Made by a program: the position numbers and the translations under genes. A stretch of 64,000 nt of DNA from Watersipora subatra (lineage: Eukaryota > Bryozoa > Gymnolaemata > Cheilostomatida > Watersiporidae): positions 54,470,526-54,534,525 of the forward strand of contig NC_088717.1 in the NCBI RefSeq assembly GCF_963576615.1, written 5' to 3'. The notes beneath the pieces are model-generated. The model was not told the origin of the DNA. It made no database searches and saw only the letters and a list, made by a program, of their open reading frames with translations. Below, in pieces: positions 1 to 64,000 of the stretch (its first letter is position 1; every line of letters starts with the position of its first letter).

Positions 1-843
1 AAACGCTGGTGTATCATCTTCACCTGTATGTATTCCAGAGCGATCCACATCGAAGTCGTAAGTGACTTATCCACAAAGAATTTCCTACAAGCGCTAAGGT
101 GTCTTGAAAGCATACGAGGGCCTGTAGTTACAATTTTCTCCGATAACGGAACCAATTTCATGGGTTCTAAGACTATGCTCCAATCAAGAATAACTTTCAA
201 GACAAACACTCCCGGTGCTAGCCACCAGGGCGGCGTATGGGAACGGGGAATAAGAATGATTAGGAATGTATTCAACCAAATGAAAGGCAGGTTTTTCGCA
301 AGGATGGACACCGCCGGACTACGGACCGCCATGTACGAAATCTGCAGCATAATCAATGGGAAACCACTGACCTGTTCAAATCTGAACAATCCCGATGAAG
401 GAGTTACAACCCAACATCATCTGATCACCATGAAGCCTGTGTCAGTACCTACACATCAGGAGATAGGTGAAGTGCCAGACGGCGAGGTATACGGAAAAAA
501 CATGTTTGAAAAGACGCAACGTTTCGCCGATGAGTTCTGGCGCCACTGGCAGGACTACCTGACAAAGGTAGAGACCCGACAAAAATGGAGAAATCCATGC
601 CAAAACCTTAAGATGGGAGACGTTGTCGCAGTTGTTGATGAAAACACTTGGCGTAGTCAGTGGAAGGTGGGAGCCGTCGACTCTGTGAACACAGGTAGAG
701 ATGGGTTGGTCAGATCCGCTACTGTCAGAATCTCAAACCCAGAACAGATAACGCGTTCCGGCAAGCGGAAAGGGGAACCTAATATGCTTTACAGACCCAT
801 ACAGAAACTACTGCTATTGGTCAGCGTAAACTCCAAGTACTAA
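1..843 (+). CDS. BEL/Pao retrotransposon Pol, integrase and C-terminal domain (5' end outside window)
   Basis: The frame is open from base 1, so this is the 3' end of a longer pol gene; the ATG at 28 is internal. The integrase core is recognisable: the second catalytic aspartate lies in SDNGTNF (codon 142-144) and the catalytic glutamate in GGVWERG (codon 241-243), with the preceding SHQGG motif. The first catalytic aspartate would lie near or before the window edge. The C-terminal part (FWRHWQDYL, RQKW, LKMGDVV) matches the domain that follows integrase in BEL/Pao Pol proteins (DUF5641). The frame runs cleanly to TAA at 841-843. Integrase inserts the cDNA copy into the host chromosome. About 180 bp of 3' leader, a purine tract and an LTR follow. 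Protease and reverse transcriptase are not in the window, so the completeness of the element cannot be judged. Family assignment is by motif recognition. Confidence 0.9.
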   Translation, partial: KRWCIIFTCMYSRAIHIEVVSDLSTKNFLQALRCLESIRGPVVTIFSDNGTNFMGSKTMLQSRITFKTNTPGASHQGGVWERGIRMIRNVFNQMKGRFFARMDTAGLRTAMYEICSIINGKPLTCSNLNNPDEGVTTQHHLITMKPVSVPTHQEIGEVPDGEVYGKNMFEKTQRFADEFWRHWQDYLTKVETRQKWRNPCQNLKMGDVVAVVDENTWRSQWKVGAVDSVNTGRDGLVRSATVRISNPEQITRSGKRKGEPNMLYRPIQKLLLLVSVNSKY

Positions 844-1010
844 CGTGAAGTGTTCTTAACCAAACGTATGTTATTCTCTTCCTGCATAAATATTATCATA
901 GTAGTACCAAATATCAATTATTTAGGTATACACGAATACACTCAGTACAATTACATTATACTAGATTTAGGTTTGTTAACTTCAGATAGAACTAGTAAAT
1001 TTTTTAGAAA

Positions 1011-2364
1011 AATTTAGGTGGGAGAGTGTAAAGTCTGCAAAACACGAAATCTACAAAAATAAACCAGTTCTTAGGATGTATACGTGCAGCACTTATTATC
1101 GCTTGCCATAAAAAATGACTGTAGAACAACTTGATTGACCTGTTTACAAAGACAATAAAACAGCTGCCTTTTCTCACGAGTCGCCGAACATTTAATGAGT
1201 TTTCCAGGCCTTTACACTTGCCATGGTGGTCGTTCAAAAAACATTTTTACTCATTTCACCTATAAACTGTCATCAGACATTATTTCGAAAGAACTACACA
1301 AAAGACTGTCTGACACCTGGCTCGATCAAGTCAGTTGCGTGTGTGCCATTGACGAACAAACATTATTCTAACGATATTACGGACAAGAAACTTATATGTA
1401 TATTCTGGAGTATGGCAGAGGTATGTTTTGTGTTTACTTGTCTTTTATCTAATATTTCTGGTTATAACATTTGATATCACGTAATTTACGTAACATTTTC
1501 TGATTCAGACAGCAATTTTCCTTGAAAGATTGTGAATCAATTTGTTTTTTAAAACCTTTCGGGTTTCACGGTCGGTTGGAAATAAAGTCACAGTCAACAA
1601 AGATCTAACCACCGTTGTACTTTGGGAAGTACTCTAAATACAAATATACACACACGCATGATAAATAACTTCTAAAGTTCAAAGAACTTTATAGTGAAAC
1701 TTTATGCATACAACATACTGAGGTGTTCACATCATACAATTCTACGGAGCCTAAGTGCTAATCTACGGTCAATAACCTTCATAGAAACTCATCACGGAAG
1801 TTATCGAAATACTGAGCCTAAGTGCTATTTATGGACGATAACCCTCATCCAAAGCCACGGAAATTATTGAATTCAATACTAAGCCTCAAACAGAACGTCT
1901 CGAAGTCTGAAGAATGAGTTTTGCTACACAACTGGTGACAATCGACGAACCGAGTTTGCGTTATAAATACGGACATCATCTGTCAACAAATCAAGGATAA
2001 GGAACAGACAGTTGATATAGATTTGGTTACGCAATACTTCACTCACGTTAATCATCAGCACTGCAAGACATCATAACACTTCGAGGTCGAAAGCCTGTCG
2101 CTTAGAAAGACTAACCCACACAACAAACATTGCTCGTCACTGTTCACAAATAACAAGCCAAGCAAAAGCGATACCTATTAGCCATCAAGCCGCATATCAG
2201 ATAGTCAGCAACGAGGAAGTCATCACATTGCATCAGTCAGCTAAGTATACGTACTGTGTTGAAAGGTTTGCTTACTCAATCTAACTGACATTTCTTTGCT
2301 CAACCTAGTGTGCGCTATAGTTAAACACTATTATAGTAAAGTAAATTTGGAGTTGTCACACATT
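1011..2364 (+). mobile_element. Polypurine tract and LTR downstream of the BEL/Pao pol gene
   Basis: A purine-rich tract (AGGTGGGAGAG, ending at 1026) abuts TGTAAAG at 1027, the usual arrangement of plus-strand primer and LTR start. Inside is a direct duplication of about 67 bp (starting GAGCCTAAG at 1747 and 1814, with a third partial start near 1881), typical of LTR enhancer regions, followed by a TATA box (TATAAATA, 1962-1969). The 3' border is uncertain: the ACA near 2364 is one choice, and the ACA near 1602, 20 bp after an AATAAA, is another. No second copy of this LTR was seen in the window, so the ends rest on motif alone. Bases 844-1010 hold only the short pol 3' leader. Confidence 0.55.
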
Positions 2365-2570
2365 TTGGATTTTTCTTTTGCAAACAGTTGTTATCATAAT
2401 TTTGTTTAAAAATCAAACTGTGTTGTAAAACTGAACCGCGATCGAGCCAATTTAGCCAGAGAGCTTTAGTGGTTTAAATAATTGTACTCATATTAAGGTT
2501 GTAGCAACAATAAGGGTAAAAAGGCCTAAACAAAATTAATAGCAATTATCAGTGATTTAAATTGGTCACC

Positions 2571-4934
2571 ATGGAAAGCGAAAGCCTTGAGCTAAATTTA
2601 AATTCCGATTTGAGCGAAAGTAGAGTAGAGGAAGAGCAGCTACAGTTAGATGAGGTAACTGAATCAAACAACCCTAGAACACAACGAGCGCTCGCAAGGA
2701 GTCAAAAACTGACTGAGCGCACTATTTTACAACTAGGCAGTGATTTTATCAATGAAATAAGTAGACAGTCTGAGAGTATGATAGATTTCCTAGACAAGTT
2801 CACACAAGCTGTTGAAAATGCCACCCATGTCATTGATATACCTGCTGTTGATGCCTTTGTTCAGAACCTTGATTTGAAAGTCAAAGATATAGGCAATTTA
2901 TATAATAAAATTATCGAAACAAATAAAAATGAGAAGAACCCCACCCATGAACAACTCTTAAATGAATTTCAAGCGGATGTCAAGTCATTCGAAACCCAGA
3001 TCGAGGAACAGTGCCAAGAAGAGAGTGAAATCCTAGCTGAAGAGAGGGCACTTGAAGATGCTAAAAGGAGAATGGAAGAAGAAATGCGAGCTTACACAGT
3101 GAAAAGACAAAATCTCCTGAGAAGGATGGAATCATCATCAGTAAGGGTAAGTCGTTTGAGCAGTCCAAATATCAGGGCTACAGCATCTTCAACTCCTAAC
3201 ACAGACAGATACGAATCGTCCTCAGCACCAAGCGCAATCGATAGCATCAACCTGAGGGTAGCGCAAGCCGAGCAATCACAAGCTCAACAACCACAAGCCG
3301 AGCAATCACAAGCTCAACAACCACAAGCCGAGCAATCACAAGCTCAACAACCACAAGCTGAGCAATCGCAAGCTCAACAACCACAAGCCGAGCAACCACA
3401 AGCTCAACAACCACAAGCCGAACAACCACAAACTGAGGGAGAGGCCAGAGAGAGGTACGAGGTGTTGAGGAGCTGTTTGGAGGACATAGATGAGCTGCTT
3501 AAAGAAGGAAGCATTATCCTCGACGAGGAAGGAGAGCTGCAATATCGAACGCTGAAGAACTCTATGGAGGAGTTAGAGAGGACGATGACCACAGAGAACC
3601 AAACTACAAGAACAAGTGAAAAAGGACAAACGATCTGGAACGAAGGGGCGAAGATCGCAGAGGCCGGAGAAATCTCAGAGAGAGAGAGATTTTCCGGCCA
3701 GGGACAATCTGGACCGATGACTATTGGCGACACAGTTGACCCGGGTCAAGGACGAGGCTCCACCGGAAACTGGCCGCCATTACGCTCAGTCAACCACAAC
3801 GCTGCTCCTAGCCAATTCACATACACGTCACTTCACGATTGCTCTATGCTCCAGCCAGTTCGGAACTGCGTTAGCCACATGGACCCGAGAAGTGCCAATT
3901 ACGAAGATAAAGAGTTGCAGCAACTACTAACTGAACTCGATGGAATACTTGAGGAGACGGAGACAACAGCCGCACAGACAGGTATAGATCCAGAGCGCCG
4001 AGCCAGCATATCCTCAACAAATCCAAAAGTCATACCGATGGCATACAAAGGGACTAAACCAAACCAGGTCGATGAGATAAATGTGCGAGTGATCCAGCTA
4101 GGAACGACACCAGCCAAAGAAAAGCCGACAAGGAGTCAGACCCAGGCTAAACGGAGGGACTCTCCCAGGAACATTTGGTATACTCATGAATCCTATAAAA
4201 ATATGGAGGTCGCAGAGGACAAAGAGAAGGGAGAGTGCCAATTATGTGGATTCCAGAATAGAGAAAGCCGGGTGGTGCGACGCCACATTAGACAACACTT
4301 CTGGCGATTTTGGTGCAAATGCCAGAAGAGTTCTTCTTCATTTTTCTCCATCTATAAACACCAATAGACGGAGAAAGACATCGAGAACCACCCGTGCGTG
4401 GTGTTCCAAGTAGACGAAGAGTCTTTTTCGGAATTCTGTGAACACGTCGGGTGGGAGAACCGCCCTCCTTTCGGCACCTGCCTGCCGGTCAAAGATGGGA
4501 AAAGATGGACGGCAAAGAGAAAAATGGAAATAAAAAAACCAACGATTGCCATGGACCAATGGACAGACCTCCCAAACCTGACAGTCCGAGTACAAAATCG
4601 TCAGGATACCAAAGGCAGGGAGGAACCAAGTCGATCCTTCCTCTCGGGATACACTATTCCTAAAAAGATGAGATGAAGAGACACTCAACAGGAAGAGCCA
4701 ATATTGGAAATCCATGCCAGCACGGCAGATAAGGAGGGAATAGTGGCAGAACCAATCACAAAGGCACACATGCCAACCAGCGGAGAGAAAAAGCCTCGCC
4801 ACTCCAACAAGAAGGAAAGCTATCTCCACCGTGCCGACCGAGAGGAGAAGGAATATCGGCGATACCGAAGTTTAGCCCGAGCCAGCTACCAAGAGGTACA
4901 GCGCCTACGTAGCTGTGCCAACCAATATAACTAG
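2571..4934 (+). pseudogene. Gag-like open frame of an LTR element, interrupted by two in-frame stops
   Basis: The start is the ATG at 2571 in a strong Kozak context (ACCATGG). The first part runs 599 codons to TAG at 4365-4367. The same frame then continues to TGA at 4674-4676, and again to TAG at 4932-4934, with no frameshift. The N-terminal third is charged and heptad-like (coiled-coil character). A 10-residue repeat of the type AEQSQAQQPQ fills about residues 232-287. Near residues 556-584 there is a CxxC...HxxxH zinc-finger motif (CQLCGF, RRHIRQH) followed by a second Cys pair (CKC). The last segment is basic and glutamate-rich. This is a structural (particle/RNA-binding) protein by position and motifs. 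No protease, RT or integrase follows, and a purine tract and LTR begin 47 bp after the last stop, so the unit would be non-autonomous. The two stops suggest recent decay; programmed readthrough is a less likely alternative. Confidence 0.6.
3258..3432 (+). repeat. 30-bp coding tandem repeat (Gln-rich) inside the Gag-like frame
   Basis: About six units of a 30-bp repeat encode the decapeptide AEQSQAQQPQ, with late units changing Ser to Pro. Because 30 is divisible by three, the array also leaves two antisense frames open; these are by-products. Such arrays change length easily and are commonly used as linkers. Confidence 0.9.
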
Positions 4935-4980
4935 CCACCTATGACTCCACCTCGTGTAATTGTTGACCCCAGGCTAAACA

Positions 4981-5585
4981 ATTGGGGGGAGAGTGTGGAG
5001 GACGAGACTATACTAACCATATTTTTAACACTACTCTTTGTGCTTGTGCTTGGGACAACGTTATTCCTAGTTTACTTTATGTATATTTCTTTACCCGGTT
5101 ACATAATACTCTGGTGAACCTGTTACGTAATACTACATTTTGGGCCTGCTTCACAGGCCTGCTAGCACACCATTATACCTATTGTCTGGGCCTGCCTCAC
5201 AGGCCTGATATAACACAATGGATATTATATAATTGTGGGCGGAGTAAATAGTATAAAAGGAGAAGGCATAGGCCAACTCTTTGGGATTCTGCTTACGGAT
5301 TTGATACTGTCAAGACGAAGTTATACATGTACTGATATACGCTAAATACACTATACTTATTCTTACAAACTGCCTGCGTTTGATGCCTGCCTGGTCGGCT
5401 TAATAAGGATCCTTCTGCCAGAACTGATCTGGCTTCAGGCACGAACTGCTTTGGGGAGACACCTAAGGAAGGCTAGGGGTGGGTTGCGTTACGATCGGAC
5501 CTGATCAGAAATGCGATTGCATTGGAGATCAGGCCCTTCAGTAAGCTAGCCGGGACCTGAATTAGCCAAGATAGGGTCTTTAAAT
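4981..5585 (+). mobile_element. Polypurine tract and 3' LTR of the Gag-like element
   Basis: ATTGGGGGGAGAG (4981-4993) is a classic polypurine tract and is followed directly by TGTGGAGGAC at 4994, a TG-type LTR start. The region has a TATA box (TATAAAAG, 5252-5259). It also has two copies of a partly palindromic 20-bp motif (GGGCCTGC, one base, TCACAGGCCTG) near 5143 and 5188, probably promoter elements. The right border is set only by the start of an unrelated repeat near 5586. It shares no visible sequence with the LTR at 1027, so the two LTRs do not form a pair. Confidence 0.6.
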
Positions 5586-5587
5586 AT

Positions 5588-6170
5588 CCTGAATATGTTG
5601 AATTAATAATAACAATTGCTTAGTCGATTACTAAGGTTAAAAATGTTTACTGTTCCACCAGAAGCCTCCATCAAAACTTTGAATACGACGATACCGGTAC
5701 CTCTCGAACCTCGATACTGGCAAAACAGAGATATCATACTGTTTTTGTCTAACCAAATAGAAAGAGAATGTCGAGGCTTTTCTTACGGAGATAATATAAA
5801 TGTTCGCTTGAAAAGAGTTGGCCTTGACCGCGATATAGCAAGTGAACCTTACGAAAAACCAAAATTAGAAGTTCAAGAAAAAAACGAATTAGCATCGTGT
5901 TTCATAGAGTTATTAGAAATCATAGAGTTTAAAATAATACGTCATTTAGCGTGTGTATACGCTATACTGTAAATGATAACGTCTGTTATCAATACGTGTT
6001 GTATAGCTCAGTGGTAGAGTGAATGTAAAACTTGCGGATGCAACTGCCATGGGTTCCAATCCATCAGAATGCAAAATTTTAATTGTAGGATTTTAATAGT
6101 TATAGCTGGACAAACACACACAGGACAAACTTTGAGAAATATATATATAAATCGGCTGCTGTGCACCTGT
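5588..6170 (+). repeat. tRNA-related interspersed repeat R1 (3' part)
   Basis: This is homologous to 24855-25391 and 55523-56040. A Pol III A box (TAGCTCAGTGGTAGAGTG, 6004-6021) and B box (GGTTCCAATCC, 6052-6062) give it a tRNA-like core. The tail (TAGTTATAGCTGG followed by CA-rich DNA) is the same in all copies. Upstream of the tRNA part is about 400 bp of family-specific sequence in which this copy keeps an open frame (ATG 5643 to stop 5970-5972, 109 codons). The other copies carry stops there, so the frame is not supported as a host gene. It is probably a composite SINE or the 3' end of a longer retroelement. Confidence 0.75.
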
Positions 6171-6386
6171 CCGTCTGTTAGCTTTCTCTGGTAATCTTCA
6201 TTCCCTCATTGATACAATGAATCTAAGGCTTTAGAAAGTAATTAGAGCATCGGTCTATTAGCCTGAATGTCATGTTTGAGTCTCATGTTGGCTAACATTT
6301 TAGTTGTCTCATTTGTTGCATGTACAATATTCAGTAATTGTGCCCCTCCATTCAATTAACAGCAAGGCTGAGAAGTTTCTCCGTGT
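6171..6386. other. Spacer before the Y array, related in inverted orientation to 11760-11990
   Basis: The stretch from about 6190 reads as the reverse complement of the sequence beside the Y exon in copy 1 (GTTGGCTAACATTTTAGTTG and its neighbours). A partial tRNA-like stretch (TTAGAGCATCGGTC followed by GTTTGAGTC) suggests an old SINE. No gene was seen. Confidence 0.5.
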
Positions 6387-6554
6387 TGTAAATACAGTCA
6401 GATGGATGGAACTCTGGTACAAGGTAGAGCTAATGATTGTGATGGATACGAGATACACTACAGTCAGAAGTGTAAATGGAAAGCATATGATGACTATAAG
6501 ACAGGAAAGAGGGTACTCATCAGACTCTGCAAGTGCTACAAGCCCATGCTCTGA
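6387..6554 (+). CDS. Y array (+), copy 1: cysteine-rich terminal exon with an atypical 5' edge
   Basis: This is the same coding block as the three units downstream (KYSQMDG..., six-cysteine pattern, ending KPML and TGA at 6552-6554), but its 5' edge differs. Instead of GTTTACAG/AATCTGTCG the sequence is CAAGGCTGAGAAGTTTCTCCG, which puts a TGA upstream in this frame and offers no acceptor in the right phase. The same odd edge is found on the first Y copy of every minus-strand array (near 11750, 41586 and 60149). The unit is therefore an ancestral first copy joined to other sequence, or an exon used with a different upstream exon. The function of the family is unknown. Confidence 0.45.
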   Translation, partial: CKYSQMDGTLVQGRANDCDGYEIHYSQKCKWKAYDDYKTGKRVLIRLCKCYKPML

Positions 6555-6602
6555 ACTTGATGATGATGTCATGTTTTTATTTTCTCTTCATGTTGTTTAC
6601 AG

Positions 6603-6783
6603 AATCTGTCGGTGTGGTAAATACAGTCAGATGGATGGAGCTCTGGTACAAGGTAGAGCTAATGATTGTGATGGATATGAGATACACTACAGTCAGAAGT
6701 GTAAATGGAAAGCGTATGATGACTATAAGACAGGAAAGAGAGTTCTCATCAGACTCTGCAAGTGCTACAAGCCCATGCTCTGA
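6603..6783 (+). CDS. Y array (+), copy 2: cysteine-rich terminal exon
   Basis: A pyrimidine-rich acceptor (TTCATGTTGTTTACAG) precedes a 181-bp exon. Its frame needs two bases from an upstream exon and then encodes ICRCGKYSQMDG...CYKPML and a TGA. The cysteine pattern is CxC, then single C, C, and a final CxC (six Cys in about 55 residues), which suggests a small disulphide-rich, probably secreted, domain. Differences among units fall mostly at third positions of this frame: TAC/TAT for Tyr, GTA/GTT/GTC for Val, AGG/AGA for Arg, GCA/GCG for Ala. This supports it over the alternative open frame. The upstream exon with initiator and signal peptide was not found. No named family was recognised. 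Confidence 0.6.
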
Positions 6784-6833
6784 ACTTGATGATGATGAGT
6801 CATGTTTTTATTTTCTCTTCATGTTGTTTACAG

Positions 6834-7014
6834 AATCTGTCGATGTAGTAAATACAGTCAGATGGATGGAGCTCTGGTACAAGGTAGAGCTAATGATTGT
6901 GATGGATATGAGATACACTACAGTCAGAAGTGTAAATGGAAAGCGTATGATGACTATAAGACGGGAAAGAGGGTCCTCATCAGACTCTGCAAGTGCTACA
7001 AGCCCATGCTCTGA
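6834..7014 (+). CDS. Y array (+), copy 3: cysteine-rich terminal exon
   Basis: It is 181 bp long, exactly 231 bp after the previous unit, with the same acceptor, phase, six cysteines and terminal KPML-stop. It differs from copy 2 mainly by synonymous changes, for example GGG-AAA-GAG-GGT-CCT read in frame as G K R V L. The equal spacing and shared flanks show unit-by-unit tandem duplication of acceptor plus exon, an arrangement that would permit mutually exclusive 3' terminal exons. That use is inferred, not shown. Confidence 0.6.
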
Positions 7015-7064
7015 ACTTGATGATGATGAGTCATGTTTTTATTTTCTCTTCATGTTGTTTACAG

Positions 7065-7245
7065 AATCTGTTGATGTAGTAAATACAGTCAGATGGATGG
7101 AGCTCTGGTACAAGGTAGAGCTAATGATTGTGATGGATATGAGATACACTAATGTCAGAAGTGTAAATGGAAAGCATATGATGACTATAAGACAGGAAAG
7201 AGAGTTCTCATCAGACTCTGCAAGTGCTACAAGCCATTGGCCTAA
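7065..7245 (+). pseudogene. Y array (+), copy 4: broken terminal exon
   Basis: The acceptor and 181-bp length are conserved, but the Tyr-Ser codons after HY are replaced so that TAA occurs in frame at 7150-7152. The end is altered to KPLA and stop (TAA 7243-7245). About 35 bp of duplicated sequence follows, before the shared 3' flank. It is most likely a dead unit at the end of the array. Confidence 0.6.
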
Positions 7246-7354
7246 TCTGTTTACAAGAACCAAATTAGCCATTCAAATTTAAGTTGTGTTTATCACTAGA
7301 GTTGAAAAGTTTTGCAGGTACCCTTTTACAAGGTGTCCCATTTACAGACAGCTG

Positions 7355-7400
7355 TACCATTATATCATTAAGTATTTAAATACTTAATGATATAATGGTA
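7355..7400. repeat. 46-bp perfect palindrome at the edge of the Y array
   Basis: The left half starts TACCATTATATCATTAAG and the right half is its exact reverse complement, meeting at TATTTAAATA with no loop. The same palindrome sits at the 3' side of each Y array: 11459-11504 (imperfect), 40661-40706 and 59224-59269. Its position is conserved whichever way the array points. Candidate roles are a cruciform, a small inverted-repeat element or a transcript 3' end; none is shown. Confidence 0.9.
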
Positions 7401-8897
7401 TAACTTTAGCTAGACTGATGAGGCTGGCGCTTTGGTCACTTTTCTTCTCTTTTCAATTTCGCCAAAATCTTGGTTGCGCAGCATAAATTAATAGTAATAA
7501 TCTACTTAATAATAATTTCTCATCTCGTGGTTATAAAGTCAATCTGGTTTGAGAGAAAGCCTTGTCATCAGTTGTTATTGTTGTATTCCTGCAATTCCCT
7601 CTAAAATGACGTATGACAGGTTATTCGCTTGTCGTAGTTAGCAGGAACTACATGTGGATAAGAGAATCATTGCTCGCTAATTGTTCTTATACATTCCTAG
7701 ACCCAGTGGCACTGTACAAACATCGTACAGCCGTTGTAGATTCATTCGCCTTGCCGATTTTTGGACAATGATTTACAGACACATTTTTGGCATGCAGCCA
7801 TTTAAGGTTGAACACTTTTCCTGTAACCCGTTGGAGATTATTTTGGGAATTCAATCACAACCTGTGGTCTTCTGTCGAGCGGTGCTATCTCACCAGGGCA
7901 CGCTTGCTGTTTGTCAACTTAAGAAGTGAATGTACCAGCAATATAATTGGATAGACTAACACTCAAACATATTTCATCAACCAATCAAAGCTAGAAAAAA
8001 ACCTCAATCAAAGCATGTTAAACTTATAAAGAATTATTTTGTTCTGCCAAATACATTGCTGCTAACATTTGTAACAAACATCACTTTCTGTGGTCTCAGT
8101 TTATACAGCTTACATTTGCATCTCAACAGTGTTGCTGGCTCACCAAACTCCGAAGTTGTATAGTATAACTTCTTCTAATTAATACAAAGTTACGATCTAC
8201 AATCTATAGTTATAAAACTATGAGTGATGAGTAACTAACCTGCTTAATCATAGGAATAAAATATTGTAAACATGAGTCATTGTAGTCATATTTGTAATGT
8301 GTTGACTACTAACTGGTTTCGAGCTGGTTGTGGTTGTCGAATTATAAACTTGAAACATGAAAACAGGCTGAATCTGTAACACTGTTGGCATTAGATGAAG
8401 AATTCACATAAAGTCAGATAAAATTATTATATAAAATAACCTATATTTTTGCTACTTACTTTTTTCAACAACAAAACATATTAAAATATTAATAATAAAT
8501 TCATATTACATAATAAAACTCATAACTGTATTAGGTGGAAACCGCATAATTACAAAGCACAGCATACTTGGTTTGACAGCTGTTGAAGTGCGATGTGTAG
8601 ACCTAGTGTACTGCGCATGTAATGTTATGTATAATGCATTGTAAGTCTCATGAGTCACATAGTAAGCAACACTGCTTTGTTATGAAGGTCACTGACTAAA
8701 CAGGTTCTGTGAGTTGTATAAATATATAATGCTAGTATGTTGCAATATTGTCAAGATAACAGGAGTTATTCAAGATTTTCTTGCATCATAATTTGCCAGT
8801 TTCCCTTGAACATTCTACTAACGAAAAAATCAACGCATGCTAATGGAAATCTAATCTTTTAACCAACCATTTTCCTTTAGTAATGCCTGCTTGCTGC
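7401..8897. other. Non-coding stretch with two blocks repeated in inverted orientation downstream
   Basis: Bases 7410-7500 are the reverse complement of 11340-11450, and 7520-7770 of 12020-12240, at roughly 90 percent identity by eye. In the inverted copy the two blocks lie on opposite sides of the Y exon, so the arrangement has been rearranged. From about 8280 the DNA is distantly similar to 37640-38110, the X promoter side of copy 2. No supported gene was seen. Confidence 0.55.
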
Positions 8898-8903
8898 TAT
8901 AAA
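8898..8903 (+). promoter_or_regulatory. TATA box of X, copy 1
   Basis: TATAAA lies 79 bp before the X start codon in a conserved context (TTGCTGCTATAAA). Copies 2 and 3 have the stronger TATAAAAGG at the same place. A start of transcription near 8925-8935 would give a 5' UTR of about 50 nt. Confidence 0.6.
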
Positions 8904-8981
8904 TTGATTCGTCGCTACAATCGATGCACATTTTGTTGAAAGACTATTCCATGCAGAAATCAACCCTGATATTTAGAAGAC

Positions 8982-10507
8982 ATGACGATGTTTGATTATC
9001 GGACAACTGAAATAAACAAGGGAGGACAATTAACACCAGCTATGCATGCCTATGGAGCAGTGGGTACAAGGAGACCTATAATCAAGAGGGCTGCCTCTTC
9101 GACGGACCAACACAACAGCATTTCCTCTGGTATATCTCACGCACCATATTCGACCAACCTTCCTCAGTACAGACTGTTTGAGAACACTCAACAACCTCTA
9201 CCTTTCAGTCAATACCAACAGCCCTTGTACAACAGCTATCTACAGCAGATGCCTGCGTACCTACCTGCTCCTCCAGAGCCAGAGCTGAACACACCCTTTA
9301 GTCACAATAACTGGCCAGTTCTCCAGCAACACAACCATGCTGATCGGACTGTCAGCACACCAACAGCAAGACATACAACTTCTCCAAAGATGCTGCCTTC
9401 AACCTCAGTAGACTCGGACACAGTGAGTATACAGTAATCATTATTGCATGGTTTGTTTACAAAGTTGACCCAAGTAGTCATAGATATATGCTGCCAAAAA
9501 TGACCAAAACTAACAAAATATAACTATCTACTTTGATAAAAATCCTTATCATATAAGGCTCTAAGGTATAGGCATATAAGGTAATATTATATTTTAGCAT
9601 TCTCCGAACTCAGTCAACACTCTGGCCTCAGCCGTCCAAGATGTGCAAGTGTCTCCACTGGAAGATCTATCGGCAGAGACAGCAAGAGTTGAGATCAACA
9701 GCAGTGACCGCGATGATGATGAAACAGAACACACAGAAACTCATCCCAACAAGTATCCAGTCGAAATAGAATATCATGAAAATCAGCAATGCGGTTTTAG
9801 ACGTCAGTCCACGAGGTTAGTAGAATATTTAACTAGTTGTCTGTGGTATGTTGAAGTTAGTAGAGCCATGTAATACTGGAGATATGAGAATGTACAGACT
9901 ATTTTGTACACCACTCAAACAGATGTCTATGTTTACAGGTCTGGGCCAAAAATGAAACAGCAACAAAGTACTGTATATGACCGTTTCACAGGACAGAATG
10001 TCCCACAAGTTCACCACACCAAATATTACCAAAAACATCTAGTTAGGCAGGAGACTAACATACGCTTGAAGGTACATGCACCTGGTACAGGCAGTACTCT
10101 CATCATTCGCTTTTGGTATGCTGAGAGAAAGGAAGATGAAGAAGCACACTCTAACATTAAGTTTCCAATTGGAATAGAAAATCAGGAGTTATATCATACT
10201 TTCTGCGGCAGTCACCTAAGGGATGTACAAATGAGCTCTCAACAGAACAGCCATAATGCCTCGGTAAGTAAACATCAAACACAAAACAGTTCATTTACCA
10301 AACAAAATAAAATATAAATCCAATTTTAAGCCATAGCTGTTTATACAACAATGTACCATTGATGTGTTTCAGCATGAGACGATGTCCTTCAGCCCGGTGG
10401 TACCTGTTGAGGATTCCAAGAATGACAATTTTACTATAGTTCACATGGTATCTGATGCCCCTGATGCAGATGAGCCTTGGTTCATAGAACAAGTGAAGCT
10501 ACTGTAG
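8982..10507 (+). CDS. X, copy 1: four-exon gene for a 372-residue protein of unknown family
   Basis: The exons are 8982-9422, 9598-9815, 9939-10263 and 10373-10507. The introns are short (175, 123 and 109 bp), all GT-AG, in phases 0, 2 and 0. Donors are ACA/GTGAGT, GAG/GTTAGT and TCG/GTAAGT; acceptors end TTTTAG, TTACAG and TTTCAG. The joined frame has no stop until TAG at 10505-10507. Residues 1-147 are rich in Pro, Gln, Ser and Asn and look disordered. Exon 2 is acidic (SSDRDDDETEHTE). Exon 3 carries the most folded-looking part (KYYQKHLVRQ, STLIIRFWYAERK), and a related exon occurs alone at 18311-18418. Exon 4 ends WFIEQVKLL. There is no signal peptide or membrane segment. A cytoplasmic or nuclear protein is likely and a transcription-factor-like layout is possible, but no DNA-binding family was recognised. 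A TATA box lies 79 bp upstream. Confidence 0.8.
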
Positions 10508-11458
10508 TGATGCCCGATCAGTAGGTTTATAGTTTAAGCACATGTGTGAATATCTCCCTTGCTTTAGGTGAAAGAATTTGATATTTCTCTTTGGACAATT
10601 GCTGACATCGCTCTGAATTATGGGAAATAAGTTGTGAATTGAATCAAAGGGCTCAACATGAACCAGCATCTCTATACGTCAATCTATTGTGCACATAGAG
10701 CCCTCATCAGTGATTTTTATGGTGTATATTTTTGCAAGTGTCTTACTTGATACAAAAATAACATTATTCAATTAAAAAAAAGGTATGATACTTTATATGA
10801 GATATGTGAAACAAAATTTGGAAGTTTGCTATTGCAACACTATTGCAAGAGCAGTGTTGCAATAGCAATAGTGTTGAAATAATAGTGTTGCAGCACTTAT
10901 AATGTTGCAATATGGGTGTGAGAGTGGAAAGGAAATTTGTAAATTTTTCCAAAGTTTAATCACAATTAAATCAGGGTGAAGAATAATCTCTGTTAGCCTC
11001 CAATTTGAGTTCTTACAACTCCCTTTAGTTATTGAAGTCAATTCACAGAATTTGTTATTTATAGCATTTTAATTGGTTTTTAATTATTGTTAAATACTTG
11101 TAAAGTTTGGTTACGAATTGTTTTTTAAAATAAATTGTTTGTAATATGTTGCTGTAGTCATCATTTTTGTGGCTGTTAGCGTAAAGTGTTCATGCCATTG
11201 GTAGCTAGTGTCTGACACATCAGTGCTAAACATTGAGAGGGCATCAGACATGTCTTTATCCTGATGTCATACTTCTTATAACACTTCTAATAGCTTTGAT
11301 GTCGCAATCAAAGCTAGGTAAAAATGCATTATTATAGAGCTGTGTATTATTAAGTAGATTATTACTATTAATTTATGCTGCGCAACCAAGATTTTGGCGA
11401 AATTGAAAAGAGAAGAAAAGTGACCAAAGCACCAGCCCCATCAGTCTAGCTAAAGTTA
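10508..11458. other. X 3' flank
   Basis: This is non-coding and AT-rich, with AATAAA near 11130 as the clearest candidate polyadenylation signal. It contains the hairpin at 10826-10868. Bases 11340-11450 are the inverted counterpart of 7410-7500. It is repeated in copies 2 and 3. Confidence 0.5.
10826..10868. repeat. Hairpin, 15-bp perfect stem, 13-nt loop
   Basis: TTGCTATTGCAACAC pairs exactly with GTGTTGCAATAGCAA across TATTGCAAGAGCA. It is conserved without change in copies 2 (40031-40073) and 3 (58594-58636), and further ATTGCAACA-like words follow. The stem is short for a microRNA precursor. It may be a structured 3' UTR element or a decayed inverted repeat. Confidence 0.8.
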
Positions 11459-11504
11459 TACCATTATATCATTAAGTATTTAAATACTTAATGATATAAT
11501 GTTA
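11459..11504. repeat. 46-bp palindrome, copy 1 (one mismatched pair)
   Basis: It has the same sequence as the perfect palindrome at 7355-7400, except GTTA for GGTA at the right end. It borders the 3' side of the minus-strand Y exon. Confidence 0.85.
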
Positions 11505-11749
11505 CATCTGTCTGTAAATGGGACACCTTGTAAAAGGGTACCTGCAAAACTTTTTAACTCAAGTGATAAACACAACTTAAATTTGAATGGCTTGTAGGAC
11601 TTGCAGAGTCTGATGAGAACCCTCTTTCCTGTCTTATAGTCATCATACGCTTTCCATTTACACTTCTGACTGTAGTGTATTTCGTATCCATCACAATCAT
11701 TAGCTCTACCTTGTACCAGAGCTCCATCCATCTGACTGTATTTACAACA
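11480..11749 (-). CDS. Y exon (-), copy 1: single fused unit
   Basis: Only one Y unit is present here. It combines the atypical 5' edge of a first unit (GAGAAATTTCTCCG) with the 3' end of a last unit, where KPML is replaced by a longer tail (KPFKFKLCLSLELKSF...) that runs into the palindrome. This is the product expected if unequal crossing-over deleted the middle of a three-unit array like those in copies 2 and 3. The fifth/sixth-cysteine region reads CKSY instead of CKCY, so one of the six cysteines is lost. Expression is doubtful. Confidence 0.45.
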   Translation of the reverse strand, partial: CCKYSQMDGALVQGRANDCDGYEIHYSQKCKWKAYDDYKTGKRVLIRLCKSYKPFKFKLCLSLELKSFAGTLLQGVPFTDRCNIISLSI

Positions 11750-12888
11750 CGGAGAAATTTCTCAGCCTTGCTGTTAATTGGAGGGAGGGGCACAATTACT
11801 GAATATTGTACATGCAACAAATGAGACAACTAAAATGTTAGCCAACATGAGACTCAAACATGACATTCAGGCTAATAGACTGATGCTCTCATTACTTTCT
11901 AAAGCCTTAGATTCGTTGTATCAATGAGGGAATGAAGATTACATTTTACAGAGAAAGTTACAGAAAAAGTGTTTGACCTTAAATTGCTGCATGACAAAAA
12001 AATGTGTCTGTAAATACTTGTCAAAAAATCGGCAAGGCGAATGAATCTACTACGGCTGTACGATGTTTGTACAGTGCCACTGGGTTTAGGAATGTATAGG
12101 GATAATTAGCGAGCAATGATTCTCTTATCCACATGTAGTTCCTGCTCACTGCGACAAGCGAAGAATGTGTCATACTTCATTTCAGAGGGATTTGCAGGAA
12201 CACAACAATAACAACTGATGACAAGGATGTCTGTCAAACCAGACTGACCTTCTAATCATGAAAGTCTGTTGTATGGAGATTGTTGATACTAATGGGATAT
12301 ATCAGGTTTCTACACTGTATATCGCCATGTTTATATCACTAAGTTTGAGCCAATCCGCAAGTTATCCTCATCATAGAAACGGCATAAATCTACAGGCTAA
12401 GCGAGTTTTGCTACTCACAAACCTTTATCGAATTCATCATGCACGTGAATGATAGAAACGGCACGTGCGAATGATGAGTATTAAAATATCATTAAAATAT
12501 CGCGCAAGCTACTCCATTGTAAACATTTTCACACTTCGGAAGTTTTTTTTCTATTTGAGCAGTTCAAATGCGCTAATGTTCCAAATGAATGCTGCTAAGC
12601 CAAGCACGACAAGACTGTTTCGCTTCTTATGGGGTCATTAATTAGCTTAATGATGTAATTGTGTCAAAAGAATCGATCAAATGAAAATAAAACCCAATAA
12701 AAGGCTAAAACATCAGCTACAAGTTTATGTCATTTTTGTCTTTGTAAACTAACCCTGTCCAGAGATATAATCGATTGAATGAGATCATTTTTAAGACACT
12801 CAGATTCGAGCGATGCTTTATTCGTGATGTGTATAGTGATACATATGAAACGAGTCTACGAGCGATAAACATATGACTTTTTCTTTAG
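11750..12888. other. Spacer between Y and W in copy 1
   Basis: Bases 12020-12240 are the inverted partner of 7520-7770. A plus-strand frame at 12258-12452 (64 codons, hydrophobic stretch around AMFISLSLS) is intact in copies 1 and 3 but has CGA-to-TGA in copy 2. It is not supported as a gene. The rest is AT-rich sequence leading to the W promoter. Confidence 0.5.
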
Positions 12889-12916
12889 CCAATCATCAGC
12901 ATGAAATTTTTATATA
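12889..12916 (+). promoter_or_regulatory. CCAAT and TATA elements of W, copy 1
   Basis: AGCCAATCA (CCAAT at 12889-12893) lies 17 bp before TTTATATAGG (TATATA at 12911-12916). The same pair, with the same spacing, occurs before every W copy (42724/42746, 44717/44738 and 61288/61310). Downstream is a conserved leader, TTGTAAAACGCATTGTC, then a sequence containing GAAGATTC (a partial heat-shock-element-like match). Transcription would start near 12940. Confidence 0.75.
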
Positions 12917-13089
12917 GGTGACGATAAATACTATCACTTGTAAAACGCATTGTCTGTGATCTCGAAGATTCTCGTTGTTAGGGAATTTACTCCATTACTA
13001 GGTAGCACATCGACTGAATTAATTGACATCGTAAATTTACTGAATTACTGGAATGACACATTTTATTGACGAACAACAGAATTGTAACA

Positions 13090-13706
13090 ATGCTTCCAGT
13101 TCCAGCAAAGGTGACTCAAAAGTTATCTGAGCAACCTTTAGTAAAAGATTGGAGTAGACAGCCTATGGTCAAAGCTGACAGGCGTCAGCAGCGTTTTGCT
13201 GCAGAGGAAGACAGAATGGAGGTAAATTAACTTAGAGTCTTCTATACTTAAGTAAATGTAATATTTTTATAGTCACAAATACATATACTAATTAATAAAA
13301 TGATAATTCTTTGCTATCTCCAATCATCGTTTCATAGCTTATCTGCCGTTTTACCTAGCTTTAATATTTTTTTCGAATTTTCTTTGGTAAATTAGAGTCA
13401 TGATTACCAATTATTTTCACTCGTAGGAAGTGGGTAAAATCGATTGATCATTGCAAATCTTTAATTTCCATAACCAAAGCTTCGAATCGTTGGCTTGGCT
13501 TGCTTGTGCCTTTATTAAATGTTTATTCGTTTTTAAAATTGCACTCGCAATCTATTTAACTCCCAATTTGGAAGCTGTCAATAGATACGCTATAGAATGA
13601 CATATCTATGAATGACATATATTTATTGCATTTGTTTTACTGATTACAGAATGTTTATGTCGTCCCACCAGCCGAAGAAGCTTTGTCAGTGTGGAAAGTG
13701 CCATAA
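13090..13706 (+). CDS. W, copy 1: two-exon gene for a 62-residue charged protein
   Basis: The exons are 13090-13221 and 13650-13706, with a phase-0 GT-AG intron of 428 bp (GAG/GTAAAT ... TTACAG/AAT). The product starts MLPVPAKVTQK, continues with a basic-acidic stretch (KADRRQQRFAAEEDRME), and ends NVYVVPPAEEALSVWKVP. There is no signal peptide or membrane segment and no recognised family. The ATG is about 150 bp after the predicted transcription start. Comparison with copy 2 suggests a chimera: the first 11 codons match the first W gene there and the rest, including exon 2, matches the second. Conservation of frame and splice sites across copies supports a real gene. Confidence 0.65.
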
Positions 13707-15543
13707 AGGGGAAAGAGAGACTTGAATGTGTGCTGCATAAGCCATGATGTTTTGTTTGAGTTTGTTGCAGTAGATGAATTTGTCTTATTGTATCAGCTAA
13801 TACTATGTGAGTGGCCACAACTTGATGAATATTTTTCATAAAAGCTTTATGCCGAGATGAAAATATTTTTGCTTGTAAAAATTATATAATAAAATAATAT
13901 TGTTGAAGATAATGCAAAACATGATTTGCAGAATATTGTAGTGAATTAAATATATATATAAATATATTCATGAATACATTTACTAATTAATAAAATTATA
14001 ACTTTTTCCTATCACGAATTATGGTTTCATAACATTTTTATCGTTCCGCCTAGCTATCATATTTGCTTCAAATTTTCTTTGGCAGTTTTAGCTAGTAAAT
14101 TAGATTTATGATTAAAACTTATGTTCACTTCTCACTTGTAGAAGGTGAGAAAAATGGATTAATCAATGCTCATCTTTAACTCCCAAAAATAAAGCTTCAA
14201 ATTGTTGGTTTGTCGTACTCCAAAGAGTTATGCAGTTTTTTATGCTTAGATAGATGTTTTTAATAAAAACTGCTGAAATAAAAAACATTTGGCTTGTAGA
14301 AATTATGTAATAAAATGTTGTTGAAGATAATGCAAAACATGATTTGCAGAACATTGAATACATCATAGCCACATTGCCACCTGTGCTAAAATCTTGTCTG
14401 ATAGATGGATTTATTAAGTTTAATCAGAGCTGTATTGACACGTACTTTTGCATAGCTCGACTCAATTCCAACGGGCCAAGTATTAAGAGCTCAAATTTTT
14501 TTATGCTCCACGCTACTAAGTGAAAACAGGTGAGTCCATAAAATGCCAACCAGGTGCAAGAATGGCTTTATTAACCTTTATCCAGAATTGATTGGGTTAA
14601 TTGATTTCAAAAAATTGACGTTGTTTTGCACTCATTATTTTGGTCAACTCATAAAACCATTGTTTTATATTTGAAACAACTAATCAATAGTGACCAGTAA
14701 ATTTTTTTCTACAAATTTCTACACATGACTGTTTAGGGATGCAGTTGGTTTCGCTATATATTCGAACATATTCTTTTCAAAAATGTGACTTGCTTATTTT
14801 ATTTAGTAACTTGTTTCCGGTGTGGGTAACCACTGAGAACTTTGCTGATACAAAGGCCACGATGATATAGGTTTTAACACATCGATTTAATTACTGTAGA
14901 CTGGCAGATTTGTAGTCCGTACTCAAACATTCACACAGCATTTAGAGGAAACTAATATGACAAACTTTTAAATATCCTTATTTGAGGCGTTTGAGACATT
15001 TATAAAATGTATCTGCAGGTAGATTTAAAATTTTATTCTAGCAATCATGAGCAAATAGAAATAAAATATATGCCAATAAAGCCGTGTAGGAATATACTTT
15101 TATTGCAATCGCCGATGTGAATACGAGAGATAGAGATGAACTGTTTCACTATACATACATCATTTTGGGCAGGTCTGGGCAGATCTTTTTTACTGAGCGT
15201 TTTTACCGCAATCAACTTTTGGCGATTTTAATCTTCAAATATCTTGACAATGAGATCGCCTAAAACAACAAACAACATATCAACTCATAGAAAAAATTGA
15301 TATGTTTTGTTAAAATCAACCACAATTGACCCAATCACATATTTAACGGCAAAGTGAAATATAAGATTAATACTTTAATACTTGACCTATGAGCTATTAA
15401 TTAGGGATGTAGTAGAATCTTTTTAGCAAAGCGCTGACGTTTAATGCGCATCGTGTGGATGTTGTTTGAAACACTTAGTTCGCATCATAACTCAACTTGC
15501 GCACAACTCTAAATGTGCATCATGGGCGTCATGGAAACAGTGA
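13707..15543. other. W 3' flank and intergenic DNA
   Basis: AT-rich, no supported gene. Near 13950 an (AT)n stretch marks the joint where copy 1 switches from the second-W-like to the first-W-like flank of copy 2. Small minus-strand frames (13606-13839, 14163-14372) overlap W exon 2 or lack coding features. Confidence 0.5.
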
Positions 15544-15816
15544 CTCCAGTGCATGCATTGTTCCTATGCTGGCAATATTTCAATGCGTCTTTAAAAAAAT
15601 GATCAAGAGGAGACAAATTCTTTATTTTTCGAACACTGTTTCCACAAAGCGCTGGTATATAACACATAGTAAGCTGTAAAGAGATGACATCCAAGTTTAT
15701 GCACAATACTACAGAAAAATGAAAAAATGTCACATGGAATCGTTTTAGGCCACAAAGTAATCCAGTCTCTGGTCTCCAACCTGCAGTCACTCTTTCTCAA
15801 CATAGAGTTTAGTAAT
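15544..15816. repeat. Left arm of a 273-bp inverted duplication
   Basis: This segment holds the last codons and 3' flank of the Z exon. It is repeated as its reverse complement at 20490-20762 with almost no change. Copy 2 has only the left arm. Confidence 0.9.
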
Positions 15817-16137
15817 GAAATAACAGAGCTTGCGTTGCAGGTTGGTCATATGTGGTAAAAAGCCGACAAACCCTACTAACAGAGTTCCACTCACTCCCGT
15901 TCTGTAAGAGAAGAGATTCTCTTTAGCATCATGAATATCAGTAAAGTCAAACTCGGAGTCAGTTTTAATAGAAATCTCTCGCGCTAGCGAATCGATGCGA
16001 GCTTTAATGCCCGGGTCTCTGAGTTTAGTGATAGTGAAACAGTAGGCGTTGACCGGCGAGAGTACGCTGTCATCACACTCGTCACTCAACTCCCGAAACC
16101 TCTTCCAGAACTCTCTATACTTCTCCAGCTGATCCAT
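15787..16137 (-). CDS. Z, copy 1: probable terminal exon, 116+ residues, unknown family
   Basis: The frame from ATG (16135-16137) to TGA (15787-15789) encodes MDQLEKYREFWKRF...KLYVEKE. Reading continues in frame upstream of the ATG for about 10 codons (TGKLYLHRNG) to a possible acceptor (TTATTACAG, near 16170), so this may be the last exon of a longer gene. The start is tentative. The middle is mixed alpha-helical-like; a glycine- and hydrophobic-rich stretch (GVSGTLLVGFVGFLPH) is too short to call a membrane segment with confidence. An AATAAA lies about 170 bp downstream on this strand. The 33-bp minisatellite begins just upstream. Copy 2 has a premature stop. Confidence 0.5.
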   Translation of the reverse strand: MDQLEKYREFWKRFRELSDECDDSVLSPVNAYCFTITKLRDPGIKARIDSLAREISIKTDSEFDFTDIHDAKENLFSYRTGVSGTLLVGFVGFLPHMTNLQRKLCYFITKLYVEKE

Positions 16138-16194
16138 TCCATTACGATGCAGGTAGAGCTTGCCAGTACTGTAATAACTGATTGAGTATTCTGT

Positions 16195-16645
16195 TAGAAA
16201 GTGTAGTACAAGTAAAGTGTACTATTTTAGAAAGTGCAGTACAAGTAAAGTGTGCTATTCTAGAAAGTGTAGCGCGAGCAGAGTGTGCTACATGTATTTG
16301 ACAAAGTGCAGTACAAGTAAAGTGTATTATTTTAGAAAGTGTGGTACAAGTAAAGTGTATTATTTTAGAAAGTGTACTACAAGTAAAGTGTACTATTTTA
16401 GAAAGTGTAGTACAAATACAGTACAGAATGTGTAGTACAAGTAAAATGTACTATTTTAGAAAGTGTAGTACAAGTAAAGTGTACTATTTTAGAAAGTGCA
16501 GTACAAGTAACGTGTGCTATTTTAGATAGTGTAGTAAAAGTAAAGTGTACTATTTTAGAAAGTGCAGTACAAATACAGTACAGAAAGTGTAGTACAAGTA
16601 AAGCGTATTATTTAATAAAGTGTAGCACGAGTAGTGTGCTATTTT
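16195..16645. repeat. 33-bp minisatellite, copy 1
   Basis: About 13 degenerate units of AGAAAGTGTAGTACAAGTAA plus AGTGTACTATTTT; some units are shortened. Each unit contains both GTAGTAC and GTACTA, which can pair. The length is a multiple of three, so frames stay open (FRKCSTSK-type 11-residue repeats); these are not genes. It lies directly 5' of the Z exon. Confidence 0.9.
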
Positions 16646-17926
16646 AGTCATTGTCAATGAAAGGAAATAAAATCCATCAGAATAACGGTTTACGGGTTTT
16701 CTTAAATTTGTCTCTTCATTTAATGACTAATTTTTTTTTAAATTGCAAGCCTTTTCTTATTTATTTATGTCAAACATATGTAACAATTTATTCCTGACAT
16801 GCACACTCGAAGCTTTCAAGACTGTGAGTTTACATGTTGTGCAATTTAGCAAGCAAACTGTTTTCATTACAACAGATTGATCAATTTTGGAAAGTAAAAG
16901 TGCATCATAAACATGCAAGCCTGTTTGATCCAGTTTTGATGACAGATGAAATACTTGAAACTGTTGAAATAATGACATAACATGATTATAACTATTACAT
17001 CAGCCCCTGACTAGAAACCTGGACTTAGCACTTAATCCTTGACACTACGCAACAAATTGATCATTGAATCAATACAAGTACTTTGGAGTTTTGACAGGTA
17101 TTATCACTTGCAATGATTAATAATCACACACAAAAAATATTTTAGACAGAAAACTGATTAACATCTTGCTGGCGTATAACACCCCCCTCACCCCATACCT
17201 CATGTATTTCTTATATGAGGCTCTCCAGCTATTAGCTTATATATTTACGTATGACACCCCCAACCTCTCTATACCCATAATCACCTTTTATATATGTATG
17301 CCATTTGCAGGAGCTTATCAAAATCAGCCATGCATGTGATAGCCTGTAGACAAAGTGATCTGTTGAGCATTTGGACTGTGCTTAGGGCAGCAAGAAATGA
17401 ACTGTGTCTGTTATCCCACCATTCCTACAAACAGACAGACAGCAGCCAACACTGCATGAACTAATCCTTTATGTAATTCTGAATTTAATACTGTTTATGG
17501 TCAGCCCATTGACAAAAGGTTGGTAAGTGTTTAGATAGGCAAATAAACATAAACAATGAGTGTTCTGCTGAGCAGTAAAAGGGTTAAACTCCTGTAACAC
17601 AGGCTATCAAGTGCAGGGAAAACAGACAAGTGTGTATATATACATATTAACAGTGTTGCGAAATTCCAAGACTCAATGTACAGGAATGCCTCACAATCTT
17701 AGACAATAATCTGTCCAAGAAGATCTGTCTAAGAGTCTGGAACCAATTAAATGAGGTATGGCATACTCTCATGGAAATAACTGATCCAACATACACCTAT
17801 GATGGTTTGAACATACCAAGCCCCTGTTGAAAATGAATTAAACTTCTCTGAATTACATTGATTGTGTTGACAGTGTGAGGTAGAGTGAACAACAACTCCA
17901 GGTGTTTTTGTTTGTTCCAGTTTAGG
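16646..17926. other. Intergenic or intronic DNA
   Basis: No supported gene. It has mild AT and CA composition shifts and a small TA/GT microsatellite near 17630. It is highly conserved in copy 2 (47790-49090). Confidence 0.45.
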
Positions 17927-18106
17927 ATGTCTATTCTACTGCTTTTGTTTGTTTGTTTAACATTTCCAGGCGTTCACCCATCATCAGGTCATAACATCGA
18001 CAGTAAGCAAGTAAATATGTTAGCCCCTACGATTAACCGTACAAATTTACAATCAAACAACAATGATACACTAATTTATAAACACCCGGACATAAGATTT
18101 TCTTGA
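17927..18106 (+). CDS. Small frame with signal-peptide-like start (59 residues), copy 1
   Basis: The ATG sits six bases after a possible acceptor (TTTGTTCCAG). The N terminus MSILLLLFVCLTFPGVHP has the form of a secretion signal, followed by a polar Asn-rich chain ending IRFS at TGA 18104-18106. The frame is intact in copy 2 with two changes at the cleavage region. No family was recognised. The two copies are too similar to prove coding constraint, so this is a candidate only. Confidence 0.3.
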   Translation: MSILLLLFVCLTFPGVHPSSGHNIDSKQVNMLAPTINRTNLQSNNNDTLIYKHPDIRFS

Positions 18107-18310
18107 ATGTTGTTTTTCACAAGCAGTAAGATCAAGGGAAAAGGAAATACCGTAGAAGAGCCTTGAACTCAGGTACGATAGCCACACAAATATGACTACT
18201 CAGCTGTAAGCCTTCATAGTGACAGATGTGTTTAATTGATCAAAACTCTAGTGGTTACGCTTGGAAGAGGCAGAAGTCTAAAATGCACAAATAGACCAAC
18301 TATGACCAAC

Positions 18311-18418
18311 CTGATGAGGTCCTTTTGGTAATATTTTATCTGTTGAAGCTGGTTCCTGGTCTCTGATGTCATAGGGTCATATACAAATGCCTTTACCTGC
18401 TTCATCTTTATACCAGAT
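18311..18418 (-). CDS. X-like exon on the opposite strand, copy 1
   Basis: A 108-bp exon bounded by CCGCTGTAG/ and /GTTGGT encodes RSGIKMKQVKAFVYDP...KYYQKDLIR. It aligns with the start of X exon 3 (RSGPKMKQQQSTVYD...KYYQKHLVR) at about half its residues and begins in the same codon phase. In X the exon continues past this point; here a donor follows directly. Flanking exons of this paralogue were not found, so it is a partial gene or an exon relic. Copy 2 has the same exon. Confidence 0.55.
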
Positions 18419-19980
18419 CTACAGCGGAAACATAATTGGTGAGTGAGAACATGTGAGTGAAGGAATGAGTGTTTCAATGTGTTTCCACGCTTCAAATAGG
18501 TACCGACCAGCATCCGATGATCACAGTAAGCTTAGTTGCGTGTCAATTGAGTGACTCCCTTAAATTTAAGAGTGGCTTGCACTGCGTAAAGAACTGGCTA
18601 CACAATTGTTCTTAAGCTGAAATAAGCGCAGCACGAATTGTTGACGAGGGACAGAATATACAATCACGAGAATGAAAATGAGTAGAGCTAACATTAGTAA
18701 TCCTTTGCCATGAATAAATTAACAGTTCCTTTCAACATGCCTTTTTGTATTTTATAAGCATCTATATATATATATATATATATTTTACTCATATCTAAAT
18801 ACCGAATACAAATAATGTTCAGCAAAAATTATCTATTGTATTTATTATAAAGACATGCTACATTGTAATACAAAAAATGTGTTTTTTTATTTTGTGTATT
18901 TAGGATAGTATGTTGTCAAGAAGAAAACTTTCCTTCAGTAGTTTTGATAAAATCTCACTATGACAACGTTTGACCAGTAGTGTGGAAATATCTATTTGTT
19001 GAGAAAGGACGAATATCAGGTTATTATTTCCTGTTGTTTAGTAAAATGAGTATGAGATACTTATTTTAGCGAACAGCAGGGGGTAATAAGCTAATACTGG
19101 TAAGATCTCTTACAGCAGACAGTTTCTGAAAAATGCTGCATGATAATTTCACCCACACAGACAGCTCATATTGACCAAAACTGGAAATGCAGAACTTTTA
19201 CAACTTTGGCCCTTCAAAAAAGAGGTATAGTTATATTCACCACCAACATAGATCTTAATACTAATATCATTGTGTGTACATTGTTATTGTATTGGCATAC
19301 GCTATTGCATTGCCACACCATTGCTTGGTGTATGCACCACTACTACCACTACCACACTACTAAGAGGTGAATAATTGCAGGTTCCTTTTTTTTGAGGCAT
19401 CAGATTAAGTGTAACTTCTCAGAAACCGACTAAGTGATAATAACAGTAATAGAAAAATTTAAAAATACTAGGAAACTTTTTAAACTTAAAAACACTATAT
19501 ATTCAAAGTATGTTTAAAAAAAATTAACTTTAAGATAATAATATGAAATTTACAAATTCATATTATAGACTTCTAAATTTATAAAAACTTTATAAATGTA
19601 ATAATTATTTATTGAATATAAGAGAGTAAGGAATAGCTGATGCTTATAATCTTACACGATAGTACAGAAAAAGAAGACTGTAATGATGTTTGTTCTAAAA
19701 TGTGAAACCAATCACGAATCAGAAACTCGTTGGATTCGAAGAAAAGATATGCAAGCAAATACACATAGCGAGTGCTGTAATGAACTTTCGTAAAACACGT
19801 GTGTAACAAACTCAATACTCGCATGTTAAGGAAAGGAAATTGCGCATGTTAATATACTGGATTCATATTAGAATAAACATTAAAATAAAAATAAGCAATA
19901 TTTATACAAACAAAAGTGTTTTAAATAGATCTGTTTGAAGATTTAAGTTAAAATTAAAAGAACTAACGTAAAAGTCGTAA
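18419..19980. other. Intergenic DNA
   Basis: AT-rich with a (TA)n run at 18762-18782. No supported gene. Near 19338 the copy-1 sequence is uninterrupted where copy 2 carries a 315-bp insertion (50506-50820). Confidence 0.5.
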
Positions 19981-20290
19981 ATAAAGAAAAGAAACAGATT
20001 TTGTTCGTATTTAATGATTAAAAAACACAAGGTAAGAGCCAAGAACTTCCCATAAATTAATGTGTTATAATTAGAACCAAGGAAAAAATAGTGTAGTTAG
20101 AAAAATATGTTTTGAGCAATTTAAATAAATTAAGAGTACAAATAAGTGTAAATGTAAAATAAATAGCAAGAATGTAAACTACAGTAATCGTAGTCAAACA
20201 GATGATTTGGTAATGATACAATTAATACAAACTGAGAAAACCAAATAAAAATCATAAATTTGTTGAATTAATAATAACAATTAGTGCGTA
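19981..20290. repeat. Degenerate R1 repeat, 5' part
   Basis: It is related to 24500-24885 (TGATACAATTAATA, ACTGAGAAAACnAAATAAAAATC, GTTGAATTAATAATA). It lacks the tRNA-like part. Confidence 0.6.
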
Positions 20291-20477
20291 TGAGTGTGCA
20301 TATAAAAATTTCGCTATACAATAACTTTAGCATATTTAGTAGTTATGATGTACAAGAAATGTAACATTACGATGTACTATGTGCAGCATGCACCGTAGGG
20401 AGTTCTTACCTTCAAGACAGATATAAACATAAAAGTTTAATCGCAAAATCGCAGAATCGCAAAATTGTCTGCGACGC

Positions 20478-20767
20478 AGACGAGACTCAATTACTAAACT
20501 CTATGTTGAGAAAGAGTGACTGCAGGTTGGAGACCAGAGACTGGATTACTTTGTGGCCTAAAACGATTCCATGTGACATTTTTTCATTTTTCTGTAGTAT
20601 TGTGCATAAACTTGGATGTCATCTCTTTACAGCTTACTATGTGTTATATACCAGCGCTTTGTGGAAACAGTGTTCAAAAAATAAAGAATTTGTCTCCTCT
20701 TGATCATTTTTTTAAAGACGCATTGAAATATTGCCAGCATAGGAACAATGCATGCACTGGAGACGAG
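20478..20767. repeat. Inserted inverted copy of the Z 3' end, flanked by AGACGAG
   Basis: Bases 20490-20762 are the reverse complement of 15544-15816. The insert is bounded by AGACGAG at 20478-20484 and 20761-20767, which occurs once in copy 2 (51950-51958 region). This fits a 7-bp target duplication or microhomology joining. There is no poly(A) tail, and the copy runs past the AATAAA, so it is not a simple mRNA retrocopy. Confidence 0.8.
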
Positions 20768-21895
20768 GCAGACGACACAAAATCCCCGACAACGCAGATG
20801 ACACAGAATCACAGACGGCCCAGAATCACAGACGACACAGAATCAAAGACGACACAGACTCAAAGTTGACACAGAATCACAGACGACAAAGAATCACAGA
20901 TGACACAGAATCAGAGTTGGCACAGAATCACAGACGACACAAAATCACAGGCGACACAAAATCACAGACAACACAGAATCACAGACGACACAGAATCACA
21001 GACGACGCAGAATCAGAGATGACACAGAATCAGAGACGACACAGAATCACAGATGACACAGAATCCCAGATGACACAGAATCACAGACGACACAGAATCA
21101 AAGGCGACACAGAATCAAAGACGACACAGAATCGCAGACGACACAGAATCGCAGACGACACAGAATCGCAGACGACGCAGAATCAGAGATGACACAGAAT
21201 CAGAGACGACACAGAATCACAGATGACACAGAATCCCAGACGACACAGAATCACAGACGACACAGAATCAAAGGCGACACAGAATCAAAGACGACACAGA
21301 ATCGCAGACGACACAGAATCGCAGACGACACAGAATCGCAGACGACACAGAATCGCAGACAACACAGAATCGCAGACGACACAGAATCGCAGACGACACA
21401 GAATCACAGACGACACAGAATCACAGACGACGCAGAATCAGAGATGACACAGAATCAGAGACGACACAGAATCACAGATGACACAGAATCCCAGATGACA
21501 CAGAATCACAGACGACACAGAATCAAAGGCGACACAGAATCAAAGACGACACAGAATCGCAGACGACACAGAATCGCAGACGACACAGAATCGCAGACGA
21601 CGCAGAATCGCAGACGACACAGAATCGCAGACGACACAGAATCGCAGACGACGCAGAATCAGAGATGACACAGAATCACAGACGACACAGAATCACAGAT
21701 GACACAGAATCGCAGACGACACAGAATCACAGACGACACAGAATCAAAGGCGACACAGAATCAAAGGCGACACAGAATCGCAGACGACACAGAATCGCAG
21801 ACGACACAGAATCGCAGACGACACAGAATCGCAGACAACACAGAATCGCAGACGACACAGAATCGCAGACGACACAGAATCACAGACGACACAGA
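20768..21895. repeat. 17-bp satellite array, copy 1
   Basis: About 66 units of the consensus GACGACACAGAATCACA, with variants in the last positions (CGCA, CAGA, AAAG). Since 17 is not a multiple of three, all three plus frames read the same 17-residue cycle and stay open for up to 159 codons. These are artefacts of the array. Higher-order blocks of about 250 bp recur near 20990, 21180 and 21430. Copy 2 has about half as many units. Confidence 0.95.
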
Positions 21896-22596
21896 GATTT
21901 ATATATATAGACCAAGTATTGCATTGTCAGCTAAAAATGTGTATTTTCTTAAATTTATCACCTACATGCATAAAAGGCATACCAAGGGAGACAAGTCCTT
22001 AGTTTACTAGCATAAATCTAGGCATGAAAGAATTGCTACTGTATAAAGGTTTTACAATTCTCGTCTCACACCTTCTTTAAGATACTTAGTATAAATTTAT
22101 AACTAATAATAATTATAATATTGACATTCGATCTGTATTCTGGTGCTATATCGATTACAACAATGGGTGAATCAATACAATACAGCTACAAATACGATCT
22201 TTTGAGTTATTCCTATGTTCCTAGTGGTGCAGATTTTTCTATCGTTACATTTTACTGTCTGCTGAGATGGATTATTTTATTAGCTAAAGGTCAAAGACCA
22301 TATTTATCTAGTTCTAAACTCTTGAGATACATTTAAAACAATTACTTGAGACAATCATGATATAATGATGGAGAGATAATTGCATATGTTCTGTCAGCGC
22401 TGTTTGGTGAGGTTTAAAAAATTATATATTAAACATTTAAATGTACCATAAAAATATGATAATATAATGCATATGAAGCATAACTTTCTCTGAATTAGAC
22501 CAAGTAAAGTCTCCACTAACTAAGCGTATATTTCCTATGCTATTTTATCAGCTTTTCATGTCTTTTATATTTTGATAAACTTTGAGCCTCTCATCT
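21896..22596. other. Intergenic DNA
   Basis: AT-rich. A short frame at 22162-22336 (MGESIQYSYKYD...) is open in both copies but has no other support. Confidence 0.4.
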
Positions 22597-22788
22597 ATGA
22601 CTCTTAATGTTTGTTTGTCTTTTGTTTGCCTTTTTGTGTTTTCTGTTGTTCATTTGTCAAGCTCAAGCACAGGAATTCTAATAAGGAAAAATTCGCAGTG
22701 TACTGTGTTTGAACCCGCAGCATTCTACTTGCAAGTCTACAGACAGACGGGTCTACCCTCTAAACTAAGTTGTACTTGTCATTCTTAA
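22597..22788 (+). CDS. Small frame with signal-peptide-like start (63 residues), copy 1
   Basis: It starts MTLNVCLSFVCLFVFSVVHL, a hydrophobic leader, followed by a short chain with three cysteines ending CTCHS. It is intact in copy 2 with two substitutions. No splice or promoter evidence and no recognised family; it may be chance. Confidence 0.22.
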   Translation: MTLNVCLSFVCLFVFSVVHLSSSSTGILIRKNSQCTVFEPAAFYLQVYRQTGLPSKLSCTCHS

Positions 22789-24461
22789 TTATCTGATTTA
22801 TCCTTATCATGACTGCAGGTTACAAGCTAAATATGTATTTTCATTATTTATTAATATTACTTCTTGCAATTTTTTTTTTCAAACTTTATAAAGAGCTATT
22901 TCAAAATCCATTATCTATTTTTTGTTAATTTGTAATTTTCAAATGAGCCGTTACGCAGCGCCTTCAACTTACAGTTCTTCCTAAACGCATATGCTAAAAA
23001 GCTGAAAACCTTTTATGCGACCTTTTAACCCTCTCTATGAAACTAGGCTATGTCAATATATATGTGACTATTATACCTGGCTCACCAAATATATAAGGTG
23101 GGCCCGTGAGCCTTCTAATAGATATTTAACTGTTTTTAAGAAACTAGTTCATGTCGGTGTAAAAGTTGTTTCATTCAATAAAGTACTTGGTATTCTAGTG
23201 AAAAACTATCTCATTTAAAGATATAAATATGATATATATGTCAAGGATAGACGACCATTAATAATTTGCCATAATGCAGATTCAGCATTTTATCATGAGA
23301 GGACAAACCCCCTTCTGTCAACTTCTGACACTTTGCCGTGTCAAGGGAACCCAACTACAAGCAACTGTTTTAAAGTAGTTACATACTTGTCATGTGATGA
23401 AAACTCTTACTTGGTGACTGTTTATGACTGAAAACTAATGAAGACAGTATAGGTTTAGTGAAACAGTGTAATTATATATATACCTATATATGTAAAATTA
23501 AGTGTTTGTTTTTTGTTGTGTGTATGCTTGTTCAGTTAATAGCGACTAGTTAAAACACATCAACTGCGAAAACTATTGGTTGCTCGCATGCTGCAGTTCC
23601 GTGTGCCATGAGAGATTATGATGCATAATGATTATATATGAATTTATTACAAAATATGGCAAATTTGCTGCATGGTTTAATGAGAGTGTGTTTAGACTCA
23701 CATCTGTATATTCAACTGTACAGGTTTGAATCCTGTGAGGTGCAATATTTTTTCATAATGCTTTCATCTGGCTCCAGAAAGACTGAAGGACGGACACAAC
23801 TTTTATTATAGTAAAGATTAAAATATTAACTCAAGTTACTAGCTAAAGTTACTCAAAATTATCAGTTAATGAAACTTTGCCATTGACAACTACATTATCT
23901 TCCACTTTCTACATACTGTTTTGAGTCTTCGGCGAATGTGTAGCTTAAGAAGTGAGAAATGTTTTTCAACCATTTTAAAAGTTCAAAATGGTTAAAAAAC
24001 CAAATAAACAAATTCCAATCTACGGCGGCTTTTCGTTTTTGAGCTTTTAAGAGTTTGTAATCACGTTTCTTGAAAGTTGAAAGCTTGAAAGTGTAAACAG
24101 AAACCATCTACCACAACTACGTCACATTTGAGTCGTTTTGGAAAGAGAATCCAAACTACGGCAGTCTCGTGTGGCTGCGATTAACTGTTCGTCTTTTAGC
24201 TTTTAAGAACTTGTAATAACATTTTCACATATTTTGCACCTACAACACAGCTGAGTAAAACATGGTGAATCTTTTCATATCAAATAACTGTAATGTGAAT
24301 TTTGTTGCAAGTCAACCTTTAACCAAAATAACGACTTATATCGCTCAATGAATCTATTGCCTCTGCGATACAGATTTTTCATTGCTAGATTATAATCGCT
24401 ATTGCTGGACAAACATCAAATGGCGACGACGAACTTTGAGATACATATATACAAACTAGCT
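22789..24461. other. Intergenic DNA containing a tRNA-like repeat (23667-23745)
   Basis: The tRNA-like part has a weak A box (TGGTTTAATGAG) and a good B box (GGTTTGAATCC, 23723-23733), so it is a decayed SINE; the twin is at 54335-54413. A 67-codon frame at 23015 has no further support. No gene was seen. Confidence 0.5.
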
Positions 24462-25391
24462 GTACTACCCGGTGTTGATCGGGTAATAAAAAAGTCGTTG
24501 GACAGAAAATTGATTCGTATTTAACATATAACAACATTTGCCATTCTAACTTTCAAACTACATATCATGAGAGAAGTGTTTTGTGCAGTTGAAATAAATT
24601 AAGAGAGAAAATAACAACAACTGTAAAGGTTTTCAGACTTTGTAAAATGACTGTAACTTTCAAACTTTGTATCATGAGAAAAATGCTGGTCAAATAAATC
24701 AAAAATAAAACAAAACAACTATAAAAGGGTTTAAATGTAAATGTGGAATAATTAGCAAGCAATAGCTAAAGTAAGCCTGTTTTGCTACAATTACAATAAA
24801 AGATAATTCAGTAATGATACAATTAATATCAACTGAGAAAACAAAATAAAAATCTTGAGTATGTTGAATTAATAATAGCAATTATTTAGTCAGTTACTAA
24901 GGTTAAAAAATGTTACTGTTCCACCAGAAGCTATCCATGAAAACTTTGAATACGACGATGCTGGTACGTCTCACTGCTGGTAAAAATGAGACATCGTACT
25001 GTCTTTGTCTGACCGAACGTAGAGAGAATTTTGAGGTTCTTCCTATAGAGATAACACGATTGTCCGCATGAGAAGAATTGACCTTGACCACGATATAGAA
25101 ATCGAACCTTACGAAAAACTTAAATTAGAAGTCCAAGAAAACACGAAAAAGCATTGTATTTCGTAGAGCTAATAGAATGCATAAAGTTTCAAATAATACG
25201 TCATTTAGTGTGTGCATACGGTATACGGTATGTGATGACATCTTTGACCAATTTGCCTTGTACAGCTCAGTGGTAGAGTGGATAAAAAACTTATGGTTGC
25301 ATTCACCGTGAGTTCAAATCCATTGGAGCGGGGAAATTTAATTTCAAGATTTTAATAGTTATAGCTGGACACACACGCATACACACACAGT
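24462..25391. repeat. R1 repeat, nearly full length, ending in (CA)n
   Basis: It begins AGCTGTACTACCCGG and GATCGGGTAATAAAA, passes through the segment shared with 5588-6000, and contains a tRNA-like A box (near 25264) and B box (AGTTCAAATCC, 25311-25321). It ends TAGTTATAGCTGGACACAC with a CA tract. The 12.1-kb element is inserted in this CA tract. The twin is 55130-56040. Confidence 0.7.
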
Positions 25392-25416
25392 CTTGTAAAC
25401 GCATGCAATTGGGGAC
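25392..25416 (+). repeat. Left terminal inverted repeat
   Basis: CTTGTAAACGCATGCAATTG followed by GGGAC; 24 of 25 bases match the right end. Confidence 0.85.
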
Positions 25417-25779
25417 GCGATATTTTTACCATCACTTTGAGGACAATTTTCATCTATCATTGAGAGCTTTAAAAAACAACATATTAAAACATTTTTTGTT
25501 GGGTTTACAAATGCACTGATTTTTGGAGCTGTCATCTTTTCCGTTTTTCAGTTATAGCCCGTGAGAATTTAACACTAACTTTGGGGACTTCGCCTCACAC
25601 ACATGTATGAATTTTTTATCTAATAAACGGGGACTTTTGCATAGAGAAGATAACTCTGGCTTATTTTTGTTTTTTTCAACCATTTTGGAGTTGTCGGTAT
25701 GTGATATTCTTCCCACACTTTCGTAAATGTGCTTGTAAAAGTTATCCATCACTTAATTTTGTCCTCAAATATCAACTTA

Positions 25780-26480
25780 GAAGTTTAATAGTTCTTTATT
25801 AAACCTATTTAAAGTACTAATTCTACACATGTATGGTGCGCAAAGGTTGAATCGACCTGAGACTTTTATGTTTATTAATAAATTCAGTGTAATCAATTGC
25901 TTCACAGAATTTATGGTGATCCGTTCAAGTTAAGGTTTTGAATTGCAAACAGCCAGGCCAAGGTTGCAGGCTGATGTCTATCTAGATTTACGACTTTTCA
26001 ACATTTAACGGGAGTATGTTCAAGGTAAACATTTTAACATAGTTTTCATAGAACTCTTAAGCCCTGAGATCTGGGCAACAAATTTAATTACTATAATCGA
26101 TAAAGTATTTTGCTATATCTCATTTTTATCGCTACCAAGAGCAGCCATCAGAAAATTTACATTGCGCGATCATGAGTTAACTTTTTTAAACAAAAGTAAA
26201 AATAACCAGGCCAGCAAATGTGAGTAATTTTTTTAAAATCAGGAAGCCAAATAAATTTGGATATAGTTAATTTTAGTCGTACTTTTCTGTTTGGTTGCAC
26301 ATGATGATTATCACTTTTAATTTAAATTTTTGCGCAATTCCTTTGTTTGTAAGCCATGCATAAAAAGCCAAGCATAGACGGAGACATATTAGAATCAAGC
26401 TTTGGAAATGAAGCATTGGTATCTCCAATATGCCTAATGTAAGCTCAAAAACCTTTACCTTATAAAAATATCTTTATGTT
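25780..26480. repeat. Left arm, directly repeated at about 35890-36450
   Basis: Shared blocks in the same orientation and order include TTCTACACATGTATG, TTTACATTGCG...CATGAGTTAACT, AAACAAAAGTAAAAA and AAGCCA(T/A)(G/A)CATAAAAAGC. Identity by eye is moderate (about 70-80 percent). The remaining left arm to 26640 has no recognisable gene. Confidence 0.6.
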
Positions 26481-26639
26481 TAATAAATCGTGTTATCCGT
26501 ACCAAAAATTTGCCTTCTATTACATTTTCCTAAAAATATATTGAGCTGCCCATCTTTGCAAAAACCATACATTTAACTGTAATCTATTCAAATGTTTAAT
26601 AACAAGATTGACTCAATTTTTAGTGCAGATATGATCAAA

Positions 26640-29600
26640 AGTTTGCAAAATATTTTAACCATTAGCTTGGGAGTGTTAAATAAATACTATCACTGCACAC
26701 ATTGATTTGAGCTATCTCGGTACTATTGAAATAAACTTTGTTCAATTTGAAGGCGTGTACGTCATCCACATTACGTATGATACTACAGTCAATGTTTTTT
26801 GAAGTAATTGGCCAGTTATTGGAACTGCAAACCATCAAAAATAGTCTCAAATATGTTGTCATACAATTTTTCTGATGTATGATGTAAACATAAAACAAAA
26901 GTGTCTTTGTATTAGTATACAAGTATATTCATTATTTAGGTACAATTGACCAACTATTATAAGTGCACACGATATCATAAATTCTCTCAATGCTAGTCTA
27001 ATAGGGAATCTGTACTTTTCACCCTCAACTATTTAGAGGGCAATTTGAGCACAAGGGAATGTTTGGTACTTTAATCAGCAAGTTTGTAACCATTAGTTTA
27101 ACAAATTAGTAGAAATATTATTGAGAAAAGATATCCCTATATTGGTTGTAGAAAAATTATCGCAGGTGTGTATGATATTTTTACCATTGATTTGGGGACA
27201 TTGACTGATTATTTTATTTGAAATCACAGTCATCATCATTCATAATACCATTGCTGCAAGATGTTCCAATTTTAATGCCAAAATATCAACCCCAGTAAAT
27301 ATGCTTCTAAAGCAGTTTCCCGAGTACATTGACCAATTATAATAAAACAACACAGTCAGTCATAGAATATGTCAACACCATTGCAACGAAATGTCCCCAA
27401 TTTGATGGTAAAATTATTCTCACACGTGTGTATGATATTTTAACCATTGATTTGGGGACATTGACTGATTATTTTATTTGAAATCACAGTCATCATCATT
27501 CATAATACCATTGCTGCAAGATGTTCCAATTTTAATGCCAAAATATCAACCCCAATAAATATGCTTTTTAAACAGTTTTCTGAGCACATGGACCAATTAT
27601 AACAAAACAACACAGTCAGTCATAGAATATGTCAACACCATTGCAACGGAATGTCCCCAATTTGATGGTAAAATTATTCTCACACGTGTGCATGATATTT
27701 TAACCATTGATTTGGGGACATTGACTGATTATTTTATTTGAAATCACAGTCATCATCATTCATAATACCATTGCTGCAAGATGTTCCAGTTTTAATGCCA
27801 AAATATCAACCCCAATAAATATGCTTTTTAAACAGTTTTCTGAGCACATGGACCAATTATAACAAAACAACACAGTCAGTCATAGAATATGTCAACACCA
27901 TTGCAACGATATGTCCCCAATTTGATGGTAAAATTATTCTCACACGTGTGTATGATATTTTAACCATTGAATTGGGGACATTGACTGGTTATCTTATTTG
28001 ATATCACAGTCATGAATATTCCTAATACCAAAATGCTGCTAGATGTTCCAAATCTAATGCCAAAATACCAACCCCAAAAATATGCTTCTTAAGCAGTTTC
28101 CCGAGCACATTGACCAATTATAACAAAACAACACAGTCAGTCATAGAATATGTCAACACCATTGCAATGATATGTCCCCAATTTGATGGTAAAATTATTC
28201 TCACATGTGTGTATGATATTTTAACCATTGATTTGGGGACATTGACTGATTATTTTATTTGAAATCACAGTCATCATCATTATTAATACCATTGCTGCTA
28301 GATGTTCCAATTTTAATGCCAAAATATCAACCCCAATAAATATGCTTTTTAAACAGTTTTCTGAGCACATTGACCAATCATAACAAAACAACACAGTCAG
28401 TCATAGAATATGTCAACACCATTGCAACGATATTTCCCAAATTCTATGGTAAAATTATTCTCACACGTGTGTATGATATTTTAACCATTGATTTGGGGAC
28501 ATTGACTGGTTATCTTATTTGATATCACAGTCATGAATATTCCTAATACCATAATGCTGCTAGATGTTCCAAATCTAATGCCAAAATACTAACCCCAAAA
28601 GTATGCTTCTTAAGCAGTTTCCCGAGCACATTGACCAATTATAACAAAACAACACAGTCAGTCATAGAATATGTCAACACCCTTGCAACGATATGTCCCC
28701 AATTTGATGGTAAAATTATTCTCACATGTGCGTATGATATTTTAACCATTGATTTGGGGACGTTGACTGATTATTTTATTTGAAATCACAGTCATCATCA
28801 TTATTAATACCATTGCTGCTAGATGTTCCAATTTTAATGCCAAAATATCAACCCCAATAAATATGCTTTTTTAAACAGTTTTCTGAGCACATTGACCAAT
28901 TAGAACAAAAGAACACAGTCAGTCATAGACAATGTCAACACCATTGCAACAATACGTCCCCAATTTGATGGTAAAATTATTCTCACAGGTGTGTATGATA
29001 TTTTAACCATTGATTTGGGGACATAGAACAATTATTATGTGTGAACTCACAGTCATGAACAATCTAAAAACCATTGCTGTAAGATGGCCGTTATTTGACA
29101 GCCAAATATCTCAGACATGTTTACGCTATTTTAAACATTTGTATAGTCGCATTAACCAATTCTGATAAAAGAATGTAAGTTTTAAGCCATGTAAATTCAT
29201 CATACCAAGATGTCTCAATTTGATGACAGAACTATTATCACATGTGCATATGACTTTACAATTTTTTGTAAGTTCACTTACAGTCACTAATCATTTCAAA
29301 GCATTTGGGCTGTGGTAAAATCTCTCTAATTTAATGGCACAAATATCACAGCAAGTTTTTGTTATATTTGAAACATTAGCTTGAAAAAATTGATCTATAA
29401 TGGTAAGTGCACACTTATTCGTTAACCATCTTAAAGCGAATGTGTGAGAAGATTTCACCAATTTTGTGGCAAAACTATTATTGCAACTGTGAATGATATT
29501 GCTTCCATTAGTTTGAAACATTGACCAATTATTACCAATCTACACGCAGTGATCAAGCATCTCATAGCTATTGTGACAAGATGTCCTTAAATAGATGCTA

Positions 29601-30480
29601 AGATACCATCACCAGTGTTTATAATTATGTAACTATTCTGGGAAGTTGGCCAATTGATGCAACTCCGATCACAGTCATACAAATATGTATAAACAAATAT
29701 GTAGAAGTCATATGTAATAAAATGTCCCTAATGCCTGCTCCATTATCTCCACAAAGCGTGTATGATTTTTTAACCATTTGCTCGGGGATATTGAGCAATT
29801 ATTACAAAAGCAGTTTGAGTGATATAGTATATCAACGCCATTGTGATATGTTGTTGCTAATTTGAGGGTTCCAATATAACCACGAGTTTGCATAACCTTT
29901 TAACCATTGGTTTGAAATAATTGTCAAAATTTACTGGTGCATGCATAGTATTAATTCATATCAAGGATGTTATAAAAAGTTTCCTTCAGTTTGTTGTTAC
30001 ATTTGATGACAAAGAATAAAATATTTCTAATTTGGAAAGACGAATACCCCAACAAATACTTATTATATTACAACCATTAGTTTCGAACATTACACAATGA
30101 TTATAAGAGCAGAATTAGTCGCCACCAATCTCAAAACATTTGTAATAAGATTTTCCCAAATCGATGGTAAAAATATCAGTGCATGAACATTTGCTTGTAT
30201 GGCCATTGGTTTGAAAACATAAAGCAAATATTATAACTGTACATACAGTCATAAAATTTCTCAATGCTATTTCAATAACTACGAATATTATCAAAACCAT
30301 TCATTAAAATACAACCATTACTTTTAGAATATTGATGAATTAATTAATTATACTTTCATCCGTAAAAAATTCATTGAACACATATCCTCATTTCGGTTTC
30401 GGAATTATTATCATGGGTGTGTATGCCATATAACCTATTAGTTTGGGATTTTTACTAAATCTTGTACGAAAATTATTGGG
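26640..30480. repeat. Satellite with 120-130-bp monomers and a 260-bp dimeric higher-order repeat
   Basis: The word TGTCCCCAATTTGATGG or a close variant recurs at 27392, 27652, 27912, 28173, 28433, 28694 and 28955 (steps of 260-261 bp). Each unit is two related halves, one starting TGTCCCCAATTTGATGG and one starting TGTTCCAATTTTAATGCC. Flanking units on both sides are diverged single monomers (near 29211, 29453, 29582, 29722 and 29848). The core is homogenised and the edges are decayed, the usual satellite pattern. Each dimer contains ATTTGGGGACATTGAC facing GTCCCCAATT, sharing ATTGGGGAC-type sequence with the element ends. Confidence 0.9.
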
Positions 30481-30799
30481 TGTAATAAAATATATTTATT
30501 TGTTTCAAATATTAGCATGATAGAAACTATTGAGCCTATAATTGGCACACGTAAACAAGACAACAACACTAATGCAATACAAATATAATATAATTTGTGT
30601 ACAGCTAAAAGACAATATTGCAACTAAAGGTGAATTGCTGTCTACTAAGTAGATATTTGCCAGATTATTTTCAGAACCTGTGAAACAGAATACAACCTTT
30701 CAAACACATTTCACTTGCTATGCCTGTTTGGCTTTTAATTCATATTGAAGTTTTTAAAAATAAAAATAGACAGTAACTATCCAATTCTTTAAGTATTTA

Positions 30800-32215
30800 A
30801 TAAAATTTTAAGTATAACATTTCAGTGTGAAACCTTCGGCCATGTTTTACTAAGTCAGTATTGTTTATGATGATAATCATTTATGTGAGCAACAACTAAT
30901 AATATGAAATATTTTGAAAAGGTGATTCGTCGTTACCGTTAACTGTTGTTCACTTTATTTTGTCGATTCAAGACGCGTGGCATAACTCTTTGGCAATTGT
31001 GCAGTAAGTTGATGGATCGTGAAAGCTGTTTAGATTGGCAAATATGTATGCATGTCTTTAAAAAATGGGCATAGTGGAAACCATGTGATATAAATTAGAA
31101 GTGAGCAAGACTATCTGATGTTGCAAATAAAGTTTAAAATCTTGCGCCTAGGTAGAATCTTGACAAATTATTTGCAGTGTACGCGAGATTTACAAGCAAC
31201 CATTTCATTAACAACATGTCTTACTCACTGAATCTGCTTTGTTTCTAGCTAACCATAAATCCTTGCACAGAATAGGATATTATAGAATGGAATAGACAGA
31301 AAATATTAAATTCATTGAATATTTGAAAAGTGTATACGCTATTGAGCACAAACTTTATGAGAGTTTAGGATCTTATTTGTCTTTGATGTAGTGTACAAGC
31401 ATAAAATGTTATAATCTTGTTATTGTGCATGAGCAGTACTGAATTTTACTGATTGCAGTATTGAATAAGTTTCTTTGTTCTCTAAGTTTAATTGGTGCTA
31501 CTTCAATATTACATAATCATAAGCAGAACACGACATGTTCAATGTATGACAGGCAAAGTTTCAACAGTGATAAACATGTTGGCTCAGAAAAATCTCAAAC
31601 AGCGCAGAAAGTTTATCAATGCTGCGAGACTTTTTCAAAGCAATTATTAATAAAAAGGGGTGGCTATATACATGTATGAGCTACGCAAAGTAAAGTGAGA
31701 TGAGTTTTCCAATCTTTAAAACTATATGTAAGCTTTCCAACAAAAGTAGTCAACGGCCAGCTATAGAATATTTCTAAAAAAAAAGGTTAGTTCAAATTAG
31801 CGATCCCAATAGAACAATAAGTAGGTTATTGCACTATTGCTATTGCTATCTAAAATTATTTTGTTACAATGCAATTTCTAAAAAGACTTGTGTAGTTTTT
31901 TAAACAAAATTACAAATTGACAAAACAGGAATTTTGGCTCGTGAGCTTCCTTGAGTAAAAGACCAAAAGTAATAACTTTGTCAGCAGTAATAAAAACAGT
32001 TGACAAGGATCTTCAGGCAATTTTGCAAGTGTGATTTTGCGAATTTTCAACAAGGGATCTACCAGTTGGTAATTATTGGTGCTCAACACAAGTTTTTGTT
32101 TAATTTTGTATCTAAATTTTCAGAAATATTTTTGCATATTGGTATCATTCCTGCAGACCTTTTATTATTGTGAATTTTATAAGCAATTATCAGCCTCTCT
32201 TGCTTCATATAAAAT
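30800..32215. repeat. Long internal repeat, unit 1
   Basis: It is homologous to units at about 33000-34125 and 34130-35440. Markers in order are TTCACTTTATTTT, AAAGCTGTTTAGATTGGCAA, ACCATGTGAT, AAATAAAGTTTAAAA, TAATCATAAGC and TTGTTACAATGCAAT. Units 1 and 3 also share a 3' extension ending CAGCCTCTCTT. No coding frame was seen. Bases 32216-32999 are unmatched AT-rich DNA. Confidence 0.75.
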
Positions 32216-32999
32216 TAGCATTGTAATTAAAACTGTTAAATATTTTTCAGTGTAGTATGTTATGGAGAGCATATCTTAAGAGAACAAATTTCTTCTCTGG
32301 ATGAGAGACTGTGTAAAAGTCGCAAACCATATAATCTTATTATTGCCTGCGAGTAACCGTATTGCATAACTTGCTTTGTTCTCTTAATAGATCTTGTTGC
32401 TGTTTGATGTTGCATCATGATTACCTGGACCCTTGCTGCTTAATGTTTAGCAGAAAATAAGTGGAAAGTAATAATATTTACTTGGTTCAGGAGATTCTCT
32501 AACAACACTGAAAGTATACCAAAACGACGGATATTAAACAAAAATTATTAGAAAAACAACGGCACTAGAAAACAACTTAGCAATAATCGCTCACTATTAG
32601 AGTTCTTGCTGTGCAAGCCGTTACATCAACCGAACTATCTAATGTGATGCAAAAGAAAAAAACTTTGTGAGTGTGATATTCCAACAATCAACCTTGAGAA
32701 TCATGCATTTTGAGTTTAAAAGATTTTTCCAATTGCGATTTAAATTAAAAACTAAAGCAAATCAGTAAATACATGACTTCAAGCCTTCCATAGTTGGGGG
32801 TGATATAATTCTATTGTCTATCATAATTTTCTTCTGGTATGAGTTGCTCATGGTTAAATTGCATATAAATTGTCAAAATAATAAACTTCTCTTGAGAAAT
32901 TGAAAAAGGTTTCATAAGAAAGATCCTTCATATTTGTTTTAAAATATAACTGTTCAACTCTTTTTAAATTCGATAGTCTGATTAAAGAATTAATTTGTG

Positions 33000-34125
33000 T
33001 TCCATATTACAGGTTGTTTTTCATAATGTTATCAAATAAATCATTTGACAATATTGCCCTATGTCAGTATAGCGTATGATAATAGTAGTCTATGGGAACA
33101 ACATCAATTTAGATGAAACATTTTAAAAATATGATTTGTGTTGATTGTTAGCTTTTGTTCATTTTATTTTTTCTATTTAAGACGCATGTGATAACTCTTT
33201 GGAAACTATGCAGTGATTTGATGCACTGCGAAAGCTGTTTAGATAGGCAAATATGTACGCATTTCCTTTAAAAATGGGCTTAGTGAAAATCATGTGATCT
33301 GAAATGAACGTGAGCATGACTATCATTAATCCAAAACAAATGTAATATTTCCTGTTTGAGGCTAGCTAGGTGATGTTGCAAATAAAGTTTAAAACCTGGC
33401 ACCTGGGTAGATTCTTAAAAACTATTTGCAGTGTCTGGAGATTTTGAAGCCACCATAGCATTTACAACATGTCTCACTTGCTGAGTCTGCTTGCATTTTA
33501 GCTAACCATAAAGCTTTGCGCAGAATAAAATACTGTAGAGCAAAGTAGACAGAAAATACTAAATTCATCGAATATTTGTAAATTGTATATGCTAGCAAGA
33601 GCAAACTTTATGAGAGTAAACATTTGATTTGTCTTTGATTTGGTGTATAAAGCATCGAATGTTATAATCTTGTTATTGTATATGACCAGCAGTACTGAAT
33701 AAGTTTCTTTGTTCTCCAGATTTAACTCCTGCGTCTTTGATATTACATAATCATAAGCAAGACACTACAGGCTCAAGGTATGACAGGCAAAGATTGAGAA
33801 GCGATAACATGTTGGGTCAGACAAATCGCAAACAGCATCAAAATTTCACTAATGCCGTGAGACATTTTCAGAGTAATTATGGAAAAAAGAGCAACTATCA
33901 GTAACACAAAGTACAATTAGATGGGTTTTCCAAACATTGAAACTGTAGATAAAATTTACAACCCAAGTTGTCAATGACCAGTTATAAAATAATTCTCATA
34001 AAACTGATTAGTTCAAATTAGCAATCACAATAACAATAGAACAATAAGTAAATTATTGCACTATTGATATCTAAAATTAGTTTGCTACACTGCAATCTAT
34101 AAAAAATTCTTGCGAATGTCAAATA
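33000..34125. repeat. Long internal repeat, unit 2
   Basis: Same markers as unit 1 (AAAGCTGTTTAGATAGGCAA near 33230, TAATCATAAGCAAGACAC near 33750). It lacks the 3' extension of units 1 and 3. Confidence 0.75.
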
Positions 34126-34129
34126 GGAT

Positions 34130-35445
34130 GTTTCCATGTGAAATATTTGACAACATTGATCTATGTCTGTATAGTTTATGATAACAGTGATCTTTGTGTG
34201 CAACATCAATTCAGATGTAATATTTTGCAAATATGATCCGGCTTGATTATTACAGGTGGTTCACTTTATTTTCTCTATTTAAAACATATAACATTACTCT
34301 TTGGCGCCTGAGCAGTAATTTGATGCATTTTGAAAGCTATTTATATTGGCAAATAAGTACGCATTTTCTTAAAAAGATTGGCATAGTAAAAACCATGTGA
34401 TTTAAAGTGAACGTGAACATGAGTACCAATAATACAAAACAAATACAATTTGTTCTGTTTGAGGCTAACTGGGTGATATTGCAAAGGAAGTTCAAAATCC
34501 CGCGCCTAGGTAAATTATTGACAAATTATTTGCAGTGTCTGTGAAATTTACAAGCTACTATTTTATTAAAAACATGTCTCACTCACTGCATCTGCTTGGT
34601 TTTTAATTAACAATAAAGCCTTGTGCCAATAGAATATTATAAAATGGAGTAAATGGAAAATAATAAACTCATTGAATATTTGTAAATTGTATATGCTATT
34701 GAGCACAAATTTTATGGAAGTAAACATCTTATTTGTCTTTGATTTGGTGTGTAAAGCATCCAATGTTATAATCTTGTTATTACAGATGACCAGCAGTACT
34801 GAATAAGTTTCTTTGTTCTCTATATTTAACTTGTGGTTCTGCGATGTTACATAATCATAAGCGAGACACTACAGGGTAAATGTATGACAGGCAAAGGTTG
34901 AGAAGCGATAACACGTTGGCTCAAATAAATCTCAAATAGCACGAAAATTTTACCAATGCTGTGAGAGTTTTTTAAAGTAACTATTAAAAAAACAATCAAC
35001 TATGACCAACAAAAAGTTAAAAAGTCGGTTTTTCAAACATTAAAATGTAGGTAAGCTTTCTAACAGAAGTAGTCAATGGCCAGCTATAGATTAATTCTCA
35101 TAATACTGTTTACTTCAAATTAGGAATCACAATAACAATAGCACCATAATTAAATTATTGCCCTATCGCTATTGATATTTAAAATTAGTTTGTTACAATG
35201 CAATCTATAAAAAATAATTGCAAAGTTTTAGGAACAAAATTAAAAATAGCATCTACTATAGATTTACAAATACTACAAATAGATCTACTATTTGGTATTT
35301 TCTGGTGATCAACAGAATTTTTGGTTTCATTTTGTGTTTTAATTATAAAAAATGTTTTTCTTTATATTGGTCTAACTTCTTTAGATTTTTTATTGTTGTG
35401 AATTTTTACAAATAGGTAGCAGCCTCTCTTATATTTATATATAGA
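34130..35445. repeat. Long internal repeat, unit 3
   Basis: It starts about 1.1 kb after unit 2 and carries the full series of markers and the 3' extension (GGTGATCAACAGAATTTTTG, CAGCCTCTCTTATA). Confidence 0.75.
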
Positions 35446-37307
35446 TTTTCAGTATGCATTGCTTATTTGCTGAGACGTTAGCTAAGCGCATTTGGCTTTG
35501 TATCGAATAACAAACAAAGTTTCATGCATTCACTGAACCGTATTAGGCTCTTACATATATACATTACTGAAATCCAGCTAAAATTATATATGATGAATAC
35601 TACAATAAAATTAAAAAATTTTTTATCTTTTGCATTCCCATAAACGAAGTAGTAATAAACATTAAAAAAATCATTCATGTCGACGATTATTTGCGTTCAG
35701 TATTTCATACCCATTTAACATCCCAAAAAATCTTTTTATTGTTTGCGAGTATACAAAAAAACTTTGTATACTTAACTTTTTGCCAATTTCATGTGCTCGG
35801 TGGACAATTTCATGTGCAATCTCATGTGCACACTTTCATAATTATGCTATTAAAAGTTATGCATGACTTCATTTCTACTTCAAACTCAGTTCAAAAGTTC
35901 TATAGTTGTCTATGAAATCTTTGTTGAGTAATAAATATACATATTATGACACTTTTTTAATTTACTTTTAGGAACTATTAATTCTACACATGTATGATGT
36001 ACAAAGGATAACTCAGCATTAGGCCATTAGCGATTGGCATAAACAGACAACAAATTTAATTACGTTACTGAATTAATTTTGTTGCCGTATCTCGTTTTAT
36101 ACTGCTAGCAATGCCAGTCATCAACATATTTACATTGCGTCAGCATGAGTTAACTATTATAAACAAAAGTAAAAAGAACAAGTGAGGTGATGACAAGCAC
36201 TTTTTCAAAAATCCAAAAGCCAAAAATAATTAAATATATTCATTAAATGTTGACACTGCTGCTTAGTTTTACACATTGATAACCGCAATTGATTAAACTT
36301 GAAACTTGTATAATTCCATTGTTTTCAAGCCATACATAAAAAGCAAGCATAGGGACATAGGAGTTAAATTACAATCAAGCTTTAGATAAAAAGATTGGTA
36401 TTGTCAACATACTCAATATAAACTTGATGAAATATATATATTTTCTAAAACAACTATAAGTATTTTCAATGAGGAGCGATAAATGTATGGCAGAATTTTC
36501 CATCTAGCTATTTCATTCTCAAAAGATATACTACCTTGTCAATCTTTGTAATTGACTCTGATCTTTTAGTAGCAACGAAAGTTTTTTAAGACTATGTGAA
36601 ATTAACCTGAGATTTTATGCAGCTATAACTTATGTAAAAAATGTACGTAATGAATTCAAACAAATCTTTTGAATAATAAAGCGCAATTTTTTGTAATTGC
36701 GTATAAACTACAACCATACTAAAATGAAAGCTAATAAGTGAAGAAGGATGCATATGTGAGAATATTTGAAAAAGTACAAGAGCTCTCAAGGATTATTAAA
36801 GGCCTGAACTATTGAAGGAAGCAAACGAGACACACTTTCAAATGTCTGCTGAGCGTGTATAACTGCTGACCAAATACATTATAATGTAAAAAAAACTTTG
36901 CAAATGCTAAACTACAAAATACATTTGTAATGCAGAAGAGCAAATATAGCCTTTAACTAAACATAAGTTCAAAAATAATGTAAACGCTCAATTTGCTTCC
37001 GAAGCTACATTAAAAAAAACTCACAAATATTGTGACTTTTCACTCACAAATATTGTGAGTTTTCATCTCTTGTAATTTCATTCTTATAGAAACTCGCAAA
37101 TATTGTGAGTTTTTACAAGGTAGAAATTAGCTCCCCAATAAGATATAATGTCCCCAATTGTTAGGTAAAAAGTTTCTATGAGAAGAAAACTCCGAAAATA
37201 TTTGCCTATTAACAAATGGAAACAGGTCAAATGTGTGTGAGAATTTAACAAACTTTATGGGGACTTACATATTTTTTCACACACCCACACTCACAGATGT
37301 TCTCGTA
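35446..37307. other. Right arm of the element
   Basis: Bases 35890-36450 repeat the left arm in direct orientation. Bases 37020-37125 hold three copies of a near-palindrome, CTCACAAATATTGTGAG and variants. No supported gene. Confidence 0.55.
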
Positions 37308-37486
37308 CAAATGCAGGCAATTGGGGACAGTGCTCAGATTTTGTCGGGAGTTGGATTAAACTATATATTTTTTAGTTTTTTATAAGAAAAAAGGGTTTAA
37401 AAGATTGGGGACGTCCCCAATTTCTGAACGTCCCCAATTTGTCTGTTAAATTCTGGTGTGAGTCCCCAATTGCATGCATTTACAAG
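37308..37486. repeat. 179-bp inverted-repeat unit forming the right end, including the right TIR
   Basis: ACAAATGCAGGCAATTGGGG followed by AC (37308-37328) is a near copy of the left TIR in the left orientation. With the right TIR (37462-37486) it brackets 179 bp. Between them are further GGGGAC/GTCCCC words (ATTGGGGACGTCCCCAATT near 37404 and CGTCCCCAATTTG near 37428). The end therefore looks like a small inverted-repeat element in its own right, or an array of enzyme-binding sites. Confidence 0.7.
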
Positions 37487-37625
37487 TTCACACACACACA
37501 CGACCAATAGTTATAGCTGGACACACACGCATACACACACACACGACCAATAGTTATAGCTGGACACACACGCATACACACATACACACACGACCAACTT
37601 TGAGATATATATATATATATATATA
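37487..37625. repeat. (CA)n and repeated TAGTTATAGCTGG tails
   Basis: The R1 tail module (ACGACCAATAGTTATAGCTG, then CA repeats) occurs three times. It is the right side of the insertion target and is also present at 56020-56160. It ends in (TA)n. Confidence 0.85.
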
Positions 37626-37891
37626 TGTATCACTTGTATCACTTGTCATTAAATGAAGAGTTCACAGAAAATCATATAAATGGCCTATAATTTTGCTATT
37701 TACATTGTTTGTTAACCTCGCAACATACTATCAGAATAAAATTAGTGATTTGTGTAAATTTACAATGCTAGTATGTTGCACTCTGTTGAATAATCTGAAT
37801 CACAGGTCCTTCTGCTTCCTACTTTTCCAATATACATGTACATTCTACTGCAAAGGGTGTAACAGCACTTTTGAGCTTGTCTTTTATGGCT

Positions 37892-37942
37892 ATAGACCTA
37901 TTAACTATACTATAGTCAATGGGTCTGTGTTAATAGGTCTAT
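37892..37942. repeat. Foldback: 14-bp perfect inverted repeat
   Basis: ATAGACCTATTAAC (37892-37905) and GTTAATAGGTCTAT (37929-37942) enclose 23 bp. It is present in copy 3 (56455-56505) and not seen beside X in copy 1. It could be a tiny foldback element or a regulatory hairpin in the X upstream region. Confidence 0.8.
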
Positions 37943-38111
37943 GATCATGACTAGTGACCACAGCCTCGCGCTGCGTTGGGTTATACAGTGTAATGGATAT
38001 TGCATAATTTACACTGAACTAATAGCATCTACTAACGGAAGAATCAACACATGCTAATGGAAATCAAATCTTTTAACCAACCATTTTCCTTTAGTAAGGC
38101 TCGCTTGCTGC

Positions 38112-38119
38112 TATAAAAG
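38112..38119 (+). promoter_or_regulatory. TATA box of X, copy 2
   Basis: TATAAAAG, followed by G, 86 bp before the ATG. It is a better match to consensus than that of copy 1. Confidence 0.65.
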
Positions 38120-38204
38120 GATTCGCGTTTACAGTCAATGCACATTTTCTTAACAGAGTTGAGAGACGATTCCACGCAAAAATCAACCCTGGTATTTAGA
38201 AGAC

Positions 38205-39712
38205 ATGACGATGTTTGATTATCGGACAACTGAAATAAACAAGGGAGGACAATTAACACCAGCTATGCATGCCTATGGAGCAGTGGGTACAAGGAGACCT
38301 ATAATCAAAAGGGCTGCCTCTTCGACGGACCGACACAACAGCAATTCCTCTGGTATATCTCACGCACCATATTCGACCAACCTTCCTCAGTACAGACTGT
38401 TTGAGAACACTCAACACCTTCTACCTTTCAGTCAATATCAACAGCCCTTCTACAACGACTACCTACAACAGTTGCCTGTGTACCTACCTGCTCCTCCAGA
38501 GCAGAACACACCCTTTAGTCACAATAACTGGCCAGTTCTCCAGCAACACAACCATGCTGATTGGACTGTCAGCGCACCGACAACAAGACAGACAACTTCT
38601 CCAAAGATGCTGTCTTCAACCTCAAGAGACTCAGACACAATGAGTATACAGTAATCATTGTTGCACGGTTTGTTTACAAAGTTGCGCCAAGTAGTCATAG
38701 ATATATGCAGCCAAAACTGACCAAAACTAACAGAATACAACACTCTACTTCGATAAAAAAGACTTTGGATATAAGGCTCATTAAGGTAATATTATATTTT
38801 AGTATTCTCCCAACTCAGTCAACACTCTGGCCTCAGCCGTCCAAGATGTGCAAGTGTCTCCACTGGAAGATCTATCGGCAGAGACAGCAAGAGTTGAGAC
38901 CAACAGCAGTGACAGCGATGATGATGAAACAGAACACACAGAAACTCATCCCAACAAGTATCCAGTAGAAATAGAATATCATGAAAATCAGCAATGCGGT
39001 TTTAGACGTCAGTCCACGAGGTTAGTAGAATACTTAACTAGTTGTCTATGGTATGTTGAAGTTAGTAGAGCCATGTAATACTGGAGATATGAGAATGTAC
39101 AGACTATTTTTTACACCACTCAAACAGATGTCTATGTTTACAGGTCTGAGCCAAAAATGAAACAGCAACAAAGTACCGTATATGACCCTCTCACAGGACA
39201 GAATGTTCCACAAGTTCACCACACAAAATATTACCAAAAACATCTAGTTAGGCAGGGGACTAACATACGCTTGAAGGTACATGCACCTGGTACAGGCAGT
39301 ACTCTCATTATTCGCTTTTGGTATGCTGAGAGAAAGGAAGATGAAGAAGCACACTCTAACATTAAGTTTCCAATTGGAATAGAAAATCAGGAGTTATATC
39401 ATCCTTTCTGCGGCAGTCACCTAAGGGATGTACAAATGAGCTCTCAACAGAACAGCCATAATGCCTCGGTAAGTAAACAACAAACACAAAACAGTTCATT
39501 TACCAAACAAAATAAAATATAAATCCAATTTTAAGCCATAGCTGTTTATACAACAATGTACCCTTGATGTGTTTCAGCATGAGGCTATTTCCTTCAACCC
39601 GGTGGTACCTGATGAGGATTCTAAGAATGACAATTTTACTATAGCTCACATGGTATCTGATGCCCCTGATGCAGATGAGCCTTGGTTCATAGAACAAGTG
39701 AAGCTACTGTAG
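38205..39712 (+). pseudogene. X, copy 2: all four exons present, first splice donor GT changed to AT
   Basis: The exon equivalents are 38205-38639, 38803-39020, 39144-39468 and 39578-39712. The last three keep frame and splice sites, and the joined frame would encode 370 residues. The donor of intron 1 reads ACA/ATGAGT instead of ACA/GTGAGT. Unless an AT-AG intron is used, reading continues to TAA at 38652-38654 and gives a 149-residue N-terminal fragment. The nearest GT (38651) would shift the frame. There are many amino-acid differences from copy 1 (for example RF/PL, E/G, T/P in exon 3). It is called a pseudogene for the full product; the short product may still be made. Confidence 0.65.
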
Positions 39713-40030
39713 TGATGCCCGATCAGTAGGTTTATAGTTTAAGCACATGTGTGATTATCTCCCTTGCTTTAGGTGAAAGAATTTGATATTTCTCTTTGGA
39801 CAATTGCTGACATCGCTCTGAATTATGGGAAATAAGTTGTGAATTGAATCAAAGGGCTCAACATGAACCAGCATCTCTATACGTCAATCTATTGTGCACA
39901 TAGAGCCCTCATCAGTGATTTTTATGGTGTATATTTTTGCAAGTGTCTTACTTGATACAAAAATAACATTATTCAATTAAAAAAAAGGTATGATACTTTA
40001 TATGAGATATGTGAAACAAAATTTGGAAGT

Positions 40031-40073
40031 TTGCTATTGCAACACTATTGCAAGAGCAGTGTTGCAATAGCAA
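40031..40073. repeat. Hairpin with 15-bp stem, copy 2
   Basis: Identical stem and loop to copy 1. Confidence 0.8.
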
Positions 40074-40660
40074 TAATGTTGCAATGATAGTGTTGCAACA
40101 CTTATAATGTTGCAATATGGGTGTGAGAGTGGAAAGGAAATTTGTAAATTTTTCCAAAGTTTAATCACAATTAAATCATGGTGAAGAATAATCTCTGTTA
40201 GCCTCCAATTTGAGTTCTTACAACTCCCTTTAGTTAACAAAGTTGAATCACAGAATTTGTTATTTATAGCATTTTAATTGGTTTTTAATTATCGTTAAAT
40301 ACTTGTAAAGTTTGGTTACGAATTGTATAAAATAAATTGTTTGTATTATGTTGCTGTAGTCATCATTTTTGTGGCTGTTAGCGTAAAGTGTTCATGCCAT
40401 TGGTAGCTAGTGTCTGACACATCAGTGCTAAACATTGAGAGGGCATCAGACATGTCTTTATCCTGATGTCATACTTCTTATAACACTTCTAATAGCTTTG
40501 ATGTCGCAATCAAAGCTAGGTAAAAATGCATTATTATAGAGCCGTGTATTATTAAGTAGATTATTACTATTAATTTATGCTGCGCAACAAAGATTTTGGC
40601 GAAATTGAAAAGAGAAGAAAAGTGACCAAAGCGCCAGCCTCATCAGTCTAGCTAAAGTTA

Positions 40661-40706
40661 TACCATTATATCATTAAGTATTTAAATACTTAATGATATA
40701 ATGGTA
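40661..40706. repeat. 46-bp perfect palindrome, copy 2
   Basis: Same sequence as 7355-7400; it borders the 3' end of the Y array. Confidence 0.9.
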
Positions 40707-40961
40707 CATCTGTCTGTAAATGTGACACCTTGTAAAAGGGTACCTGCAAAACTTTTCAACTCTAGTGATAAACACAACTTAAATTTGAATGGCTTGTAGC
40801 ACTTGCAGAGTCTGATGAGTACCCTCTTTCCAGTCTTATAGTCATCATACGCTTTCCATTTACACTTCTGACTGTAGTGTATCTCGTATCCATCACAATC
40901 ATTAGCTCTACCTTGTATCAGAACTCCATCCATCTGACTGTATTTACCACACCGACAGATT
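40682..40961 (-). CDS. Y array (-), copy 2, third unit with extended tail
   Basis: The acceptor is TTGTTTACAG at the high end; the frame is ICRCGKYSQMDGVLIQG...CYKPFKFK with a 37-residue tail running into the palindrome. All six cysteines are kept. The tail is shared with copy 1, so it is old, but it has no clear constraint. Confidence 0.5.
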
Positions 40962-41097
40962 CTGTAAACAACATGAAGAGAAGATAAAAACATGGCTCAT
41001 CATCAATATTGATTTGCTTTGCGAAAAAATAGGATGCCTTGTTTCCGTTTTAGAAGTCCATTTGGTGAGCCTATAAATGAATAACAGAATAGAGTTT

Positions 41098-41278
41098 TCA
41101 GAGCATGGGCTTGTAGCACTTGCAGAGTCTGATGAGAACTCTCTTTCCTGTCTTATAGTCATCATACGCTTTCCATTTACACTTCTGACTGTAGTGTATC
41201 TCGTATCCATCACAATCATTAGCTCTACCTTGTACCAGAGCTCCATCCATCTGACTGTATTTACCACACCGACAGATT
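41098..41278 (-). CDS. Y array (-), copy 2, second unit
   Basis: It is exactly 181 bp, with acceptor TTGTTTCCAG, six cysteines and the ending KPML-TGA (41098-41100). It is the same length and phase as units 2 and 3 of the plus-strand array at 6603 and 6834. Units here are separated by about 135 bp of longer spacer that includes GCTCACCAAATGGACTTC. Confidence 0.6.
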
Positions 41279-41414
41279 CTGGAAACAACATGAAGAGAAG
41301 ATAAAAACATGACTCATCATCAATATTGATTTGCTTTGCGAAAAAATAGGATGCCTTGTTTCCGTTTTAGAAGTCCATTTGGTGAGCCTATAAATGAATA
41401 ACAGAATAGAGTTT

Positions 41415-41585
41415 TCAGAGCATGGGCTTGTAGCACTTGCAGAGTCTGATGAGAACTCTCTTTCCTGTCTTATAGTCATCATACGCTTTCCATTTACACT
41501 TCTGACTGTAGTGTATCTCGTATCCATCACAATCATTAGCTCTACCTTGTACCAGAGCTCCATCCATTTGACTGTATTTACAACA
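41415..41585 (-). CDS. Y array (-), copy 2, first unit with atypical 5' edge
   Basis: It ends KPML-TGA (41415-41417). The 5' edge is the CAAGGCTGAGAAG type described for 6387, with no phase-compatible acceptor. It may be a remnant or a differently spliced exon. Confidence 0.4.
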   Translation of the reverse strand, partial: CCKYSQMDGALVQGRANDCDGYEIHYSQKCKWKAYDDYKTGKRVLIRLCKCYKPML

Positions 41586-41669
41586 CGGAGAAACTTCTCA
41601 GCCTTGCTGTTAATTGGAGGGAGGGGCACAATTACTGAATATTGTACATGCAACAAATGAGACAACTAA

Positions 41670-42723
41670 AATGTTAGCCAACATGAGACTCAAACATGAC
41701 ATTCAGGCTAATAGACTGATGCTCTCATTACTTTCTAAATCCTTAGATTCGTTGTATCAATGAGGGAATGAAGATTACATTTTACAGAGAAAGTTACAGA
41801 AAAAGTGTTTGACCTTAAATTGCTGCATGACAAAAAAATGTGTCTGTAAATACTTGTCAAAAAATCGCACAGGCAAATGAATCTACTATGGCTGTACGAT
41901 GTTTGTACAATGCCACTGGGTTTAGGACTGTATAGGGATAATTAGCGAGCAATGAGTCTCTTATCCACATGTAGTTCCTGCTCACTGCGACAAGCGAAGA
42001 ATGTGTCATACTTCATTTCAGAGGGATTTGCAGGAACACAACAATAACAACTGATGACAAGGATGTCTGTCAAACCAGACTGACCTTCTAATCATGAAAG
42101 TCTGTTGTATGGAGATTGTTGATACTAATGGGATATATCAGGTTTCTACACTGTATATCGCCATGTTTATATCACTAAGTTTGAGCCAATCCGCAAGTTA
42201 TCCTCATCATAGAAACGGCATAAATCTACAGGCTAAGTGAGTTTTGCTACTCACAAACCTTTATCGAATTCATCATGCACGTGAATGATAGAAACGGCAC
42301 GTGCGAATGATGAGTATTAAAATATCATTAAAATATCGCGCAAGCTACTCCATTGTAAACATTTTCACACTTCGGAAGTTTTTTTCTATTTGAGCAGTTC
42401 AAATGCGCTAATGTTCCAAATGAATGCTGCTAAGCCAAGCGCGACAAGACTGTTTCGCTTCTTATGGGGTCATTAATTAGCTTAATGATGTAATTGTGTC
42501 AAAAGAATCGATCAAATGAAAATAAAACCCAATAAAAGGCTAAAACATCAGCTACAAGTTTATGTCATTTTTGTCTTTGTAAACTAACCCTGTCCAGAGA
42601 TATAATCGATTGAATGAGATCATTTTTAAGACGCTCAGATTCGAGCGATGCTTTATTCGTGATGTGTATAGTAATACATATGAAACGAGTCTACGAGCGA
42701 TAAACATATGACTTTTTCTTTAG
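41670..42723. other. Spacer between Y and W in copy 2
   Basis: Counterpart of 11830-12888. The short frame seen in copies 1 and 3 is cut by TGA near 42238. No gene was seen. Confidence 0.5.
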
Positions 42724-42751
42724 CCAATCATCAGCATGAAATTTTTATATA
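42724..42751 (+). promoter_or_regulatory. CCAAT and TATA elements of the first W gene, copy 2
   Basis: CCAAT at 42724-42728 and TATATA at 42746-42751, in the same context as copy 1. Confidence 0.7.
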
Positions 42752-42924
42752 GGTGACGATAAATACTATCCCTTGTAAAACGCATTGTCTGTGATCTCGA
42801 AGATTCTCGTTGTTAGGGAATTTACTCCATTACTAGGTAGCACATCGACTGAATTAATTGACATCGTAAATTTACTGAATTACTGGAATGACACATTTTA
42901 TTGACGAACAACAGAATTGTAACA

Positions 42925-43101
42925 ATGCTTCCAGTTCCAGCAAAGGTGACTCAAAAGTTTTCTGAGCATCAGGAGGTTAAAGATTGGAGCAGACAGCTTA
43001 TGGTTAGAGCTGACAGGCGTCAGCAGCGTTATGGTGAAGAGGAAGATAGGAGAATGGAGACAAATCTATCTTTAAGTTTTAGTCTCCTGTATATATTCTA
43101 A
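42925..43101 (+). CDS. W-a, copy 2: diverged W with lost exon-1 donor (58 residues)
   Basis: It begins MLPVPAKVTQKFSEHQEVKD and keeps the RADRRQQRYGEEEDRRME stretch. GAG/GTAAAT of the other copies is replaced by GAGACAAAT, so no donor is present there and the frame runs on to a hydrophobic end, SLSFSLLYIF, at TAA 43099-43101. No copy of exon 2 follows before the next promoter. It may make a shorter protein with a different C terminus, or be decaying. Confidence 0.5.
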   Translation: MLPVPAKVTQKFSEHQEVKDWSRQLMVRADRRQQRYGEEEDRRMETNLSLSFSLLYIF

Positions 43102-44652
43102 ACTAAAGGTAATAATTTTAGTATTCATGAATACATTTACTAATTAATAAAATTATAACTTTTTCCTATCACGAATTATGGTTTCATAACATTTTTTATC
43201 GTTCCGCCTAGCTATCATATTTGCTTCAAATTTTCTTTGGCAGTTTTAGCTAGTAAATTAGATTTATGATTAAAACTTATGTTCACTTCTCACTTGTAGA
43301 AAGTGAGAAAAATGGATTAATCAATGCTCATCTTTAACTCCAAAAAATAAAGCTTCAAATTGTTGGCTTGGCGTACTCCAAAGAGTTATGCTGTTTTTTT
43401 TATGCTTAGATGGATGTTTTTAATAAAAACTGCTGAAATAAAAAAAATTTGGCTTGTGGAAATTATGTAATAAAATGTTGTTGAAGATAATGCAAAACAT
43501 GATTTGCAGAACATTGAATACATCATAGCCCCGTTGACAGCTGCGCTAAAATCTTGTCTGATAGATGGATTTACGAAGTTTTATCAGAGCTGTATTGACA
43601 GGTACTTTTGCATAGCTCGACTCAATTCCAACGGGCCAAGCATTAAAAGCTCAAAATCTTTTATGCTTCACGCTACTAAGTGAAAACAGGTGAGTCCATA
43701 AAATGCCAACCAGGTGCAAGAATGGCTTTATTAACCTTTATCCAGAATTGATTGGGTTAATTGATTTCAAAAAATTGACGTTGTTTTGCACTCATTATTT
43801 TGGTCAACTCATAAAACTATTTGTTTTATGTTTGAAACAACTAATCAAATGTGACCAGTAAATTTTTTTCTACAAATTTCTACACATGACTGTTTCGGGA
43901 TGCAGTTGGTTTCGCTATATATTCGAACATATTCTTTTCAAAAATGTGACTTGCTTATTTTATTTAGTAACTTGTTTCCGGTGTGGGTAACCACTGAGAA
44001 CTTTGCTGATACAAAGGCCACGATGATATAGGTTTTAACACATCGATTTAATTACTGTAGACTGGCAGATTCGTAGTCCGTACTCAAACATTCACACAGC
44101 ATTTAGAGGAAACTAATATGACAAACTTTTAAATATCCTTATTTGAGGCGTTTGAGACATTTATAAAATGTCTCTGCAGGTAGATTTAAAATTTTATTCT
44201 AGCAATCATGAGCCGTGTAGGAATATACTTTTATTGCAATAGCCGATGTGAATACGAGAGATAGAGATGAACTGTTTCACTATACATACATCATTTCCGG
44301 CAAGTCTGGCAGATCTTTTTTACTGAGCGTTTTTACTGCAATCAACTTTTGGCGATTTTAATCTTCAAATATCTTGACAATGAGATCGCCTAAAACAACA
44401 AAAAACATATCAACTGATAGAAAAAGTTGATATGTTTTGTTAAAATCAACCACAATTTGACCCAATCACATCTTTAAAGATGTGGCTGCGTCAAAATATT
44501 CAATTTAATGAAATTAAAATCCATAAAAGGCTAAAACATCAGCTACAATTTGATGCCATTTTTGTCTTTGTAGACCAACCCTGTCCAGAGATATATGCGT
44601 TTGAATGAGGCACTCTTTTAAAAAGCTCGCGTTCCAGCGGGTGCCTCTTTCG
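43102..44652. other. Spacer between the two W genes of copy 2
   Basis: Counterpart of copy-1 13960-15340 up to about 44460. The rest is the diverged upstream region of the second W gene. Confidence 0.55.
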
Positions 44653-44753
44653 TGACGTCACAAGCAAAATATCTGAAACGAAACCGCGAGCGATAAATAT
44701 GAGATCGATTCGTTAGCCAATCATGAGCGCGAAACTTTTATATATATATATAG
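44653..44753 (+). promoter_or_regulatory. Promoter of the second W gene, copy 2: CRE, CCAAT and TATA
   Basis: A full palindromic CRE (TGACGTCA, 44653-44660) lies 56 bp before CCAAT (44717-44721), followed by a TATATATATATATAGG run (44738-44753). The CRE position reads TGATGTGT in the other W promoters. CREB/ATF control of this copy is a prediction from motif only. Confidence 0.65.
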
Positions 44754-44884
44754 GCCGTAATAAATGTTATCACTTGTAAAACGCGTTGTCTGTGATCTCG
44801 AAGAATCTCATCGTTAGAGAATTCTCATCGTTACTGATTCAACACGTTTCAACAATTACTAAGTTATACATAGTTTTGTATAGC

Positions 44885-45483
44885 GACTGCGACTCAGAGT
44901 TATCTGAGCAACCTTTAGTAAAAGATTGGAGTAGACAGCCTATGGTCAAAGCTGACAGGCGTCAGCAGCGTTTTGCTGCAGAGGAAGACAGAATGGAGGT
45001 AAATTAACTTAGAGTCTTCTATACTTAAGTAAATGTAATATTTTTATAGTCACAAATACATATACTAATTAATGAAATGATAATTCTTTGCTATCTCCAA
45101 TCATCGTTTCATAGCTTATCTGCCGTTTTACCGAGCTTTAATATTTTTTTCGAATTTTCTTTGGTAAATTAGAGTCATGATTACCAATTATTTTCACTCG
45201 TAGGAAGTGGGTAAAATCGATTGATCATTGCAAATCTTTAATTTCCAGAACCAAAGCTTCGAATCGTTGGCTTGGCTTGCTTGTGCCTTTATTAAATGTT
45301 TATTCGTTTTTAAAATTGCACTCGCAATCTATTTAACTCCCAATTTGGAAGCTGTCAATAGATACGCTTTAGAATGACATATCTATGAATGACATATATT
45401 TATTGCATTTGTTTTACTGATTACAGAATGTTTATGTCGTCCCACCAGCCGAAGAAGCTTTGTCAGTGTGGAAACTGCCATAA
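44885..45483 (+). CDS. W-b, copy 2: second W gene without the usual start codon
   Basis: Exon 1 homology runs from about 44885 to the donor GAG/GTAAAT at 44998, and exon 2 is 45427-45483 (NVYVVPPAEEALSVWKLP and TAA). The frame upstream is open but has no ATG; the segment coding MLPVPAKVTQK is replaced by unrelated sequence (TATAGCGACTGCGACTCAGAG). The first in-frame ATG is inside the conserved stretch (QPMVKADRR, near 44941). It is either N-terminally shortened, spliced from another upstream exon, or non-functional. From LSEQP onward it is nearly identical to W of copies 1 and 3. Confidence 0.5.
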
Positions 45484-46929
45484 AGGGGAAAGAGAGACTT
45501 GAATGTGTGCTGCATAAGCCATGATGTTTTGTTTGAGTTTGTTGCAGTAGATGAATTTGTCTTATTGTATCAGCTAATACTATCTGAGTGGCCACGACTT
45601 GATGAATATTTTTAATAAAAGCTTTACGCGGAGATGAAAATATTTTTGCTTGTAAAAATTATATAATAAAATAATATGGTTGAAGATAATGCAAAACATG
45701 ATTTGCAGAATATTGTAGTGAATTGGGTATGGTATATGGATGTCCGCAAAACTGGAGAATGTGAGTTCAGATCCAGTTTGCAGCAGACTTCTCATCCTTA
45801 AAACTCTATCCCTGTCTATATTCTTTTCAAGGACGTGGCTTGCTTATTTCACTTCGGTAGTATTCGGTAAGAATACTACTAGTAAGAAACTAGTACGTAG
45901 ACGGTGTAGGCAATGATATACAGCTCCGCCCCGAGGATAGGCGACAGGCATAATGTGGGCGGGGCTTATGGGAGGCTGCAGAACTGTGCTGATACAAAGA
46001 CCGCGTTCTACATAGTGACTTGACAGAATTACCGTAGACCGGTAGAATTGGTAGTCGGTACCCAAATGTTTACACAACATTTGGAGAAAGTGAGTAGAAC
46101 AAATTTTCAATTTTCGTTATTTGAGGCCTTTGAAACATTCATAATAATGCATCTGTAGCAGGATTTAAAATTTTGTTCTAGCCAACATGAGCAAATACAA
46201 AATAAGATATATGCCAATAGAGCTGCGTAAGACTAGACTTTTATCGCAAATAGCCGATGTGAATACGAGAGATAGAGACAGGTTGCCTAACGCGTGACAT
46301 CATTTTGGGCAAGTCTGGGCATGTTTTTGTGGCCTGAGCGTTTTTACGGCGATCAGATTTTTTCGGTTTTAATCTTCAAATATCTTGGCAATGCGATCGC
46401 GTAACACAACAAACAACATATCAACTGATAGAGAAAAAAAAATGCTTTCTATTAAGATCAACTTAAATTTGACGCAACCACATCTTTAACGGCAAAGTGA
46501 AATATAAGATTAATACTTTAATACTTGACCTATGAGCTATTAATTAGTGACGTAGTAGAATCTTTTTAGCAAAGCGCTGACGTTTAATGCGCATCGTGTG
46601 GATGTTGTTTGAAACACTTGTTGTTCGCATCATAACTCAACTTGCTCACAACTCTAAATGTGCATCATGGGCGTCATGGAAACAGTGACTCCAGTGCATG
46701 CATTGTTCCTATGCTGGCAATATTTCAATGCGTCTTTAAAAAAATGATCAAGAGGAGACAAATTCTTTATTTTTCAAACACTGTTTCCACAAAGCGCTGG
46801 TATATAACACATAGTAAGCTGTAAAGAGAAGACATCCAAGCTTATGCACAATACTACAGAAAGACGAAAAATGTCGCATTAAAAGGTTTAGGCCACAAAG
46901 TAATCCAGTCTCTGGTCTCCAACCTGCAG
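45484..46929. other. Flank of W-b and Z 3' region, copy 2
   Basis: Bases 45720-46480 are a diverged version of copy-1 14750-15340. A GC-rich near-palindrome (CTCCGCCCC...GGGCGGGGCT, about 45930-45970) stands out from the AT-rich background. Bases 46642-46929 match 15497-15786. No extra gene was seen. Confidence 0.5.
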
Positions 46930-47280
46930 TCACTCTTTCTCAACATAGAGTTTAGTAATGAAATAACAGAGCTTGCGTTGCAGGTTGGTCATATGTGGTA
47001 AAAAGCCGACAAACCCTACTAACAGAGTTCCATTGACTCCCGTTCTGTAAGAGAAGAGATTCTCCTTAGCATCATGAATATCAGTAAAGTCAAACTCGGA
47101 GTCAGTTTTAATAGAAATCTCTCACGCTAGCGAATCGACGCGAGCTTTAATGCCCGGGTCTCTGAGTTTAGTGATAGTGAAACAGTAGGCGTTGACCGGA
47201 GAGAGTACGCTGTCATCACACTCGTCACTCAACTCCCGAAACCTCTTCCAGAACTCTCTATACTTCTCCAGCTGATCCAT
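46930..47280 (-). pseudogene. Z, copy 2: same frame with a premature stop
   Basis: It has the same length and alignment as Z copy 1, but the Arg codon after DSLA is TGA (47122-47124 on the plus strand as TCA). The product would end after about 52 residues. Other changes are few, so the loss is recent. Only copy 1 can make the full exon product; copy 3 is cut by the window edge before Z. Confidence 0.6.
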
Positions 47281-47337
47281 TCCATTACGATGCAGGTAGA
47301 GCTTGCCAGTACTGTAATAACTGATTGAGTATTCTGT

Positions 47338-47800
47338 TAGAAAGTGTAGTACAAGTAAAGTGTACTATTTTAGAAAGTGCAGTACAAGTAAAGTGTGCTA
47401 TTCTAGAAAGTGTAGCGCGAGCAGAGTGTGCTACATGTATTTGACAAAGTGCAGTACAAGTAAAGTGTATTATTTTAGAAAGTGTGGTACAAGTAAAGTG
47501 TACTATTTTAGAAAGTGTACTACAAGTAAAGTGTACTATTTTAGAAAGTGTAGTACAAATACAGTACAGAATGTGTAGTACAAGTAAAATGTACTATTTT
47601 AGAAAGTGTAGTACAAGTAAAGTGTACTATTTTAGAAAGTGCAGTACAAGTAACGTGTACTATTTTAGATAGTGTAGTAAAAGTAAAGTGTACTATTTTA
47701 GAAAGTGCAGTACAAATACAGTACAGAATGTGTAGTACAAGTAAAATGTACTATTTTAGAAAGTGTAGTACAAGTAAAGCGTATTATTTAATAAAGTGTA
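47338..47800. repeat. 33-bp minisatellite, copy 2
   Basis: Same units and order as 16195-16645, with one extra unit near 47725. Confidence 0.9.
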
Positions 47801-49094
47801 GCACGAGTAGTGTGCTATTTTAGTCATTGTCAATGAAAGGAAATAAAATCCATCAGAATAACGGTTTACGGGTTTTCTTAAATTTGTCTCTTCATTTAAT
47901 GACTAATTTTTTTTTAAATTGCAAGCCTTTTCTTATTTATTTATGTCAAACATATGTAACAATTTATTCCTGACATGCACACTCGAAGCTTTCAAGACTG
48001 AGTTTACATGTTGTGCAATTTAGCAAGCAAACTGTTTTCATTACAACAGATTGATCAATTTTGGAAAGTAAAAGTGCATCATAAACATGCAAGCCTGTTT
48101 GATCCAGTTTTGATGACAGATGAAATACTTGAAACTGTTGAAATAATGACATAACATGATTATAACTATTACATCAGCCCCTGACTAGAAACCTGGACTT
48201 AGCACTTAATCCTTGACACTACGCAACAAATTGATCATTGACTCAATACAAGTACTTTGGAGTTTTGACAGGTATTATCACTTGCAATGATTAATAATCA
48301 CACAAAAAATATTTTAGACAGAAAACTGATTAACATCTTGCTGGCGTGTAACATCCCCCCACCCCGTACCTCATGTATTTCTTACATGTATATGAGACTC
48401 TCCAGCTATTAGCTTATATATTTACGTATGACAATCCCAACCTCTCTATATCCATAATCACCTTTTATATATGTATGCCATTTGCATGAGCTTATCAAAA
48501 TCAGCCATGCATGTGATAGCCTGTAGACAAAGTGATCTGTTGAGCATTTGGACTGTGCTTAGGGCAGCAAGAAATGAACTGTGTCTGTTATCCCACCATT
48601 CCTACAAACAGACAGACAGCAGCCAACACTGCATGAACTAATCCTTTATGTAATACCGTTTATGATCAGCCCATTGACAAAAGGTTGGTAAGTGTTTAGA
48701 TAGGCAAATAAACATAAACAATGAGTGTTCTGCTGAGCAGTAAAAGGGTTAAACTCCTGTAACACAGGCTATCAAGTGCAGGGAAAACAGACAAGTGTGT
48801 GTATATATACATATTAACAGTGTTGCGAAATTCCAAGACTCAATGTACAGGAATGCCTCACAATCTTAGACAATAATCTGTCCAAGAAGATCTGTCTAAG
48901 AGTCTGGAACCAATTAAATGAGGTATGGCATACTCTCATGGAAATAACTGATCCAACATACACCTATGATAGTTTGAACATACCAAGCCCTTGTTAAAAA
49001 TGAATTAAACTTCTCTGAATTACATTGATTGTGTTGACAGTGTGAGGTAGATTGAACAACAACTCCAGGTGTTTTTTGTTTGTTCCAGTTTAGG
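47801..49094. other. Counterpart of 16646-17926
   Basis: Small indels only. No supported gene. Confidence 0.45.
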
Positions 49095-49274
49095 ATGTCT
49101 ATTCTACTGCTTTTGTTTGTTTGTTTAACATTTACAGATGTTCACCCATCATCAGGTCATAACATCGACAGTAAGCAAGTAAATATGTTAGCCCCTACGA
49201 TTAACCGTACAAATTTACAATCAAACAACAATGATACACTAATTTATAAACACCCAGACATAAGATTTTCTTGA
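49095..49274 (+). CDS. Small frame with signal-peptide-like start, copy 2
   Basis: MSILLLLFVCLTFTDVHP and the same 59-residue length as 17927-18106. The two changes from copy 1 (PG to TD) fall at the likely cleavage region. Confidence 0.3.
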   Translation: MSILLLLFVCLTFTDVHPSSGHNIDSKQVNMLAPTINRTNLQSNNNDTLIYKHPDIRFS

Positions 49275-49479
49275 ATGTTGTTTTTCACAAGCAGTAAGAT
49301 CAAGGGAAAAGGAAATACCGTAGAAGAGCCTTGAACTCAGGTACGATAGCCACACAAATATGACTACTCAGCTGTAAGCCTTCATAGTGACAGATGTGTT
49401 TAATTGATCAAAACTCTAGTGGTTACGCTTGGAAGAGGCAGAAGTCTAAAATGCACAAAACAGACCAACTATGACCAAC

Positions 49480-49587
49480 CTGATGAGGTCCTTTTGGTAA
49501 TATTTTATCTGCTGAAGCTGGTTCCTGGTCTCTGATGTCATAGGGTCATATACAGACGCCTTTACCTGCTTCATCTTTATACCAGAT
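49480..49587 (-). CDS. X-like exon on the opposite strand, copy 2
   Basis: Same splice borders and phase as 18311-18418; one residue differs (AFVYD to ASVYD). Confidence 0.5.
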
Positions 49588-50505
49588 CTACAGCGGAAAC
49601 ATAATTGGTGAGTGAGAACATGTGAGTGAAGGAATGAGTGTTTCAATGTGTTTCCACGCTTCAAATAGGTACCGACCAGCATCCGATGATCACAGTAAGC
49701 TTAGTTGCGTGTCAATTGAGTGACTCCCTTAAATTTAAGAGTGGCTTGCACTGCGTAAAGAACTGGCTACACAATTGTTCTTAAGCTGAAATAAGCACAG
49801 CACGAATTGTTGACGAGGGACAGAATATGCAATCACGAGAATGAAAATGAGTAGAGCTAACATTAGTAATCCTTTGCCATGAATAAATTAACAGTTCCTT
49901 TCAACATGCCTTTTTGTATTTTATAAGCATCTATATATATATATATTTTACTCATATCTAAATACCGAATACAAATAGTGTTCAGCAAAAATTATCTATT
50001 GTATTTATTATAAAGACATGCTACATTGTAATACAAAAAATGTGTTTTTTTTATTTTGTGTATTTAGGATAGTATGTTGTCAAGAAGAAAACTTTCCTTC
50101 AGTAGTTTTGATAAAATCTCACTATGACAACGTTTGACCAGTAGTGTGGAAATATCTATTTGTTGAGAAAGGACGAATATCAGGTTATTATTTCCTGTTG
50201 TTTAGTAAAATGAGTATGAGATACTTATTTTAGTGAACAGCAGGGGGTAATAAGCTAATACTGGTAAGATCTCTTACAACAGACAGTTTCTGAAAAATGC
50301 TGCATGATAATTTCACCCACACAGACAGCTCATATTGACCAAAACTGGAAATGCAGAACTTTTACAACTTTGGCCCTTCAAAAAAGAGGTATAGTTATAT
50401 TCACCACCAACATAGATCTTAATACTATTATCATTGTGTGTACATCGTTATTGTATTGGCATACGCTATTGCATTGCCACACCATTGCTTGGTGTATGCA
50501 CCACT
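49588..50505. other. Intergenic DNA, counterpart of 18419-19338
   Basis: No supported gene. Confidence 0.45.
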
Positions 50506-50820
50506 AAGAAACCTTGAGTTCATTTATAAATACAAGCAATATTATGTCAATATTGTATTAGCTCAACAGTCTGCCAATTTAACATTATTTGAATTCTTGT
50601 CTTTTTAAATTATTTAAATGTTATAAAAACAGCGAGTATAAAATATTTCAGTTTTAACTGTGTTATAAACAACAAAACAGCCTAATTGAGCACTTTTTTG
50701 CTATATATACTCATACTAGATGATTATCCAGCGTTGCTCAGGTAATAAAAAAAAATTTTGTGCTGAAAATTAATTTTAAGCTGTTAATTTATAGATTTGA
50801 ATATTTGTAGACATATGTCA
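50506..50820. mobile_element. 315-bp insertion present in copy 2 only
   Basis: Copy 1 reads CACCACTACTACCACTACCA without interruption at 19338. The insert has the word ATCCAGCGTTGCTCAGGTAA followed by an A-run near its 3' part. This resembles the ACCCGGTGTTGATCGGGTAA start of R1 (24475), so it may be a short relative of that family. Exact borders are blurred by the ACTACC repeats at the target. Confidence 0.65.
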
Positions 50821-51949
50821 TTACCACACTACTAAGAGGTGAATAATTGCAGGTTCCTTTCTTTTGAGGCATCAGATTAAGTGTAACTTCTCAGAAACCG
50901 ACTAAGTGATAATAACAGTAATAGAAAAATTTAAAAATACTAGGAAACTTTTTAAACTTAAAAACACTATATATTCAAAGTATGTTTAAAAAAAATTAAC
51001 TCTAAGATAATAATATGAAATTTACAAATTCATATTATAGACTTCTAAATTTATAAAAACTTTATAAATGTAATAATTATTTATTGAATATAAGAGAGTA
51101 AGGAATAGCTGATGCTTATAATCTTACACGGTAGTACAGAAAAAGAAGACTGTAATGATGTTTGTTCTAAAATGTGAAACCAATCACGAATCAGAAACTC
51201 ATTGGATTCGAAGAAAAGATGTGCAAGCAAATACACATAGCGAGTGCTGTAATGAACTTTCGTAAAACACATGTGTAACAAACTCAATACTCGCATGTTA
51301 AGGAAAGGAAATTGCGCATGTTAATATACTGGATTCATATTAGAATAAACATTAAAATAAAAATAAGCAATATTTATACAAACAAAAGTGTTTTAAATAG
51401 ATCTGTTTGAAGATTTAAGTTAAAATTAAAAGAAATAACGTAAAAGTCGTAAATAAAGAAAAGAAACAGATTTTGTTCGTATTTAATGATTAAAAAACAC
51501 AAGGTAAGAGCCAAGAACTCCCCATAAATTAATGTGTTATAATTAGAACCAAGGAAAAAATAGTGTGGTTAGAAAAATATCTTTTGAGCAATTTAAATAA
51601 ATTAAGAGTACAAATAAGTGTAAATGTAAAATAAATAGCAAGAATGTAAACTACAGTAATCGTAGTCAAACAGATGATTTGGTAATGATACAATTAATAC
51701 AAACTGAGAAAACCAAATAAAAATCATAAATTTGTTGAATTAATAATAACAATTAGTGCGTATGAGTGTGCATATAAAAATTTCGCTATACAATAACTTT
51801 AGCGTATTTAGTAGTTATGATGTACAAGAAATGTAACATTACGATGTACTATGTGCAGCATGCACCGTAGGGAGTTCTTACCTTCAAGACAGATATAAAC
51901 ATAAAAGTTTAATCGCAAAATCGCAGAATCGCAAAATTGTCTGCGACGC
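50821..51949. other. Counterpart of 19350-20477
   Basis: It includes the degenerate R1 segment (about 51460-51760). No supported gene. The 276-bp Z-derived insertion of copy 1 is absent. Confidence 0.5.
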
Positions 51950-52540
51950 AGACGAGGCAGACGACACAAAATCACCGACAACGCAGATGACACAGAATCA
52001 CAGACGGCCCAGAATCACAGACGACACAGAATCAAAGACGACACAGACTCAAAGTTGACACAGAATCACAGACGACAAAGAATCACAGACGACGCAGAAT
52101 CAGAGACGACACAGAATCAGAGACGACACAGAATCACAGATGACACAAAATCCCAGACGACACAGAATCACAGACGACACAGAATCACAGACGACACAGA
52201 ATCACAGACGACGCAGAATCAGAGACGACACAGAATCAGAGACGACACAAAATCACAGATGACACAGAATCCCAGACGACACAGAATCACAGACGACACA
52301 GAATCAAAGGCGACACAGAATCAAAGACGACACAGAATCGCAGACGACACAGAATCGCAGACAACACAAAATCGCGGACGACACAGAATCGCGGACGACA
52401 CAGAATCGCGGACGACACAGAATCGCGGACGACACAGAATCGCGGACGACACAGAATCGCGGACGACACAGAATCGCGGACGACACAGAATCGCGGACGA
52501 CACAGAATCGCGGACGACACAGAATCACAGACGACACAGA
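51950..52540. repeat. 17-bp satellite array, copy 2, with a homogenised GCGGAC variant
   Basis: About 34 units. Nine consecutive units near 52370-52520 are identical copies of the variant GCGGACGACACAGAATC, which does not occur in copy 1. The open frames here, including 166 codons plus and 77 codons minus, are by-products of the array. Confidence 0.95.
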
Positions 52541-53260
52541 GATTTATATATATAGACCAAGTATTGCATTGTCAGCTAAAAATGTGTATTTTCTTAAATT
52601 TATCACCTACATGTATAAAAGGCATACCAAGGGAGACAAGTCCTTAGTTTACTAGCATAAATCTAGGCATGAAATAATTGCTACTGTATAAAGGTTTTAC
52701 AATTCTCGTCTCACACCTTCTTTAAGATACTTAATTTAAGTAACATAATTAAGTATAAATTTATAACTAATAATAATTATAATATTGACATTCGATCTGT
52801 ATTCTGGTGCTATATCGATTACAACAATGGGTGAATCAATACAATACAGATACAAATACGATCTTTTGAGTTATTCCTATGTTCCTAGTGGTGCAGATTT
52901 TTCTATCGTTACATTTTACTGTCTGCTGAGATGGATTATTTTACTAGCTAAAGGTCAAAGACCATATTTATCTAGTTCTAAACTCTTGAGATACATTTAA
53001 AACGATTACTTGAGACAATCATGATATAATGATGGAGAGATAATTGCATATGTTCTGTCAGCGCTGTTTGGTGAGGTTTAAAAAATTATATATTAAACAT
53101 TTAAATGTACCATAAAAATATGATAATATAATGCATATGAAGCATAACTTTCTCTGAATTAGACCAAGTAAAGTCTCCACTAACTAAGCGTATATTTCCT
53201 CTGCTATTTTATCAGCTTTTCATGTCTTTTATATTTTGATAAACTTTGAGCCTCTCATCT
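52541..53260. other. Counterpart of 21896-22596
   Basis: No supported gene. There is a 16-bp insertion near 52735 relative to copy 1. Confidence 0.4.
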
Positions 53261-53452
53261 ATGACTCTTAATGTTTGTTTGTCTTTTGTTTGCCTTTTTG
53301 TGTTTTCTGTTGTTCATTTGTCAAGCTCAAGCACAGGAATTCTAATAAGGAAAAATTCGCAGTGTACTGTGTTTGAACCCGCAGCATTCTACTTGCAAGT
53401 CTACAGACAGATGGGTCTACCCTCTAAACTAAGTCGTACTTGTCATTCTTAA
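53261..53452 (+). CDS. Small frame with signal-peptide-like start, copy 2
   Basis: Same 63-residue frame as 22597-22788, with T to M and C to R changes; one cysteine is lost, which argues against a constrained disulphide peptide. Confidence 0.2.
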   Translation: MTLNVCLSFVCLFVFSVVHLSSSSTGILIRKNSQCTVFEPAAFYLQVYRQMGLPSKLSRTCHS

Positions 53453-55129
53453 TTATCTGATTTATCCTTATCATGACTGCAGGTTACAAGCTAAATATGT
53501 ATTTTCATTATTTATTAATATTACTTCTTGCAATTTTTTTTCTTTTTCAAACTTTATAAAGAGCTATTTCAAAATCCATTATCTATTTTTTGTTAATTTG
53601 TAATTTTCAAATGAGCCGTTACGCAGCGCCTTCAACTTACAGTTCTTCCTAAACGCATATGCTAAAAAGCTGAAAACCTTTTATGCGACCTTTTAACCCT
53701 CTCTATGAAACTAGGCTATGTCAATATATATGTGACTATTATACCTGGCTCACCAAATATATAAGGTGGGCCCGTGAGCCTTCTAATAGATATTTAACTG
53801 TTTTTAAGAAACTAGTTCATGTCGGTGTAAAAGTTGTTTCATTCAATAAAGTACTTGGTATTCTAGTGAAAAACTATCTCATTTAAAGATATAAATATGA
53901 TATATATGTCAAGGATAGACGACCATTAATAATTTGCCATAATGCAGATTCAGCATTTTATCATGAGAGGACAAACCCCCTTCTGTCAACTTCTGACACT
54001 TTGCCGTGTCAAGGGAACCCAACTACAAGCAACTGTTTTAAAGTAGTTACATACTTGTCATGTGATGAAAACTCTTACTTGGTGACTGTTTATGACTGAA
54101 AACTAATGAAGACAGTATAGGTTTAGTGAAACAGTGTAATTATATATATACCTATATATGTAAAATTAAGTGTTTGTTTTTTGTTGTGTGTATGCTTGTT
54201 CAGTTAATAGCGACTAGTTAAAACACATCAACTGCGAAAACTATTGGTTGCTCGCATGCTGCAGTTCCGTGTGCCATGAGAGATTATGATGCATAATGAT
54301 TATATATGAATTTATTACAAAATATGGCAAATTTGCTGCATGGTTTAATGAGAGTGTGTTTAGACTCACATCTGTATATTCAACTGTACAGGTTTGAATC
54401 CTGTGAGGTGCAATATTTTTTCATAATGCTTTCATCTGGCTCCAGAAAGACTGAAGGACGGACACAACTTTTATTATAGTAAAGATTAAAATATTAACTC
54501 AAGTTACTAGCTAAAGTTACTCAAAATTATCAGTTAATGAAACTTTGCCATTGACAACTACATTATCTTCCACTTTCTACATACTGTTTTGAGTCTTCGG
54601 CGAATGTGTAGCTTAAGAAGTGAGAAATGTTTTTCAACCATTTTAAAAGTTCAAAATGGTTAAAAAACCAAATAAACAAATTCCAATCTACGGCGGCTTT
54701 TCGTTTTTGAGCTTTTAAGAGTTTGTAATCACGTTTCTTGAAAGTTGAAAGCTTGAAAGTGTAAACAGAAACCATCTACCACAACTACGTCACATTTGAG
54801 TCGTTTTGGAAAGAGAATCCAAACTACGGCAGTCTCGTGTGGCTGCGATTAACTGTTCGTCTTTTAGCTTTTAAGAACTTGTAATAACATTTTCACATAT
54901 TTTGCACCTACAACACAGCTGAGTAAAACATGGTGAATCTTTTCATATCAAATAACTGTAATGTGAATTTTGTTGCAAGTCAACCTTTAACCAAAATAAC
55001 GACTTATATCGCTCAATGAATCTATTGCCTCTGCGATACAGATTTTTCATTGCTAGATTATAATCGCTATTGCTGGACAAACATCAAATGGCGACGACGA
55101 ACTTTGAGATACATATATACAAACTAGCT
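53453..55129. other. Counterpart of 22789-24461
   Basis: Nearly identical to copy 1, including the tRNA-like repeat at 54335-54413. No gene was seen. Confidence 0.5.
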
Positions 55130-56160
55130 GTACTACCCGGTGTTGATCGGGTAATAAAAAAGTCGTTGGACAGAAAATTGATTCGTATTTAACATATAAC
55201 AACATTTGCCATTCTAACTTTCAAACTACATATCATGAGAGAAGTGTTTTGTGCAGTTGAAATAAATTAAGAGAGAAAATAACAACAACTGTAAAGGTTT
55301 TCAGACTTTGTAAAATGACTGTAACTTTCAAACTTTGTATCATGAGAAAAATGCTGGTCAAATAAATCAAAAATAAAACAAAACAACTATAAAAGGGTTT
55401 AAATGTAAATGTGGAATAATTAGCAAGCAATAGCTAAAGTAAGCCTGTTTTGCTACAATTACAATAAAAGATAATTCAGTAATGATACAATTAATATCAA
55501 CTGAGAAAACAAAATAAAAATCTTGAGTATGTTGAATTAATAATAGCAATTATTTAGTCAGTTACTAAGGTTAAAAAATGTTACTGTTCCACCAGAAGCT
55601 ATCCATGAAAACTTTGAATACGACGATGCTGGTACGTCTCACTGCTGGTAAAAATGAGACATCGTACTGTCTTTGTCTGACCGAACGTAGAGAGAATTTT
55701 GAGGTTCTTCCTATAGAGATAACACGATTGTCCGCATGAGAAGAATTGACCTTGACCACGATATAGAAATCGAACCTTACGAAAAACTTAAATTAGAAGT
55801 CCAAGAAAACACGAAAAAGCATTGTATTTCGTAGAGCTAATAGAATGCATAAAGTTTCAAATAATACGTCATTTAGTGTGTGCATACGGTATACGGTATG
55901 TGATGACATCTTTGACCAATTTGCCTTGTACAGCTCAGTGGTAGAGTGGATAAAAAACTTATGGTTGCATTCACCGTGAGTTCAAATCCATTGGAGCGGG
56001 GAAATTTAATTTCAAGATTTTAATAGTTATAGCTGGACACACACGCATACACACACACACACACGACCAATAGTTATAGCTGGACACACACGCATACACA
56101 CACACACGACCAATAGTTATAGCTGGACACACACGCATACACACATACACACACGACCAA
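55130..56160. repeat. R1 repeat, copy 2, carrying the empty target site
   Basis: tRNA-like A box near 55932 and B box AGTTCAAATCC at 55979-55989. The CA tract and three TAGTTATAGCTGG tails are continuous here (56020-56160), where copy 1 is split by 12.1 kb. Confidence 0.8.
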
Positions 56161-56454
56161 CTTTGAGATATATATATATATATATATATGTATCACTTGT
56201 ATCACTTGTCATTAAATGAAGAGTTCACAGAAAATCATATAAATGGCCTATAATTTTGCTATTTACATTGTTTGTTAACCTCGCAACATACTATCAGAAT
56301 AAAATTAGTGATTTGTGTAAATTTACAATGCTAGTATGTTGCACTCTGTTGAATAATCTGAATCACAGGTCCTTCTGCTTCCTACTTTTCCAATATACAT
56401 GTACATTCTACTGCAAAGGGTGTAACAGCACTTTTGAGCTTGTCTTTTATGGCT

Positions 56455-56505
56455 ATAGACCTATTAACTATACTATAGTCAATGGGTCTGTGTTAATAGG
56501 TCTAT
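56455..56505. repeat. Foldback with 14-bp inverted repeat, copy 3
   Basis: Identical to 37892-37942. Confidence 0.8.
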
Positions 56506-56674
56506 GATCATGACTAGTGACCACAGCCTCGCGCTGCGTTGGGTTATACAGTGTAATGGATATTGCATAATTTACACTGAACTAATAGCATCTACTAACG
56601 GAAGAATCAACACATGCTAATGGAAATCAAATCTTTTAACCAACCATTTTCCTTTAGTAAGGCTCGCTTGCTGC

Positions 56675-56682
56675 TATAAAAG
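56675..56682 (+). promoter_or_regulatory. TATA box of X, copy 3
   Basis: TATAAAAG, same context as copy 2. Confidence 0.65.
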
Positions 56683-56767
56683 GATTCGCGTTTACAGTCA
56701 ATGCACATTTTCTTAACAGAGTTGAGAGACGATTCCACGCAAAAATCAACCCTGGTATTTAGAAGAC

Positions 56768-58275
56768 ATGACGATGTTTGATTATCGGACAACTGAAATA
56801 AACAAGGGAGGACAATTAACACCAGCTATGCATGCCTATGGAGCAGTGGGTACAAGGAGACCTATAATCAAAAGGGCTGCCTCTTCGACGGACCGACACA
56901 ACAGCAATTCCTCTGGTATATCTCACGCACCATATTCGACCAACCTTCCTCAGTACAGACTGTTTGAGAACACTCAACACCTTCTACCTTTCAGTCAATA
57001 TCAACAGCCCTTCTACAACGACTACCTACAACAGTTGCCTGTGTACCTACCTGCTCCTCCAGAGCAGAACACACCCTTTAGTCACAATAACTGGCCAGTT
57101 CTCCAGCAACACAACCATGCTGATTGGACTGTCAGCGCACCGACAACAAGACAGACAACTTCTCCAAAGATGCTGTCTTCAACCTCAAGAGACTCAGACA
57201 CAATGAGTATACAGTAATCATTGTTGCACGGTTTGTTTACAAAGTTGCGCCAAGTAGTCATAGATATATGCAGCCAAAACTGACCAAAACTAACAGAATA
57301 CAACACTCTACTTCGATAAAAAAGACTTTGGATATAAGGCTCATTAAGGTAATATTATATTTTAGTATTCTCCCAACTCAGTCAACACTCTGGCCTCAGC
57401 CGTCCAAGATGTGCAAGTGTCTCCACTGGAAGATCTATCGGCAGAGACAGCAAGAGTTGAGACCAACAGCAGTGACAGCGATGATGATGAAACAGAACAC
57501 ACAGAAACTCATCCCAACAAGTATCCAGTAGAAATAGAATATCATGAAAATCAGCAATGCGGTTTTAGACGTCAGTCCACGAGGTTAGTAGAATACTTAA
57601 CTAGTTGTCTATGGTATGTTGAAGTTAGTAGAGCCATGTAATACTGGAGATATGAGAATGTACAGACTATTTTTTACACCACTCAAACAGATGTCTATGT
57701 TTACAGGTCTGAGCCAAAAATGAAACAGCAACAAAGTACCGTATATGACCCTCTCACAGGACAGAATGTTCCACAAGTTCACCACACAAAATATTACCAA
57801 AAACATCTAGTTAGGCAGGGGACTAACATACGCTTGAAGGTACATGCACCTGGTACAGGCAGTACTCTCATTATTCGCTTTTGGTATGCTGAGAGAAAGG
57901 AAGATGAAGAAGCACACTCTAACATTAAGTTTCCAATTGGAATAGAAAATCAGGAGTTATATCATCCTTTCTGCGGCAGTCACCTAAGGGATGTACAAAT
58001 GAGCTCTCAACAGAACAGCCATAATGCCTCGGTAAGTAAACAACAAACACAAAACAGTTCATTTACCAAACAAAATAAAATATAAATCCAATTTTAAGCC
58101 ATAGCTGTTTATACAACAATGTACCCTTGATGTGTTTCAGCATGAGGCTATTTCCTTCAACCCGGTGGTACCTGATGAGGATTCTAAGAATGACAATTTT
58201 ACTATAGCTCACATGGTATCTGATGCCCCTGATGCAGATGAGCCTTGGTTCATAGAACAAGTGAAGCTACTGTAG
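56768..58275 (+). pseudogene. X, copy 3: identical to copy 2, same first-donor loss
   Basis: The exon equivalents are 56768-57202, 57366-57583, 57707-58031 and 58141-58275. No difference from copy 2 was seen across the gene, including the ACA/ATGAGT donor. The shared defect shows that copies 2 and 3 descend from one altered copy, or that one is an assembly duplicate of the other. Confidence 0.65.
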
Positions 58276-58593
58276 TGATGCCCGATCAGTAGGTTTATAG
58301 TTTAAGCACATGTGTGATTATCTCCCTTGCTTTAGGTGAAAGAATTTGATATTTCTCTTTGGACAATTGCTGACATCGCTCTGAATTATGGGAAATAAGT
58401 TGTGAATTGAATCAAAGGGCTCAACATGAACCAGCATCTCTATACGTCAATCTATTGTGCACATAGAGCCCTCATCAGTGATTTTTATGGTGTATATTTT
58501 TGCAAGTGTCTTACTTGATACAAAAATAACATTATTCAATTAAAAAAAAGGTATGATACTTTATATGAGATATGTGAAACAAAATTTGGAAGT

Positions 58594-58636
58594 TTGCTAT
58601 TGCAACACTATTGCAAGAGCAGTGTTGCAATAGCAA
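58594..58636. repeat. Hairpin with 15-bp stem, copy 3
   Basis: Identical to copy 2. Confidence 0.8.
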
Positions 58637-59223
58637 TAATGTTGCAATGATAGTGTTGCAACACTTATAATGTTGCAATATGGGTGTGAGAGTGGAAAGG
58701 AAATTTGTAAATTTTTCCAAAGTTTAATCACAATTAAATCATGGTGAAGAATAATCTCTGTTAGCCTCCAATTTGAGTTCTTACAACTCCCTTTAGTTAA
58801 CAAAGTTGAATCACAGAATTTGTTATTTATAGCATTTTAATTGGTTTTTAATTATCGTTAAATACTTGTAAAGTTTGGTTACGAATTGTATAAAATAAAT
58901 TGTTTGTATTATGTTGCTGTAGTCATCATTTTTGTGGCTGTTAGCGTAAAGTGTTCATGCCATTGGTAGCTAGTGTCTGACACATCAGTGCTAAACATTG
59001 AGAGGGCATCAGACATGTCTTTATCCTGATGTCATACTTCTTATAACACTTCTAATAGCTTTGATGTCGCAATCAAAGCTAGGTAAAAATGCATTATTAT
59101 AGAGCCGTGTATTATTAAGTAGATTATTACTATTAATTTATGCTGCGCAACAAAGATTTTGGCGAAATTGAAAAGAGAAGAAAAGTGACCAAAGCGCCAG
59201 CCTCATCAGTCTAGCTAAAGTTA

Positions 59224-59269
59224 TACCATTATATCATTAAGTATTTAAATACTTAATGATATAATGGTA
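59224..59269. repeat. 46-bp perfect palindrome, copy 3
   Basis: Identical to 40661-40706. Confidence 0.9.
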
Positions 59270-59524
59270 CATCTGTCTGTAAATGTGACACCTTGTAAAA
59301 GGGTACCTGCAAAACTTTTCAACTCTAGTGATAAACACAACTTAAATTTGAATGGCTTGTAGCACTTGCAGAGTCTGATGAGTACCCTCTTTCCAGTCTT
59401 ATAGTCATCATACGCTTTCCATTTACACTTCTGACTGTAGTGTATCTCGTATCCATCACAATCATTAGCTCTACCTTGTATCAGAACTCCATCCATCTGA
59501 CTGTATTTACCACACCGACAGATT
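59245..59524 (-). CDS. Y array (-), copy 3, third unit with extended tail
   Basis: Identical to the unit at 40682-40961. Confidence 0.5.
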
Positions 59525-59660
59525 CTGTAAACAACATGAAGAGAAGATAAAAACATGGCTCATCATCAATATTGATTTGCTTTGCGAAAAAATAGGATGC
59601 CTTGTTTCCGTTTTAGAAGTCCATTTGGTGAGCCTATAAATGAATAACAGAATAGAGTTT

Positions 59661-59841
59661 TCAGAGCATGGGCTTGTAGCACTTGCAGAGTCTGATGAGA
59701 ACTCTCTTTCCTGTCTTATAGTCATCATACGCTTTCCATTTACACTTCTGACTGTAGTGTATCTCGTATCCATCACAATCATTAGCTCTACCTTGTACCA
59801 GAGCTCCATCCATCTGACTGTATTTACCACACCGACAGATT
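59661..59841 (-). CDS. Y array (-), copy 3, second unit
   Basis: Identical to 41098-41278: 181 bp, six cysteines, KPML end. Confidence 0.6.
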
Positions 59842-59977
59842 CTGGAAACAACATGAAGAGAAGATAAAAACATGACTCATCATCAATATTGATTTGCTTT
59901 GCGAAAAAATAGGATGCCTTGTTTCCGTTTTAGAAGTCCATTTGGTGAGCCTATAAATGAATAACAGAATAGAGTTT

Positions 59978-60148
59978 TCAGAGCATGGGCTTGTAGCACT
60001 TGCAGAGTCTGATGAGAACTCTCTTTCCTGTCTTATAGTCATCATACGCTTTCCATTTACACTTCTGACTGTAGTGTATCTCGTATCCATCACAATCATT
60101 AGCTCTACCTTGTACCAGAGCTCCATCCATTTGACTGTATTTACAACA
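59978..60148 (-). CDS. Y array (-), copy 3, first unit with atypical 5' edge
   Basis: Identical to 41415-41585. Confidence 0.4.
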   Translation of the reverse strand, partial: CCKYSQMDGALVQGRANDCDGYEIHYSQKCKWKAYDDYKTGKRVLIRLCKCYKPML

Positions 60149-61287
60149 CGGAGAAACTTCTCAGCCTTGCTGTTAATTGGAGGGAGGGGCACAATTACTG
60201 AATATTGTACATGCAACAAATGAGACAACTAAAATGTTAGCCAACATGAGACTCAAACATGACATTCAGGCTAATAGACTGATGCTCTCATTACTTTCTA
60301 AATCCTTAGATTCGTTGTATCAATGAGGGAATGAAGATTACATTTTACAGAGAAAGTTACAGAAAAAGTGTTTGACCTTAAATTGCTGCATGACAAAAAA
60401 ATGTGTCTGTAAATACTTGTCAAAAAATCGCACAGGCAAATGAATCTACTATGGCTGTACGATGTTTGTACAATGCCACTGGGTTTAGGACTGTATAGGG
60501 ATAATTAGCGAGCAATGAGTCTCTTATCCACATGTAGTTCCTGCTCACTGCGACAAGCGAAGAATGTGTCATACTTCATTTCAGAGGGATTTGCAGGAAC
60601 ACAACAATAACAACTGATGACAAGGATGTCTGTCAAACCAGACTGACCTTCTAATCATGAAAGTCTGTTGTATGGAGATTGTTGATACTAATGGGATATA
60701 TCAGGTTTCTACACTGTATATCGCCATGTTTATATCACTAAGTTTGAGCCAATCCGCAAGTTATCCTCATCATAGAAACGGCATAAATCTACAGGCTAAG
60801 CGAGTTTTGCTACTCACAAACCTTTATCGAATTCATCATGCACGTGAATGATAGAAACGGCACGTGCGAATGATGAGTATTAAAATATCATTAAAATATC
60901 GCGCAAGCTACTCCATTGTAAACATTTTCACACTTCGGAAGTTTTTTTTCTATTTGAGCAGTTCAAATGCGCTAATGTTCCAAATGAATGCTGCTAAGCC
61001 AAGCGCGACAAGACTGTTTCGCTTCTTATGGGGTCATTAATTAGCTTAATGATGTAATTGTGTCAAAAGAATCGATCAAATGAAAATAAAACCCAATAAA
61101 AGGCTAAAACATCAGCTACAAGTTTATGTCATTTTTGTCTTTGTAAACTAACCCTGTCCAGAGATATAATCGATTGAATGAGATCATTTTTAAGACGCTC
61201 AGATTCGAGCGATGCTTTATTCGTGATGTGTATAGTGATACATATGAAACGAGTCTACGAGCGATAAACATATGACTTTTTCTTTAG
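60149..61287. other. Spacer between Y and W in copy 3; mosaic of copy-2-like and copy-1-like sequence
   Basis: It matches copy 2 at markers near 60510, 61003 and 61193 but matches copy 1 at 60796 and in the T-run near 60945. The 64-codon frame at 60657 is open as in copy 1. No gene was seen. Confidence 0.5.
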
Positions 61288-61315
61288 CCAATCATCAGCA
61301 TGAAATTTTTATATA
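61288..61315 (+). promoter_or_regulatory. CCAAT and TATA elements of W, copy 3
   Basis: CCAAT at 61288-61292 and TATATA at 61310-61315, identical to copy 1. Confidence 0.7.
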
Positions 61316-61488
61316 GGTGACGATAAATACTATCACTTGTAAAACGCATTGTCTGTGATCTCGAAGATTCTCGTTGTTAGGGAATTTACTCCATTACTAG
61401 GTAGCACATCGACTGAATTAATTGACATCGTAAATTTACTGAATTACTGGAATGACACATTTTATTGACGAACAACAGAATTGTAACA

Positions 61489-62105
61489 ATGCTTCCAGTT
61501 CCAGCAAAGGTGACTCAAAAGTTATCTGAGCAACCTTTAGTAAAAGATTGGAGTAGACAGCCTATGGTCAAAGCTGACAGGCGTCAGCAGCGTTTTGCTG
61601 CAGAGGAAGACAGAATGGAGGTAAATTAACTTAGAGTCTTCTATACTTAAGTAAATGTAATATTTTTATAGTCACAAATACATATACTAATTAATAAAAT
61701 GATAATTCTTTGCTATCTCCAATCATCGTTTCATAGCTTATCTGCCGTTTTACCTAGCTTTAATATTTTTTTCGAATTTTCTTTGGTAAATTAGAGTCAT
61801 GATTACCAATTATTTTCACTCGTAGGAAGTGGGTAAAATCGATTGATCATTGCAAATCTTTAATTTCCATAACCAAAGCTTCGAATCGTTGGCTTGGCTT
61901 GCTTGTGCCTTTATTAAATGTTTATTCGTTTTTAAAATTGCACTCGCAATCTATTTAACTCCCAATTTGGAAGCTGTCAATAGATACGCTATAGAATGAC
62001 ATATCTATGAATGACATATATTTATTGCATTTGTTTTACTGATTACAGAATGTTTATGTCGTCCCACCAGCCGAAGAAGCTTTGTCAGTGTGGAAAGTGC
62101 CATAA
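61489..62105 (+). CDS. W, copy 3: two-exon gene, 62 residues
   Basis: The exons are 61489-61620 and 62049-62105, with splice sites and product as in copy 1 (MLPVPAKVTQK...SVWKVP). It shows the same chimeric structure as copy 1, although the X gene of this unit is copy-2-like. Confidence 0.65.
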
Positions 62106-64000
62106 AGGGGAAAGAGAGACTTGAATGTGTGCTGCATAAGCCATGATGTTTTGTTTGAGTTTGTTGCAGTAGATGAATTTGTCTTATTGTATCAGCTAAT
62201 ACTATGTGAGTGGCCACAACTTGATGAATATTTTTCATAAAAGCTTTATGCCGAGATGAAAATATTTTTGCTTGTAAAAATTATATAATAAAATAATATT
62301 GTTGAAGATAATGCAAAACATGATTTGCAGAATATTGTAGTGAATTAAATATATATATAAATATATTCATGAATACATTTACTAATTAATAAAATTATAA
62401 CTTTTTCCTATCACGAATTATGGTTTCATAACATTTTTATCGTTCCGCCTAGCTATCATATTTGCTTCAAATTTTCTTTGGCAGTTTTAGCTAGTAAATT
62501 AGATTTATGATTAAAACTTATGTTCACTTCTCACTTGTAGAAGGTGAGAAAAATGGATTAATCAATGCTCATCTTTAACTCCCAAAAATAAAGCTTCAAA
62601 TTGTTGGTTTGTCGTACTCCAAAGAGTTATGCAGTTTTTTATGCTTAGATAGATGTTTTTAATAAAAACTGCTGAAATAAAAAACATTTGGCTTGTAGAA
62701 ATTATGTAATAAAATGTTGTTGAAGATAATGCAAAACATGATTTGCAGAACATTGAATACATCATAGCCACATTGCCACCTGTGCTAAAATCTTGTCTGA
62801 TAGATGGATTTATTAAGTTTAATCAGAGCTGTATTGACACGTACTTTTGCATAGCTCGACTCAATTCCAACGGGCCAAGTATTAAGAGCTCAAAATTTTT
62901 TATGCTCCACGCTACTAAGTGAAAACAGGTGAGTCCATAAAATGCCAACCAGGTGCAAGAATGGCTTTATTAACCTTTATCCAGAATTGATTGGGTTAAT
63001 TGATTTCAAAAAATTGACGTTGTTTTGCACTCATTATTTTGGTCAACTCATAAAACCATTGTTTTATATTTGAAACAACTAATCAATAGTGACCAGTAAA
63101 TTTTTTTCTACAAATTTCTACACATGACTGTTTAGGGATGCAGTTGGTTTCGCTATATATTCGAACATATTCTTTTCAAAAATGTGACTTGCTTATTTTA
63201 TTTAGTAACTTGTTTCCGGTGTGGGTAACCACTGAGAACTTTGCTGATACAAAGGCCACGATGATATAGGTTTTAACACATCGATTTAATTACTGTAGAC
63301 TGGCAGATTTGTAGTCCGTACTCAAACATTCACACAGCATTTAGAGGAAACTAATATGACAAACTTTTAAATATCCTTATTTGAGGCGTTTGAGACATTT
63401 ATAAAATGTATCTGCAGGTAGATTTAAAATTTTATTCTAGCAATCATGAGCAAATAGAAATAAAATATATGCCAATAAAGCCGTGTAGGAATATACTTTT
63501 ATTGCAATCGCCGATGTGAATACGAGAGATAGAGATGAACTGTTTCACTATACATACATCATTTTGGGCAGGTCTGGGCAGATCTTTTTTACTGAGCGTT
63601 TTTACCGCAATCAACTTTTGGCGATTTTAATCTTCAAATATCTTGACAATGAGATCGCCTAAAACAACAAACAACATATCAACTCATAGAAAAAATTGAT
63701 ATGTTTTGTTAAAATCAACCACAATTGACCCAATCACATATTTAACGGCAAAGTGAAATATAAGATTAATACTTTAATACTTGACCTATGAGCTATTAAT
63801 TAGGGATGTAGTAGAATCTTTTTAGCAAAGCGCTGACGTTTAATGCGCATCGTGTGGATGTTGTTTGAAACACTTAGTTCGCATCATAACTCAACTTGCG
63901 CACAACTCTAAATGTGCATCATGGGCGTCATGGAAACAGTGACTCCAGTGCATGCATTGTTCCTATGCTGGCAATATTTCAATGCGTCTTTAAAAAAATG
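62106..64000. other. W 3' flank to window end
   Basis: Nearly identical to 13707-15600 of copy 1 (one indel seen near 62890). The window ends inside the region that in copy 1 forms the left arm of the inverted duplication, before Z. Confidence 0.55.

Follow-up and report, generated by a model that had tools for sequence, protein, structure and literature searches.

The 64-kb stretch of DNA analysed here, referred to as the window, includes a 12-kb segment that begins and ends with short inverted repeats, and the question raised by this locus is whether such a long segment can be a mobile element. The initial annotation proposed that it is a giant non-autonomous transposon or a mobile satellite carrier. 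This proposal is supported by paired ends that recur throughout the host genome and by copies that are collinear with the one in the window. Sequence comparison places the segment in a family of mobile elements that are giant, noncoding and non-autonomous and that end in inverted repeats.

Structure of the element

The terminal inverted repeat is 25 bp long and has the sequence CTTGTAAA(C/T)GCATGCAATTGGGGAC, with the left and right ends agreeing at 24 of 25 positions. When up to 3 mismatches are allowed, there are only two matches to this sequence in the window, which are the two termini of the element, and there are none in each of 100 shuffled sequences. A chance inverted repeat is therefore ruled out as the origin of the ends. 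The coordinates of these and all other features are collected in Table 1.

Table 1. Features of the element and of the related junctions in the window
Feature	Position	Strand	Remarks
Whole element	25390-37488	+	12,099 bp, including left GT and right TT
Left terminal inverted repeat (C-type end)	25392-25416	+	
Right terminal inverted repeat (T-type end)	37462-37486	-	
Left flanking hexamer CACACA	25384-25389	+	
Right flanking hexamer CACACA	37489-37494	+	
Left subterminal arm, akin to satellite monomer	25417-25460	+	local alignment score 34
Old direct repeat, copy 1	25714-26561	+	partner 35829-36551; blocks 63-73% identical
Old direct repeat, copy 2	35829-36551	+	partner 25714-26561
130/260-bp satellite	26651-30277	+	homogeneous array 27166-29086, decayed copies on either side
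Repeats of about 1.1 kb	30850-31917, 33059-34116, 34141-35247 (span 30850-35247)	+	73-80% identical
Right-end module with inverted motifs	37230-37488	-	first 200 bp from end 99% conserved
Left-end-like motif within right end	37302-37328	+	preceded by CA-rich stretch; 205 genome-wide
Older paralogous junction, empty	6114-6122 (junction at about 6.10-6.13 kb)	+	neighbouring sequence 79% identical
Empty site, 16-base AC tract, paralogous junction	56049-56064	+	flank joining

The homogeneous part of the satellite is an array of a 260-bp dimer of 130-bp units. A profile built for this satellite has 24 matches in the window, every one of them within the element, and none in the flanks or in 20 shuffled sequences (E≤0.01). 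The subterminal arm that adjoins the left end is related to the satellite, with an alignment score that is reached by 0 of 2000 shuffled sequences. Similarly, the motif TTGGGGAC occurs 22 times in the window, and all 22 copies are within the element, where they are found at both ends, beside the ends and in the satellite. The old direct repeat places one copy near each end of the element.

The right end includes a motif resembling the left end in the opposite orientation, and it is predicted to fold as a single strand far better than its shuffled versions (z -4.8, 0 of 200 shuffles), versus z +1.2 for the left end. The longest inverted match between the two ends of the element is 25 bp, and the satellite array is internal. 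G+C content is lower in the element than in its surroundings, as is the CpG observed/expected ratio (0.52 versus 0.67-0.70). There are no N bases in the window.

Filled and empty junctions in the window

The locus consists of tandemly repeated units A, B and C, wherein the A/B junction is filled by the element and the B/C junction at 56.05 kb is empty. When the sequences flanking 25390-37488 are joined, they reproduce the 56.05-kb junction, and the sole difference is 6 more bases in the CA tract (9+13=22 bases at the filled site, 16 at the empty one). There are 0 mismatches between the two loci over 2,390 bp of left flank (23000-25389) and over 4,511 bp of right flank (37489-41999). Because this junction, with no mismatch in 6.9 kb of flank, and the older junction at 6.1 kb are both empty, the window copy is, on this comparison, a recent insertion. 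Several features reported in the initial annotation are thus borne out: the 25-bp ends with 24 matches, their location in one CA tract, the duplicated locus that lacks the segment, and a content of satellite and long repeats, the latter being the 1.1-kb repeats and the direct repeat.

Both ends lie in a CA tract, and so recombination within the tract could have removed the segment neatly from the 56-kb junction without the segment ever being mobile, an outcome that the initial annotation had itself raised. We consider this extremely improbable. Insertion is likelier than loss because the older 6.1-kb junction is likewise empty; moreover, the same ends are found 437 times in the genome, and tract recombination is not expected to halt exactly at inverted repeats. 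The genome-wide family rules this explanation out.

At about 59.5-60 kb, copy C ceases to resemble B and begins to resemble A. Because of this switch, the locus may have undergone gene conversion or may include a misplaced haplotype, and the empty site exists in either case. If the 56-kb copy were the other haplotype of the filled site, assembled in tandem, the element would be an insertion polymorphism rather than a difference between paralogues. Both the switch in copy C and the lack of mismatches across 6.9 kb of flank are compatible with this arrangement, which we judge to be unlikely, although the existence of an empty site is unaffected either way. An assembly error is possible at the window locus alone, but could not produce the genome-wide family.

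A genome-wide family with conserved ends

When at most 3 mismatches are allowed, the host genome (783.7 Mb in 239 contigs) contains 437 element ends, whereas a control search with the reversed pattern gives 0. At this same threshold there are 218 left-type ends (36-base pattern) and 212 right-type ends (29-base pattern), and the internal right-end motif is found 205 times. Judged from these end counts, the family would have about 210 copies. The initial annotation suggested a genome search for the end pair, and the two ends do co-occur. Pairing took the 100 right ends and 85 of the 100 left ends among the matches listed for each pattern, and 55 of these 100 right ends could be paired with a correctly oriented, exact left end no more than 30 kb away. 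The paired ends are a median of about 13.6 kb apart (middle half 13.3-14.3 kb), with extremes of 2.9 and 26.1 kb. The exact end patterns have 0 matches in viral and prokaryote contigs.

Nine copies were compared in full, namely the window copy and those at C2:60483068, C2:24514668, C2:31139762, C1:18808753, C2:44465711, C3:22680805, C3:68965701 and C2:67831185. Three more large copies were covered in part (C2:61633438, C2:46737334 and C7:9311230), along with two deleted copies of about 3 kb. Sampled copies are collinear with the window copy and about 91-99% identical to it, and their right 2-kb ends differ from one another by 0.3-4.3% (95.7-99.7% identity). Conservation is much higher at the ends than in the body. 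Among 15 end sequences per side, with one locus counted twice and with the first 25 bases being the selection criterion, the left end is 99.9% conserved in its outermost 50 bp and about 92-93% conserved farther in, and the right end is 99.1-99.7% conserved in its outermost 200 bp.

The most variable parts among copies are the arrays of the 260-bp satellite that is related to the left-end arm. The 22-kb copy owes its length to three elements nested in it: one of Gypsy type, one that is P-like and flanked by an 8-bp duplication, and one with inverted ends. In long copies that lack nested elements, the added length is family sequence. This holds for the covered pieces of the 17-, 19- and 26-kb copies, save for a 424-bp stretch common to the 17- and 19-kb copies, and nearly all of the 24 kb covered in the 26-kb copy is family sequence.

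Coding capacity

The initial annotation stated that no frame in the segment exceeds about 90 codons. Strictly, two stop-to-stop frames do exceed this length, one of 114 amino acids (35571-35915) and one of 100 amino acids (34566-34868). These two frames are broken, gapped or shortened in 6 of 8 and 8 of 11, respectively, of the half-copies where they are found. More generally, none of the 13 frames of at least 70 amino acids in the window copy is intact across all half-copies where it is found. When the window copy is translated in all six frames, with X in place of stops, a Pfam search yields no family at E≤1, and Rfam and tRNA scans found nothing. For the flank genes, there are only sub-threshold Pfam matches.

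No recognizable protein of the element's own is found in the nine full and three large partial copies. The longest frame of their own in these 12 copies, with nested elements and flanks excluded, is 132 amino acids long. Frames of this length occur in L020, L114, L115 and L138, and the one in L020, which is the frame that was scanned, gave no match. The possibility of hidden genes in the long copies was rejected, since the extra length in the parts covered consists of nested elements or family sequence. Likewise, no autonomous relative with the same ends is present among the 12 large copies, out of the roughly 210 in the family.

Two enzyme classes were also sought in the host genome at large. 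There are five weak matches to the tyrosine recombinase profile PF00589, and four of them carry internal stops. None is located at element ends, and the four loci examined hold no GGGGAC. A tyrosine recombinase helper that acts in trans is nevertheless conceivable. The PolB profile PF03175 has 35 matches, indicating that Polintons are present in this genome. Among the matches listed, none lies between paired ends on C1-C8, and the nearest is 3.7 kb outside. Thus, with no Pfam match in the window copy and no PolB match between the listed end pairs, the element is not a Polinton remnant.

Target tracts and flanking hexamers

The elements are inserted into CA-rich tracts in an almost fixed orientation. 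There are 104 distinct flank sides, and 92 are CA-rich on the expected strand. The other 12 include five that adjoin another family end, one that adjoins an inverted family piece, and L096, which looks like a true reversal. Some copies are head-to-tail neighbours with exactly one hexamer between them (L024, and a truncated neighbour at L013), whereas others are 14 bp apart (L105) or have a longer CA tract between them (e.g. L028 and L135).

Among the matches listed, there are 54 pairs of exact 25-bp cores. The element starts with GT in 53 of these 54 pairs and finishes with TT in all 54, and beside both ends there is a hexamer of the form C-A-C-R-C-A that is in the same register on either side. 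This shared register supports a 6-bp stagger. However, the two hexamers are identical in just 18 of the 54 pairs (permuted mean 12.3, P 0.022), which makes a plain 6-bp target duplication doubtful. The identical pairs comprise 12 with CACACA, 5 with CACGCA and 1 with CACAAC, the last being the 22-kb copy. When pairs with CACACA on both sides are set aside, 6 of 42 are identical. The window copy has CACACA on both sides and is therefore uninformative on the origin of the hexamers. The remaining 36 pairs differ by 1 to 4 bases, and age does not explain these mismatches because the copies differ by only a few percent.

The surrounding tracts provide further information on the hexamers. In a (CACG)n tract at C2:27208503 and in a tract with an 8-base period at C5:47000595, only one of the two hexamers keeps to the pattern of the tract, with the flanks judged by eye. 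The likeness between hexamers 1 and 2 is weak (r 0.20) compared with that between hexamers 2 and 3, 3 and 4, and 4 and 5 (0.47, 0.33 and 0.52; bootstrap 0.015). A test of tract purity was not significant (7/12 versus 5/17 non-pure, P 0.15). Local tract fit was 0.658 for the better hexamer versus 0.647 for random pairs, and 0.282 for the worse hexamer versus 0.250, on a measure for which the positive control reached only 0.570. The fixed orientation in CA tracts, the relation between the satellite and the left arm, and the mostly unequal hexamers are observations that go beyond the initial annotation.

Comparison with other repeat carriers

The Tetris foldback element of Drosophila virilis is like the present element in being noncoding, in that its autonomous partner was not found, and in carrying tandem repeats that are derived from its own ends and are described as a source of satellites (PMC4079207). 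The description of Tetris also includes long terminal inverted repeats that enclose the tandem array, and duplications of 8-10 bp (PMC4079207). In contrast, the present element has 25-bp ends, a single internal array and a size of 12-26 kb. Its body is also much larger than that of a Helentron. Oyster Helentrons have been reported as non-autonomous carriers of satellite-like arrays (PMC7492417), a trait that they share with this element, but they belong to the rolling-circle class, whereas inverted ends and a hexamer register are found here.

Possible mechanisms of mobilization

Our leading proposal, which we regard as an even call, is that the element is mobilized in trans with a 6-bp stagger, and that one donor hexamer is carried over as in the circles of Tn916-type elements. 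An enzyme encoded elsewhere in the genome would recognize two stretches that are rich in TTGGGGAC sites, the outermost 50 bp on the left and some 200 bp on the right, and would cut with a 6-bp stagger. The ends would be joined into a circle that retains one donor hexamer (right end-TT-N6-GT-left end), and this circle would then undergo recombination with a CA hexamer at the target site. Of the two hexamers flanking the new insertion, one would be donor-derived and the other would belong to the target, as in Tn916. The internal satellite, whose units are akin to the left-end arm, may provide additional binding sites in array form, and its expansion and contraction probably explain much of the size variation.

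A foreign hexamer is favoured because tracts with a clear period accommodate just one of the two hexamers, and because the likeness of hexamers 1 and 2 is weaker than that between later neighbours. The tandem junctions in which a single hexamer separates two ends (L024 and L013) also speak for this route. Tn916-type elements are described as having inverted arms around a 6-bp overlap, as here, and as having differing flanking hexamers of which one is donor-derived (PMC11838328); the hexamers beside the present element are mostly unequal too. However, those elements are bacterial, encode their own integrase, and enter AT-rich targets in both orientations according to the same account (PMC11838328), whereas the present element is eukaryotic and noncoding, has a fixed orientation in CA tracts, and has a circle that is only proposed. 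Counting against this route, the genome search for a tyrosine recombinase gave no more than the five weak matches described above, neither tract purity nor local tract fit speaks for a foreign hexamer, and the excess of identical hexamers (18 versus 12.3) is equally expected from a partly eroded target duplication.

A recombinase of the tyrosine type might act on such a circle. Its site is usually described as inverted arms around a short spacer (PMC3212892), and the element indeed has inverted arms flanking a short overlap, along with an almost fixed orientation. Cryptons are eukaryotic like this element, with direct repeats of 4-6 bp at their ends and a proposed circular intermediate, but they are reported to lack terminal inverted repeats and to encode a tyrosine recombinase (PMC3212892), and the present element is the opposite in both respects. 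We tentatively entertain, as the less probable case, a eukaryotic Tn916-like element: a helper recombinase would insert a circle with a 6-bp coupling sequence into CA microsatellites, always the same way round. The body of such an element would consist only of repeats derived in part from its own recognition sites, so that its size would be nearly unconstrained (between 3 and 26 kb from end to end).

The carry-over of a hexamer ranks first among the mechanisms considered, and it is near even with one in which a DDE transposase acts in trans. The latter would create a 6-bp target duplication with a strong preference for CA tracts, and the duplications would later be altered by microsatellite mutation or conversion. 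We view this as a serious alternative that is somewhat less probable. The window site gained exactly 6 bp, and the 18 of 54 identical pairs, including the CACAAC of the 22-kb copy, are slightly above the permuted mean. Candidate enzymes are Dada-like transposases, which are the main rival, IS3EU/GingerRoot, hAT6 and the Polinton integrase. Like the present element, Dada is described as inserting in a fixed register into a specific multicopy target with a hexamer of 6-7 bp, and as having tandem copies one hexamer apart, some non-matching hexamers (unexplained in Dada-tA) and internally deleted derivatives; the target duplications of Dada itself are 6-7 bp long (PMC3706591). However, its targets are snRNA and tRNA genes rather than CA microsatellites, it encodes a DDE transposase whereas this element is noncoding, and it is reported to lack terminal inverted repeats of the kind seen in the 25-bp ends here (PMC3706591).

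Polintons/Mavericks are similar in length to the element and are described with a 6-bp duplication (PMC10045372), and the 35 PolB matches place them in the host genome. They encode a polymerase and an integrase, of which there is no match in the window copy, and no PolB match lies between paired ends on C1-C8 among the matches listed. The termini given for IS3EU/GingerRoot are TA..TA or TG..CA (PMC10045372), whereas 53 of 54 pairs here have GT...TT. For any DDE enzyme, a further difficulty is that the two hexamers disagree at 1 to 4 positions in 36 of the 54 pairs even though the right 2-kb ends differ by only 0.3-4%. A very different possibility is that the elements are excised in development through programmed DNA elimination and are not parasitic. 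This explanation, which we hold to be very unlikely, would fit elements whose bodies are large, noncoding and rich in satellite and whose ends are exact and conserved; all that can be read from the nested retroelement and P-like element is that insertions into the body are tolerated.

Implications

Non-autonomous DNA elements are usually short. If the proposal of mobilization in trans is correct, some 210 gene-less copies of roughly 13-14 kb have moved intact, which would indicate that a eukaryotic enzyme can mobilize very long DNA. The CA microsatellites would be a target that is both harmless and abundant. Carry-over of hexamers, if it occurs, would amount to a type of site-specific integration that is familiar from elements of bacteria. 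In the literature searched, mostly without subscription journals, we found no description of hexamer carry-over in a eukaryotic noncoding element, or of an element of such kind. The family gives a concrete route by which satellite arrays may travel and expand.

Sequences surrounding the element

The tandem units of the approximately 18.5-kb locus exhibit mosaic identity ranging from 95% to 100%, and the short uncharacterised frames that they have in common are without a Pfam match. A tRNA-like sequence is located immediately upstream of the insertion site, wherein A- and B-box-like stretches were judged by eye at both of its positions. It is probably a SINE, and ARAGORN called no tRNA.

The 603-aa frame elsewhere in the window includes an internal repeat of 30 bp and a cysteine/histidine-rich C-terminal stretch, and a protein search with this frame returned no relatives. 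The minisatellite has the unit CAGACGACACAGAATCA, whose length of 17 bp is not divisible by 3, and more than one reading frame through the array therefore stays open.

Features of the window and of long family copies
Feature	Location	Details
Tandem repetition of ~18.5-kb locus	window 8814-64000	
Open frame	window 2556-4367	603 aa
Minisatellite, 17-bp unit	window 20795-21895	65 copies
Minisatellite, 17-bp unit	window 51984-52540	33 copies
tRNA-like sequence (approximate)	window 25255-25340	
tRNA-like sequence (approximate)	window 55934-56000	
424-bp stretch	L114:286-709	
424-bp stretch	L115:4651-5073	
Nested element 1	C2:31139762 copy	Gypsy-type; frames of 633 aa and 713 aa
Nested element 2	C2:31139762 copy	P-like; 8-bp duplication
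Nested element 3	C2:31139762 copy	Inverted ends, differing from family ends

Other family copies and Polinton-like elements

Three other mobile elements are nested inside the 22-kb family copy at C2:31139762 (loci L013-L015). Two further long copies, at L114 and L115, share a 424-bp stretch that is missing in the reference copies used for comparison. The copies at C3:26357480 and C3:26767819 are each followed by another left end some 12.2 kb beyond, and this arrangement suggests a segmental duplication that takes in the element. Matches to PolB (PF03175) are found at 35 places in the host genome, many of them in frames of about 1000-1300 aa, and the matches represent Polinton-like elements that are apparently well preserved.
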